NCBI RefSeq assembly: GCF_903866365.1 | Contig: NZ_CAIPNF010000036.1 | Span: 1-50,435, forward strand | Length of the DNA: 50,435 nt | Origin: an uncultured Thiocystis sp. | GTDB lineage: Bacteria > Pseudomonadota > Gammaproteobacteria > Chromatiales > Chromatiaceae | Reading direction: 5' to 3' | Part shown: positions 1 to 50,435 of the stretch, piece after piece | Position numbering within the stretch: position 1 is the stretch's first letter | Layout of the letters: each line of letters starts with the position of its first letter | Position numbers and translations under genes: made by a program | The notes under the pieces: model-generated | What the model was told of the DNA's origin: nothing | What the model saw: only the letters and a program-made list of their open reading frames with translations | Databases searched by the model: none

Positions 1-1145
1 ACCATGGAGCCGGTCGCGCCGTCGAGTTCCGGGATCGCGACCATCATGGTCGCCTCGACCGGGAGCAGGCCCTGATTGGAGCCTTCCCACTGGTCGAGGG
101 TCTGAAACTCCACCGCCAGGGTCGAGAGATAAGGCACGTCGAGACGAGCAAGAATCTCCTCGGCGGCCTTGGAATCGTTATAGGCGGGGCCGCCGACCAG
201 CGAGAAACCGGTCAGCGAGACGACCGTATCCACGGTCGCCTGTCCGTCCTTCATGAAGAATTTTTCGATCGCCGGGCGCGCGTCCAGGCCGCTGGCGAAG
301 GCCGGCACCACTTGCAGCCCGCGCGCTTCGAGCGACTCGATCACGCCATTGTAATGACCCGCGTTGCCCGCGAGCACATAGGAACGCATCAGCAGCAGGC
401 CGACCCGCCCCTTGGGCTTGGCGTTCACGACCGGAAGCTGGGCGAGTTTGTCGGAGATATGGCCCTTCATGCGCGGGTGATAGATCCCGACCTCGGGATA
501 TTCGACCGGGGCGTCAACCTTCAGGGTGCCGCGCAGATGGCGGCGCGGACCGTCGGCATAGCGATCCACCAGGAAACGGACCATGTTGCCGAGGTTTTCG
601 TCGGAACCGGCGAGCCAGTATTGCAGGGTCAGGAAATAGGCACGGACATCCTGGGCGGTGCCGGGGATGAAGCGCAGCAGCTTGGGGATGCGCCGCAGCA
701 TGGACATCTGCTGGGCGCCCGTGCTCTGCTTGCGCTCCTTGTTGCCGCGCAGCCGCTTGAGCAGGGCCATGGGGCCGCCCGGCGTGCCATCCATCGCGAA
801 CCCGCCCAGACGGGTCATCTTCATCAGCTCGGAGGCCGACATGCAGGCGATCATGGCGTCGCAGTGATCGCGACGGGCCGCCATCGCGGACAGGATCGGC
901 TTGAAGTGATCTTCCATGACCAGCATGGTGGTCATGACGATGTCGCCCTCGGCGATATCGGCCAGACAGCGCTCCAGCGATTCGGGCGATTCGGCCCATT
1001 CGGTGGCGGCGTGCAGATTCAGGCGCAGACCCGGCAACTCGCGCTGCAGCGACGGCAGCGCGCGCTGCGTCGTCCCCGAGAGATGCCCGTCGAGATTGAC
1101 GATGACGACGCGCACCGGCGTCGCATCGGAAGATTTGGCACGCAT
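1..1145 (-). CDS. bchH: Magnesium chelatase subunit H, BchH (N-terminal part)
   Basis: This is the large subunit of magnesium chelatase, which binds protoporphyrin IX and, with BchI and BchD, inserts Mg2+ as the first committed step of bacteriochlorophyll synthesis. Translating the minus strand from the ATG at 1145 gives an open frame to the window edge, about 381 residues. It opens with MRAKSSDATPVRVVIVNLDG, runs through the cobaltochelatase/CobN-like N-terminal domain, and includes PRMKGHISDKLAQLP and GRVGLLLMRSYVLAGNAGHY. Family members are about 1,250 residues, so roughly 70 percent lies outside the window. The start lies one base after the bchB stop, so translation is probably coupled and the gene is the fourth of bchF-N-B-H. 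No frame disruption is visible in the part seen. Confidence 0.95.
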   Translation of the reverse strand, partial: MRAKSSDATPVRVVIVNLDGHLSGTTQRALPSLQRELPGLRLNLHAATEWAESPESLERCLADIAEGDIVMTTMLVMEDHFKPILSAMAARRDHCDAMIACMSASELMKMTRLGGFAMDGTPGGPMALLKRLRGNKERKQSTGAQQMSMLRRIPKLLRFIPGTAQDVRAYFLTLQYWLAGSDENLGNMVRFLVDRYADGPRRHLRGTLKVDAPVEYPEVGIYHPRMKGHISDKLAQLPVVNAKPKGRVGLLLMRSYVLAGNAGHYNGVIESLEARGLQVVPAFASGLDARPAIEKFFMKDGQATVDTVVSLTGFSLVGGPAYNDSKAAEEILARLDVPYLSTLAVEFQTLDQWEGSNQGLLPVEATMMVAIPELDGATGSM

Positions 1146-1146
1146 C

Positions 1147-2739
1147 TCAGCGACCGAAGTGCGCTTTGGCATCGTAGAGCGTCTCCACGGTAATGGTTAG
1201 GATCCCTCGTTCCTGGGCGAATCGCTCGGTGTTGCGACGCGCCTTCCCGCGCACGAAGAAGGGGATCTTTTTCAGTTCCTGCTCGGCTTCCGATGTCCAA
1301 GCCATGATGTTTTCGTCGGTCCCGACGGCCGTCTCCGCCGCTGCGGACCCGGTGTCCCGCGAGGGTTCCTGACTGGCCTGACCCGCCCTGGCGCCCGGCC
1401 CCAGATGTGATGGCGTCGCGCCATCGTGAAACTCGAAATCCTCCCGGAACATGGTGATCAGGTGCTCTTCAAGCCCCATCATCAAGGGATGGACCCAGGT
1501 ATCGAAGATGACGTTCGCACCCTCGAACCCCATCTGCGGCGCATAGCGGGCCGGGAAGTCCTGAATATGCACCGGCGCCGAAATGACCGCGCAGGGAATG
1601 CCGAGCCGCTTGGCGATATGGCGCTCCATCTGGGTGCCCAGCACCAGCTCGGGGTGCGCCTCGGCGACCTTTGCCTCGACCTCCAGATAATCGTCGGTAA
1701 TCAGCGGCTCCACGCCATAGCGCTTGGCCGCCTCACGCACCTCGCGGGCGAATTCGCGGGCATAGGTTCCCAGCCCCACGACCGTAAACCCGAGTTCCTC
1801 GGTCGCGATTCGCGCCGCGGCCACCGCGTGGGTCGCGTCGCCAAAGATAAACACGCGCTTGCCGGTCAGATAGGTCGAATCGACCGAGCGCGAGTACCAG
1901 GGCATTCTAGACCAGATCGGCTCCCGCGTGGCACTGACATCGATGTCGGCAACACGCCCGACCTCCGCGATGAAATCACGGGTCGCGCCAATCCCGATCG
2001 GCACCGTCTTGACCGTCCGTTGGCCGAACATGCGCTCCAACCAGAGACAGGCTTGATCGGCCAGTTCGGGATAGAGACAGACATTGAAGTCAGCCTCGGG
2101 AAGACGCAGCAGATCCTCCGGGGTCGCGCCGAGCGGGGCCACGACATTCACCTCGACGCCGAGCGAATCCAGCAGCCGGGTGACCTCCACGACATCGTCG
2201 CGACAGCGGAACCCTAGCGCCGACGGTCCGAGCAAATTCGCCAGCGGACGCGCGCCCGTCTTCCGCAGCTCGCGCTCGGCGCCCGGCGCGGGCACCCGAC
2301 TCTTGAGCAAGCCGCGAACCAATTGATAGAAGGTCTCGTTGGCACCCCAGTTTTCCTTGCGCGCATAGGCCGGCAATTCCAGCGACAGGACCGGCACCGG
2401 TAACCCCATCCCCTGTGCGAGCGCACCCGGCTGATCCTGGATCAGTTCCGCCGTGCAGGACTCGCCGATCAAGATCACGCGGGGCGCGAAGCGATCAAAG
2501 GCCGCCTGGATCGTGCTCTTCACCAACCCGGCGGTATCGCCGCCCAATTCGCGCGCCTGAAAGCTGGTGTAACTGACCGGTGGGCGCTGTCCGCGCCGCT
2601 CGATCATGGTGAAGAGCAGATCGGCGTAGGTGTCGCCCTGAGGCGCGTGCAGGACGAGGTGGACCCCTTCCATCGAGGCGGCGATGCGCATCGCGCCGAT
2701 ATGCGGTGGTCCTTCATAGCTCCAGAGCGTCAACTGCAT
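1147..2739 (-). CDS. bchB: Light-independent protochlorophyllide reductase subunit B, BchB
   Basis: BchB pairs with BchN to form the catalytic NB component of dark-operative protochlorophyllide oxidoreductase, which reduces ring D of protochlorophyllide with electrons from BchL. The product is 530 residues from the ATG at 2739 ([20 protein letters not shown]). A longer upstream frame overlaps bchN and lacks family similarity, so I reject it. Asp36 (HAPQGD) falls where the family uses an aspartate as the fourth ligand of the NB 4Fe-4S cluster. The C-terminal PCP_red-type segment ends [17 protein letters not shown], as expected. A Pro/Ala/Glu-rich linker (about residues 440-475) separates the two parts. 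The gene starts 4 bases after the bchN stop and ends 1 base before bchH, so it is a tightly packed operon member. Confidence 0.96.
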
Positions 2740-2743
2740 GAGA

Positions 2744-4622
<1,879 letters not shown>

Positions 4623-4632
4623 CCAAGCTTTA

Positions 4633-4650
4633 CGTAAACCTGACTTGACA
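4633..4650. promoter_or_regulatory. Candidate PpsR/CrtJ operator (CGT-N12-ACA)
   Basis: The PpsR/CrtJ family binds TGT-N12-ACA palindromes. This site reads CGT-N12-ACA with the preferred G before ACA, so it has one mismatch in the half-sites. It lies just upstream of the bchF -35 box and overlaps the proposed ppsR1 -35 box, where a repressor could act on both promoters. I infer it from pattern and position only; a second copy at the spacing typical of cooperative binding was not found. Confidence 0.35.
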
Positions 4651-4672
4651 ACTCCGCGCAAGCCATCACAAT
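4645..4672 (+). promoter_or_regulatory. Possible promoter for ppsR1
   Basis: A perfect TTGACA (4645-4650) is followed after 16 bp by CACAAT (4667-4672), which matches four of six -10 positions. It would give ppsR1 a leader of over 200 nt, so a promoter nearer the gene is also possible. Confidence 0.3.
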
Positions 4673-4914
4673 AGGCTATACGAAACTGATCACGGAGGTA
4701 ATGCTCTCTTGTCGACGGCGGCCTGTCTCCGTTCTGGTTGGGCAGGCGAAACCGAAGTGAACAACTCGATGACGCGATACGGCCGCTCTGACAACAAGAG
4801 TCCGTTTCCAAGTTAGTTGGGTTTTTTTTAGGATTAATCCGGCAAATCTGCCGCTGCTGTCCCTGAGCTTGGGTCCACAGGGCACGCCTAGAGGCACTGG
4901 AGGGTCTGGTCGTC

Positions 4915-6372
4915 GTGAGTCCGTTCAGAGCCCCAAAGGAATCGATCGGCGTCCTTGACGCCGACACGGCGGCGGCCTTGGTCGAAGGCACGGCCGACAT
5001 TGCCGTGATTGTCGATCATAAAGGCATTGTCAGCGATATTGCCTTTGGCAGCGACGACTTGTTGTCGGACATCAACGTGGACTGGGTTGGGCAGCCCTGG
5101 CTCTCCACCGTCTTGCCAGAAAGCCGTGCAAATCTTGAAGCGCTCCTCGAAGAATCCAATCATCAAAGCGTGACACGTTGGCGGCAGGTCAACCATCCGT
5201 CGTTGCGAGGAACCGATATCCCCGTTCAGTACCGAGCGCTACGCCTCGGGAAAAAAGGTTCCGTCGTGGCAGTGGGCAGGAATTTGCAAGGCATGGCGGC
5301 CCTTCAGCAGCAACTGGTCGACGCCCAGCAGGCGCTGGAACGCGACTATTGGCGCTTCCGTCAGGTCGAAACCCGTTACCGACTCCTGTTCCGGATGGTC
5401 TCGGAGGCTATCCTCATCATCGACGCACCCACGCAGCGCGTCGTTGAAGCGAATCCAGCCGCGGGGCAGCTCCTCGGCGAAACGCCCACCCGCGTGATCG
5501 GCCGGCCATTTCCCGAAGGATTCGATACCGAAAGCACGCAAGCCATCAATAGCCTGCTGGCGGGCGTTCGTGCCGCCGGTCGCGCCGACGATGTCAGGGC
5601 GCGCCTGATCGACAGCTTGCAGGAATTTCTGGTCTCGGCCTCTTTGCTGCGTCAGGAAAACGTGACTTTTCTGCTGGTGCGACTCTCGCCGCTGCTGGCC
5701 GACACGGCGTCAACCGCCATGCCCGAAGCCAAGGCCCGCTATCTGCGGGTGCTCGAAAACGCGCCCGATTGCGTGGTCATCACCGACGCGGACGGTCGGA
5801 TTCTGACCGCCAACAGCACCTTTCTGAGCCTGGCTGAAATCGCCACCGAGCAACAGGCCAGGGGCGAATCGCTCGACCGCTGGCTGGGTCGGCCAGGAGT
5901 TGACCTTAACGTGCTGATGGCCAACCTGCGCCAGCACTCGACCGTGCGACTCTTCGCGACCATGCTCCGCGGAGAGTATGGATCCACGACCGAGGTCGAG
6001 ATCTCCGCCGCCGCGGTCCGCAATGGCGAACGCCCCTACTTCGGCTTCTTCATCCGCGACGTGGGACGGCGCCTGAGCACCGAGCAGCCCCCAAGCCCCG
6101 AGCAGACCCGCTGGCTGGACCAGTTGACCGATCGGGTCGGACGGGTGCCGCTGAAAGAGCTGGTCCGCGAATCCACCGACACCATCGAGCGACTCTGTAT
6201 CGAAGCGGCGCTGAAATTGACCGGCGACAATCGCGCCTCGGCCGCCGAGCTGCTGGGCTTGAGTCGGCAAAGCCTCTACGTCAAAATCGACCGCTATGGC
6301 ATAGCGGCCGACCACACGACCGAGCTGCACGCGCCCGACAAAAAAATCGCGCACAAATCGCGTCCAGAGTGA
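4915..6372 (+). CDS. ppsR: Photosynthesis gene repressor PpsR/CrtJ (copy 1)
   Basis: PpsR/CrtJ is an oxygen- and redox-responsive repressor of bacteriochlorophyll, carotenoid and light-harvesting genes. The product is 485 residues from a GTG preceded by GGAGG. An N-terminal PAS-like region (about 15-120) leads to a glutamine-rich coiled coil (LQQQLVDAQQALERDYWRFR, about 130-150), two further PAS domains (about 155-270 and 275-390), and a Fis-type helix-turn-helix at the C-terminus (about 425-465, with AAELLGLSRQSLYVKIDRYG). Only two cysteines occur, Cys286 and Cys428. Cys428 (IERLCIEAAL) lies just before the HTH, like the redox-sensitive Cys of CrtJ/PpsR. Whether Cys286 matches the other known Cys was not settled. 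It is transcribed away from bchFNBH and upstream of bchG. A charged 20-residue tail extends past the HTH. Confidence 0.93.
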   Translation: MSPFRAPKESIGVLDADTAAALVEGTADIAVIVDHKGIVSDIAFGSDDLLSDINVDWVGQPWLSTVLPESRANLEALLEESNHQSVTRWRQVNHPSLRGTDIPVQYRALRLGKKGSVVAVGRNLQGMAALQQQLVDAQQALERDYWRFRQVETRYRLLFRMVSEAILIIDAPTQRVVEANPAAGQLLGETPTRVIGRPFPEGFDTESTQAINSLLAGVRAAGRADDVRARLIDSLQEFLVSASLLRQENVTFLLVRLSPLLADTASTAMPEAKARYLRVLENAPDCVVITDADGRILTANSTFLSLAEIATEQQARGESLDRWLGRPGVDLNVLMANLRQHSTVRLFATMLRGEYGSTTEVEISAAAVRNGERPYFGFFIRDVGRRLSTEQPPSPEQTRWLDQLTDRVGRVPLKELVRESTDTIERLCIEAALKLTGDNRASAAELLGLSRQSLYVKIDRYGIAADHTTELHAPDKKIAHKSRPE

Positions 6373-6554
6373 CATGCGCTACTGCGCATGTCACTCAGCC
6401 TCGTGGTGACTCACGGCGATCGGCGAGACGCGGTTTAACGGTTCAAAATAACCGATTGAAGCCGTGTCGGCTTAGACCCTGGTTGGATCGATTGCAACCG
6501 ATCCGATGGATAAACAACGCAGACCGCGCCGGGCGCGGTTTAACAGGCTCCCGC
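6373..6554 (+). other. ppsR1-bchG spacer with small inverted repeats
   Basis: This 182-bp gap has no supported gene. It holds CGGTT/AACCG (6439-6443 and 6450-6454) and a stronger GGATCG/CGATCC pair around an 8-base loop (6485-6490 and 6499-6504) just upstream of bchG. Neither is followed by a T run, so they look more like operator or mRNA structure than terminators. No clear sigma70 promoter was seen, so bchG may be read from ppsR1. Confidence 0.3.
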
Positions 6555-7457
6555 ATGAATCGACCGACGCCCGCAGTAACCGCCAGCTACCCGGCTCCAT
6601 CGGCGATCTTCGAGGTGCTCCATCCCATCACCTGGTTTCCGCCCATGTGGGCCTTCAGTTGCGGCGTGGTCTCTTCCGGCCAGCCCATCCTGGCGCAGTG
6701 GCTGGTCGTCATCGCCGGCATCGTCCTCGCGGGGCCATTGATGTGCGCTACCAGTCAGGTCGTCAACGACTGGTACGACCGCGATGTCGACGCCATCAAC
6801 GAACCGCATCGTCCGATCCCCTCGGGGCGCATCCCCGGACGCTGGGGGCTGTATCTCTCGCTGATCTGGACCACGGTCTCGCTGCTGCTCGCCTACGCCC
6901 TTGGCCCCTGGGTGTTCGGCATGGCCCTGATCGGCATGGCCATCGCCTGGGGCTACAGCGCCCCGCCCTTCCGCTTCAAGGGTAACGGCTGGTGGGGCAA
7001 CCTGGCGGCTGGCATCTCCTACGAGGGACTGGCCTGGATCACCGGCGCGGCGGTCATGATCGGCGGCGCGCTGCCTGACGGGGAGATCCTCGCGCTCGCC
7101 CTGCTCTACAGCCTCGGCGCCCACGGCATCATGACCCTCAACGATTTCAAGGCGATCGAGGGCGACACCCAGATGAATGTCCGCTCGCTGCCGGTTCAGC
7201 TCGGCGTCGACGGCGCCGCCCGCGTGGCCTGTCTGGTGATGGGCCTGCCGCAGGCCGTGGTCATTGCCCTGCTCTACTCCTGGGACAAACCGGCCCACGC
7301 CATCGCCGTCGGCGTGGTGCTGCTGATCCAGATCGGACTCATGATCCGCTTTCTCGGCAGCCCCCGCGAACGGGCGACCTGGTTCAGCGGACTGGGCGTC
7401 AGCGTCTATGTCACCGGCATGATGATCAGCGCCTTTGCCGTGCGTTCGCTGGGCTAG
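6555..7457 (+). CDS. bchG: Bacteriochlorophyll synthase BchG (prenyltransferase)
   Basis: BchG esterifies bacteriochlorophyllide a with geranylgeranyl (or phytyl) diphosphate, the step that gives the pigment its membrane tail. From the ATG at 6555 (MNRPTPAVTASY) the protein is 300 residues, the usual family length. The frame stays open upstream to 6369, but that extra part is basic, unlike the family, and lies in the spacer. The first Asp-rich motif is NDWYDRDVD (71-79). A second lies in TLNDFKAIEGD. About eight or nine hydrophobic helices surround them, as in UbiA-type prenyltransferases. HPITWFPPMWAF near the N-terminus is characteristic of chlorophyll synthases. bchP follows after 189 bp. 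The ribosome binding site is weak (CAGG), so the exact start is not certain. Confidence 0.94.
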   Translation: MNRPTPAVTASYPAPSAIFEVLHPITWFPPMWAFSCGVVSSGQPILAQWLVVIAGIVLAGPLMCATSQVVNDWYDRDVDAINEPHRPIPSGRIPGRWGLYLSLIWTTVSLLLAYALGPWVFGMALIGMAIAWGYSAPPFRFKGNGWWGNLAAGISYEGLAWITGAAVMIGGALPDGEILALALLYSLGAHGIMTLNDFKAIEGDTQMNVRSLPVQLGVDGAARVACLVMGLPQAVVIALLYSWDKPAHAIAVGVVLLIQIGLMIRFLGSPRERATWFSGLGVSVYVTGMMISAFAVRSLG

Positions 7458-7480
7458 ACCATCATCCTGAATGACGATTT

Positions 7481-7586
7481 GAACCGCAAAGAACGCGAAG
7501 GCATCTCGGCAAGACCAACCGCATGGGCGAACCAATCGAGCTATCCGCCATGTTCACTCTTTGCGTCCTTTGCGCCTTTGCGGTTC
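7481..7586. repeat. Interspersed inverted repeat (AACCGCAAAG / CTTTGCGGTT family)
   Basis: The bchG-bchP spacer carries a left arm GAACCGCAAAGAACGCGAAG (from 7481). A right arm, made of CTTTGCGTCCTTTGCGC followed by CTTTGCGGTTC, ends at 7586. The arms are imperfect inverted copies about 57 bp apart. A second, solo copy of the right arm sits downstream of radC (21373-21392). This suggests a genome-wide intergenic repeat rather than a gene-specific regulator. The fold could also separate bchG and bchP expression. Confidence 0.7.
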
Positions 7587-7646
7587 CCAATATTCACTGT
7601 CGGTTTTCGCATCAACGCGCACATCTCTTCACCAACGGGATCTTCC

Positions 7647-8888
7647 ATGGCAAACCTCGAAACCTTTGATGCCGTCGTGATTGGCGGCGGGCCGTCCGGC
7701 GCGACCGCGGCGACCGACCTGGCCAAACTCGGCCGTTCCGTGCTCCTGCTCGATCGCGCCGGACGCATCAAGCCCTGCGGCGGAGCCATCCCGCCACAGG
7801 CCATGCGGGATTTCGACATCCCCGAATCCATGCTGGCGAATCAGGTGAATTCGGCCCGCATGGTCTCGCCCACCGACCGCACTGTCGACATGCCCATCCA
7901 CGGCGGCTATGTCGGCATGGTGGATCGCGAACACTTCGACGAATGGCTCCGGGAGCGCGCTGCCGCGGCCGGGGCCGTGCGCCGCGTCGGCACCTTCGAG
8001 CGCATCGAGCGCGACAGCGACGGCACCGCGCTGGTCTGTTATCGCCCCGGCCAGGGACGCAGCGACAGCCCCGCCGAACAGGTGCGCGCCCGTGCCGTGG
8101 TTGGCGCAGACGGGGCGCATTCGGCGGTCGCCAAGCAATGCATTCCCGGCTCGGAGGGCATGAAATTCGTCTCCGCCTACCACGAAATCGTTCGCACCCC
8201 GCCCAACGGCGGCGCGGCCGACTTCGACGGCACGCGCTGCGATGTCTACTATCAGGGCGACATCTCGCCGGACTTCTACGGCTGGGTCTTCCCGCACGGC
8301 GACACCACCAGCGTGGGCGTCGGCACCGCGGTCGAGGGCTTCTCGCTGCGCTCGGCCTGCACCGAACTGCGCCGTCGCGCAGGACTTGCCGAGGCCGAGA
8401 CACTCCGTCGCGAAGGCGCGCCGATTCCGCTCGAACCGCTGCGCCGATGGGACAATGGACGCGACATCGTGCTGGCCGGCGACGCCTCGGGCGTGGTCGC
8501 CCCCGCCTCCGGCGAAGGCATTTATTACGCGCTGGTCGGCGGGCGCCTGGCCGCCGAAGCGGTCGCCGAGTTCCTGACCACCGGCAAGGCCAGCGCGCTC
8601 AAGAACGCCCGCAAACGCTTCATGAAGGCGCACGGCAAGGTGTTCTGGGTGTTGGGCATCCTGCAGCGTTTCTGGTACGCCAGCGACAAGCGGCGCGAGC
8701 GTTTCGTGAGCCTCTGCGCGGACCCGGATATCCAGTACCTGACCTGGGAGGCGTACATGAACAAGCGCCTGGTCAAGGCCCGGCCTGGCGCGCATCTGCG
8801 CATCTTCTTCAAGGACATGGCGCACCTGCTCGGCATCGTCTCGCCGATCTCCAGCCAGCCGTCCAAGAACGCCGCGCGCCATGGCTGA
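7647..8888 (+). CDS. bchP: Geranylgeranyl reductase BchP
   Basis: BchP is an FAD-dependent reductase that saturates three double bonds of the geranylgeranyl tail to phytyl on bacteriochlorophyll. From the ATG at 7647 (MANLETFDAVV) it is 413 residues with a plausible ribosome binding site (CGGGA). The dinucleotide-binding motif VVIGGGPSGATAATDLAK occupies about residues 10-27. GGAIPPQAM follows near the substrate-binding region. A second FAD contact, VLAGDASGVVAPASGEGIYYA, appears about two-thirds along, as usual in this family. The frame is open further upstream, but that part is encoded by the intergenic repeat and looks artificial. It forms an operon with bchG and the overlapping small membrane gene at 8881. 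Confidence 0.94.
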   Translation: MANLETFDAVVIGGGPSGATAATDLAKLGRSVLLLDRAGRIKPCGGAIPPQAMRDFDIPESMLANQVNSARMVSPTDRTVDMPIHGGYVGMVDREHFDEWLRERAAAAGAVRRVGTFERIERDSDGTALVCYRPGQGRSDSPAEQVRARAVVGADGAHSAVAKQCIPGSEGMKFVSAYHEIVRTPPNGGAADFDGTRCDVYYQGDISPDFYGWVFPHGDTTSVGVGTAVEGFSLRSACTELRRRAGLAEAETLRREGAPIPLEPLRRWDNGRDIVLAGDASGVVAPASGEGIYYALVGGRLAAEAVAEFLTTGKASALKNARKRFMKAHGKVFWVLGILQRFWYASDKRRERFVSLCADPDIQYLTWEAYMNKRLVKARPGAHLRIFFKDMAHLLGIVSPISSQPSKNAARHG

Positions 8889-9153
8889 GTTCTTCGCCAG
8901 CGGCCGGGTGATCGATCTCATCCTGGTCCTGCTGCTGATCGAGGGTGCCGCGCTCGCCATCCTTCACCACCGAACCGGCCGCGGCATCGCGCCCGCCGAT
9001 CTGGCGGGTTTCCTGCTCTCCGGATTCTTTCTGATGCTCGCGGTGCGCGCCGCGCTGGTCGGTGCCTGGTGGGGCTGGGTCAGCCTCTGTCTCACCGCCG
9101 CGCTCCTGACCCATCTAGCCGATCTTCGACATCGCTGGAAGCGGCCAGATTAG
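8881..9153 (+). CDS. Small membrane protein downstream of bchP, function unknown
   Basis: The 90-residue product (MAEFFASGRVIDLILVLLLI...) has about three hydrophobic segments: residues 10-27, 40-62 and 64-82. The ends are short and charged (HLADLRHRWKRPD at the C-terminus). No enzymatic motif is visible. Its ATG overlaps the last 8 bases of bchP, so the two are probably translationally coupled. This context points to an accessory role in pigment synthesis or assembly in the membrane, by association only. The frame is clean and the hydrophobic pattern is not that of an antisense shadow. A hairpin follows within 10 bases of the stop. Confidence 0.75.
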   Translation: MAEFFASGRVIDLILVLLLIEGAALAILHHRTGRGIAPADLAGFLLSGFFLMLAVRAALVGAWWGWVSLCLTAALLTHLADLRHRWKRPD

Positions 9154-9160
9154 GCGATTA

Positions 9161-9192
9161 CCAAGAAACGTCATCCCATTGACGTGTCTTGG
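9161..9192. terminator. Hairpin between convergent bch and bphP genes
   Basis: CCAAGAAACGTCA and TGACGTGTCTTGG form a 13-bp stem with one mismatch around a 6-base loop, centred in the 63-bp gap between the small membrane gene and bphP. There is no long T run on either strand. It is well placed as a bidirectional terminator for the convergent transcripts, perhaps with Rho or as an mRNA 3' stabiliser. Confidence 0.6.
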
Positions 9193-9216
9193 GCGACCTC
9201 GCGTTTAACTGGAAAA

Positions 9217-11418
9217 TCACCTTGCTTTCATCTGCCCCGCATACCACACGAGATGTTCCAGCAACTCGGTCGCCCGCGAGACCGAGGTCTGGACCCCATC
9301 GACCATCGCCGGCACACGGGCCGGATCGACGCCATCCGTGACTTCCAGCGCCGCAAGTTGGGCGTTGTTCACGAGGGCGGAGAGCAGGTTGCGATACACG
9401 GGATCGGCGGTCGAGTTCAAGGGCGTGCGCAGGATCTTCTGCTGCTCCAGGATGCCCGCCTGAAACCGTTGCCGCGCCGCTTCCGCCGCCTTGCGGGCGG
9501 TCAGATCGGTGAGCAGAAACACGAATCCCAACACCCGGCCGGGCGAGGAGAACACCGGATCGGCCCGCAGCAAAAACCGCTGCTCGCCCTGATCGCGGGT
9601 CGCCAGACAGACCTCGCCGCGCCAGGGACGATGGTGATGCAGCAGATCGCTGACCCGCTGCTCCCGGTCGAGCGGCTCCGTCAGGCGCTTTAACAGATCG
9701 TCGAGACAATCGGGCGGCGCCCGCTCCGACCCCAGAAGCCGCTCCAGCGACTCGGTCGCCAGCAGAATCACCCCATCGGGCGCGGCGATCAGAATCGGCT
9801 GATCCGCGACCCGGATCTGCGAACGGACCTGGGCAAGCTGCGCCTGGGCGATCAGCACCCGCACCGACCGAAACTGCTGGATGACATCCGCGACCGACTC
9901 GCCGATCAGACGCGCCGCGGTTCGATTGGCCGAGGTCCAGGGGCTGGAGGTGCCCTCGACCACCTGATGCCATTGGCTGAAGGAACGCCGGGGGGACAAT
10001 TCGGCCGGATCGTCCCCGATGGCAAGCGGCTTGAACGGATTTCCCGCCCAGGTCACGGTGCGGATGCGCTCGGGACGGAACCAGAGCAGATACTCGCCGG
10101 GGCATGTCGAGATCGGGATGGCCAGCACCCCGCTCGCCACCGACTTCACGGCGGCCAGCCGCGGCGCCTCCCGCCCCAGCGCGGCCGTCGCCATCACCGG
10201 CGCGCTCGGCTGTCCATCCAGCCAGGCCGCGATCTCGCGCAGTTCCAGCGTCCCCGGCACCTCGCCGGTGGTGAGTACCCGGCCATCGTAGAAGAGCGCG
10301 GCGCCGGCGGCCTCCACCGGTTGCAGCAGCGACTGCGGATGATCGAAGAGGGCCGAGGTCCAATCGCCCTCGCGCGCAATCCCCTCGATCATGCGCTGTT
10401 CCAGACGCCGCACCGAGAGTTCGGCCTGCGCCTGGACGAAACTCTCCAAGGCCGCGATCCGGGTCGCAACCGCCTCCGCGAGCAACTCGCACGCGGCGCG
10501 GATCTCGTATTGCACGGTCCGGGACGTCCGGTGATGACAGGCCACCATCCCCCATAGCCGCCCCCCGACCAGCAGCGAAGCGACCAGGGTCGCCTTCACA
10601 CCCATGTTGCGAAGGTATTGAAGATGGATCGGCGACAGACTGCGCAGCGCGCACAGCGACAGATCCAGATCCTCGCCCGTCAGGGGCGAGAGCCTCGGCA
10701 GGAGCGGAATCGGGGCGTCGTCTACATCAACCAGGAGACGGATGCGATTGCGCTCGTAGAGACGGCGCGCGATCTGGGGAATATCCGAGTCCGGATAGCG
10801 GTTCCCGAGATACGGCTCCTGCTCGGGCTCGCAGCATTCGGCAAAGACCTCGCCATGACCCTCATCGTCGAACCGATAGACCATGACCCGATCGTAACCG
10901 GCGATCTCCTTGAAGATCCGCGCGGTCTCGTCGCAGAGCGCGGGCAGCGTGGGGGCGTCCATGATGGTCTGCAACGCCGCCTGCACCGGTCCGAACAACG
11001 CCACCGCCGGCCCGGCGGGCTCGAACTCGACCACCAGTCCGCCGGTCGGCGGGCGATGCAGCAAAATGTCGAACGCCTGTCGCGAGCGCCCGACAACACC
11101 GCGCAACACCAAGGGAATGACGTTGAGCGGATCGTTGAGGTGCGGGCGGATGCGCTGTTCCAAACCGCCGCCCAGATCGTCGAGGGACCAGCCGAGCAGA
11201 CTCTCCCCGACACCGAACGCCTCGCCCGCATTGGCGCTCGTCTGCACGATGTCCAGCCTGGGCTCGCGCACCACCAGCAACACGCCCCGCGGCTGGATGG
11301 AGGCGGCATGCTGAATCTGTTCGCGCTCGCAAGTCGACAGGCTGGCCTGCCCGAAGGCGGGAGAAGACGCGACACCGGGGTTCAAGTGGACTGGGCTCCC
11401 ATCATGCGGCATTGCCAT
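9217..11418 (-). CDS. bphP: Bacteriophytochrome, BphP1-like, with non-kinase output domain
   Basis: A biliverdin-binding red/far-red photoreceptor of 733 residues. Domains run PAS (about 25-135), GAF (150-320), PHY (330-515), PAS/PAC (530-650), then a helical C-terminus. Cys30 (LSTCEREQI) is the expected biliverdin attachment site. The chromophore pocket shows DSDIP (210-214), His265 in CALRSLSPIHLQYL, and His295 in MVACHH. The usual IQPHG motif is IQPRG (41-45). There is no histidine-kinase H-box and no HATPase motifs. The C-terminus (LLSALVNNAQLAALEVTDGV) closely resembles R. palustris BphP1, which acts by binding PpsR2 rather than by phosphorylation. The start overlaps the 3' end of ppsR2 by 17 bp, so the photoreceptor and its likely partner are coupled. 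An alternative ATG lies two codons downstream. I compared from memory and ran no alignment. Confidence 0.93.
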   Translation of the reverse strand: MAMPHDGSPVHLNPGVASSPAFGQASLSTCEREQIQHAASIQPRGVLLVVREPRLDIVQTSANAGEAFGVGESLLGWSLDDLGGGLEQRIRPHLNDPLNVIPLVLRGVVGRSRQAFDILLHRPPTGGLVVEFEPAGPAVALFGPVQAALQTIMDAPTLPALCDETARIFKEIAGYDRVMVYRFDDEGHGEVFAECCEPEQEPYLGNRYPDSDIPQIARRLYERNRIRLLVDVDDAPIPLLPRLSPLTGEDLDLSLCALRSLSPIHLQYLRNMGVKATLVASLLVGGRLWGMVACHHRTSRTVQYEIRAACELLAEAVATRIAALESFVQAQAELSVRRLEQRMIEGIAREGDWTSALFDHPQSLLQPVEAAGAALFYDGRVLTTGEVPGTLELREIAAWLDGQPSAPVMATAALGREAPRLAAVKSVASGVLAIPISTCPGEYLLWFRPERIRTVTWAGNPFKPLAIGDDPAELSPRRSFSQWHQVVEGTSSPWTSANRTAARLIGESVADVIQQFRSVRVLIAQAQLAQVRSQIRVADQPILIAAPDGVILLATESLERLLGSERAPPDCLDDLLKRLTEPLDREQRVSDLLHHHRPWRGEVCLATRDQGEQRFLLRADPVFSSPGRVLGFVFLLTDLTARKAAEAARQRFQAGILEQQKILRTPLNSTADPVYRNLLSALVNNAQLAALEVTDGVDPARVPAMVDGVQTSVSRATELLEHLVWYAGQMKAR

Positions 11419-12784
11419 GCGCGGCGCGCGCGGATTCGGTATCCAACCCGTAACGGTTCAGCTTGACATAGAGGCTTTGACGGCTCAATCCAAGCAGTTC
11501 GGCGGTGGCGGTCCGGTTGCCTCGGGTCGCTTCCAGCGCCTCCTCGATATAGTAACGCTCCACCACGCCCACGGTCTCCTCCACCAGCGTGCGCAGCGAA
11601 TGCTTGCCGATCTGCCCGGTCAACGCGCCCAGACGATCGCTCAGGCGATCGGCGTGGCGCGGCGGCGACAGCCGGCGGCCCACCGCGCGGATCAGGACGA
11701 CGACGAACTCCGGATCGGTTTCCCGATTCCCCGCCGCGGAAATCTCGACATCCGTCTCCGTGCCCAGTTCGCCATGCAGGACGGTCGCGAACATCCGCAC
11801 CGCGCCCAGGCGCTGCACATTCGCCATCAGCACCGTCAGATCGGCGCCCGGATGGCCGAGCCAGCGCCCGAGCGTCTCATGGATCACCGAACTCTCGGTC
11901 GGCATCTGCAGCAGATCGAGACAGCCTTGATTCGCGCGCTGGATCAAGCCCAGCCGATCGGTGATCGCGAAGCCATCCGGCAGGCGCTCCAGCAACTCCT
12001 CCAGCGGCAGCGTCCGCGCCAGTGTGACGCGCGCCTCCGCTACGCCCGCGACCGCCTCGGTCGGAGACAACTGCAAGAGATACACGGCACCGGACTCCGA
12101 CGACAAAAGCGAGGCACGCACCATCCAGGCCACACGCGGCGTCCCGAGCTGAAGCAGAACCCCTGGCGCCTGCCCCTGCTCCGCCACCCGATTCAACATC
12201 GCTTGCAAGGCATCCCGCTCGGCGGGCAGCAGCGCCGCCAGAAACTCCTGCCCGGCGGCGGTCACTGGCGGCGTCAGGCCCAAGGCCGCGGCGGCGACCG
12301 GATTCGCCTCGACGATCCCGAGCGTACTGGCGCGCAGCAGCAACACGGCATCGGTCGAGGAGCGAAACAGCAGCCGATAGCGCGTCTCGACCTCGCGCAG
12401 CTTCCAGTAATCGCGCTCCATCGTCTGTTGCGCCTCGACGAGTCGCGACTGAAGCTCGGTCACGGCCTGCAGGCTGCGGCCGATCGCCACCAGACCGGCC
12501 TGCCCGCCGAGACGCACTGCGGTATATTCGATCGGCAACGCGCGCCCGCTCGGAAAGCGCTGCGTCACCTGGCGAAAGGCCGACACCCCGCTGACCGCGG
12601 CATCCTCGACCAATTGGCGCAGGCTCTCGCCGCCACCCGGCTCGACGGTCTCGGACCAGTGACGCCCCACCCAGGCATCCAATCCCTCGTCGGGGAAGCT
12701 CGTCGACAGCGCGGCGCGACGAATCACCCCCGCGCGATCAAGGAACAGCGTCACGTCAGGTTGCGGCAGGTTTCGGATCGTCAT
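11402..12784 (-). CDS. ppsR2: PpsR2-type photosynthesis regulator, likely partner of BphP
   Basis: A 460-residue paralogue of the PpsR encoded at 4915-6372. It has the same plan: N-terminal PAS-like region (10-105), coiled coil (LQSRLVEAQQTMERDYWKLR, 111-130), two PAS domains (about 135-250 and 255-370), and Fis-type HTH (AELLGLSRQSLYVKLNRYGL). The HTH recognition segment is almost identical to copy 1, so both should bind similar TGT-N12-ACA sites. The residue before the HTH that is Cys in copy 1 is Tyr here (VERYYIEEAL). Only one Cys (Cys288) remains, so a two-Cys redox switch is not possible. In R. palustris the same pairing, PpsR2 beside BphP1, gives light-controlled derepression of photosynthesis genes. 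The 17-bp overlap with bphP supports joint function. Confidence 0.9.
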   Translation of the reverse strand: MTIRNLPQPDVTLFLDRAGVIRRAALSTSFPDEGLDAWVGRHWSETVEPGGGESLRQLVEDAAVSGVSAFRQVTQRFPSGRALPIEYTAVRLGGQAGLVAIGRSLQAVTELQSRLVEAQQTMERDYWKLREVETRYRLLFRSSTDAVLLLRASTLGIVEANPVAAAALGLTPPVTAAGQEFLAALLPAERDALQAMLNRVAEQGQAPGVLLQLGTPRVAWMVRASLLSSESGAVYLLQLSPTEAVAGVAEARVTLARTLPLEELLERLPDGFAITDRLGLIQRANQGCLDLLQMPTESSVIHETLGRWLGHPGADLTVLMANVQRLGAVRMFATVLHGELGTETDVEISAAGNRETDPEFVVVLIRAVGRRLSPPRHADRLSDRLGALTGQIGKHSLRTLVEETVGVVERYYIEEALEATRGNRTATAELLGLSRQSLYVKLNRYGLDTESARAAHGNAA

Positions 12785-12943
12785 GGTCTCTCAAGGCTCG
12801 GCGTCAATGGATTGGATGGTGCGACGCACCAAATACCCTGACCGCTTGGAGTCGAACCCTGCCCAAATCGTTCACTCCGCAACGAATTTTATCGACTATC
12901 AATTCCGGTCGGGACATAGCCCTTGAGGACCGCCTGCGATAAA

Positions 12944-12966
12944 CTGTCAATTCCAGGGTTCGACAG
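12944..12966. promoter_or_regulatory. Inverted repeat upstream of ppsR2
   Basis: CTGTC (12944-12948) and GACAG (12962-12966) form an inverted repeat of the TGTC...GACA type, but with 13 bp between arms rather than the 10 of a PpsR box. It lies between ppsR2 and the tRNA-Arg gene. A second perfect palindrome, GGTGCGACGCACC (12818-12830), is nearer the gene start. Either may be regulatory; neither fits a known consensus well. Confidence 0.25.
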
Positions 12967-12988
12967 CGACCCAGGATCTTGTCACAAC

Positions 12989-13065
12989 GCCCTCGTAGCT
13001 CAGTTGGATAGAGCGATCGCCTCCTAAGCGGTAGGTCACAGGTTCAATTCCTGTCGAGGGCACCA
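12989..13065 (+). tRNA. tRNA-Arg (anticodon CCU)
   Basis: The sequence folds as a complete 77-nt tRNA with encoded CCA. The acceptor arms are GCCCTCG and CGAGGGC, the D-arm is GCTC...GAGC, the anticodon arm is ATCGC-CTCCTAA-GCGGT, and the T-arm is ACAGG-TTCAATT-CCTGT. The anticodon in the loop is CCT, which reads AGG. It lies immediately before the hsd island. tRNA-Arg genes are frequent integration sites, but no integrase and no second copy of the tRNA 3' end were found at the far side of the hsd operon. Confidence 0.95.
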
Positions 13066-13092
13066 AATACCCATTCCAAGACGCTTCCAAGG

Positions 13093-13114
13093 CCGGCCTA
13101 AGTGCCGGTTTTTT
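13093..13114 (+). terminator. Rho-independent terminator after tRNA-Arg
   Basis: CCGGC (13093-13097), a 6-base loop, and GCCGG (13104-13108) are followed directly by six T (13109-13114). This is a standard intrinsic terminator 28 bases after the tRNA. Confidence 0.8.
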
Positions 13115-13234
13115 CTTGCTTGTTTGTTTCATGGCGTCCAACGTTGTCGATTGACAGCCAAGACCAACTAAGCACAACATCCCGGCCGATACCGTACACT
13201 CAATTGGACGGCAACCATGAAGACAGGATAATGA

Positions 13235-15232
13235 ATGGCGCTCTCGCTCAACAAGCCCAAGCTCGACAATCTCGCGTCCGACATCTGGAAATCCGCCGAG
13301 CGGCTGCGCGGCAAGTTCAAATCCTACGAGTATCAGGGCGTCATCCTGCCCATCATCGTCATCCGCCGCCTGGAGTGCGTGCTCATTGACTGGCGGGCGC
13401 AGAAGTCCGCCGAGGTGTTGAAGAACCGGCCCCAGCTCACCGGGAAGGAACTCGCCAGGCTGGTCAAGGAACTGGAATTGAATCCCAGACAGTGTCCCTT
13501 TTCAAACATCACCGACTGGACGCTCCGCTCGGTCCACGAAGAAGACCATGCCCTGCTGGAGGAAAATTTCCGCGCCTACATCAACGGCTTCTCGAAGAAC
13601 GTCGATGACATCATCGAGCACTTCAACTACCACGCCACCATCGGCCAGATGGTGAAGCTCAACCGGCTGGCCCCGATCCTCAACCAATACAAGGAGCTTG
13701 CGCTCGGCCCCGACCAGCTCTCCGGCCTGGAGATGGGCTACATCTACGAGGAACTGCTGCGGCGCTTCTCGGAACAAAGCGGTGACGAGGCTGGGGAGCA
13801 CTTCACCCCGCGCGAAGTCATCCGTCTGATGGTCGAGTTGCTGGAGATCCCCATCCCGGACCGGCACCTCTCCATCTACGATCCCGCTAGCGGTACGGGT
13901 GGCATGTTGTCCGTGGCGAAGGAGCACCTGCTGGAGCGCGCCGAGACGCCGGAGGAAAGGGCGCGGGTCGAGCAATTCGTCACCGTTCACGGACAGGAAC
14001 TGTCACCCACCAACTACGCCGTCTGCCAGGCCGACCTCCTCATCAAGAACGACCGGCAGGCGACCGGTCAGCTCGGTAACTCGCTCATCCCGCACGATCC
14101 GCACGGCAGGGAGCCCGGCGACCAGTGGCCGGAACCCAAATGGCGTTTCCACCGGATGCTGAGCAATCCGCCCTTCGGCGTCACCTGGGGCGGCAAGGAC
14201 GGCTACGAGCGGGAGGCCCGCAAGCTGGAGCGGACCCGCTACCAGGCCGGGATGCCGCGCGTGAACGACGGCGCCCTGCTCTTTCTGCAAACCATGCTGG
14301 CCAAGATGGCGCCGGTCGAGCAGGGCGGCAGCCGCATCGCCATCATCTTCAATGGCTCGCCGCTCTCCAATGGCGACTGCGGCTCGGGCGAGAGCGAGAT
14401 CCGCCGCTGGATTCTGGAGCACGACTGGCTCGACGCCATCGTCATGCTGCCCGATCAGCTCTTCTACAACACCGGCATCTTCACCTACATCTGGCTGCTG
14501 CGAAACGACAAGCCCGCCAGCCACCAGGGCCGCGTCATGCTCATCGACGCCCGCCAGCAGTTCGAGAAGGAGCCGAAATCCTTTGGCAACAAGCGCCACC
14601 GCATCAGCGATGCCCACCGCGCCTGGATCGAGGCGCGCTACACCCAGGGCTGGGCCGAGGGCGACGCCGACGAACAGGTCCGGATCTTCCGGTGCCAGGA
14701 CTTTGCCTACCACAAGGTCAGCGTCGTTTTCTGGCAGACCGATGAGCACGACCAGCCCGCCATCGTCACCGAGCCTTACGAGAAGGCGTTCACCGCCGCA
14801 AATCTGAAGAAGGAGCAGGACTTCCATGCGAGCGATTTGAGCTTTCGCGTGCGGGTGAAGGCGAAGGGCGAGGAAAAGACCGTCGCCTTCACCCTCAAAC
14901 CCAGTGACAACGCCGCCAGGATCTTCAAGGCGGCCTTGGCCGACGCCGACGAGACGCTCGCCGTCGAATGGACGCACCGGCATTACGTGCGGGACGACGA
15001 ATACATCCCGCACGGCGAGGATATCGCCGCCTTCCTGGAGCGCGAAATCGCCAAGCCGATCATCCGCTGGGAGGAGACGAAGAGAGACGGCAAACCCGTC
15101 CTCGGCTACGAAATCCTGCCGAACAAATACTTCTACCGCTACCAGCCGCCCACGCCCGCGAAGGACTTGCTGGCGGAGTTCTGGCGGCTGGAGAAGGAGG
15201 CCGAGAAACTATTGGAGGGACTTGCCCGATGA
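13235..15232 (+). CDS. hsdM: Type I restriction-modification system methyltransferase subunit HsdM
   Basis: This is the N6-adenine methylation subunit of a type I R-M complex; with HsdS it methylates the recognition site. The 665-residue protein has an HsdM N-terminal helical domain (about 10-145) and a methyltransferase domain (about 165-480). SAM-binding motif I is YDPASGTGGML (215-225) and catalytic motif IV is NPPF (311-314). The C-terminal 180 residues (FYRYQPPTPAKDLLAEF) form the long tail common in one hsdM subgroup. The start is supported by AGGA six bases upstream; TTGACA at 13151 may belong to its promoter. Its stop overlaps the next gene (ATGA), opening a coupled operon of M, DUF1016, S and R genes. 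The preceding 169 bp hold only the tRNA terminator and this promoter. Confidence 0.95.
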   Translation: MALSLNKPKLDNLASDIWKSAERLRGKFKSYEYQGVILPIIVIRRLECVLIDWRAQKSAEVLKNRPQLTGKELARLVKELELNPRQCPFSNITDWTLRSVHEEDHALLEENFRAYINGFSKNVDDIIEHFNYHATIGQMVKLNRLAPILNQYKELALGPDQLSGLEMGYIYEELLRRFSEQSGDEAGEHFTPREVIRLMVELLEIPIPDRHLSIYDPASGTGGMLSVAKEHLLERAETPEERARVEQFVTVHGQELSPTNYAVCQADLLIKNDRQATGQLGNSLIPHDPHGREPGDQWPEPKWRFHRMLSNPPFGVTWGGKDGYEREARKLERTRYQAGMPRVNDGALLFLQTMLAKMAPVEQGGSRIAIIFNGSPLSNGDCGSGESEIRRWILEHDWLDAIVMLPDQLFYNTGIFTYIWLLRNDKPASHQGRVMLIDARQQFEKEPKSFGNKRHRISDAHRAWIEARYTQGWAEGDADEQVRIFRCQDFAYHKVSVVFWQTDEHDQPAIVTEPYEKAFTAANLKKEQDFHASDLSFRVRVKAKGEEKTVAFTLKPSDNAARIFKAALADADETLAVEWTHRHYVRDDEYIPHGEDIAAFLEREIAKPIIRWEETKRDGKPVLGYEILPNKYFYRYQPPTPAKDLLAEFWRLEKEAEKLLEGLAR

Positions 15233-16410
15233 AACAGCCCGCCACCACCGCCCTGGCCATCAGCGCCGATTACCGGCGGTTTGTCGAGGAACTGAAGGCC
15301 CGGGTGCAATCCGCCCGCCTATCAGCAGCTCGGGCCATTACCCACGAGGCCATCCTGCTTTACTGGGACATTGGCCGGGGGATTGTGGAAAAACAGCAAA
15401 CCCATAGTTGGGGCGATTCCGTGGTGGAAATGGTCGCCGCCGATCTGCGGCGGGCCTTCCCTGGGATGAGGGGCTTCTCGGCCAATAATTTGTGGCTGAT
15501 GCGCCAGTTCTATTCGGAGTATTCGGCCGCTGGATTTCTTGAACAGCTTGTTCAAGAAATTGCGGAAGATAACCGCCATGACCCTCGGCAGACCAAGCCC
15601 GTCACGCAGCCGGACGATCGCTCAAGCAGACTTCCACTGTCGGCTAGAGTTCTTGAACAGCTTGTTCAAGAAATTCTGCCCGCCGTCCCTTGGGGTCATC
15701 ACGTCGAAATCGTCAAGAAGGTCAAGACCCCCGCAGCCCGCCTCTGGTATCTCCGGGCTACATCCCGTTTCGGTTGGTCGCGCAACGTCCTGCTCAACCA
15801 GATCAAGGCCGGGGCCTACGAGCGCGCCGTCACCGAGAAGAAGACCCACAACTTTCCGCTGGCCCTGCCGGAGTACCTCGCCGAGCAGGCGGACGAGATG
15901 CTCAAGAGTTCCTATAACCTGGAGTTTCTCGGCATCCGTCGCGAGGTGAAAGAGCGGGAGCTGGAGGACCGCCTGGTCTCCCGCCTGCAAGCCTTCCTGC
16001 TTGAACTCGGCTACGGCTTCTGCTTCGTCGGGCGCCAATACCGGCTGGCGCTGGGCGAAAAGGAATATTTCATCGACCTGCTCTTCTACCATCGTTTCAT
16101 CAAGGCCCTGATTGCCTTCGAGCTGAAGGTCGGCCCCTTCGAGCCGGAACACGCGGGGAAAATGGATTTCTATCTCAACCTGCTCAACGACCGGGAACGC
16201 GGCCCCGACGATCAGCCGTCCATCGGGATCATCCTCTGCGCGGAAAAGGACGACGTGGAAGTCGAATATGCCCTACGCAGCAAAGCCAATCCCATCGGCG
16301 TCGCCTCCTATGAGTTGCAGTCGAAACTGCCGGGGGAATTGAAAGGGAAGCTGCCGACCGCCAAACAGCTTGCGGATGTGGTGCGGATTGAGATGGAGGG
16401 TGAGGTATGA
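15229..16410 (+). CDS. DUF1016 (YhcG-type) PD-(D/E)XK nuclease-fold protein
   Basis: The 393-residue protein has a DUF1016 N-terminal domain (about 10-190; LYWDIGRGI, SANNLWLMRQFYSEY, KTPAARLWYLRAT) and a C-terminal PD-(D/E)XK nuclease domain. In the latter, FIDLLFYHRFIKALIAFELK gives the D...ExK catalytic pattern. These proteins often occur inside or beside type I R-M operons; their exact role is not established. Here the gene overlaps hsdM and hsdS by 4 bases each, so it is fully embedded. Unusually, it carries an in-frame insertion of 38 codons in which the peptide LEQLVQEI appears twice, each copy encoded over the same 23-bp palindrome (15536-15558 and 15650-15672). The family normally has one such segment before PWGHH. 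The frame is intact, so the protein may still work. Confidence 0.88.
   Translation: MKQPATTALAISADYRRFVEELKARVQSARLSAARAITHEAILLYWDIGRGIVEKQQTHSWGDSVVEMVAADLRRAFPGMRGFSANNLWLMRQFYSEYSAAGFLEQLVQEIAEDNRHDPRQTKPVTQPDDRSSRLPLSARVLEQLVQEILPAVPWGHHVEIVKKVKTPAARLWYLRATSRFGWSRNVLLNQIKAGAYERAVTEKKTHNFPLALPEYLAEQADEMLKSSYNLEFLGIRREVKERELEDRLVSRLQAFLLELGYGFCFVGRQYRLALGEKEYFIDLLFYHRFIKALIAFELKVGPFEPEHAGKMDFYLNLLNDRERGPDDQPSIGIILCAEKDDVEVEYALRSKANPIGVASYELQSKLPGELKGKLPTAKQLADVVRIEMEGEV
15536..15672. repeat. Duplicated 23-bp palindrome inside the DUF1016 gene
   Basis: Two identical copies (15536-15558 and 15650-15672) have arms TTCTTGAACA and TGTTCAAGAA around GCT. They are 114 bp apart, an exact multiple of three, so the frame is kept. 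The DNA between them encodes a polar stretch (AEDNRHDPRQTKPVTQPDDR) unlike the flanking domain. It reads like insertion of a small palindromic element with duplication of the target copy. Confidence 0.85.
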
Positions 16411-17699
16411 ACACCGCTCACGACAGTTTTCTGAACGATTTACCGCAAGGATGGAAATTTGACCGGTTCAAAGATATTGTCTCGCTTCGTAACGAAAAGA
16501 CGGATGAAGCGAGTGCGGAAGAGGATTACCTCGAACTTGAAGACATGGATTCCGGCTCTGGCCGAATCCTGAGCCGCCGGAACACGCTTGAGGTTGGCAG
16601 CGCCGTCACGCGGTTCAAGACGGGTGACGTGCTTTTTGGAAAGCTGCGCCCCTACTTGGAAAAATACTGGGTCGCCGAGTTTGACGGCAAATGCACGGGC
16701 GAGATTTTGGCGTTCGAGCCGCAGCGGATTGCAAGTCGCTTCCTGTTTTACTGCCTTGGGTCGCGGTGGTTCATTGAGCGATGTAACGCGCTCGCCTACG
16801 GCGCCAAGATGCCTCGTGTCAGTTGGCCGACTCAACTGGCACAGTTCAACTTCCCGCTCCCGCCGCTCTCAGAGCAACAGCGCATCGCGGCTTATCTGGA
16901 TGCGAGTTGCGCGGCGATTGATGCGGCGGTGACAGCCAAACGCCGCCAAATCGAAACCCTCGGCGCGGTGAGGGAAAGCATCATCGAGACGGCGGTTACG
17001 AGGGGCCTTGATAGCAATTCCAAATTCCGGGTGATCAATCATGACTGGTTAGGGTCACTTCCGGAGCATTGGGCAGCGGTTCGCATCAAGCGGGTAATTT
17101 CACATCTTGACTACGGCATTTCAGTCAGCAGTCAACCAGAAGGCAAATATCCAGTGCTCAAGATGGGCAATATCCAATCTGGTGAGATCGTTTTCTCGAA
17201 GATGGAGTTTGTGGATGAAGTTGCCGAGGAACTCTTGCTGGAAAAGAACGACCTGCTCTACAACCGCACCAACAGCCCTGATCAGGTGGGTAAAGCCGCT
17301 CTGTTCCTTGGCTGTAAAGGGGACGAGGTGACTTTCGCCTCCTATTTGGTCAGGCTGCGGGTCAATCACCGTATTATTCCCGAGTTCCTCAACTATGCGG
17401 TGAATTGTGCTGGCTTCCTTGCCTTTGCACGTCGCTTGGCCATCCCGTCGGTACAGCAGTCGAATCTGAACTCAACCCGTTACGCGAGGATGTTCATCCC
17501 GTTGCCGCCTATCTCTGAACAACGCTCCATCTGTCAGCACCTTCGGGAAAAAGTCGGCGAGATGAAGTGTGTGGTGAACACCATCGAATCCCAAATCGCC
17601 ACCCTCACCGCCTACCGTAAATCCCTGATCCACGAATGCGTCACCGGCCAGCGGCGGATCACGGAGGCGGACATCAACCGGGTCAAGGCGCATGGCTAA
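16407..17699 (+). CDS. hsdS: Type I restriction-modification system specificity subunit HsdS
   Basis: HsdS recognises the bipartite DNA target and tethers HsdM and HsdR. The 430-residue protein has two target-recognition domains (about 10-165 and 210-385), each ending in a conserved PLPP(L/I)SEQ(Q/R) segment that leads into a coiled-coil spacer: LPPLSEQQRIAAYLDASCAAIDA at 151-173, and the second near 370. The repeat ends with LTAYRKSLIHECVTG. The DNA of both recognition domains, especially 17030-17480, is visibly more AT-rich than its neighbours, as is common for horizontally exchanged specificity domains. The start overlaps the DUF1016 stop (ATGA), and the end overlaps hsdR by 8 bases. The target site cannot be predicted from the sequence alone. 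Confidence 0.94.
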   Translation: MNTAHDSFLNDLPQGWKFDRFKDIVSLRNEKTDEASAEEDYLELEDMDSGSGRILSRRNTLEVGSAVTRFKTGDVLFGKLRPYLEKYWVAEFDGKCTGEILAFEPQRIASRFLFYCLGSRWFIERCNALAYGAKMPRVSWPTQLAQFNFPLPPLSEQQRIAAYLDASCAAIDAAVTAKRRQIETLGAVRESIIETAVTRGLDSNSKFRVINHDWLGSLPEHWAAVRIKRVISHLDYGISVSSQPEGKYPVLKMGNIQSGEIVFSKMEFVDEVAEELLLEKNDLLYNRTNSPDQVGKAALFLGCKGDEVTFASYLVRLRVNHRIIPEFLNYAVNCAGFLAFARRLAIPSVQQSNLNSTRYARMFIPLPPISEQRSICQHLREKVGEMKCVVNTIESQIATLTAYRKSLIHECVTGQRRITEADINRVKAHG

Positions 17700-20613
17700 A
17701 CGGACGAAGCCCCCGGAACTGACCTTTCAGCAACACCTCGCGGAGTACCTCGTCCGCGAGCACCAGTATGGCGTGCTGGAACAGTCCGACATCACGGATA
17801 CCGAGCATGGCATCGCCGAAGATCAGCTCTGGGCCTTTCTCAACGCCAGCCAGGCCGATACCCTGAAGACGCTGGCGGACGATTACGGCACGGACGCGCG
17901 CGAGGAAGTTTTCAAGGCGCTGCGCCAGGCGCTGGAGCATACGCCGCTCTGGCTGTTGTTCCGCCAGGGCTTGCCGGTGCGCGGGCTCAGGTTCCAGCTC
18001 TATTACCCCAAGCCGCGGTCGGCGGAGAGCGCCGGCGCCAAGGGCTATGCCGAGAACCGCATCACCTTCCGCCCGCACTTCTACTTCGGCGAGGCCAACC
18101 AGGAGATCGATTTCGTCATCTATCTCAACGGTCTGCCCATCGTGGCGCTGGAGTTGAAGCACGAGGCCAATCAGAACGTGCATGACGCGGTGGCGCAGTT
18201 CGCCCGGCGCGACCAGGCGCACCGGATTTTCCAGCATCCCTTCCTCTACCTCGCCGCCGACACCAGCGACGCGATGGCCGCCACCGACCCTTGCCGCGAG
18301 GAGAACTTCCGCTGGCACAACATGGGGCTGACCAACACCCCGACGAATCCCGACGAGTATCCGGTCGAGTTCCTGTACCGCGAGGTGCTGTCGCGGGATC
18401 AGCTGCTGGAGGCGCTGTCGTTCTTCCTCCTGCGCGTGCCCGCGCGTGACGCCGAGGACGACAAGCCGGCGCGCCCGGCCTTCACCCTCTTCCCGCGCTA
18501 TCACCAAAGCCGCCTGGTGCGACGGGTGGCGGAGGACATCGCGGCCCACTTCGCCACGGCGGGCGATATCGGCAAGAAGTATCTGGCCAACCATTCCGCC
18601 GGCAGCGGCAAGACGCTCTCCATCTGCTGGCTGGCCGACCGTCTGCACAGCCTCTTCAGGCCCGGCAGCAATGAGAAGCTGGTGGACATCACCTTCATCC
18701 TCACCGACCGCAAATCGCTCGATACCAACATCCGCGAGGATATCGACAAGTTCACCCACATCAAGGACGTGGTCGGCATCGCCAGGAAGGCCGACGACCT
18801 GCCGCGTTTCCTCAGGGAGCGGCGGTCCATCATCGTCACCACCCAGCAAAAAATGGCCTGGGTGCTGGAGGAGATCCAGCGCAACCCGGCATTGAAGACG
18901 CTGCGGGTGGCCTTCCTGATCGATGAGGCCCACCGCTCGCAGGACGGCCAGATGGGCGCGGCCATCCGCCTGCCGTTTCGCAGGGAGGGCGAGCCGGACC
19001 AGGACGCGCCCGAGGAAGATCCCGAAGAACGGATCGCCAGGGTCATCCGCGAGCATGACCTGAATCAGTTGTTCGTCGCCTTCACCGCCACTCCGGCACC
19101 GGCCACGGTGTCGATGTTCGGCCAGCCGTTCGACAGCTACACCGAGGCGGAGGCCATCGCGGAGGGCTACATCGTCGATGTGGCGGCGAGCATCATCTCC
19201 TACAGGACGCTCTACCACCTGCATTGCCCCATCGTCCCGCAACCGGACGAGGAGCGGCTCTACCCCAAGGGTGTGGTGTCCAAGGCGCTCCAGAATGTGG
19301 CCTTTCAGGACGACGGGCTGATCCAGTACAAGGCCGAGGTGATGCTGCGTCTCTTCGAGAAGGACGTGAAGCCGCTCATCGGCGGTCGCGCCAAGGCGAT
19401 GATCGTTACCTCGTCGCGCGTCGCCGGTCTGCGGTATTTCCACATCCTCAAGGAGAAGCTCAGGGAGCGCGGCGCCGGCGACAAGGTGCTCTATGCCTTC
19501 TCGGATTTCGTCCATCCCGAGACCAACGCCGCCATCAGCGAGCACGCGGTGAATGAACTGGCGACGGGCGAGTTGATCGAAGACCGCTTCGAGGGCGACG
19601 ACTACCGGCTCATGGTGGTGGCGAACAAATTTCAGACCGGCTTCGACCAGCCCCTGCTCGCGGGCATGTTCCTCGACAAGCCGGTGCTGGATCGCAACGC
19701 GGTGCAGACGGTCTCGCGGCTGAATCGCTGTCACCCCGGCAAGCAGACGGTCGTGGTCGTGGACTTCACCAACAACGCCAGGCAAATCCTCAAAGCCTTC
19801 GCCAAATATCGGCAGGGCACGCCCTTCGAGCCGGAGGAACCGGATCGAGAGACCTGCCTGAAACTGCATGCGGAGATTCTCGCCGCGGGCGTCTTCACCC
19901 AGCAGGACGCCGCTGACCTGCTCGCGCTGATCGGGAGCGGGACGGATGCGCGGGTGCAATTCCAGGTAAACGCGCTGCGGGTGCGCTTTCAGGCCAAACT
20001 CTCCGATTGGGAAGGGCGCAAGGCGTTCGTGTCACTGCTGGCCCGCTTCGCGAAGCGCTTCCATTTCCTCAGCTGCTTTTTCACTTATTCGCCGGCGATC
20101 AAAGAGTTCGTCGCCTTTGCCGAATGGGTCGGCCCGCAGCTCATCAAGACCGGAACGGTGTCCGAGTTGATGCAACAGATTCGCGCCACCCTGGTCACCA
20201 AGGCGGCGGTGCAGTATCAGGGCGTGATGACCGGCGGCGGTCCGGTGAAGCTCCAGCCGGGCAAGGGAAAAGGCGGCACGGGTCCGGTGCCGGTCAAGGC
20301 ATCCGTGCGGGACGTGATCGAGCAGATTCGCGCCACCTTCGACATCACGGACGAGGAGGCGCTCTACATCAAAGAGGTGACGGCAGAGAAGATCGCCGAC
20401 CCGGCGATCCGCGCCACCGTCCAAACGCATCGCGACAATCGTCTTTACCTCGACGGACCCTATCGCGGACAAGTCAACGGAGACATTCAGACGACCTACG
20501 ATACGCGCGGGCGCTACGACGAACTCGCGGACCCGAAGTACACCGACACCGGCGGTATCTTCGACATCATGGCGGTGACCGTCATCCAAACCCACCTGGC
20601 CGAAGCCGCCTGA
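17692..20613 (+). CDS. hsdR: Type I restriction-modification system endonuclease subunit HsdR
   Basis: HsdR is the ATP-dependent translocase and nuclease of the type I complex. The 973-residue protein has an N-terminal PD-(D/E)XK nuclease domain with Asp140 and ELK (154-156) in EIDFVIYLNGLPIVALELKHE. Walker A is SAGSGKT (302-308), the DEAH box is at 411-414, and motif III AFTATPAP follows. The helicase C domain carries FQTGFDQPLLAGMFLDKPV and QTVSRLNRCHPGK (motif VI). The C-terminal part binds HsdM/HsdS. It starts 8 bases inside hsdS, so translation is likely coupled, and radC follows 3 bases after its stop. Length and motifs are complete, with no sign of inactivation, so the system could be functional. 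Confidence 0.95.
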   Translation: MAKRTKPPELTFQQHLAEYLVREHQYGVLEQSDITDTEHGIAEDQLWAFLNASQADTLKTLADDYGTDAREEVFKALRQALEHTPLWLLFRQGLPVRGLRFQLYYPKPRSAESAGAKGYAENRITFRPHFYFGEANQEIDFVIYLNGLPIVALELKHEANQNVHDAVAQFARRDQAHRIFQHPFLYLAADTSDAMAATDPCREENFRWHNMGLTNTPTNPDEYPVEFLYREVLSRDQLLEALSFFLLRVPARDAEDDKPARPAFTLFPRYHQSRLVRRVAEDIAAHFATAGDIGKKYLANHSAGSGKTLSICWLADRLHSLFRPGSNEKLVDITFILTDRKSLDTNIREDIDKFTHIKDVVGIARKADDLPRFLRERRSIIVTTQQKMAWVLEEIQRNPALKTLRVAFLIDEAHRSQDGQMGAAIRLPFRREGEPDQDAPEEDPEERIARVIREHDLNQLFVAFTATPAPATVSMFGQPFDSYTEAEAIAEGYIVDVAASIISYRTLYHLHCPIVPQPDEERLYPKGVVSKALQNVAFQDDGLIQYKAEVMLRLFEKDVKPLIGGRAKAMIVTSSRVAGLRYFHILKEKLRERGAGDKVLYAFSDFVHPETNAAISEHAVNELATGELIEDRFEGDDYRLMVVANKFQTGFDQPLLAGMFLDKPVLDRNAVQTVSRLNRCHPGKQTVVVVDFTNNARQILKAFAKYRQGTPFEPEEPDRETCLKLHAEILAAGVFTQQDAADLLALIGSGTDARVQFQVNALRVRFQAKLSDWEGRKAFVSLLARFAKRFHFLSCFFTYSPAIKEFVAFAEWVGPQLIKTGTVSELMQQIRATLVTKAAVQYQGVMTGGGPVKLQPGKGKGGTGPVPVKASVRDVIEQIRATFDITDEEALYIKEVTAEKIADPAIRATVQTHRDNRLYLDGPYRGQVNGDIQTTYDTRGRYDELADPKYTDTGGIFDIMAVTVIQTHLAEAA

Positions 20614-20616
20614 CCC

Positions 20617-21279
20617 ATGGGCAAGACCATCCAGGACATGCCCGCCGCCGACCGACCGCGCGAGAAGCTCTTGCGCAAAGGTGCTGCCGCGCTGAGCGAC
20701 CAGGAATTGCTCGCCGTGCTTCTCGGCAAGGGCACGCCGGGAATGGATGTCATGACGCTGGCCGCCAAGCTGGCACGGCTCATCGACGAGAAAGGACTGA
20801 ACGTGACAGCCGAAGAACTCTCGCGGTTCGCGGGGGTCGGCGATGCCAAGGCGACGTTGATTCTTGCCGCCATCGAATTCGCCCGCCGCCGCATCAAACC
20901 GGAAGGCGCGAAGATCGTGACCCCCGCCGACCTGTTACCCCATGTCCGCCACTACGCCGACCGTAAGCAGGAGCATTTCCTCTGCGCCAGCCTGAACGGC
21001 GCGAACGAAATCCTGAACATCCGCGTGGTGTCCATTGGACTGATCGATCGCAGCTCCGTGCATCCACGCGAAGTCTTCGCCGATGCCCTGTCCGACCGCG
21101 CCTGTGCCGTCATCGTCGCCCACAATCACCCCAGCGGTGGCGTGGAACCGTCGCACAGCGACATCGACATCACCGCCCAACTCAAGGCGACGGGTGAAAT
21201 CGTCGGCATCGAGCTGCTGGACCACATCATCTTCAACAGGACCGGATACTTCAGTTTCCTGGAAAACGGAAAGCTGTAG
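20617..21279 (+). CDS. radC: RadC family JAB-domain protein
   Basis: The 220-residue protein has a helix-hairpin-helix N-terminus (about 25-92) and a C-terminal JAB1/MPN-type domain (about 100-220). The metal-binding JAMM pattern is complete: His169 and His171 in AHNHPSG, then Ser179 and Asp182 in PSHSDID. Despite the name, a role in recombination repair is not supported for this family, and its biochemical function is unknown. It often travels with mobile or defence regions. Here it starts 3 bases after hsdR and is probably the last gene of the hsd operon. The end of the operon coincides with a solo copy of the intergenic repeat. Confidence 0.9.
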   Translation: MGKTIQDMPAADRPREKLLRKGAAALSDQELLAVLLGKGTPGMDVMTLAAKLARLIDEKGLNVTAEELSRFAGVGDAKATLILAAIEFARRRIKPEGAKIVTPADLLPHVRHYADRKQEHFLCASLNGANEILNIRVVSIGLIDRSSVHPREVFADALSDRACAVIVAHNHPSGGVEPSHSDIDITAQLKATGEIVGIELLDHIIFNRTGYFSFLENGKL

Positions 21280-21372
21280 GTCGATGTTCTGCCGCGCCTC
21301 TCGAAAGGGGCTGATCGAGCGCTTTCATCCTGAAAATGTAGAGCGCATTGCAAGCCCTTGTTTTCTTGGCGC

Positions 21373-21392
21373 CCTTTGCGCCTTTGCGGTTC
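21373..21392. repeat. Solo copy of the CTTTGCGCCTTTGCGGTTC repeat
   Basis: The sequence between radC and coaX matches the right arm of the inverted repeat at 7559-7586. No left arm is recognisable here. The 134-bp gap otherwise shows no gene and no T-run terminator. Confidence 0.65.
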
Positions 21393-21413
21393 AACCGGAT
21401 TTAGGATCAACGC

Positions 21414-22175
21414 TCAAGTCTCGTTTTCGGCCACCTGGAGCAAGCCGCGCAGCACCAGATCCGGAATTTCCTGAAACGGCCGATCGAGAGCCGACCGCAG
21501 CCGTTGCGCATCGCCGCCCGTCAACAGCAGGCGGGGAGTCGCGCCGGCCAGTTCGACCAGACGATCCAATAAGCGCCCCGCAAGCGCGGCAATTGCCTGG
21601 ACACTGCCGGCGGCCACTGCGGTGCCAGTATCCTGTGCCCAGGGATCGCCGGCTGGCTCGGACTCGATACGTGGAATCTGAGTACCCGCCAGAAGACTGT
21701 TGCGCATCATCTCGATGCCCGGAAGGATCAGACCGCCCAGATGGCGGCCATCGGCCAGCAGCAGGTCGAAGGTGGCCGCGGTTCCAGCATCGAGGATCAG
21801 CGTGGCCTGCCGTGGCGCTGTCCCGACGCCTTCGAGCACCGGCGCGTGGGCCGCGATCAGCGTCAGCCAGCGATCGACCCCGAAACGCGCTGGCTCGGCA
21901 TAGGCGATCCGCACCCCGCCGAAGTCGGCGCGGGTATTAACGAACTCCGGATCCAGACCCCAGTAGGCGCGGGCCACCCGCCGCAGCGATTCCGCCACCG
22001 CCGCTCCGCCGACATTGCTGACGAGGATGCGCGCGGGCGCCCCGATCGCTTCCCAGTCGGCAAGCAGATCCAGCGGCACGCCGCCGCCATGGCGCAGAAT
22101 CCGCACCTCTCCAAGCCGTCCGGCCTCCTGGGTGGTCCAGCGCAGATTCGTGTTTCCAATATCCAGCAATAACAT
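21414..22175 (-). CDS. coaX: Type III pantothenate kinase CoaX
   Basis: CoaX phosphorylates pantothenate in the first step of coenzyme A synthesis, using a monovalent cation and insensitive to CoA feedback. The 253-residue protein shows the ASKHA-fold signature motifs: N-terminal LLLDIGNTNLRW (Asp5), substrate-loop GVDRWLTLIAAH, and ILDAGTAATFDLL with catalytic aspartate. GGLILPGIEMM and LLLTGGDAQRL complete the fold. The gene follows birA on the same strand after 94 bp, an arrangement common in proteobacteria (birA-coaX). The spacer contains only the short palindrome TTTCCGGAAA. The start codon ATG at 22175 has a weak upstream GGAAA. Confidence 0.93.
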   Translation of the reverse strand: MLLLDIGNTNLRWTTQEAGRLGEVRILRHGGGVPLDLLADWEAIGAPARILVSNVGGAAVAESLRRVARAYWGLDPEFVNTRADFGGVRIAYAEPARFGVDRWLTLIAAHAPVLEGVGTAPRQATLILDAGTAATFDLLLADGRHLGGLILPGIEMMRNSLLAGTQIPRIESEPAGDPWAQDTGTAVAAGSVQAIAALAGRLLDRLVELAGATPRLLLTGGDAQRLRSALDRPFQEIPDLVLRGLLQVAENET

Positions 22176-22269
22176 TTAGGCGATTTCCGGAAAACCTTTT
22201 TCCCATTGAGACGCAGCGAATGTCACGAAATCCACCATGAACAACACCGCCGATCATGCCGGACGTAAA

Positions 22270-23286
22270 TTACATTCGCAAACTCACCTCGCCGGCCTGA
22301 AACCGTTTGAGTCCTTCGGCGGTTTCCAATTGCAGGGAGCCATCGCTGGCGATTCCGGCATGAATGCCCTCGATCCCCCGATTTGCGCCCGTCTCGGCCC
22401 CGATCAGCAACCGGACCGGTTGGCCCAGAAAGGCATCGAAGTCGCGCCACTGGTCGAGAAAGGGTTCCAGCCCCTCGCGGTCGAAGGTCTCCAAGGCCGC
22501 CAGCAATGTCTCCAGCAGCCGCGCCGCCAGTTCATTGCGGCCGAGTGGACGCCCATCCAGCACCTGACGCAAATCCGTCCAGGGTTGATCGATGTCGCTC
22601 CCCTGCGCCGGATCCATGCGCAGATTGATGCCGACCCCAACCACCAGATGGCTCGGTCCCTGCGACTCGCCCGCCACTTCCAGCAGCAGACCCGCGAGCT
22701 TGCGGCCATGCCAGAGTAAATCGTTCGGCCACTTCAGGGCCAGATCCCTGGCCCCAGCGGTCCGCAGGACATCCGCCACCACGGCGCCGGCGGCCAGACT
22801 CGCCCCGCCGAGCGCCGAAGGGGCCAGGGGCGTGCGCCACAGCAGGGAGAGATAGAGATTGACGCCAAACGGCGAGACCCAGACGCGGCCCCGCCGTCCG
22901 CGACCGGCGCTCTGGCGCTCGGCCAGACAGGCGGTGCCGGATGGCGCGCCAGCGGCCGCCTCGCGCATCAAAAACGCATTGGTGGAATCGATCTGGTCAT
23001 GGATGTCCAGGCGCGCCAGTCCGGCGTGTCCCGCCAGCGACAGGGACGCCAGAATGCGCTCGGCATCCAGGAGTTCGAGTGGCGCGGGCAGACGGTAGCC
23101 CCGTCCGCGCACGGACTCCAGCGCAAGTCCGTAGTGCGCGGCGGACTTGCGCAAGGCTTTCCAGACCGCGACGCGGCTGATCCCCAAATGCCGGGCAATC
23201 GCCTCGCCGGAATGATACCGACCGTCGGCGAGCAGGCGAATGAGCGCGAGATGACGTTCCACGGCAGGCTCACGCAAGGCTGGCAA
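22270..23286 (-). CDS. birA: Biotin--protein ligase / biotin operon repressor BirA
   Basis: BirA forms biotinyl-AMP and attaches biotin to carboxylase carrier proteins. It has an N-terminal winged helix for possible repression of biotin genes. The product is 338 residues: HTH region about 10-65 (YHSGEAIARHLGISRVAVWKAL), biotin-binding SAGRGRRGRVW, KWPNDL, and GVGINLRM, then a C-terminal SH3-like domain. The ATG at 23286 lies within the preceding peptidase gene by 17 bp. A GTG at 23262 in the same frame would avoid this overlap and starts directly at VERHLALIRLLA. The two cannot be decided, since neither has a clear ribosome binding site. It forms an operon with the M61 peptidase upstream and coaX downstream. 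Confidence 0.94.
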   Translation of the reverse strand: MPALREPAVERHLALIRLLADGRYHSGEAIARHLGISRVAVWKALRKSAAHYGLALESVRGRGYRLPAPLELLDAERILASLSLAGHAGLARLDIHDQIDSTNAFLMREAAAGAPSGTACLAERQSAGRGRRGRVWVSPFGVNLYLSLLWRTPLAPSALGGASLAAGAVVADVLRTAGARDLALKWPNDLLWHGRKLAGLLLEVAGESQGPSHLVVGVGINLRMDPAQGSDIDQPWTDLRQVLDGRPLGRNELAARLLETLLAALETFDREGLEPFLDQWRDFDAFLGQPVRLLIGAETGANRGIEGIHAGIASDGSLQLETAEGLKRFQAGEVSLRM

Positions 23287-25117
23287 GCCAGGCGGCGCGG
23301 ACCTGCGCGACCCTGTCGGACACGGGATCCAGCAGCGTCAGTTCGCAGGTATCGGCGCTCGCGGGCTGGGGATCGGCGGTCAGGGTCAGCAATTCGTCGC
23401 GCCGGAACAGATGCAGCGGGACGCCGCCGGGCTGTCCGGCGGCGCGCGCGACCAATCGCTCCAGGTTGTCGGCGGTCGCGCGCAGGCCGTCGACCGCGAT
23501 CAGCAGATCGCCCGGCGCCAGACCGGCGCGTTCGCCCGCGCCGCCCGAGATGACGTGCTGGATCGCCGCCTCGGAGCCGTTCGGGCGCAGACGCACATCG
23601 AGCGTCGGGGTGGGGTCGATGGGGTCAAAGCGTTCGACGCAGCCGCCGGTATCCTTCGGCCCCTGAGTCGGACGCAGACGCATCCCGACCCCGACGGTCG
23701 CGAGCAGCCCCGCCAGGTCGATGTCCTCGGTGGAGTCCAGCGCCTGGGCGAAGAATCCATCCAGGTCGAGAACGGAGACGGCGCCGGCGAGCGCTTCCAC
23801 GCCACGCTCCGGCACGCCGATGCCGGTGCGCCCGTGGCAGCGCCAGAGTTCGCGCATGACCTCGTCGAGCGAATGGACGCCGCCGGTCTCGTGACGGATG
23901 GTCAGATCCAGGGCCAGCGCGATCAGCGCACCCTTGGCGTAATAGCTGACCAGCGCATTGGGCGCGTTTTCGTCCGGCTTGTAGAACTTGGTCCAGGCAT
24001 CGAAGCTGGCTTCCGCCAGGGTCTGGACATGACGCCCCGGACTGCGCATGACGCGGGTGATGGTCGCGGCGAGCAGGCCGAGATAGGTCTTGTGGTCGAT
24101 ACAGCCGCTGCGCGCCAGCGCCAGCTCGTCGTAATAGGAGGTAATGCCCTCGAAGGCCCAGAGCTGACGGGTATGAACCTCGCGATCCAGAGCGCCGTCG
24201 ATGAACACCTGGGGCCGGATGCGCTTGACCTGCCAGAGGTGAAAATATTCATGGCTACAGAGTCCGAGCAGACGCTGGTAGCCCTCGGACGGCTGGTCGT
24301 CACCTGGCAGGGGCAGGTTGTCGCGCGGGCAGAGCAGGCTGGTGGAAAAGCGATGCTCCAGACCGCCATAACCTTCGCCGACCACGGTCAACAGAAACAG
24401 ATAGCGATCGATCGGCAGTTCGCCGAAGAGCGCCGACTGCTGGGTACAGATCCGTGTCAGATCCTGGAGCAGGCGTGACTCGTCAAGCTGGCCCCGGCCG
24501 CTGATCGCGATCCGGTGCGGTACCTCCTGGACCCTGAAGGACAGCAGCCGGAAACGGCCCATCTCGACCGGATGATCGATCAGATCGGCATAATCGTCGG
24601 CCTGATAGCTCCCGAACCCCAGCGGCGCGGCGTCCAGCGGGCGCAGGCTGGTCGCTACCCGCCAGTCCTGACAGTCGACATCGTCCGGTGGCGACAGTTC
24701 GACCCGGCAGGGGCGGTCTTCCAGACCATGGACGCGCAGCAGCAGACTCGCCCCATTGAAGTAGGCGTGGGTGGTATCCAGATGCGCCGCGCGGACCGAC
24801 AGTTCCCAGGCAAAGACCTGATACGCAACCGTCACGGCACCCGTCACGCTTTCACAGAACCAGGTCTGTTTGTCCAGCTTCTCCAGCGCCAGGGCCTGAC
24901 CGTCCGCGGTCCTCGCGGTGACGCCAAGGAGGTTGCGCGCGAAGTCGCGGATCAGATAGCTGCCCGGAATCCAGGCCGGCATGGAGAGCGTCAGCCGCCC
25001 GGCCGGCGGACGCGCAATAAGGATCTCGACGCGAAAGAGATGGGCTCGCGGAGCATCCGGCCGAATGCGGTAGGTCAGGTCGAAGGACCGGGGCAGAGGA
25101 TCGGGCATGGCGGACAT
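23270..25117 (-). CDS. M61 family glycyl aminopeptidase with PDZ domain
   Basis: This is a zinc metallopeptidase of MEROPS family M61, which removes N-terminal glycine or alanine from peptides. The 615-residue protein begins at the ATG at 25117 (MSAMPDPLPRSFDLTY); a second ATG three codons on is equally possible. An N-terminal beta domain (about 10-180) precedes the catalytic domain. That domain has HEYFH (His289, Glu290, His293) and the downstream Glu323 in LWAFEGITSYYDE, the complete zinc-ligand set. A PDZ domain (about 520-590, GGAGERAGLAPGDLLIAVDG) closes the protein. No signal peptide is seen, so it is probably cytoplasmic. It overlaps birA by 17 bp. The upstream hairpin belongs to the RRM gene. 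Confidence 0.9.
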   Translation of the reverse strand: MSAMPDPLPRSFDLTYRIRPDAPRAHLFRVEILIARPPAGRLTLSMPAWIPGSYLIRDFARNLLGVTARTADGQALALEKLDKQTWFCESVTGAVTVAYQVFAWELSVRAAHLDTTHAYFNGASLLLRVHGLEDRPCRVELSPPDDVDCQDWRVATSLRPLDAAPLGFGSYQADDYADLIDHPVEMGRFRLLSFRVQEVPHRIAISGRGQLDESRLLQDLTRICTQQSALFGELPIDRYLFLLTVVGEGYGGLEHRFSTSLLCPRDNLPLPGDDQPSEGYQRLLGLCSHEYFHLWQVKRIRPQVFIDGALDREVHTRQLWAFEGITSYYDELALARSGCIDHKTYLGLLAATITRVMRSPGRHVQTLAEASFDAWTKFYKPDENAPNALVSYYAKGALIALALDLTIRHETGGVHSLDEVMRELWRCHGRTGIGVPERGVEALAGAVSVLDLDGFFAQALDSTEDIDLAGLLATVGVGMRLRPTQGPKDTGGCVERFDPIDPTPTLDVRLRPNGSEAAIQHVISGGAGERAGLAPGDLLIAVDGLRATADNLERLVARAAGQPGGVPLHLFRRDELLTLTADPQPASADTCELTLLDPVSDRVAQVRAAWLASLA

Positions 25118-25147
25118 CCGGCTTGAGGAACGAGCCGATACGGTAAC

Positions 25148-25188
25148 AAAAAAATGCCGTCGGATGCGCGGACGCATCCGACGGCATT
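25148..25188 (-). terminator. Rho-independent terminator of the RRM gene
   Basis: A perfect 16-bp stem with arms 25153-25168 and 25173-25188 (AATGCCGTCGGATGCG and its complement) encloses a 4-base loop. On the minus strand it is followed by seven T (complement of the A run 25148-25154). It lies 35 bp after the RRM stop and separates that gene from the M61-birA-coaX operon. Confidence 0.88.
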
Positions 25189-25222
25189 CTCCGGGGCGCG
25201 GCGCCCCGGGGCTTGAGTCGGC

Positions 25223-25495
25223 TTACCAGCGCGGCCCGCGTGACGGACGTTCCCCACGCGGTTTGGCTTGGTTCACCTTCAGGTTGCGGCCTTTCAGCGG
25301 GGTCTCGTTCAGACCCTTGATCGCGGCATCGGCCTCGGCGTTGTTCGGCATCTCGACAAAGCCGAATCCCTTGGAGTCACCGGTAAATTTATCGGTGATC
25401 AAGTTCACGCTGGAGATTTCGCCATACGCACCAAAGGCGTCACGCAGTTCCTCTTGGGTCACGCCGTAGGCCAGGTTGCCAACATAAATATTCAT
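25223..25495 (-). CDS. Small RNA-binding protein with a single RRM
   Basis: The 90-residue protein is one RNA recognition motif with a short basic tail. RNP2 is IYVGNL (3-8) and RNP1 is KGFGFVEM (42-49), both with the aromatic residues that stack on RNA. The last 12 residues (RGERPSRGPRW) are an RG-rich tail. Such bacterial and cyanobacterial RRM proteins are often cold-induced, and the gene lies directly downstream of the rhlE-type helicase. A joint role in RNA remodelling at low temperature is plausible but not shown. It ends in a strong intrinsic terminator. Confidence 0.92.
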   Translation of the reverse strand: MNIYVGNLAYGVTQEELRDAFGAYGEISSVNLITDKFTGDSKGFGFVEMPNNAEADAAIKGLNETPLKGRNLKVNQAKPRGERPSRGPRW

Positions 25496-25698
25496 TATTC
25501 AGATTCCATTGGAAAGGGCATTGAAGAGAAAGAGAGAACGGTCGAAAAATCAATGCGCAACTGATTCGACAGTCTATGTCTCCAACCGCTGGAGACGAAG
25601 CTTGTAAGGATGATCGCAGCGGAGGCGCGCTCGCGCGTGAACCTCCCCGAGCCAGACAATACTTGAAAAACCTGGCTCACAATATCCGTATCTCTACG
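25496..25698 (-). other. rhlE-RRM spacer with two inverted repeats
   Basis: This 203-bp gap contains GAGCCAG/CTGGCTC (25649-25655 and 25672-25678, 16-base loop) just after the rhlE stop. It also contains GGAGG/CCTCC (25621-25625 and 25642-25646), enclosing a self-complementary CGCGCTCGCGCG core. On the minus strand neither has a T run. They may form a structured leader for the RRM gene. No gene is supported. Confidence 0.4.
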
Positions 25699-27018
25699 CT
25701 AACGCGAGGGCTTGGCCTGAGAAGCCGCATGGGGTCGAGCACGACGCCCCGGTTTCGGTCCCTGCCCTACCCGCGGAGTCGCGTGCGCCCGCACCACCGG
25801 CCGATTCTGTCGACGCGCCGCGCCATTGGCATCGGCGCCGCCACGCCGCCCCCCCGGACCCGGCTCGGGATCGCAGGGCGGGGGCGTCAAGGATGGCTCG
25901 AAGCCCGCCACTGGATTCAGCGTAATCTGACGCCCCAGCAGGCGCTGGATGCCTTTGAGCAAACCCATCTCGTCATGGCTCACCAGCGAGAGCGCCTGGC
26001 CGCCGGCGCCCGCCCGACCCGTGCGGCCGATTCGGTGGACATAGTCCTCGGCGACGTTGGGCAGCTCGAAATTCACGACCTGAGGCAGATGCGCGATATC
26101 CAGTCCGCGCGCGGCAATATCGGTGGCGACCAGTGCGCGCACGGCCCCGCGCTTGAACTCATCCAGGGCGCGGGTTCGCGCGGATTGGCTTTTATTGCCA
26201 TGAATGGCGGTCGCGGTAATTCCTTCCCGACCCAGATGCTCCGCGAGCCGATTCGCGCCGGCCTTGGTGCGGGTAAACACGAGCACCTGGTTCCAGCCTT
26301 CGCGTTGAAAGAGATGTGCCAGCAGATCGCGTTTGCGTGACTTATCGACCGGGTGCGCGGCCTGCACCACGGTCTCGGCGGCCGTATTGCGGCGCGCGAC
26401 TTCGATCAATTTGGGACGCGTGAGCAGATTCTCTGAAAAACGCCGCATGTCGTCGGAATAGGTCGCGGAAAAGAGCAGGTTTTGACGCCGTTCCGGAAGC
26501 AGATTGATGATGCGCTTGACGTCATGAATGAAGCCCATATCGAGCATGCGGTCGGCTTCATCGAGCACCAGGATTTCGATGCGGGATAAATCCAGCGTGC
26601 GCTGACCGGCATGATCGAGCAAGCGGCCGGGCGTCGCCACCAGGATATCGACGCCACGATGTAATTGATTGACTTGCGGCTGCATTCCAACACCGCCGAA
26701 AATAACGGTTGAACGCAGTGACAAGTGAATTCCGTAGGCATGCACGCGTTCGCCAATTTGAGCGGCAAGCTCACGGGTCGGCGTCAGGATCAACGCGCGC
26801 GGCTGGCGCTGCGGATGTCCTTTTTCGGCGAGCAATTGCAACAGCGGCAAAACGAATGCGGCGGTCTTTCCGGTTCCGGTTTGAGCGCCGGCGAGCAAAT
26901 CATGACCCGCCAGAATCACGGGGATAGCTTGTGCCTGAATTGGCGTGGGGCGGCCATAACGCTGCGACGCGACAGCGCGCAGCAAATCGGCCCGAAGACC
27001 GAGTGAATCGAATGACAT
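25699..27018 (-). CDS. rhlE: DEAD-box ATP-dependent RNA helicase, RhlE-type
   Basis: This RNA helicase unwinds short duplexes, with likely roles in ribosome maturation, mRNA decay or cold adaptation. The 439-residue protein starts at the ATG at 27018 ([13 protein letters not shown]), preceded by an excellent AGGAG six bases away. That rules out the 13-codon longer frame. Motifs in order: Q-motif ([10 protein letters not shown], about 24-33), Walker A AQTGTGKT (45-52), PTRELA, GG, TPGR, DEAD (153-156), SAT, and [10 protein letters not shown]. The last 70 residues are a basic, Pro/Arg/Gly-rich extension ([20 protein letters not shown]), typical of RhlE. A long leader (27019-27437) and the downstream RRM gene suggest joint regulation. 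Confidence 0.94.
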
Positions 27019-27437
27019 GAAAACTCCTGAAACCAGCCTAACCCATTCATTAGTCATGGGGCCGGTCTAGGCGAAAAAGAGGGGGCGTTCGAGGTGATGC
27101 CTGAGAGAACGAGAGGATTCAGCCGCGAGACGACGCATCGACCGGATGATGCGAAGCCGTCAGTGTAATCGCTCGCTGGATGAAAAGCTAGTTGCCTGAT
27201 CGATATTTGTTCTTTAGTAAGGATCCGCAACGTTCAAGCGGTCCGGAGACATGACGAAAACGTAATGACCGACAAGCATTCAAGCAAATGAGATTGTCCG
27301 TTCACCCGTCGGCAAGCCTGGAGCGAACGGAAAACCCTTACACATGAAAACTTTACGTGACGGATACCACCGCAACATTCACTGGTATCGTAGAGATAAC
27401 TAATGATGAAGCGGCGTTTCAGCACACGCAAATAACA
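27019..27437 (-). other. Intergenic region upstream of rhlE and downstream of the H-NS gene
   Basis: No gene is supported in these 419 bp. It would provide the rhlE promoter and leader and the end of the H-NS transcript. Visible items are GATACCA/TGGTATC (27363-27369 and 27383-27389, 13-base loop), which could end the H-NS transcript, and a TACACT -10-like hexamer on the minus strand around 27160, without a convincing -35. AT content is higher at 27190-27430. A short antisense frame (27234-27431) lacks a ribosome binding site and similarity. Confidence 0.45.
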
Positions 27438-27842
27438 TTAGCCTTCAATGGCCTGAAGCGAATTTGCCTTGAATGCCACACGATCCGCCTTGGACCCTGG
27501 ATCGTAACCTTGTTCCTGCATCTTCTGCTTCATCCAGCCGGGTAAAACACCGCGCACATAAATATTATCGGCATTATCCGGATCGACATAACGGGTATAC
27601 TGACGATCGCTGACGAGCTTCCGCGCCGCCCCCATGCCACGTCGGCGCTTCGGCGCCACCAACGGTAATATTTCTTCGAATCGATAGCCGTTCTTTTCGA
27701 TGATATTCCTGATCTGTTGAATAACATCGTCTTTACCCTCCTGGCGACGAACTTCCAGGATTCGATTCAGCTCCGCCTGCTTGGTCTCGGCTTCCTCAAG
27801 CTGGCGTCTGATCTCATCAACGCTAAGGTCAGCGTACTCCAC
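27438..27842 (-). CDS. H-NS family nucleoid-associated protein with atypical DNA-binding loop
   Basis: The 134-residue protein has an N-terminal coiled coil (about 3-45; YADLSVDEIRRQLEEAETKQ) for oligomerisation. A linker with a basic patch (PKRRRGMGAARK) follows, then a C-terminal domain with YVDPDNADNIYVRGVLPGWM. The usual AT-hook-like loop is (Q/R)GR followed by P-x-W; here it is RGVLPGW, so the second arginine is replaced. I chose the GTG at 27842 because GGAGG stands 8 bases before it. An in-frame ATG 13 codons upstream has no ribosome binding site. Members in purple bacteria (for example HvrA in Rhodobacter) act on photosynthesis genes; that role here would be inference. Its own promoter region is AT-rich, as for many H-NS genes. 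Confidence 0.85.
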   Translation of the reverse strand: MEYADLSVDEIRRQLEEAETKQAELNRILEVRRQEGKDDVIQQIRNIIEKNGYRFEEILPLVAPKRRRGMGAARKLVSDRQYTRYVDPDNADNIYVRGVLPGWMKQKMQEQGYDPGSKADRVAFKANSLQAIEG

Positions 27843-27915
27843 GTGCGATACCTCCAATACTTGCGATAAATCATGTTTCAACTGTACGCCGGCAGAAATG
27901 ACCGCGCGTATTTAT

Positions 27916-27943
27916 AATTTATGCAATTCTTAATAAATGTCAA
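27916..27943 (-). promoter_or_regulatory. Sigma70-like promoter of the H-NS gene
   Basis: On the minus strand a perfect TTGACA (27943-27938) is followed after 16 bp by TAAATT (27921-27916), or after 18 bp by AATTAT. The surrounding 60 bp are strongly AT-rich. The leader would be about 65 nt to the GTG start. Confidence 0.6.
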
Positions 27944-28043
27944 GAAGCCTATTTCAATATTTTGAAGTCACAGGATCTGCGCGCCGGCTTGAAAGCCGTT
28001 TAATGAGCCAGGATTTCTGCTTTGTCAAATTGGCGAGCCGCCC

Positions 28044-29069
28044 TTAATCGGGATTCCGTTGTGTGAGGAACATCGCATCCCCATAGCTAAAGAAGCGATA
28101 ACGCTCGGCAACCGCATGACGATAGGCGCTCATCATCGGCTCATAACCTGCAAACGCGGCAACCAGCATTAATAAGGTCGACTCGGGCAGATGAAAATTC
28201 GTCACCAAGGCATCGACGACCCGAAAGCGGTAGCCAGGACGAATGAATAGCCTGCTGTCGCCCCGGTAGGGCTTGAGTTGACCGCTGGCGGCGGCCGTTT
28301 CCAGACTTCGAACGCTCGTCGTTCCCACTGCCACGATCCGTCCACCCAACTGACGCGCCAACTCGACCCGCTCGCATAGCGTCTCATCCACCTCCAGCCA
28401 TTCGGCATGCATTTCATGGTGGTCCAGATCATCCACTCGAACCGGCTGAAAGGTTCCCGCGCCAACGTGAAGCGTGACTTCTGCCCGGCCGATGCCGATT
28501 TCGCCCAATCCTTGCAACATGGCGGCATCGAAATGCAGCCCCGCGGTCGGGGCCGCGACCGCCCCCTCGCGACTGGCATACAGCGTTTGATACCGCGCCT
28601 CGTCGGCGACATCGTCCGGGCGCTGAATGTAGGGCGGCAGGGGAATATGGCCATCCTTGGCCATGATCTCGGCAAAGGTTGCGTCGCGCGCGCGCAGCCG
28701 GAAAAGTTCGCCTTCGCGCAGCATAACCGTCAGGCATGCCCCGCCGGTCAATGTGATCGATGAACCAGGTTGCGGCGACTTGCTCGCGCGGACATGAGCC
28801 AGCGCCTCGTCAGGCTCCAGCAAACGCTCGACCAGGATTTCCACCTGCCCGCCGGTCGCCTTGCGCCCGAACAGTCGGGCGCGCATGACACGGGTATTGT
28901 TGAAAACGAGCAGGTCGTTTGGCCGCAGCAGACGTGGCAGATCGGCGAATCTCCGGTCACATGGCTCCCCCCCCTCCAGGGTCAACAGTCGCGCTCCGCC
29001 GCGCTCGGCGAGCGGACGCTGGGCAATCAACTCGGGTGGGAGGTCATAGCGAAAATCGGAACGGCGCAT
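28044..29069 (-). CDS. queA: S-adenosylmethionine:tRNA ribosyltransferase-isomerase QueA
   Basis: QueA transfers the ribosyl group of SAM to 7-aminomethyl-7-deazaguanine in tRNA, forming epoxyqueuosine in the queuosine pathway. The 341-residue protein starts at the ATG at 29069 ([20 protein letters not shown]), the family N-terminus. Nine codons further upstream are open but unlike the family. Conserved segments include [44 protein letters not shown], and [10 protein letters not shown] near the C-terminus. It ends SYGDAMF, as usual. Its neighbour namZ is transcribed away from it across 165 bp. tgt, the usual partner, is not in the window. Confidence 0.95.
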
Positions 29070-29234
29070 CGAATTAAACCGCGCCCAGCATGGCATTCAT
29101 GATTGATGCATCTTGAAATCGCTGATAACTCTGGATATGAACCGCGGTGACGCCCGACCTGGCATGCGGCTTCGCGACTGATTTCAGACTATCATGCCTG
29201 GCCTGCCGCACGCCCCGACTGAGGTTCGTTCCCT

Positions 29235-30446
29235 ATGATAAAACTCGGCATTGACCGCCTGCTGGAAATTCCTGATCTGCGTAAACCCCTTTGGGGCCAG
29301 CGCGTTGCATTCCTGGGCCATCCCGCCTCGGTGACCGGGTCGGGCATGCACAGTCTGGATGCGCTCATGACCTTGGGCGAACTGAAAATCGTGGCGGCTT
29401 TTGGCCCACAACACGGCATGCGCGGCGACAAACAGGACAACATGGTCGAAACCCCCGATGCGTTCGACCGGCGCCATGGCATTCCCGTCTACAGTCTCTA
29501 CGGCCATGTACGGTATCCGACCGCGGACATGCTCGACAGTTTCGACGTACTCCTAGTCGATCTCCAGGACATCGGTACCCGTATCTATACCTATGTGACG
29601 ACGCTGGGCTATCTTATCGCGGCCTGCGCCGCGGCGGGCAAGAGTCTTTGGGTGCTTGATCGCCCTAACCCGGCCGGGCGCCCGATCGAGGGCAGTATCC
29701 TCCAGCCGGGCTGGGAAAGCTTCGTTGGCGCGGGCCCGCTGATCATGCGCCATGGCCTGACGTTCGGCGAATTGGCCAAATGGTTCGTCGCCGCGCGCGG
29801 TCACACGCTCGATCTCCATCTGGTCGCGATGGAGGGTTATCGCCCCGCCGAGGCCCCCGGTTTTGGCTGGCCGGTTATGGAACTGTCCTGGATCAATCCC
29901 AGCCCCAACGCCTCCAGCCTGAACATGGCCCGCTGTTTTCCGGGTACCGTCCTCCTGGAAGGCACCACCCTCTCCGAAGGCCGCGGCACCACGACAGCGC
30001 TGGAACTCGCTGGCGCGCCCGACTTGGATTTCGAGCGGATTCTCCAGCGGATGCGGAACCTGTGGCCAGCCTGGACCGAAGGCGCCTTGATCCGCCCCTG
30101 CTGGTTCGAGCCGACCTTCCACAAACATGCCGGTCAGCTTTGCTCGGGGCTCCAGATCCATACCGACAACGCGGGCTATCGACACGAGCGATTCCGCCCC
30201 TATCGACTGATTGCGCTGCTGCTCAAGTGCCTGCGCCTGGAGTACCCGGATTATCCGCTCTGGCGCGACTTTCACTACGAATACGAGACCGAGCGGCTGG
30301 CCATCGACCTGCTCGCCGGCGGCACCTTTCTGCGCGAGTGGATCGATGACCCGGAAGGCGGACCGGGCGACCTGGAGCGACGCCTGCTTGCCGACGAGGA
30401 ACGCTGGACCGCGATCAGCGCGCCGCTCAGGATCTACGCGGGGTAA
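29235..30446 (+). CDS. namZ: Exo-beta-N-acetylmuramidase NamZ-type (DUF1343, GH171)
   Basis: The 403-residue protein belongs to the DUF1343/YbbC family; characterised members (NamZ) remove terminal N-acetylmuramic acid from peptidoglycan fragments. Family segments are GHPASVTGSG, FGPQHGMRGDKQDNM, VDLQDIGTRIYTY, LDRPNPAGRPIEGSI, NPSPNASSLNMARCFPGTVLLEGTTLSEGRGTT, and GLQIHTDN. No signal peptide is present, so action on imported muropeptides in the cytoplasm is more likely than on the wall. The gene starts 165 bp from queA in the opposite direction. Its last 20 bases overlap the end of the convergent sensor kinase gene. The ribosome binding site is weak. No other cell-wall recycling genes are nearby. 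Confidence 0.87.
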   Translation: MIKLGIDRLLEIPDLRKPLWGQRVAFLGHPASVTGSGMHSLDALMTLGELKIVAAFGPQHGMRGDKQDNMVETPDAFDRRHGIPVYSLYGHVRYPTADMLDSFDVLLVDLQDIGTRIYTYVTTLGYLIAACAAAGKSLWVLDRPNPAGRPIEGSILQPGWESFVGAGPLIMRHGLTFGELAKWFVAARGHTLDLHLVAMEGYRPAEAPGFGWPVMELSWINPSPNASSLNMARCFPGTVLLEGTTLSEGRGTTTALELAGAPDLDFERILQRMRNLWPAWTEGALIRPCWFEPTFHKHAGQLCSGLQIHTDNAGYRHERFRPYRLIALLLKCLRLEYPDYPLWRDFHYEYETERLAIDLLAGGTFLREWIDDPEGGPGDLERRLLADEERWTAISAPLRIYAG

Positions 30447-31881
30447 TTCGCCCGTCCATCGCGGCTTTTCCCAGACTGAAGCTCAGCGTTACCCGCAGAC
30501 CGGGTTGATTGTCAGACAGATCGATGGTCGCGTGATGAAGCTGCGCCACGGCATGCACCAGACTCAGCCCGAGTCCGTTGCCCAGTGTCGAACGGCTCCC
30601 GTCGCCCCGAAAAAAACGGCGGAAGACCAACTGGCGTAGCTGACTCGGAATGCCCGGGCCATTGTCGGCCACGACGACCCGAGCGCGCAGAAAATCGGAG
30701 CCAACCGATAGGATGATGTCGCCACGGGAGTGCGTATATTTGATGGCGTTATCCACCAGATTCGTGAGCGCCTGAAACAACAGGTCACGGTCGCCAACGA
30801 TCCATGCCGTTCCGAACGCCCGGTACTCCAGACGTTGTTCCCGCTCGCTGGCAACTGGCTCGTAGAGTTCCGCCACGTCACCCACCAGCGCGGTCAGATC
30901 GAGCGGCGCGAAGGCGGCGCGGCGGCTACCGGATTCGATGCGGGCGATCCGCAGCAGGGCGTTGAAGGTAGCGAGCATCTCGTCGGCATCGGCGAGGGCC
31001 TCTTCCGCGAGCGTGCGCGCGGCCCCCGCGTCCGGCAATTCCACGCCCAGGATTTCGAGCTTGTTGCGCATCCGGGTGAGTGGCGTGCGCAGATCATGGG
31101 CGATATTGTCCGAGACTTGCCGGACTCCTGCCATGAGCGTCTCGATACGCTCCAGCATCCGGTTAAGACTGATCGCCAGCTGATCGAAATCGTCCCCGCT
31201 GCCGTTTAAGCGAATCCGCCGCGAGAGGTCGCCCTCCATGATCTCCCGACTGGTCTGATTGATCGCCTCCAGCCGCCGCACCAGGCTGGCACTCATCAGC
31301 CAACTCCCCAGCAATGCCATGGCGGCGGTGATGGCGAGACCCCAGGACAGCGCATTGATGATGAGCGCGCGGGTGGCCTCCAGATCCCGGACATCGCGCC
31401 CGACGAGCAGACGCAACCCTCCGCGCAGCAGAAAAACCTGCGCGCGCGCCTCGTGCTCCTCGGTTTGGTCGGGACCGCGCTCGCGCAGACGAAAACGCAT
31501 CCAGCCCTCGGCATCCGGAAGTTCGGAAGGCCAGCGGTCCAGATTACCCAGGATGCGCTCGAGTTTGTCGTCCACCAGCAGATAGACGCTGGAACCTGCT
31601 GGATCGAGCGCCACCTGTTTAGCAATCAGCGTGGTGAGACCGTTCAAACCACGCTGGTGGTACTGTTCGGCGAGACCACGGATCTCGGCGTCAATGGTGG
31701 CCGTCGCCTGGCGATCCATATATCCCGCCGTCGACCAGTAGATGAACCCGAGCAGGATCGCCACCGAGACCCCAAGCAGGAAGACATAGAGCAGGGCCAG
31801 CCGGAAGGTCGAGCTACGGAGTGGAGGGGCGCGTCTGCACAGTTCGGCCCAGGCTCCGGAACCCAGCCCGGCCCACTTCAT
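30427..31881 (-). CDS. Membrane sensor histidine kinase (HAMP, HisKA, HATPase)
   Basis: The 484-residue sensor has TM1 (about 25-50), a periplasmic domain of about 120 residues, TM2 (about 176-200), HAMP (200-255), HisKA with phospho-acceptor His262 (SDNIAHDLRTPLTRMRN), and HATPase. The HATPase shows N box LVDNAIKYT, G1 VVADNGPGIP and G2 GNGLGLSL. The start ATG at 31881 overlaps the response regulator stop (ATGA), so the two are coupled. A longer upstream frame falls within the regulator gene and is rejected. The domain plan resembles QseC/CpxA-type kinases, but the input domain is not recognised. The stop lies 20 bases inside the 3' end of namZ. The neighbouring exported DUF protein may be a target. 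Confidence 0.92.
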   Translation of the reverse strand: MKWAGLGSGAWAELCRRAPPLRSSTFRLALLYVFLLGVSVAILLGFIYWSTAGYMDRQATATIDAEIRGLAEQYHQRGLNGLTTLIAKQVALDPAGSSVYLLVDDKLERILGNLDRWPSELPDAEGWMRFRLRERGPDQTEEHEARAQVFLLRGGLRLLVGRDVRDLEATRALIINALSWGLAITAAMALLGSWLMSASLVRRLEAINQTSREIMEGDLSRRIRLNGSGDDFDQLAISLNRMLERIETLMAGVRQVSDNIAHDLRTPLTRMRNKLEILGVELPDAGAARTLAEEALADADEMLATFNALLRIARIESGSRRAAFAPLDLTALVGDVAELYEPVASEREQRLEYRAFGTAWIVGDRDLLFQALTNLVDNAIKYTHSRGDIILSVGSDFLRARVVVADNGPGIPSQLRQLVFRRFFRGDGSRSTLGNGLGLSLVHAVAQLHHATIDLSDNQPGLRVTLSFSLGKAAMDGRITPRRS

Positions 31882-32552
31882 GGCACGCCAAGCAGATAGC
31901 CCGCGCCACGCACGGTCTGCAACAGCGAGGGGTCGAAATCCCTGTCGATCTTGCCACGCAGACGACTGATATGGACATCGATGACGTTGGTCTGGGGATC
32001 GAAGCGATAATCCCAAACCTGTTCGAGCAACATGGTGCGGGTGACCACCTGCCCGGTGTTGCGCATCAGATATTCGAGCAGGCGGAATTCGCGGGGCTGA
32101 AGCTGAATCGACGTTCCCGCGCGACTGACCTCGCGCTTGAGCAGATCCATCTCCAGATCGGCGACGCGCAGACGGGTCTCGGGTGCCTCGGCGGACCCAC
32201 GACGCAGGAGCGCCTCAAGGCGGGCGTGGAGTTCGGAGAAGGCAAAGGGTTTGATCAGATAATCGTCGCCGCCCGCGTGCAGACCCTCGACCCGATCTTC
32301 CACCTCGCCGAGTGCGCTCAGAAACAACACCGGAGTTCGATTGCCCGCGGCGCGCAGAGTGCGGACGATACCGAGCCCATCCAGGCCCGGCAGCATCCGA
32401 TCGACGATGAGAATGTCATAGTCGATGCTTGCGGCGGCCAGCAGGCCCTCGCGGCCATCCACGAGATGATCGACCACGAAGGCCACTTCCACCAGCGCTT
32501 TGCGCAAATAGTCCGCCAGCTTACGGTCATCTTCGATCAATAGAATGCGCAT
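31878..32552 (-). CDS. OmpR-family response regulator
   Basis: The 224-residue regulator has a receiver domain (1-115) with acidic pocket EDD (7-9), phospho-acceptor Asp51 (ILIVDRMLPGLDG), Thr/Ser and Lys (DDYLIKPF). A winged-helix DNA-binding domain follows (about 125-222, LQPREFRLLEYLMRNTGQVVTR and YLLGVP at the end). It is the cognate partner of the overlapping kinase. Upstream of its start, TAGGAGGAA lies about 14 bases away, which is rather far for the annotated ATG. No better start was found. Two direct repeats in the upstream region (32666-32713) could be its own operator. Confidence 0.93.
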   Translation of the reverse strand: MRILLIEDDRKLADYLRKALVEVAFVVDHLVDGREGLLAAASIDYDILIVDRMLPGLDGLGIVRTLRAAGNRTPVLFLSALGEVEDRVEGLHAGGDDYLIKPFAFSELHARLEALLRRGSAEAPETRLRVADLEMDLLKREVSRAGTSIQLQPREFRLLEYLMRNTGQVVTRTMLLEQVWDYRFDPQTNVIDVHISRLRGKIDRDFDPSLLQTVRGAGYLLGVP

Positions 32553-32880
32553 CTGCGTCTGCAGTTCCTCCTACCTCACGCCGCCAATGGCACGACCACC
32601 AGAAACAAGAGTCTGTTGAGGACGCAATTCAGGCGTCAACGGAACCAGATAAATTTTAACTGAGGTTGACCGTCATCATAGTCAAGCTCCCGCGGGACGA
32701 TTGACCGTCATCAGGCATCCGGTCAACTTCTCAGACAGTATCGGGTGGCAATCCTTGCCGGAGGATTAACGGATCCTTACCGATTTGTCAGGGATCTTTC
32801 CGTGTTGCAGCCCACCGCGACGCAGAGTACCTTGATAACGCCTCGCGACCACTTAAACCCGTTGCAACGGAAACTACAAC
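32553..32880. promoter_or_regulatory. Divergent control region with 13-bp direct repeats
   Basis: This 328-bp gap lies between the response regulator (leftward) and an exported protein gene (rightward). TTGACCGTCATCA occurs twice, at 32666-32678 and 32701-32713, 35 bp apart start to start. Each begins a TTGAC...GTCAA inverted pair (spacings 10 and 16). Regular spacing near 3.3 helical turns fits binding of two dimers on nearly one face. The likely binder is the adjacent OmpR-type regulator. No gene is supported within the gap. Confidence 0.55.
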
Positions 32881-33456
32881 ATGAAACGAAGCACCTCTGG
32901 ATTGCCCCTTGCCTGCATGATGCTCTGTGCATCCGCGACCCTCGCACCCGCCGCCTTTGCCGAAACGGAGATGATCCCGGTCACGGGCTCCCTGGTGACC
33001 AGCGAACTCACGGGGACCGTGACGGTCGTCGACCTGGAGCGGCGCATGCTCACCATCCGAACGCCGGAAGGGCCGTTCGAGGTCATCCATGTCCCGGATC
33101 AGGTCACGCGCCTCGATCAGGTCAAGATCGGGAATAAACTGACCGTCAGCCAAACGGAAGCCGTCGTGGTCGACCTGCAGAAAGGCCCGAGCGCCGGATC
33201 CGTGAGCGTCACCAAGGAGACCGTCACCGAACGCGATCCAGGCCGCAAGCCTGGCGGCACGATCATCGACACGATGACCCGATCCGGACGTGTCGAGGCG
33301 GTCGACAAGGTCAATTCCAAGGTCACCGTACGCGGTCCCACACAGACGCAAACGTTCTCCGTGCGCGATCCCGCGCTGCTCAAGGAGGTCGCGGTCGGCG
33401 ACGGCGTGGTCTTGACCTACATGCGCGTCATCCGTGGCGAGGTCACATTCAAGTAG
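32881..33456 (+). CDS. Exported protein with two tandem beta-rich repeats, function unknown
   Basis: The 191-residue protein opens with a Sec signal peptide (MKRSTSGLPLACMMLCASATLAPAAFAE; cleavage expected after AFA). The mature part has two related segments of about 55 residues: one from ELTGTVTVVDLERRMLTIRT and one from RSGRVEAVDKVNSKVTVRGP. Each ends in a valine-rich strand (GNKLTVSQTEAVVV; GDGVVLTYMRV). This pattern recalls DUF5666/OB-like or CusF-like periplasmic domains, but no metal-binding residues are evident. It is transcribed from the repeat-bearing region shared with the two-component system, so regulation by that system is plausible. Confidence 0.75.
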   Translation: MKRSTSGLPLACMMLCASATLAPAAFAETEMIPVTGSLVTSELTGTVTVVDLERRMLTIRTPEGPFEVIHVPDQVTRLDQVKIGNKLTVSQTEAVVVDLQKGPSAGSVSVTKETVTERDPGRKPGGTIIDTMTRSGRVEAVDKVNSKVTVRGPTQTQTFSVRDPALLKEVAVGDGVVLTYMRVIRGEVTFK

Positions 33457-33505
33457 GGAGCGACTTGGCAAAGCGCTGGTCGACCACCAAGATCCAGGCG
33501 CGGGA

Positions 33506-33895
33506 GTGCAATACTCCCCCGCTTTATCGTTCACCTTCGAGACACATACAAGGCCCAAGCCGCTGACCACCTCCTCCACGTTTGATCGGCAATCCCCGCG
33601 ATGGGCGCCGACACTGCTGATCTTGACCATGACTTTCACGGGTTGTCAGTCAGGCCAAAGCAAACCGCAAGCCCCGCCCTGCCCCCTGGCACTAGGAATG
33701 ACCACGGAACAACTGGCATCCTGCGGTTGTTTCACAATCAGTAACCCCGGCAACTATTCGAACTCGTTGACCCAGAGCGATTCTCGCCAACAGGGCCAGA
33801 GCGTCATCATCGAGAATTATCTCTGTCCACGCGGCTCCGCCGGGCTTGCCAAAGTGGTCGTCATCAACGGCATTGCCAATGATGTTTTTGAATAG
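33506..33895 (+). CDS. Putative small lipoprotein
   Basis: The product from the GTG at 33506 is 129 residues. It contains a hydrophobic stretch, WAPTLLILTMTFTGC, that resembles a lipoprotein signal ending in a lipobox (TFTGC). The predicted mature part is about 85 residues with four further cysteines (PPCPLAL, CGCF, YLCPRGSAG). The start is uncertain. The frame is open to 33434 inside the previous gene, and the chosen GTG leaves an unusually long pre-signal region. The mature part is polar and Gln/Ser-rich with NPGNYSNSLTQSDSRQQG. I do not recognise the family. It follows the exported DUF gene on the same strand and may share its transcript. Confidence 0.5.
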   Translation: MQYSPALSFTFETHTRPKPLTTSSTFDRQSPRWAPTLLILTMTFTGCQSGQSKPQAPPCPLALGMTTEQLASCGCFTISNPGNYSNSLTQSDSRQQGQSVIIENYLCPRGSAGLAKVVVINGIANDVFE

Positions 33896-34337
33896 TGGAA
33901 ACTGAAAAAACATCTCCTTGAACAGTGTCTTTGCTGTTCGGAAAGACGACGTCAACCACCGGCCTCAGCGCCTTTCCCCCTATCGCTCCCCGGGACTCGT
34001 CCGCTGACCCAGCTCATACGCTCCCTGCCCATCCCCCCTGCTGTCCCCAACGATGATCAATGTGTGAACTCGTTTCAAGATGAACCATCAAGGCGCGGCG
34101 CGGGTTCACCAAAAATGAGCTATAGCGCACGATTTTATCGGCCATTAGTCACTAGACTTTCTCCAACGACGCTTCTTGACCACCGAGATTCCGACACAGA
34201 AATTCTTGGTAAATAATTGAATTATAATATATTTCCATGACTCGCCATGAATGACAGCGATCTGAACGCCAAAGAATGATGACAAAACAGTATCGACGCA
34301 CAAGATAAACGAGCCCAATATAAATAAAGAGGCCATC
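33896..34337 (+). other. AT-richer intergenic region upstream of rpfF
   Basis: No gene is supported in these 442 bp. The last 150 bases before rpfF are AT-rich (TTGAATTATAATATATTTCC around 34213) and contain TATAAT, but no well-spaced -35. The rpfF start has GAGG 7 bases upstream. TGTGA (34063-34067) is a CRP-like half-site without a proper second half. Base composition differs from the surrounding GC-rich genome, which fits gene acquisition. Confidence 0.4.
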
Positions 34338-35204
34338 ATGAAGACGCACACATCAGCCGCAGTCACCAGCATTGATCCCATCAGTCGTAATTATGGCCAG
34401 ATGACCACCTATTTCGACCGTAAGCATGAACTTGTGTGGTGCTATTTCAATCCAGAGGCGCGCGCTTGCTTTACACCAGAACTCTTAAAACAACTCAATG
34501 ATTGGCGAACAAGGATGCAACAGATCGCCGATGATGACGGCATCAAATATCATGTGATCGCTTCAAGGGTACCTGGCGTCTTCAACCTCGGCGGCGATCT
34601 GGATCTGTTTAGGCGCTTGGCCATCAGCGGAGACCGTGAAGGTCTCCTAGGCTATGGGAATACCTGCATCGATGTCCTATACGCCAACATCTCTCACTTC
34701 GACCGGGATGTCACAACGATCTCTTTAGTGCAAGGCGAAGCCCTCGGCGGCGGTTTCGAGTCTGCGCTCTCCAGCGAGATCATCATCGCCGAAAAGAGCG
34801 CCCGCATGGGTTTCCCCGAAATCCTGTTCAACCTGTTCCCGGGGATGGGCGCCTACAACCTGCTGGTGCGTAAGCTCAACCCGAAGCAGGCCGAGCGCAT
34901 GATACTCAGCGGAAAAATCTACACGGCCCAGGAACTCTTCGACATGGGGCTGGTGGACATACTTGTCGAGGATGGCGAGGGCGAGGAGGCCGTCTACAAC
35001 TACATCAAGCGCGAAAACCACTCCCGCAATGGCTACCGCGCACTCCGCAAGGCGCGCGACGACCTCAATCCTGTGACTTACGAGGATCTGCGACATGTAG
35101 TCGAGATCTGGGTCGATGCTGTTTTGAAGATCGACCAGCGCGATCTGCGCATGATGGAGCGGTTAGTCTCGCGCCAAAATCATCAAGCGGCGGAGGCCGC
35201 CTGA
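34338..35204 (+). CDS. rpfF: DSF-type fatty-acid signal synthase RpfF
   Basis: RpfF is a crotonase-fold enzyme that makes cis-2-unsaturated fatty acids (diffusible signal factor, DSF) from acyl-ACP by dehydration and thioester cleavage. The protein is 288 residues, almost exactly the length of Xanthomonas RpfF. The two catalytic glutamates fall at the same numbers, Glu141 (ALGGGFESALS) and Glu161 (GFPEILFNLFPGMGAY). NLGGDLDLF (83-91) forms the oxyanion-hole region. These features separate it from ordinary enoyl-CoA hydratases. It is convergent with rpfC and rpfG, the same layout as in Xanthomonas. The gene's 5' half and upstream DNA are less GC-rich than neighbours. rpfB is not seen nearby. 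Confidence 0.9.
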   Translation: MKTHTSAAVTSIDPISRNYGQMTTYFDRKHELVWCYFNPEARACFTPELLKQLNDWRTRMQQIADDDGIKYHVIASRVPGVFNLGGDLDLFRRLAISGDREGLLGYGNTCIDVLYANISHFDRDVTTISLVQGEALGGGFESALSSEIIIAEKSARMGFPEILFNLFPGMGAYNLLVRKLNPKQAERMILSGKIYTAQELFDMGLVDILVEDGEGEEAVYNYIKRENHSRNGYRALRKARDDLNPVTYEDLRHVVEIWVDAVLKIDQRDLRMMERLVSRQNHQAAEAA

Positions 35205-35311
35205 ACCGAAGCAGCCATCGTGCGTGCCTAAGGCGCAAGAGCGCGCAAACAAGCAGCCCTTCGCAACGATCTAATTTGGAAAATTTAAGCGTTTCCTTGG
35301 GCTTTTAGGCA

Positions 35312-35331
35312 GCCGAGCGCCTTCACTCGGC
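35312..35331. terminator. Hairpin at the rpfF/rpfC convergent junction
   Basis: GCCGAG (35312-35317) and CTCGGC (35326-35331) form a 6-bp GC-rich stem with an 8-base loop, followed on the plus strand by GGTTGTTTC. It overlaps the last codons of rpfC. The T content is low on both sides, so function as a terminator is only probable. Confidence 0.4.
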
Positions 35332-37887
35332 GGTTGTTTCGCGGTCTCTGTGCTGGAAATCAGTGAGTAAAGATGCAGTTGCTGAATAGGCATGCTGCAT
35401 TGTGTCGAGCATTTCAACCGCTCGGGGTGTACCGAGTTCAAAGGGCTTTAAGGTCCTGAGCGTGGCGCACAGTGCGACAAGATGAGTGGCGCCAAGCTCT
35501 GAAGCGCTACCGCGCAGGGCGTGGATGGCCTCGCGAAGCATCGGATAATCCCGATCCTGAAGCGCGGCGGCCATCTTTTGTAGCGATCGCCGACTGTCGC
35601 GAAGAAAGCCGGCGACTAGATCCTCGAAGAAACTGGAATCTCCACCAAGATCCAACAGAGCACGTAGCTTCGCGACGTCGACCAGACTATCGACATCAAA
35701 ACTTGTCGTGTTGGCTTCTTGATTCGCCGGGGCAGTCTCCTCGGTCGCGCACTCGGCTCGTTTGCTGAGCTGAGCAATCGTCGCCAGCAGCCTGTGGGTC
35801 TCCACCGGCTTGGTCAGGTAGGCGTCAACCCCTGCTTCCTTACAGGCAAGCAGGGCTTCTGGGGTTGCATCCGCGCTGAGTATGATTCCGGGTATCGGAT
35901 TGCGCGGAACCATAAAGCGATAGGCGCGAAAGACATCCAGACCACTCCGCCCGGGCATGTTCTTGTCCAGTATCATGAGGTCGAAGTGCTGATCGGGGGA
36001 TTCCAGCGCATCCAGTGCCGCCTCGCCATCGCCCACGATTGTCACCCGGTGACCCGCGCGTTCAAGGATACCCTGGAGGACGATGCGGTTCGTCTCATTG
36101 TCCTCGGCAATGAGGATACTCAACCCCTGATGCGGGGCTGCCACCAAATGACTGTAATAGTCGGCCAACGAGACCACGTTATCGGGTACATCCTGTGCGC
36201 TGCGAGCGACGTGGATGGCATTGAGCAGCAGAGTCTTGTCCAGAGGCGCACTCAATACCGCAGAGAAATCGGTGTCGCGCAAAGCCGGTGCAGAACCGAG
36301 CGATGGTGACGCGTCAAGGAGTACGAGACTCGTCTCCTGGAGCACGGACTCGCCCCGAATTCCCGCCGCAAACTGATCGGGTCGCAGATCGAGGTCGCCA
36401 GCCACCGCAAGTACGCCACTGAAGCGGCGACCTTGAGCCGCCTCCCCCAGTAGCTCAGCAAAGGCACGGGCACAGGTGGTAACGTTCTGGGATTCAACCC
36501 GCCAGTCGTCGAGTATCCGGCGTAACTTGCCATAAGCGTTGTGACTACCCACGACCAGCACGCGGACGTTGCCGAGACTCTCCGCTGGGTCGACGGGGGC
36601 CGTGCGCGAGACGGACAAGGACAACTCGACCCAAAACAGAGTGCCGCGTCCAACCTCGCTCTCGAGCCCGATCTGACCGCCCAGCAGATGCGTGAGCTCG
36701 CGGGCAATCGCGGTACCAAGCCCGGTACCGCCGAAGCGGCGGGTGATGGAACTGTCGGCCTGTCGAAAGCTCTCAAAGATGCGCCCTTGCTCCGCGACGG
36801 GGATGCCAATACCCGTATCCTCGATTTCGAAACGTACTTTGATCCAGCCATGATCGGCACGCACCAATCCGAGACGCAGATCTACCCTTCCCTGCTCGGT
36901 GAACTTCACTGCGTTGCTCAGGAGGTTCGTGAGGATCTGCCGTAAATGCAACGAATCGCCCCGGAGTTGGAAGGGAATCCGCGGATCGATGATCAGACCC
37001 AGGCGCAAACCTTTACGCAGCGCCTGTGGCTTGAACATCTGCACGATGTCAGCCGTCAACTGGTGGAGATCGAAGTCGATCTCCTCGATGAGAATCCGAC
37101 CCGCCTCGATCTTCGAGAAATCAAGGATGTTTTCAATGATGCCGAGGAGTGTCCCGGCCGAGTTCTGTATGGTCCTCGCGAGTCCCTGCTGGCGCGCGTC
37201 AAGACCAGAGTCCATCAGCAGGTCGCTCATGCCGATGACGCCGTTCAGTGGCGTGCGCAGTTCGTGGCTCATCTTGGCGAGAAAGCGACTCTTGGCCTCA
37301 TTGGCCTCTTTGAGACGCTCCATCGTGTCGTTGAGCTTGTTGAGCAAGCCAGCGACGTACCCTGGAATCACGAGGAGCACGATCAGCAGACTGATGCTGA
37401 TGCTCCCGTGCCGCGCCCAGAAATCGGACACAAAGATGACGCAGACGAAGCCTGCCACGCCAACGGCCGTGGCAATCACCAGGTATTTGACGCCATAGCG
37501 AAAACCATTGCCGACGATGACCCAGAGATAAACCGCGAGCAACGGGGTGCCATTTTCCCCAGCGAGAATCATCGACGCGGAGGTTGCGGCCATATCCGTT
37601 AAGATGCCGAGCCAACGACGGAGCGGAGACTCCCGCGGATCGGCGATGACCGCCAGGAAGAGCAACAGCGAGGCTGCCGTGAAGATCCCAACGCCCCAAT
37701 AAATGGCAAGGGAGCGGACGGGTTGGTCGCTGGAAAAGTCCAGGGTTAATAAATAGATTGATATCAGCCCCCCCAGAATCAGACGAATCGTTGCCTGCTG
37801 GTGCTCACTGTCAGGACGCTGACGCATCCGCTCGATCAGTGAGATGAGCGCCTGCTTCCACCGCGTGAGGCAGGTCGGAGCATCCAT
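35323..37887 (-). CDS. rpfC: RpfC-like hybrid sensor kinase for DSF
   Basis: RpfC senses DSF and passes phosphate to RpfG; in Xanthomonas its receiver also binds RpfF and restrains it. The 854-residue protein begins with a short cytoplasmic part (RPDSEHQQATIRLI, like Xanthomonas RpfC) and five or six helices (about 33-185). HisKA with His208 (KMSHELRTPLNG) and HATPase (N box 321-330, EDTGIGIP 356-363, GGTGLG 386-391) follow. A degenerate receiver without phospho-acceptor Asp lies at about 440-565, an intact receiver with Asp641 at 588-710, and an HPt domain with His789 (EAIHALRGSASELG) near the C-terminus. The extra degenerate receiver is not in classical RpfC. It starts 2 bases after the rpfG stop, so the two are one operon. 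Confidence 0.87.
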   Translation of the reverse strand: MDAPTCLTRWKQALISLIERMRQRPDSEHQQATIRLILGGLISIYLLTLDFSSDQPVRSLAIYWGVGIFTAASLLLFLAVIADPRESPLRRWLGILTDMAATSASMILAGENGTPLLAVYLWVIVGNGFRYGVKYLVIATAVGVAGFVCVIFVSDFWARHGSISISLLIVLLVIPGYVAGLLNKLNDTMERLKEANEAKSRFLAKMSHELRTPLNGVIGMSDLLMDSGLDARQQGLARTIQNSAGTLLGIIENILDFSKIEAGRILIEEIDFDLHQLTADIVQMFKPQALRKGLRLGLIIDPRIPFQLRGDSLHLRQILTNLLSNAVKFTEQGRVDLRLGLVRADHGWIKVRFEIEDTGIGIPVAEQGRIFESFRQADSSITRRFGGTGLGTAIARELTHLLGGQIGLESEVGRGTLFWVELSLSVSRTAPVDPAESLGNVRVLVVGSHNAYGKLRRILDDWRVESQNVTTCARAFAELLGEAAQGRRFSGVLAVAGDLDLRPDQFAAGIRGESVLQETSLVLLDASPSLGSAPALRDTDFSAVLSAPLDKTLLLNAIHVARSAQDVPDNVVSLADYYSHLVAAPHQGLSILIAEDNETNRIVLQGILERAGHRVTIVGDGEAALDALESPDQHFDLMILDKNMPGRSGLDVFRAYRFMVPRNPIPGIILSADATPEALLACKEAGVDAYLTKPVETHRLLATIAQLSKRAECATEETAPANQEANTTSFDVDSLVDVAKLRALLDLGGDSSFFEDLVAGFLRDSRRSLQKMAAALQDRDYPMLREAIHALRGSASELGATHLVALCATLRTLKPFELGTPRAVEMLDTMQHAYSATASLLTDFQHRDRETTAE

Positions 37888-37889
37888 GA

Positions 37890-39026
37890 TCAGCGGCGCT
37901 GGGAGGCCAACGTATCCGTCACCTCAATATCTTCTGTGATCAAAGAGATACGTGAGCGCTGCGCGTCTTGGAGATCCTCACCAACATAGCGGATGTCGTC
38001 GATTCGCTGGATAAAGGTATCGACGCAACGCGGATCGAAATGGGTACCGGACAGGTCGCGCAGATAGTCGATCGATTCCCGCACCGACCAGGATGGCTTG
38101 TAGGGTCGCTCCGAAACCAGTGCGTCGAAGACGTCAGCGACCGCGACGATGCGTGCCTCGATCGGTATATCATCGCCCTGCTGGCCCCGTGGATAGCCGG
38201 TACCATCGAACTTCTCGTGATGCGACAGGGCGATGGTTGCACCGAGCTGCAGGAAGTGGGACGGGCTATCCTTGAGTATCTCGTAACCGATACGTGGGTG
38301 CCCACGGATGACCGCGAACTCCGCGTCCGTCAGCCTGGCGGGCTTGAGCAGGATACTGTCGGGTATGCCAACCTTGCCGATGTCGTGCATCGGCGCGGCC
38401 AGCTCGATGTCCTCGCAATGCGCCAGCGGCAGACCCATGGTCTCGGCCATGATGCGGCAGTAGCGGGCGATGCGCAGAACGTGGTTACCGGTCCCCTCGT
38501 CCCGATACTCGCCCGCCTTGGCAAGCCGCAGCAGGGTTTCGCGCTCCCGCGCCAGTATCTCCTGCGTTGCAAGCGCCACTTGGTTTTCCAACAAGCGCGC
38601 GCGATCCTGAATGAGCTTTTGCTGGTGGCGCATGATCAGCAGGTTGCGGCAGCGCGCCCGGCACTCGTACTGATCGATCGGGCGGTTCAGGAAGTCAGTG
38701 GCCCCAGCGTCAAAAGCCTCGTAGCGAATTTGCCGATCCTCCACGACGGTGACGACCACGAGAGGAACATCCGCACAGGCAGGTATGTTGCGGACATGCT
38801 GGGTGAAGATGACACCGTCCATGCCCGGCATCATGTAGTCGGTCAGTATCAGGTCCGGCGTTTGGGCATTGATGCGCTGCAAGGCCGACACGGGATCGTC
38901 GAAGACGGCAATCTCCACCTCCAGACCGATGCTACGGATCACCTGTTCAAGGATCTTGCGTCCCGCGCTCTGGTCGTCGACGATGATGACCTGAGAGGTC
39001 TCTCCACCAAGTGTTGAGGCAATCAC
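37890..39026 (-). CDS. rpfG: RpfG-like response regulator with HD-GYP phosphodiesterase domain
   Basis: RpfG degrades c-di-GMP when phosphorylated by RpfC. The 378-residue protein has a receiver (about 10-130, phospho-acceptor Asp63 in LILTDYMMPGMDG), a helical linker (135-170), and an HD-GYP domain (about 170-350). That domain shows HDIGKVGIPD (214-223) and HHEKFDGTGYPRG (269-281), so the metal ligands and GYP motif are complete. It starts with GTG at 39026, preceded by GAGAGGAT at about 12 bases. It is the first gene of the rpfG-rpfC operon, facing rpfF. The 206-bp upstream region contains the interrupted palindrome CATGT-N6-ACATG. Confidence 0.9.
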   Translation of the reverse strand: MIASTLGGETSQVIIVDDQSAGRKILEQVIRSIGLEVEIAVFDDPVSALQRINAQTPDLILTDYMMPGMDGVIFTQHVRNIPACADVPLVVVTVVEDRQIRYEAFDAGATDFLNRPIDQYECRARCRNLLIMRHQQKLIQDRARLLENQVALATQEILARERETLLRLAKAGEYRDEGTGNHVLRIARYCRIMAETMGLPLAHCEDIELAAPMHDIGKVGIPDSILLKPARLTDAEFAVIRGHPRIGYEILKDSPSHFLQLGATIALSHHEKFDGTGYPRGQQGDDIPIEARIVAVADVFDALVSERPYKPSWSVRESIDYLRDLSGTHFDPRCVDTFIQRIDDIRYVGEDLQDAQRSRISLITEDIEVTDTLASQRR

Positions 39027-39125
39027 TCGGGATCTATCCTCTCGGGTTCAGCCCAGCTTGAAACAGACGAAAGTCGCGACGTCGAAAGGACGAGGCAACT
39101 CGAAGATTCCTTGCCGATAGGATGA

Positions 39126-39141
39126 CATGTAAAAACACATG
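39126..39141. promoter_or_regulatory. Interrupted palindrome CATGT-N6-ACATG upstream of rpfG
   Basis: CATGTAAAAACACATG lies 100 bp upstream of the rpfG start in the gap before garR. It has perfect 5-base arms and an A-rich centre, so it could be an operator. It does not fit the CRP/Clp consensus TGTGA-N6-TCACA. Confidence 0.3.
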
Positions 39142-39232
39142 GGTACAACCAGTCTTTGGCCGTTCCTGGCAGATTCGAGGCAGAGTGAAACCCCCTCTCG
39201 CAGTCACCCACAGGGGTCCATGAAACGCGGTA

Positions 39233-40162
39233 TCATCGGATTGATACGGGAATCTGGCTGTCCGACGCGGGCGGATGACCTCCCCCGGAGGCATTCATCT
39301 CCCGCAGCACCTGATAGATCGCCGCCGAATCCAGATCGCCAAGCCCCTGCTCAACCAGCGTGTTCAGATATTGAGAGACCAGGGCTGTCGACGGAAGGGC
39401 GAGACCCAGTGCTTGAGAGTTCTCGGTCACGATGCGCAAATCCTTTTGATGCAGTCGCACCTTGAATCCGGGCCTGAAATCCTCGTCGATCATCCGCTGA
39501 CCATGGATTTCCAAGACGCGACTCCTGGCGAAACCGCCGAGCAGTGCCTCGCGTACCTTTGCGGGATCCACCCCGGATGACTTGGCCAGCAACAGGGCCT
39601 CAGCCACCCCGGCAATCGTGGCACCCACCAGTATCTGATTACAGCATTTACAAACCTGACCGGCTCCGTTCTCGCCGATGCGAACGATGTTCGTGCCCAT
39701 CATCTCCAGCATGGGCAGCACCCGCGCGAAGGCCGAGACCGAACCGCCCACCATAATGGACAAGGTGCCGTTGATCGCACCCACTTCGCCTCCCGAGACC
39801 GGTGCATCCAGCATCTCGACACCCTGCCCAGCCAACCGTTTCGCGATGACGCGGGAGGCCAAGGGCGAAATGGTGCTCATATCCACCACCACCGCACCCG
39901 CTCGCGCACCCTCGACAAGACCGTTTGCACCCAGGATCACTGCCTCGACATCCGGAGTGTCAGACACCATCGTGAAGATCACATCCGTTTGACGGGCGAC
40001 CTCCGCCGGGCTCGCGCAGGTCACGGCACCCGCCTCTGAGAGTGGCCGCATGGACTCTACCCGACGGGCATGCACCACCAGATCGACGCCTGCCCGTTGT
40101 AGGTTCAGAGCCATCGGGCGGCCCATGATCCCCAAGCCGATAAAGCCGACTCTGTCCGTCAT
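39233..40162 (-). CDS. garR: Tartronate semialdehyde reductase (2-hydroxy-3-oxopropionate reductase)
   Basis: This NAD(P)H-dependent enzyme of the beta-hydroxyacid dehydrogenase family reduces tartronate semialdehyde to glycerate, closing the glycerate route of glycolate/glyoxylate recovery. The 309-residue protein starts at the ATG at 40162, overlapping the glcF stop (ATGA). The N-terminal Rossmann motif is GFIGLGIMGRPMALNL. The substrate motif DAPVSGGEVGAINGTLSIMVGG is present, and the catalytic lysine lies in GAGQVCKCCNQILVG. FRPGFKVRLHQKDLRI is close to the GarR consensus. A longer frame upstream lies inside glcF and is rejected. The operon glcE-glcF-garR links glycolate oxidation to glycerate formation. 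The carboligase (gcl) that would connect them is not in this window. Confidence 0.9.
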   Translation of the reverse strand: MTDRVGFIGLGIMGRPMALNLQRAGVDLVVHARRVESMRPLSEAGAVTCASPAEVARQTDVIFTMVSDTPDVEAVILGANGLVEGARAGAVVVDMSTISPLASRVIAKRLAGQGVEMLDAPVSGGEVGAINGTLSIMVGGSVSAFARVLPMLEMMGTNIVRIGENGAGQVCKCCNQILVGATIAGVAEALLLAKSSGVDPAKVREALLGGFARSRVLEIHGQRMIDEDFRPGFKVRLHQKDLRIVTENSQALGLALPSTALVSQYLNTLVEQGLGDLDSAAIYQVLREMNASGGGHPPASDSQIPVSIR

Positions 40163-41385
40163 GCGATTCCCGCCTCCTGTCGATCCAGTAACTCCAGCCA
40201 ATGCACCACGGGGGTCGGCGTTCCCGCCTCCAGATGGAGCTGGCAGCCGATATTGGCGGTCGCGATCACCTCGGGCGTCTCGGACTCCAGCGCGGCGATC
40301 TTGTTGCGCCGCAACTGTTCGGACAACGCCGGCTGGGTAATGGAATAGGTACCAGCGGACCCGCAGCACAGATGGCCGTCCGGAACGCCGGTCAGGGTAA
40401 ACCCGAGCCGCGTCAGAATCGGCTCGACCACCTGCTTGAGCTGCTGACCGTGTTGCAGGGTACAGGGCGAGTGGAAAGCGACCCGACGCCCCTGCCCCGG
40501 CGCGCCGAGGACCGACAGATCCTCCTGGCCCAGAATCTCGGCGGGATCGCGCGCCAACTCGGCGATCCGCGCCGCCTTCGCGGCATAGTCCGGGTCATGG
40601 GCGAGCGCCTCGCCATACTCCTTGACCATGGCGCCGCAACCGCTGGCGGCGATCAGAATCGCCTCGCAGCCGAACTCGATCTCGGGCCACCAGGCGTCGA
40701 TGTTCCGGCGCATGGCGGCCAGCCCAGCCTCACGGGCGCTGAGATGATAGGCCGCCGCGCCGCAGCAGCCCGCCTCGGGCGTCACCCGCAGATCGATCCC
40801 GAGACGCGCCAGAATCCGCGCGGCGGCGGCATTGGTCAGCGGCGTGGACACCGACTGCACGCAGCCGGCGAGCGCCAGCATGCGCCGGCGACCGACCGGC
40901 ACGGGCCAGTCGCCCGGCGGGCGCGGCGTCGCGATCTTGGCCCTGAGGGTCGCCGGCAGCAACGGCGCGACCAGACGCGCGAGCCGCATCAACGGACCGA
41001 ACCGCGCCGGATAGGGGACGATGCCAATCAGCGCCTGACGCAACAGGCGCTCGGCGAAGGGCCGCTGGACCCGCTCCTCGACCAGATGCCGGCCGATCTC
41101 CGCCAGTCGCGCATAACGCACCCCCGAGGGACAGGTGGTCTCGCAGGCGCGGCAGGTCAGACAACGATCGAGATGCCGCTGGGTCACGCGGGTTGGCGTC
41201 TGACCTTCCAGCACCAGCTTGATCTGATAAATGCGTCCGCGCGGCCCGTCCAGTTCGTCGCCCAGCAATTGATAGGTCGGACAGGTCGCGGTGCAGAATC
41301 CGCAGTGAACGCAGCTCCGCAGGATGGCGTCGGCCTCGCGCCCCTCCGGGGTGCGCAGGAATTCGGGCAGGATCTCGGTTTGCAT
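40159..41385 (-). CDS. glcF: Glycolate oxidase iron-sulfur subunit GlcF
   Basis: GlcF carries electrons from the flavin subunits of glycolate oxidase to the quinone pool. The 408-residue protein has two 4Fe-4S binding motifs, Cys25-28-31-35 (SCVHCGFCTATCP) and Cys75-78-81-85 (RCLTCRACETTCP). It also has two CCG domains (EAGCCGAAAYH and HLCCGSAGTYS), exactly the GlcF pattern. The gene follows glcE after 9 bases and overlaps garR by 4. The oxidation of glycolate fits a RuBisCO-containing autotroph that must dispose of phosphoglycolate. The catalytic GlcD subunit is not encoded here. Confidence 0.95.
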   Translation of the reverse strand: MQTEILPEFLRTPEGREADAILRSCVHCGFCTATCPTYQLLGDELDGPRGRIYQIKLVLEGQTPTRVTQRHLDRCLTCRACETTCPSGVRYARLAEIGRHLVEERVQRPFAERLLRQALIGIVPYPARFGPLMRLARLVAPLLPATLRAKIATPRPPGDWPVPVGRRRMLALAGCVQSVSTPLTNAAAARILARLGIDLRVTPEAGCCGAAAYHLSAREAGLAAMRRNIDAWWPEIEFGCEAILIAASGCGAMVKEYGEALAHDPDYAAKAARIAELARDPAEILGQEDLSVLGAPGQGRRVAFHSPCTLQHGQQLKQVVEPILTRLGFTLTGVPDGHLCCGSAGTYSITQPALSEQLRRNKIAALESETPEVIATANIGCQLHLEAGTPTPVVHWLELLDRQEAGIA

Positions 41386-41394
41386 GGCGGAGTC

Positions 41395-42477
41395 TCACAG
41401 CCCCGCGTACAGCCGTCCGGGGTTCAGAATGCCCCCCGGATCGAAGGACTGTTTGAGTTGACGATGCAGCCGCATCAGCCCATCCGGCAGCGGGTGAAAG
41501 ACCTCGCCGGTCCGATCCCCGCCCCGAAACAGGGTGGCGTGTCCGCCGACCGCCGCGACGCGCTCGCGGAGGGTTGCGCCGTCCGCCGCGTCGCCGCGCA
41601 GCCAGCGTTGCGACCCGCCCCATTCGATCATCTGCCGGCCCGGCAATGCCAGGTCTGGCGTCGCCGGGGGGAGCGAAAGCCGCCACAGCGGCCGCTCTCC
41701 CGCGAAAAAAGAATGCCCCTGCTCGCGCACCCGGTCGCGCCAGAAGGCGTCGGCCAGGGCGTCATCCATTTGTTCGCCGCCGAGGCGACCCGCCGCCTCG
41801 TCGACGCCCTGAGCGGTGCCGGACAGACGCACCCACAGCCGTTCGCCATCGCAGCAGGTCGCCGTGATCGGCAGCGGTTTCAAGGCCCAGGCAGTCATCC
41901 GGGCCAGAGCCTCCGCCAGCGAGCCGTCATGGACCAAGGTCCGCGTCGCGGGCGGCACCGGCATGACCTTGATGCTCACATCCAGCAGGATGCCGAGCGT
42001 CCCCAATGCGCCGACCATCAGCCGCGAGACATCGTAACCGGCGACGTTTTTCATCACCTCGCCACCGAAACGCAGCACCTCGCCGCGTCCGGTCAACACC
42101 CGCGCGCCCAGCACCAGATCCCGCGCCGCGCCCCCGCTGGGCCGCGCCGGGCCGGACAGACCGCAGGCGACGGTGCCGCCCAGGGTGGCGTCGCGTCCGT
42201 CGGTCGCGAAGTGTGGCGGCTCGAAGGGCAACGCCTGTCCGTGCTCGGCCAGCGCGGCTTCGATCTCGACGAGCGGCGTCCCGCCGCGCGCCGTGATGAC
42301 CAGCTCTTGAGGTTGATAATTCAGGATGCCGGCATGGTCGGACAGCGCCAGCGGTTCTCCCGTACCGACGCGACCGAAAAATGATTTGGTGCCATGGCCA
42401 ATCAGCGCCAGCCGCGTCCCGGCCGCCAGCGCGGCATGCACGCGGTCCTGTAATTCAGTCGTCAGATCGTGATTCAC
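41395..42477 (-). CDS. glcE: Glycolate oxidase FAD-binding subunit GlcE
   Basis: GlcE is the second FAD-linked subunit of the glycolate oxidase complex GlcDEF. The 360-residue protein begins with GTG at 42477, preceded by GAGGA. The FAD_binding_4 region (about 30-180) shows LVITARGGTPLVEIEAAL, DATLGGTVACGLSGPARP and VMKNVAGYDVSRLMVGALGTLGI. The shorter C-terminal domain ends with FDPGGILNPGRLYAGL, the usual flavin-contact end in this family. It is the first gene of glcE-glcF-garR. In many bacteria glcD precedes glcE directly, but here the next gene upstream is vapC, so glcD must lie elsewhere or a paralogue substitutes. Confidence 0.93.
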   Translation of the reverse strand: MNHDLTTELQDRVHAALAAGTRLALIGHGTKSFFGRVGTGEPLALSDHAGILNYQPQELVITARGGTPLVEIEAALAEHGQALPFEPPHFATDGRDATLGGTVACGLSGPARPSGGAARDLVLGARVLTGRGEVLRFGGEVMKNVAGYDVSRLMVGALGTLGILLDVSIKVMPVPPATRTLVHDGSLAEALARMTAWALKPLPITATCCDGERLWVRLSGTAQGVDEAAGRLGGEQMDDALADAFWRDRVREQGHSFFAGERPLWRLSLPPATPDLALPGRQMIEWGGSQRWLRGDAADGATLRERVAAVGGHATLFRGGDRTGEVFHPLPDGLMRLHRQLKQSFDPGGILNPGRLYAGL

Positions 42478-42596
42478 CGAGTGTCCTCAAAGCCGCCATG
42501 CGCCATGCGCCGATCAGAGAGGCTTAAGCTGCGATCCGCTGCGGGAAGATTCAAGCCGATATCGATTTAGCAATCAGCCTACTTGTTTTACGATGA

Positions 42597-43037
42597 TCAG
42601 TCGGTTTTGTTTGATACCGTCGGCAAAAGCGACGCAGGCACATCGGTGAAAGCGAGTGCCGGCAGGTCCGTGCGAGGAAAATCCTCTCCTTTGTACAACA
42701 AAGGCTGTTCACGCACGGTTGCCAGGGCATAGGAACAGCAATCTCCCAGATTGAGTCCCGCGCGATGCACTCCCTTGCCGAAGCGCTCATACGCCGTCCG
42801 GGCGACACGGGACTGATTGGCATCGAAGGGAACGATCTCCACCCCGAGATCCGCCAGCATGTCATCCAACTCTTGAACCGCCTCGGCGCCCTTGCGCCGA
42901 AAGAGGACGACGGACGTTTCCAGCAAGGAAAAGGTGCTCATGCAACGGATCGGATTGGCGGCCAGGGCAGCGGTCAAGGCATCGGCCTCGGGCTCGTCAA
43001 ACAGAATGGCGATCAACGCCGAGCTGTCGATCACCAT
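42597..43037 (-). CDS. vapC: VapC-type PIN-domain toxin ribonuclease
   Basis: VapC toxins are PIN-domain RNases, typically acting on tRNA or rRNA, neutralised by VapB. The 146-residue protein has the acidic residues expected for the metal site: Asp4 (VIDSSALIAIL), Glu40 (FSLLETSVVL), Asp99 (LNLGDCCSYALA) and a later acidic region (LYKGEDF). It is slightly longer than the usual 125-135 residues because of its C-terminal tail (LPTVSNKTD). The start overlaps the vapB stop by 7 bases, the normal coupled order antitoxin-toxin. The pair separates glcE from the large hybrid kinase gene. Confidence 0.92.
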   Translation of the reverse strand: MVIDSSALIAILFDEPEADALTAALAANPIRCMSTFSLLETSVVLFRRKGAEAVQELDDMLADLGVEIVPFDANQSRVARTAYERFGKGVHRAGLNLGDCCSYALATVREQPLLYKGEDFPRTDLPALAFTDVPASLLPTVSNKTD

Positions 43038-43291
43038 AGGTCAAAGGTTCCGTCCGGTCCATAGCCCAGGATCGCGTCGACGGAATCCGTGTTGCGGTCC
43101 GGTAGCCGAGCACAGGATTGCCTGGCCCGCCGAATCCGGGCGATCGCTTGAACTTCGGCACGCGGCGTTTGAATGCGACGGGCACGTTCCCGCAAGGCTT
43201 CGAGGATGATCCGAGGGATGGGCTCGCCGGTTTGGCGCGCCAGTTCGTGAGCGAGTTGCTCGACCTCGTCGTTGACGATCATCAGGGTCAT
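43031..43291 (-). CDS. vapB: VapB-type antitoxin (Rv0623-like)
   Basis: The 86-residue protein starts MTLMIVNDEVEQLAHELARQ at the ATG at 43291, with GGAGTGG upstream. The N-terminal part resembles the PSK-type transcription factor antitoxins (Rv0623 family) that form a ribbon-helix-helix and bind their own promoter. The C-terminal part is rich in Arg, Asp and Gly (YGPDGTFDLW) and would wrap the toxin. A long frame reading upstream into the kinase gene is antisense noise and is excluded. The 121-bp region before it should hold the autoregulated promoter, but no clear boxes were seen. Confidence 0.88.
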   Translation of the reverse strand: MTLMIVNDEVEQLAHELARQTGEPIPRIILEALRERARRIQTPRAEVQAIARIRRARQSCARLPDRNTDSVDAILGYGPDGTFDLW

Positions 43292-43412
43292 GGTTTGCAA
43301 CCACTCCAGTCTGGTTGGCGTTGACAGCATCGTAACGCAATCAGGGATGGCATTACACAGAGGCGTGAGGTCGGATGCCTGACTCCAACCATCACACGCG
43401 TAACCGCCGCGA

Positions 43413-46400
43413 TCAGGATTCACGCCAGTCCGGTCTGGCCGCCAGCAGGGCGTCGAGTGTCTGGAGCGCGGTTTCAAAGTCGAAGTCATCGATCCGCCGT
43501 TCCAACTCCGCGGCGGCCGGGCCGAGCCTGTGGTGCAGCAGATCGGCGTGGGCGCGCGCGACCTGGGTCGCGCGCGTGTTATTTTCGGCGCACAGTTCCC
43601 TGAGCTCGGACAGCACGGCACGCAGCCGATCCCCATCGGGCGCACTCTCGGCGGGCGGCGCGAGCCGCGCGAGATGACGCCGGATGCCATCCACCAGGAC
43701 GGTGAGCGCGGTCTCCAGCGCCGCGATCGACGGCTCCAGATCCGCGCTCGGCGCGCCATCCCGAAGCGCGGTCTCCAGCGCCGCGGCCAGTGCCTGAACG
43801 CCGGTCGCGCCCAGGGTGCCGGAGACGCCCTTGAGGGTATGCGCGAGACGCCGCGCGGTTGCGCGGTCGCCGTTGGCGAGACCGGCACGCAGCTCGGCCA
43901 TGTCGCCGCCGTGATGGTCCGCGAAGGTCGCCAGCAGACGGCGATAAATCTCCACCTTGCCGCGCACACCGCGCAGACCGCTCGCGGTCTCCAGACCGGG
44001 GATGGCGGCCAGATCGGCGAGAGCCAGCGCTGGCGATGTCGCCTGGCCGGGCGTCGCGCCGGCGGCTGGCTCGGACGGAGCAACCGGGGAGGCGCTGGAG
44101 CCGGCCGGAGGCAACCATTTCAGCAGCGCGGCGAACAGCGCGTCCGGTTCCACCGGTTTTCCGACATGGTCGTTCATGCCCGCCGCCAGACATTGCTCGC
44201 GATCCTCGGCGAAGGCGTTGGCGGTCATGGCGAGAATCGGGGTCTCGCTCCGGCCCGGCAGTTGGCGGATGGCGCGCGTGGCCTCCAGCCCGTCCATCGC
44301 CGGCATCTGCACGTCCATCAGGATCAGGTTATAGTCCCGGGCGCGCGCCATCTCGACCGCCCGCGCGCCGTCATCCGCCAGATCGACCTGGAGTCCGACC
44401 GCGCGCAGCAGTTCCAGGGCCACCTCCTGGTTGATCCGGTTGTCCTCGGCCAGCAGCAGCCGCGCCCCCCGGTGAGCGGCGGCCAGCGCGCGCTCGACCG
44501 CGGACGGCTGCGTCGACGCACCCGTGTCCGCCGCGACGCGCGACCCGCGCGGTCCGGCATTGAAGGCGTCCAGCGCCCGCATCAGTGCGTCGTTCAGGGC
44601 CGAGGGGGTCACGGGTTTCGCCAGACAGACGCGCACCCCGGCGGCCCGCGCCGCCGCGCACCGCGCGGCATCGTCGGCCTGCCGGTCGACCAGCAGCAGG
44701 GCCGGCGGCTGGATCAGCGGCAGATCGCGCAGACGGCGCGCGGTCTCCAGTCCATCCGGATCCGGTATGTCCCCATCCAGCAGCGCCAGCGCGAACGGAT
44801 CCTGCGCCGCGTCGGCCTCGGCGACCGTCGCCAGCGCGGCCAGACCGTCCTCGACCGCCGTCACCCGCAGACCGAGATGGATCAGCATCTCGCGCAGTGC
44901 CGCGCGCGTCTCGGGTTGATGTTCGACCAGCAGCACGGACCTCCCGCGCAGGCGCATGACATCGGGCCGTTGCCTGGACGGATGCGCCTTGCCGAAACGG
45001 GCAGTGAACCAGAAGGTACTGCCCGCGCCGGGTTGGCTCTCGACGCCCACGTCCCCCCCCATCATCCGAGCCAGGCGCCGGTTGATGGCGAGCCCGAGCC
45101 CGGTTCCGCCGTAACGGCGGGTGGTCGAATTGTCGGCCTGACCGAACGCCTCGAACAACCGCGACCGATCCTCCTCGGCGATGCCGATCCCGCTATCCCG
45201 GACCTCGAACCGCAACCGCCAGTCGTCGCCCTCCTCCGCCTCGACCCAACCGCGCAGCGTCACCGCGCCGCGCTCGGTGAACTTCACCGCGTTGCCCAGA
45301 TAGTTGAGCAGCATTTGGGTCAGACGGGTCGGGTCGCCGTGCAGGACGGGCGCGCCGGAGAGTCGTTCGTCGAGATCCAGGACCAGTTCCAGCCCCTTGG
45401 CCCGCGCCTGCTCGCCGACCAGGGCGCAGACCCGGTCCAGCACCTCGTCCAGTTCGAAATCGATCCGCTCCAGAGACAGTTTGCCGGCCTCGATCTTGGA
45501 GAAATCCAGGATGTCGTTGATGATCGCGAGCAGATGATCCGCCGCGGTCATCAGCTTGCCGAGCTTGTTGCGTTGTTCGGGATCCCGGATCTCGCGTTGC
45601 AGCAGATAGGCCAGCCCGACGATGGCATTCATCGGGGTGCGAATCTCGTGGCTCATGTTGGCCAGGAAGACGCTCTTGATCTGGGTCAGACGCTCGGCCA
45701 GCGCGCGCGCATCCTCCAGTCGCCGGTAGAGGCCCAGGTTGTCCAGCCCAACCGCCGTGGCATCGGCCAGCGCCTGTTGCAGCCCGAGTTCCTCCGCGCT
45801 GATCCGATAGGGCCGCGCCCAGTAACAGCCCAGGGCGCCCAACGGGTCGTGACGGCCGACGGGCACCAGACTGAGCCCCCTGACGAAGCCGCCAGGAGCG
45901 ATCTTCGTCGGTGCGCCCGACCGCCCGCCCGCCTGGGCCGCCCCATCGCTCCGGCAATCTTCCATGACGAGCGGCTCTGCCTGCCGGATCGTCCAGCCCG
46001 AGACGCAGTCGGCCAGCGGGCCCTTCCAGAGCGGAGCGATGGCGTCCTCGTCGAGATAGTGGCATTCCTCCCCGTCGCGCAGCGCCAGGGTCGCCCCATC
46101 GGCCCCGGTCAACTGGCGCGCGGCGGCGCAAACGAGGGCCGCGAGACTGGCCAGGTCACGGACGCCGGCGATCCCCGCGACCGCCTCGGCCAGCCGTCGC
46201 AACTTCTCTTCCAGGCGTTTGCGCTCGGCGATATCCAGAAAGCTCACCACCGCGCCGACGATGCCGCCATCCCGCCGCATCGGTCGGATGGAATAGATCA
46301 CCGGAATCGGTCGGTCGTTGGCGTTCCAGAACACTTCGTCGTCCACCGTGGCCGAGCGGCCCTCGCGCAGGGTCGCGCAGACGGGGCAATTCTCCGGCGG

Positions 46401-49400
46401 ATAGGGGCTGCCGTCGGGTCGCCGGTTGTGGAACAGGGCGTGGCTATTGCGACCCAGGAGTCGGTCGGCGGGATAACCCAGCAGATCACAAGTGGCGGGG
46501 TTGACGAAGGTGATCCGCCCTTCCAAGTCCAGTCCATAAAGTCCGCCCGCGCTGGTTTCCAGGATCAGACGCAGGAATTCCTCCGAATCCCGTAGCTCGG
46601 CGGTGCGCCGCTCCACCGTTTTTTCGAGCCCGATTTTGTATTGCTCCAGCGCGAGTTGGGCGGCGTGCGTCTCGGTGATATCGCGCGCCGTGCAGATCAT
46701 CCCGGCGAAGGTGTCCCGCTCGCTCGTCGGGATCAGCCAGCCGGCCTGCCAGCCATCCCGACCCGCGGGCGTCATCACCCGAATCTCGTAGGGGAGCGGC
46801 TGGCAGGACGCCAGCGCCTGCCGATAGAGCGGGCGAAACTCGTGCAGGGTCTCCTCCGGAAACTCCTCCAGCACGCACCGGCCGCGGATTTCCTCGACCG
46901 CAAGACCGGAGATTCTGGCGATGCCCGCATTCGCGTAACGGATGCGGTGCCCCTCATCCGTGACGAAGATGCCATCCTGAACCTTCTCCAGAATGCTCTC
47001 GTAGAAGCTGCGTTGCGTGGCGATCCGCTCCAGGGTTTCCCGCAAGGTCCGCGCCCGATCCAGATTGTCGAGCGCATAGGAAATATCCGACGCCATCTCG
47101 TGGAGCAGGCCCATGATTTCGTCATCGAAATAGCCGGTCTCGGTCGAACCGATCTCCAGCACCCCAACGGTCCGGTCGTGCCGGCACAGGGGCAAGCAGA
47201 CGATGGCCGACAAGCCCTCCTTGAAGGGCAGGCGGCGCCCACGTTCATGTTCGCCGAAGGCGTGACAGTCGTTGCACAGAATCACCGTGCCGTCGCGGAA
47301 ACAGTCCGCCGCGAGCGTCTGTCCTTCCGGGGCGTCGGGATCGAGCGAGAGTTCGAACCGCAGCAGAATCTCCGCGTCCTGGCCCTTGGCCGCTCGCGGG
47401 AGCAGTCGATTTCGAGCGGGATCGTGCAGCCCGATCCAGACCAGCCGAAAGCCGGCCAATTGCTGAACCAGGGCGCAGATCCGCTCGAACAGTTCGCCCT
47501 CGTCGGCGATGTGGACGATCGCCTGATTGGTATCGCTCAGGGTTTGATAGAGACGCGCCAGCCGCGCCAGCCGTTCCTCGGCTCGCTTCCGCTCGGTCAG
47601 ATCCAGCATCGCGCCGATCATCCGCACCGGCTGCCCCTGGGCATCGCGCAGGATATAGCTGCGATCGAGGACCGGGGCGTAGTCGCCATCCTGGCGCCGC
47701 AAGCGGTATTCGTCCTGCCAGTGATCGCAGTCCGCATTCTCGACCACGGCATAAAACCCCGCGGCGATGCGTTGCAAGTCATCCGGATGGACGCGCTCCA
47801 GCCACCAGTCGGCGCTAACGGGATGCGCGACCGGCTCGGTCCAGCCGAACACCTGCGTCCCCGCCTCGCTCCAGCGTTGCTCGTCCCGAGGGATATCCCA
47901 GTCCCAGATGACATCGTTGGTCGCGCGGGTCGCCAGCCGCAGCCGCTCCTCGCTCTCGCGCAGCGCGTCGACGGCGGTCTTCTGTTCCGTCACATCATCG
48001 AAGGTGGCATAGACCTGATAGGGTCGCGCGTCGCCCGGCTGGAATTGAGGCGTCGCGTGGAGCCTTATCCAGCGGTAGTCCTTGCGCTCTGAATTGAAGA
48101 CCCCCATGAGGACGCCGGAGACCTCCTGTCCGGTGCGCAGCGCCACCATGGCGGGGTGATCCACGCCGGGGAAGTCCGAACCGTCTTCCCGCACCGCGCG
48201 CCATTGCGGATCGAGCGAGGTCCGACCCTGCATTTGGTCCAGGGTCAGCCCAAGGATGCGCTGTGCCGCCGGGTTCGCCGACAGGATGTGGCCGTCGGCG
48301 GCCTGATAGACCACCCCCTGGGCCATGGTCTCGAAGAGGTTGCGATAGCGCGACTCGCTCGCGCGCAAGGACGCCTCGGCGCGGCGGGCGCGGAGCAGCG
48401 CGCCCCCCAGCACCAGCACCACGAACGCCAGGAGCAACAGTGCCGCCAGACTTCCCCACACCAGCCCCCGATTCAGGCTGTAAAAGGAAAGCGGGAGGTT
48501 GATGACCACGCTGCCGGGAAGCAGGGCGTCCTTGCCCAATCCAAAACGCTGGAGTTGCTCCGCATCGAAGGCGGGAAGCCCCCGGCTTTGCTCCACGGGA
48601 ATTTGGTTGGGCTCCTCCCCCGCCAGCACCCGCAGGGCGAGCGCCGCCACCTGGGCGCCATGTTGACGGCCATCGAGCAGCAGACCGCCCACGATGCCGT
48701 GACCCAGGCGGATCTCGTGCATGGCATACACCGGCGCCGGGCTGGCCACGCTGATCCGGCGAGTGCTTTCCTCGCGACTGAAGACCTGACCGGCGCGATC
48801 GGTGACATAGGTGAGCAGTAGCACGATCCGGTCGGGCGGAAGGGCCGCGAGTTGCCGCGCCAGATCGGCAAAGGGAACATCCGCCGAGAATTCGATCCGC
48901 AGACGATCCTGGAAGGCGGAAAGCACGGACTCCATTTCACGGCGCACCGCAAGACCCGAGGCGGTGTAGTCGTGGATCACCAGCACCCCGGTGGTTCCGG
49001 GATGCAGGCGCAGCGCCAGTTCCAGCGTGCCCGCCATGTCCTGGACCTCCGCCACGCCGGTCACCCGGTCGCGCTCGCCCAGCAGCTCGGGCCGATAGCC
49101 GTTGATTCCGCCAAAGACGACCGGGACGCCCGCGAACAGTTCATCGGGATAGGCGCGCAACAGATCCAGCGCGGGATTGTCGAGCGCGATCACCAGATCG
49201 ACGGGGCGGTCACGGTATTTGCGGACCAGAAAATCTTTGAGCAAAAGCAGATGCTCGGGAGCGGGGAAACGCTTGGCATCGAGGTATTCGATCGACGGCG
49301 GCCGTTCCGGGTAGACCTGCCGGAAGGCTTGCAGCAGACCGGCCAGTTCGTTATCGGACCAGCCTTCGCCGGGGTGGTAGGAGTTGAGGATCACCACCTC

Positions 49401-49571
49401 GGGGGGGGGATCCTGGACGGCGCGAGCGATCGGGACAGGCAGGGCCAGCACGAGCATCAGGAATGCAAGGAGCGGGCGACGCCAACCGCAGCCTAAATGC
49501 GCCATCCTCTCGCCCGACCGACGCAGCGACGCGGTCCGGTCCTCATACAGCCACTTCACGAACACGTTCAT
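43413..49571 (-). CDS. Very large hybrid histidine kinase with periplasmic ABC-type binding domain
   Basis: A sensor of about 2052 residues starting at [15 protein letters not shown] stands 5 bases before this ATG, which decides against a frame 19 codons longer. In order: signal/TM region (about 30-50), ABC-sub-bind-like periplasmic domain (55-360), TM (370-394), PAS (405-535), PAS (540-665), GAF (680-840), PAS (855-970), PAS (995-1120), GAF (1125-1285), HisKA with His1308 ([16 protein letters not shown]), HATPase (about 1415-1545), two receivers (about 1560-1690 and 1730-1855; [13 protein letters not shown] in the second), and an HPt domain (about 1930-2020; [16 protein letters not shown]). 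The periplasmic fold suggests a small-molecule signal, perhaps captured directly, plus redox or light/small-molecule input through PAS/GAF. No partner response regulator lies nearby. Confidence 0.88.
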
Positions 49572-49694
49572 CGCCACCTCAGGCAGCGGCATCCCATCCG
49601 GGTTTCGATGGATCCTTGCGGATCCCATCGGTTTCTCGCCAGCGCAACGCCCTGCTCAAAGAGTAGACGCTTTCCAAGGCTCCGCCCGGCGCGC

Positions 49695-50306
49695 TCAGGC
49701 CGGATTGATCGACCGCAGGGCGGTGCGGATGATCTCCTCGGAGGTTCTGGCACCATCGTCGGCGGCGCGCGCCATGCGGCTGGCGTCCGGTGGCCGATAG
49801 CCGAGCGCCTCCAGCGCGCTCACCGCATCCGCGAGCGTCCGATCCCGCGCGTTGCCCGGCGTCGGAGCGGAACTGCCGGGAATCCTGACGACACCGCCGG
49901 CCAGACCGTCGAGCCGGTCGCGCATCTCGATCACCAGACGCTGGGCGGTCTTCTTGCCGATGCCGGGAATGCGCATCAGGGCATCGCTGTCATCCTGCTC
50001 GACGCATTGAGCGAAGCGCGCGGCATCCATCCCGGAGAGGATCGCCAGCGCCATACGCGCGCCCACCCCGGTGACCTTGAGCAGGGAGCGAAAGAGCGCG
50101 CGGTCGCGTTCATGGAGAAAGCCGTAGAGGATCTGCGCATCCTCGCGCACCACAAAATGGGTGATGAGCGTCACCGTCTCGCCCACCGCCGGCAGGTCGT
50201 AGAAGGTGGTCATGGGGGCGTCGACCTCATAGCCAACCCCGCCCACCTCCAGCAGCAATTGTGGGGGGTGCTTGGAGAGGATCACACCACGGAGTTGGCC
50301 GATCAT
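49695..50306 (-). CDS. ruvA: Holliday junction branch migration protein RuvA
   Basis: RuvA binds four-way DNA junctions and loads the RuvB motor during recombination repair. The 203-residue protein starts MIGQLRGVILSKHPPQLLLEVGGVGYEV. It has the N-terminal OB domain (1-65), the helix-hairpin-helix region (about 70-145; LLKVTGVGARMALAIL and MRIPGIGKKTAQRLVIEM), and the flexible C-terminal domain that binds RuvB (about 155-200). It is transcribed after ruvC as in most proteobacteria, but ruvB is not next to it here: the kinase gene follows. The ribosome binding site is weak because the region before the ATG is made of a heptanucleotide repeat. Confidence 0.96.
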   Translation of the reverse strand: MIGQLRGVILSKHPPQLLLEVGGVGYEVDAPMTTFYDLPAVGETVTLITHFVVREDAQILYGFLHERDRALFRSLLKVTGVGARMALAILSGMDAARFAQCVEQDDSDALMRIPGIGKKTAQRLVIEMRDRLDGLAGGVVRIPGSSAPTPGNARDRTLADAVSALEALGYRPPDASRMARAADDGARTSEEIIRTALRSINPA

Positions 50307-50309
50307 TTT

Positions 50310-50380
50310 TCAGTTCTCAGTTGATAGGTGTCAGGTGTCAGGTGTCAGTTGGCAGTTGGCAGTTGCTGAAAACTGAAAAC
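50310..50380. repeat. Heptanucleotide tandem repeat between ruvC and ruvA
   Basis: From 50310 to 50365 there are eight consecutive 7-bp units of the type TCAGTTG/TCAGGTG/GCAGTTG, followed by two CTGAAAA units to 50380. All keep the heptad phase. It occupies most of the 81-bp ruvC-ruvA gap and reaches the ruvA ribosome-binding region. It is not a CRISPR: units are contiguous and without spacers. Confidence 0.8.
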
Positions 50381-50387
50381 TTCTTCG

Positions 50388-50435
50388 TTAAGGCCGCCAG
50401 TCGCGCCAGGAGGCGGCGGCACGCTTGCGCGACGG
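50388..50435 (-). CDS. ruvC: Probable 3' end of ruvC
   Basis: The last 15 codons before the TAA at 50390-50388 read PSRKRAAASWRDWRP on the minus strand, a basic tail like that of many gammaproteobacterial RuvC proteins. Position before ruvA fits the usual ruvC-ruvA order. The fragment is too short to prove the identification. Confidence 0.6.
   Translation of the reverse strand, partial: PSRKRAAASWRDWRP

Follow-up and report, generated by a model that had tools for sequence, protein, structure and literature searches.

The window, by which we mean the whole 50,435-nucleotide stretch of DNA analysed here, most likely carries a purple sulfur bacterium's working BphP1-PpsR2 far-red switch, orthologous to those of Rhodopseudomonas and Bradyrhizobium, with redox left to a separate PpsR1; we hold this reading, drawn from sequence comparisons, with good confidence. 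Chance is no reasonable explanation of the locus, whose features are as follows.

9217..11418, minus strand: bphP, type-3 bacteriophytochrome (predicted PAS-GAF-PHY-PAS9-HOS), RpBphP1 orthologue (Pfam, PDB match 4gw9, motifs, trees, AlphaFold helices)
11402..12784, minus strand: ppsR2, predicted light-arm repressor, N-PAS/Q-linker/PAS1/PAS2/Fis-type HTH (TIGR02040 445 bits, Pfam HTH_8 54 bits, PpsR2 clade, residue table)
4915..6372, plus strand: ppsR1, presumed repressor of the redox arm; Cys428 lies near the HTH, Cys286 in PAS2 (TIGR02040 522 bits, tree, cysteines)
6369..7457, plus strand: bchG, bacteriochlorophyll synthase (PRK07566 408 bits, TIGR01476 320 bits)
7479..8888, plus strand: bchP, geranylgeranyl reductase (TIGR02023 508 bits)
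2744..4615, minus strand: bchN (NF002768 619 bits, family match from residue 211)
1147..2955, minus strand: bchB (TIGR01278 620 bits, family match from residue 73)
12785..12988, minus strand: ppsR2-bphP upstream region, largely conserved with Thiocystis minor in a pairwise alignment and without a strict TGT-N12-ACA site
12989..13065, plus strand: tRNA-Arg (CCT), bordering the photosynthesis block (ARAGORN)

The first-pass annotation had placed the pair in a gammaproteobacterium, and the contig is indeed Thiocystis-like (Chromatiaceae). The ORF list gives products of 733 residues for bphP and 460 for ppsR2, and its coordinates bear out the 17-bp overlap claimed between bphP and the gene of a PpsR paralogue, counted from the ATG at 11418 (11 nt from the second in-frame ATG at 11412). 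The pair also lies, as had been noted, beside bchG-bchP with a second PpsR gene beyond, and profile matches place both bch genes in between. The bchG ORF overlaps ppsR1 by 4 nt, but with a family match beginning only at residue 72 the gene may truly start further downstream; for bchP, matched from residue 64 on, a downstream start is probable. Given where its match begins, the true start of bchN is probably near 3985, and no NCBIfam model matched the 5' part of this ORF (3982-4615, minus strand).

Pfam assigned PAS_2, GAF, PHY (175 bits) and PAS domains to the window BphP, and its listing contained no kinase domain. The closest solved structure was R. palustris BphP1 (4gw9, 751 bits, residues 11-645); beyond the BphP1 entries and the miRFP proteins, which we take to be derived from R. 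palustris BphP1, the next was 6bap at 324 bits. All five chromophore motifs checked, covering the biliverdin cysteine, DIP, the conserved GAF histidines and the tongue PRxSF, were present (Cys30, PDSDIP at 209-214, SPIH at 262-265, ACHH at 293-296 and PRRSF at 476-480 in the PHY tongue). The full set occurs in 70 of 81 BphP rows; 3 full-length rows are without it and 8 rows are partial or split. An AlphaFold model (mean pLDDT 77.5, pTM 0.71; residues 1-33 and the tongue at 458-485 are poorly modelled) gave a PAS fold followed by helices at 640-663, 671-694 and 702-729. These results agree with the earlier description of a full photosensory core and a non-kinase C-terminus like that of R. palustris BphP1, and the predicted output is kinase-free and PAS9-HOS-like. 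A heme oxygenase is encoded elsewhere in the same genome (G000:C291, 52 bits, cut-off 23).

Both PpsR proteins scored above the TIGR02040 cut-off of 275, and the PpsR phylogeny sorted them in the way first proposed: the neighbour of bphP fell in the PpsR2 clade (50 rows, support 100, with 46 BphP-adjacent and 4 orphan proteins; 79 for the branch including the long row L222), and the neighbour of bchG on the PpsR1 side. At the HTH cysteine position the window PpsR1 has Cys428, adjoining the HTH (ERLCIEAAL), whereas PpsR2 has Tyr (ERYYIEEAL); a cysteine stands there in 97 of 114 PpsR1-type rows versus 5 of 64 BphP-adjacent rows. We infer that Cys428 is the counterpart of R. sphaeroides Cys424, the matched PpsR structures stopping short of the HTH. 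The difference between the two paralogues is consistent with the dual control suggested by the first-pass annotation, redox through PpsR1 and light through BphP-PpsR2, but such a split has already been described for R. palustris (excerpts of PMC6899989) and is in print for Bradyrhizobium as well, so the window locus joins already described systems. The same excerpts credit R. palustris PpsR1 with a Cys, absent from PpsR2 in most strains, that may or may not be the HTH one; all eight Rhodopseudomonas PpsR1 rows of our set have Ser at the HTH position, in contrast to the window, and those inspected have cysteines elsewhere. The strict motif TGT-N12-ACA showed no enrichment in the window, with 2 sites versus 4.3 expected (one within bphP, the other within the large kinase ORF), and a relaxed YGT-N12-ACR scan gave one site upstream of ppsR2 and three between bchN and ppsR1, none convincing.

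We then placed the pair in its phylogenetic setting. The window BphP did not group with kinase-type phytochromes: it belongs to the RpBphP1 clade, in which 63 type-3 BphPs form one side of a branch against 21 other phytochromes drawn from the window's class (SH-aLRT 99). In a more careful tree, for which 19 of the 63 rows (near-copies, three degenerate BphPs and L222) were dropped before counting, the ten Chromatiaceae rows kept were set apart by a single branch (bootstrap 99, SH-aLRT 92). With the Chromatiaceae pairs on a branch of their own, a recent import of the window pair from Alphaproteobacteria is ruled out, and the far-red switch looks old in its family, judging from these trees; an older transfer, if any, may have run either way, and the deepest Chromatiaceae forks are open in the rooted quick BphP tree. 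Three gammaproteobacterial MAG loci (L045, L052, L066) cluster with alpha- and betaproteobacterial BphP rows, so transfer probably happened elsewhere. The bphP-ppsR arrangement is not peculiar to the window genome, a ppsR lying directly upstream in 54 of 57 BphP1-type loci. Two of the remaining three are cut by a contig end; the one real exception, L045, encodes an intact BphP1 whose 558 bp of upstream sequence hold no ppsR, and its genome has one PpsR. Of the 57 loci, 25 were followed into their genomes, and 24 of these 25 genomes have a second PpsR.

Function is not to be assumed from the family alone, since in sister genera light-sensing motifs are gone, or PpsR2 is absent. BphP1 is without the DIP and tongue motifs in seven Chromatiaceae genomes from three genera, and in six of them without the cysteine too, and three sampled genomes labelled as the window's genus (G001, G002, G006) have a single PpsR each; both observations would fit a relic pair that Thiocystis is losing, in line with Imhoffiella and the other sister genera. 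We regard this as very unlikely, because every checked chromophore motif is intact in the window and, across three genomes of its genus, dN/dS is 0.11-0.23 in all BphP domains, indicating purifying selection, and at most 0.18 in PpsR2. For the degenerate BphPs of G033, G151 and G123, a pseudogene reading is itself unlikely given a dN/dS of 0.08-0.17 in every domain, and in one of the three genera the degenerate BphP1 is under purifying selection though PpsR2 is gone. The genus of G148 offers the single pair G118/G148, with dN/dS of 0.17-0.40 at a dS of 1.4-1.5, so the case against a pseudogene is weak there. The G168 BphP has one TAG inside its genome match, yet the ORF used in the motif comparison contains no such codon, and the degenerate Imhoffiella BphP had no close relative for the dN/dS comparison. 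Heme oxygenase, sought in 25 genomes (G118, G168, G151 and G123 lying outside this set), gave a mixed picture as an indicator that light sensing has been lost: it was absent from G055 and G148, which have degenerate BphPs, but also from G117 and G187 with intact motifs, and it was present in the degenerate G033.

By analogy with R. palustris, the dark form of the window BphP would be Pfr; light of ~760 nm would convert it to Pr and free the HOS helices. These helices may then bind PpsR2 at N-Q-PAS1, much as the AppA four-helix bundle sits on the Q-linker of R. sphaeroides PpsR, and their binding would take the PpsR2 oligomer apart and lift the repression of bch/crt/puf genes. Redox would be answered independently by PpsR1 and its Cys428.

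The order Burkholderiales bears on the contact site. There, the PpsR2 HTH is lost in four and degraded in three of the seven genomes with the pair, and BphP1 with intact chromophore motifs is still coupled to an HTH-less PpsR2 in four. Six of these PpsR2 proteins group together (support 90) and L222 stands apart; the careful BphP tree requires two changes for the HTH loss. Codon comparison of three HTH-less Burkholderiales PpsR2 gave dN/dS of 0.02-0.07 in N-PAS and 0.05-0.10 in Q+PAS1 versus 0.22-0.50 in PAS2 (L220/L221 also show constraint on PAS2, 0.05, and on what is left of the HTH, 0.03). Strong purifying selection on N-Q-PAS1 with a relaxed PAS2 suggests, from sequence, that BphP1 docks on N-Q-PAS1. 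The HTH-less proteins are not expected to bind DNA and would have to act via PpsR1 or another protein. We propose, tentatively and at slightly less than an even chance, that the essential element, rather than light sensing combined with DNA binding, is BphP1 HOS docking on PpsR N-Q-PAS1, from which evolution has dropped either end: the HTH-less Burkholderiales PpsR2 would be a light-gated antirepressor acting via PpsR1 and a natural equivalent of the engineered QPAS1 fragment, and the motif-less phytochromes of Marichromatium-like and Thiorhodococcus-like genera (tentative names) and Imhoffiella would have a light-independent role, some without any PpsR2.

Published work on the contact points both ways. 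A QPAS1 fragment binds BphP1, and suffices, in an optogenetic tool (excerpts of PMC13058837), and AppA is described as binding the PpsR Q-linker (excerpts of PMC3949515). A SAXS-based model of the R. palustris complex instead sets HOS against the HTH and PAS2 of PpsR2, not Q-PAS1, and HOS-deleted RpBphP1 fails to bind (excerpts of PMC6899989); BphP may on this basis bind PpsR2 mainly via the HTH, in mixed four-helix bundles with HOS. We consider that improbable, since QPAS1 suffices in the tool and since intact-motif BphP1 persists beside PpsR2 that has no HTH. Somewhat less improbable, if still unlikely, is that BphP acts on both PpsRs, or via PpsR2-PpsR1 hetero-oligomers, one mixed complex then replacing separate light and redox arms. 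The need of an HTH-less PpsR2 for a partner, the persistence under selection of motif-less BphPs in single-PpsR genomes and the intact BphP1 of L045 beside one PpsR all speak for it, but in the window group the PpsR2 HTH is intact with a dN/dS of 0.00 (58 codons, three pairs), which argues for DNA binding of its own.

BphP1-PpsR2 is in use as a near-infrared optogenetic pair whose contact site is thus described in two conflicting ways. The separate gammaproteobacterial branch, the HTH-less PpsR2 and the motif-less BphP1 together allow a direct test of the contact and of the essential part, and the pair appears to have long served as a regulator in purple bacteria of at least two classes rather than being an alphaproteobacterial speciality.

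Compared with the RpBphP1-RpPpsR2 and PpsR1 system of R. palustris, the window shares domain order, chromophore motifs, the HOS-like tail, ppsR2-bphP coupling, the ppsR1-bchG-bchP neighbourhood and the second PpsR; between its BphP and the R. palustris protein L082, identity is ~60% over the photosensory core and 42% over the output. The window differs in that ppsR2-bphP is convergent to bchP, whereas both run in the same orientation in R. palustris, and in having no ~1.3 kb bchG-bchP spacer. AppA-PpsR of Rhodobacter sphaeroides likewise pairs a photoreceptor antirepressor with a PpsR of N-Q-PAS1-PAS2 fold; AppA differs from phytochrome in fold and acts on a single PpsR. It is also blue-light and oxygen-responsive, unlike BphP (excerpts of PMC3949515). 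Photosynthetic Bradyrhizobium has the same three regulators (BrBphP-PpsR2/PpsR1), its PpsR2 also being without the HTH cysteine (L053, L054, L061), and its PpsR1 is reported as an activator in excerpts of PMC3899966 and PMC10569730. The degenerate BphPs described above are type-3 BphP1 relatives with PAS9-HOS. Vuillet in 2007 and Fixen in 2014 are said to have described R. palustris bacteriophytochromes without chromophore, reportedly of the kinase type; these differ from the degenerate BphPs in output and resemble them as phytochromes retained after the loss of light sensing.

We analysed the light-switch locus of the window, a single entire contig (G000:C36) of the 5.5-Mb genome of a Thiocystis-like purple sulfur bacterium (Chromatiaceae). 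The ppsR2-bphP pair is convergent to ppsR1-bchG-bchP, and its genes overlap by 17 nt, or by 11 nt if the next ATG serves as the bphP start. The first-pass annotation was right about this locus: the 17-bp overlap of bphP with a ppsR paralogue, the position beside bchG-bchP and the second PpsR are all seen in the ORF and gene map.

1147-12784: photosynthesis block, in the order bchB and bchN (-), ppsR1-bchG-bchP (+), ppsR2-bphP (-)
4915-6372 (+): ppsR1
9217-11418 (-): bphP
11402-12784 (-): ppsR2
12989-13065: tRNA-Arg at the edge of the block, adjoining ppsR2

Pfam searches of the window BphP returned PAS_2, GAF, PHY and PAS domains and no kinase domain, and the best-matching solved structure was Rhodopseudomonas palustris BphP1 (RpBphP1), bearing out the earlier description of a full photosensory core with a non-kinase C-terminus. 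It retains five chromophore motifs: the N-terminal cysteine, DIP, the two histidine motifs of GAF, and PRxSF in the PHY tongue. Among 81 related BphP rows, 70 carry the full chromophore motif set (60 once 10 short additional loci from genomes already represented are set aside); it is incomplete in 3 full-length rows, and the remaining 8 are partial or split sequences. C-terminal to the PAS fold, the AlphaFold model (mean pLDDT 77.5) places helices at 640-663, 671-694 and 702-729, matching expectation for the HOS domain attributed to RpBphP1 in PMC6899989. Grouping with kinase-type phytochromes, which would have spoken against the proposed switch, was not observed: in an 84-row tree, 63 type-3 rows, with the window BphP as sister to that of Thiocystis minor, split from 21 others (support 99). 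Four more phytochromes in this genome share 29-38% identity with the window BphP; the three included in the tree all fall among the 21 others.

In one scan covering 84,980 species genomes we found 57 BphP1-type loci; in 54 of them, ppsR lies immediately upstream in the same orientation. Two loci without it (L065, L075) start at a contig end. A further locus, L045, encodes a BphP1 with intact motifs (559-2733); ppsR is absent from the 558 bp upstream and the genome holds a single PpsR, and possible explanations are that this BphP1 acts on PpsR1 or that the assembly lacks its PpsR2. A second PpsR was found in 24 of 25 BphP1-locus genomes tested; in the window's family, 56 of 146 sampled genomes have PpsR, 17 of these with two. 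Loci from Alpha- and Betaproteobacteria and from some of the Chromatiaceae (L042; L047, for which no ppsR1 is listed) share the gene order ppsR1-bchG-bchP-ppsR2-bphP. The group of Thiocystis, Thiocapsa and Imhoffiella has ppsR2-bphP inverted relative to it. In a careful BphP tree of 44 rows (19 of 63 omitted), the 10 Chromatiaceae rows form their own branch side (bootstrap 99), which indicates that the window's pair is long established in its family and was not recently imported from Alphaproteobacteria.

We also noted exceptions to the pairing. Orphan PpsR2 with HTH are sited after bchP at L124 (G041), L126 (G154), L127 (G173) and L131 (G131); although PpsR2 is present in these four genomes, none encodes a BphP that exceeds 39% identity to the window BphP. 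A frameshift or stop splits the BphP1-type gene in L134 (G184; a single-contig genome, Thiocapsa group), L047 and L055, which may reflect errors or real loss. Two Actinobacteria-named records, L057 (Frankia sp. RB7) and L049 (Solirubrobacterales 70-9), carry BphP1-PpsR2 pairs grouping with Alphaproteobacteria, and these assemblies are probably mislabelled or contaminated.

In a PpsR tree of 137 of 184 rows (close copies left out), one branch side holds 86 PpsR1-type rows (support 79); once the very long row L222 is excluded, the PpsR2 clade comprises 46 BphP-adjacent and 4 orphan rows (support 100). One window protein falls in each group, in agreement with the PpsR1 and PpsR2 assignments originally proposed. 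We then counted the residue beside the HTH, with 31 of 215 rows removed beforehand as identical across the compared stretch, and with L077, L088, L221 and L222, missed by the automatic neighbour test, assigned to the BphP-adjacent group by hand. It was Cys in 97, Ser in 15, Ala in 1 and Tyr in 1 of 114 PpsR1-type rows; Tyr in 51, Cys in 5, His in 3, Phe in 1 and missing in 4 of 64 BphP-adjacent rows; and Tyr in six orphan PpsR2. In the window, PpsR1 has Cys428, a position probably equivalent to R. sphaeroides Cys424, and PpsR2 has Tyr there. Cys is found in every one of the 27 PpsR1 rows assigned by label to the window's family or genus; Ser occurs in 8/8 Rhodopseudomonas PpsR1 rows and 3/3 rows with Bradyrhizobium-type titles.

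Sequence evidence establishes orthology of the regulators, complete chromophore motifs and an output without kinase in BphP, conserved coupling of bphP to ppsR2, and purifying selection. In the mechanism we propose, far-red light would convert the window BphP from Pfr to Pr, releasing the HOS helices; these would bind PpsR2 at N-Q-PAS1 and thereby lift repression, and redox would be sensed by PpsR1. A consensus search found no PpsR operator. A light/redox split between two PpsR has already been published, both in R. palustris (PMC6899989) and in Bradyrhizobium (PMC3899966, PMC10569730); the window locus is a well-conserved instance of a known system, and natural variants around it, HTH-less PpsR2 and motif-less BphP1, are more interesting than the locus itself. 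Among matches listed from open-licence PubMed Central (titles and abstract beginnings), we recognised none on the BphP1-PpsR2 pair in Chromatiaceae, on HTH-less PpsR2 or on chromophore-less type-3 BphP, a weak indication since most primary papers lie outside this collection.

Among 300 genomes from the order of L060's genome (its members L063 and L070 carry Burkholderiales titles), 38 have PpsR and seven (G197, G198, G199, G433, G656, G666, G686) have a second PpsR adjoining BphP1; the two listed matches in each of G473, G591 and G622 are one PpsR in two pieces. The PpsR2 HTH is lost or degraded in all seven: ppsR2 ends at or near the PAS2 end in L060, L063, L070 and L223, and the HTH is degenerate in L220, L221 and L222 (HTH_8 14.8-16.4 bits; cut-off 22; window PpsR2 54), the Pfam search of HTH-less PpsR2 not including L063. 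On inspection by eye, the remaining 57 of the 64 BphP-adjacent rows retain the HTH core. In L060, L063 and L070 the ppsR2 stop overlaps a GTG usable as the bphP start, and every chromophore motif checked is present in the BphPs beside HTH-less or degenerate PpsR2. Pairwise dN/dS (Nei-Gojobori, own script) for L060/L063/L070 PpsR2 gave N-domain values of 0.02-0.07, Q+PAS1 values of 0.05-0.10 and PAS2 values of 0.22-0.50; N-Q-PAS1 is conserved and PAS2 relaxed. The pair L220/L221 showed constraint in every PpsR2 region, the odd HTH included. The L063 PpsR2 model (365 residues; mean pLDDT 83) comprises N-Q-PAS1-PAS2 with a final strand at 356-362, its domain arrangement being unsure (pTM 0.41), and the closest solved structure is 4hh2, R. 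sphaeroides PpsR without HTH.

The model in PMC6899989 places the contact between the HTH and HOS. An optogenetic QPAS1 fragment (Q-linker and PAS1) binds BphP1 (PMC13058837), and the AppA four-helix bundle binds the PpsR Q-linker and blocks tetramer formation (PMC3949515). Because HTH-less PpsR2 keeps N-Q-PAS1 under constraint, and given these QPAS1 and Q-linker interactions, N-Q-PAS1 is the likeliest HOS contact on PpsR2, contrary to the HTH-HOS model.

Type-3 BphPs without DIP and the conserved tongue sequence occur in seven Chromatiaceae genomes of three genera (G033, G151, G123; G118, G148, G168; and G055, Imhoffiella purpurea), at the following loci.

L041/L251: degenerate BphP of G055
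L132/L249, L248, L250, L141/L244, L245, L246: degenerate BphPs of the other genomes

Six of the seven have also lost the cysteine and retain the GAF histidines; the Imhoffiella BphP retains a Cys, but its histidines are gone, as is most of its tongue. Judged from these motifs, the proteins would be blind. Three representatives (L041, L132, L141) form one group with long branches in the 84-row tree (support 99), and PpsR2 is left only in G055 and G148. In G033/G151/G123, BphP dN/dS was 0.08-0.17, alike in PAS-GAF, PHY and output and as low as in Thiocystis-group BphPs with intact motifs (0.11-0.23); these BphPs are not pseudogene-like and are under purifying selection, though PpsR2 is lost in this genus. 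Chromophore loss in other phytochromes, reportedly described by Vuillet 2007 and Fixen 2014, serves as precedent.

Elsewhere in the window, a type I restriction system flanks the tRNA-Arg (12989-20613) and carries, at 14968-16410, a DUF1016/YhcG (PDC-S02) gene. In T. minor (L036, 5728-6705) a phage-type integrase flanks this tRNA-Arg, which is probably an island insertion site. Upstream of bchN, the ORF continues in frame for ~210 codons (3982-4615, -); no NCBIfam model matched this part, and its residues 53-180 are similar to an ORF that stands on its own ahead of bchN in other phototrophs. The 2071-aa ORF at 43413-49628 (-) contains multiple PAS domains, matches hybrid histidine kinases and represents a very large sensor kinase.
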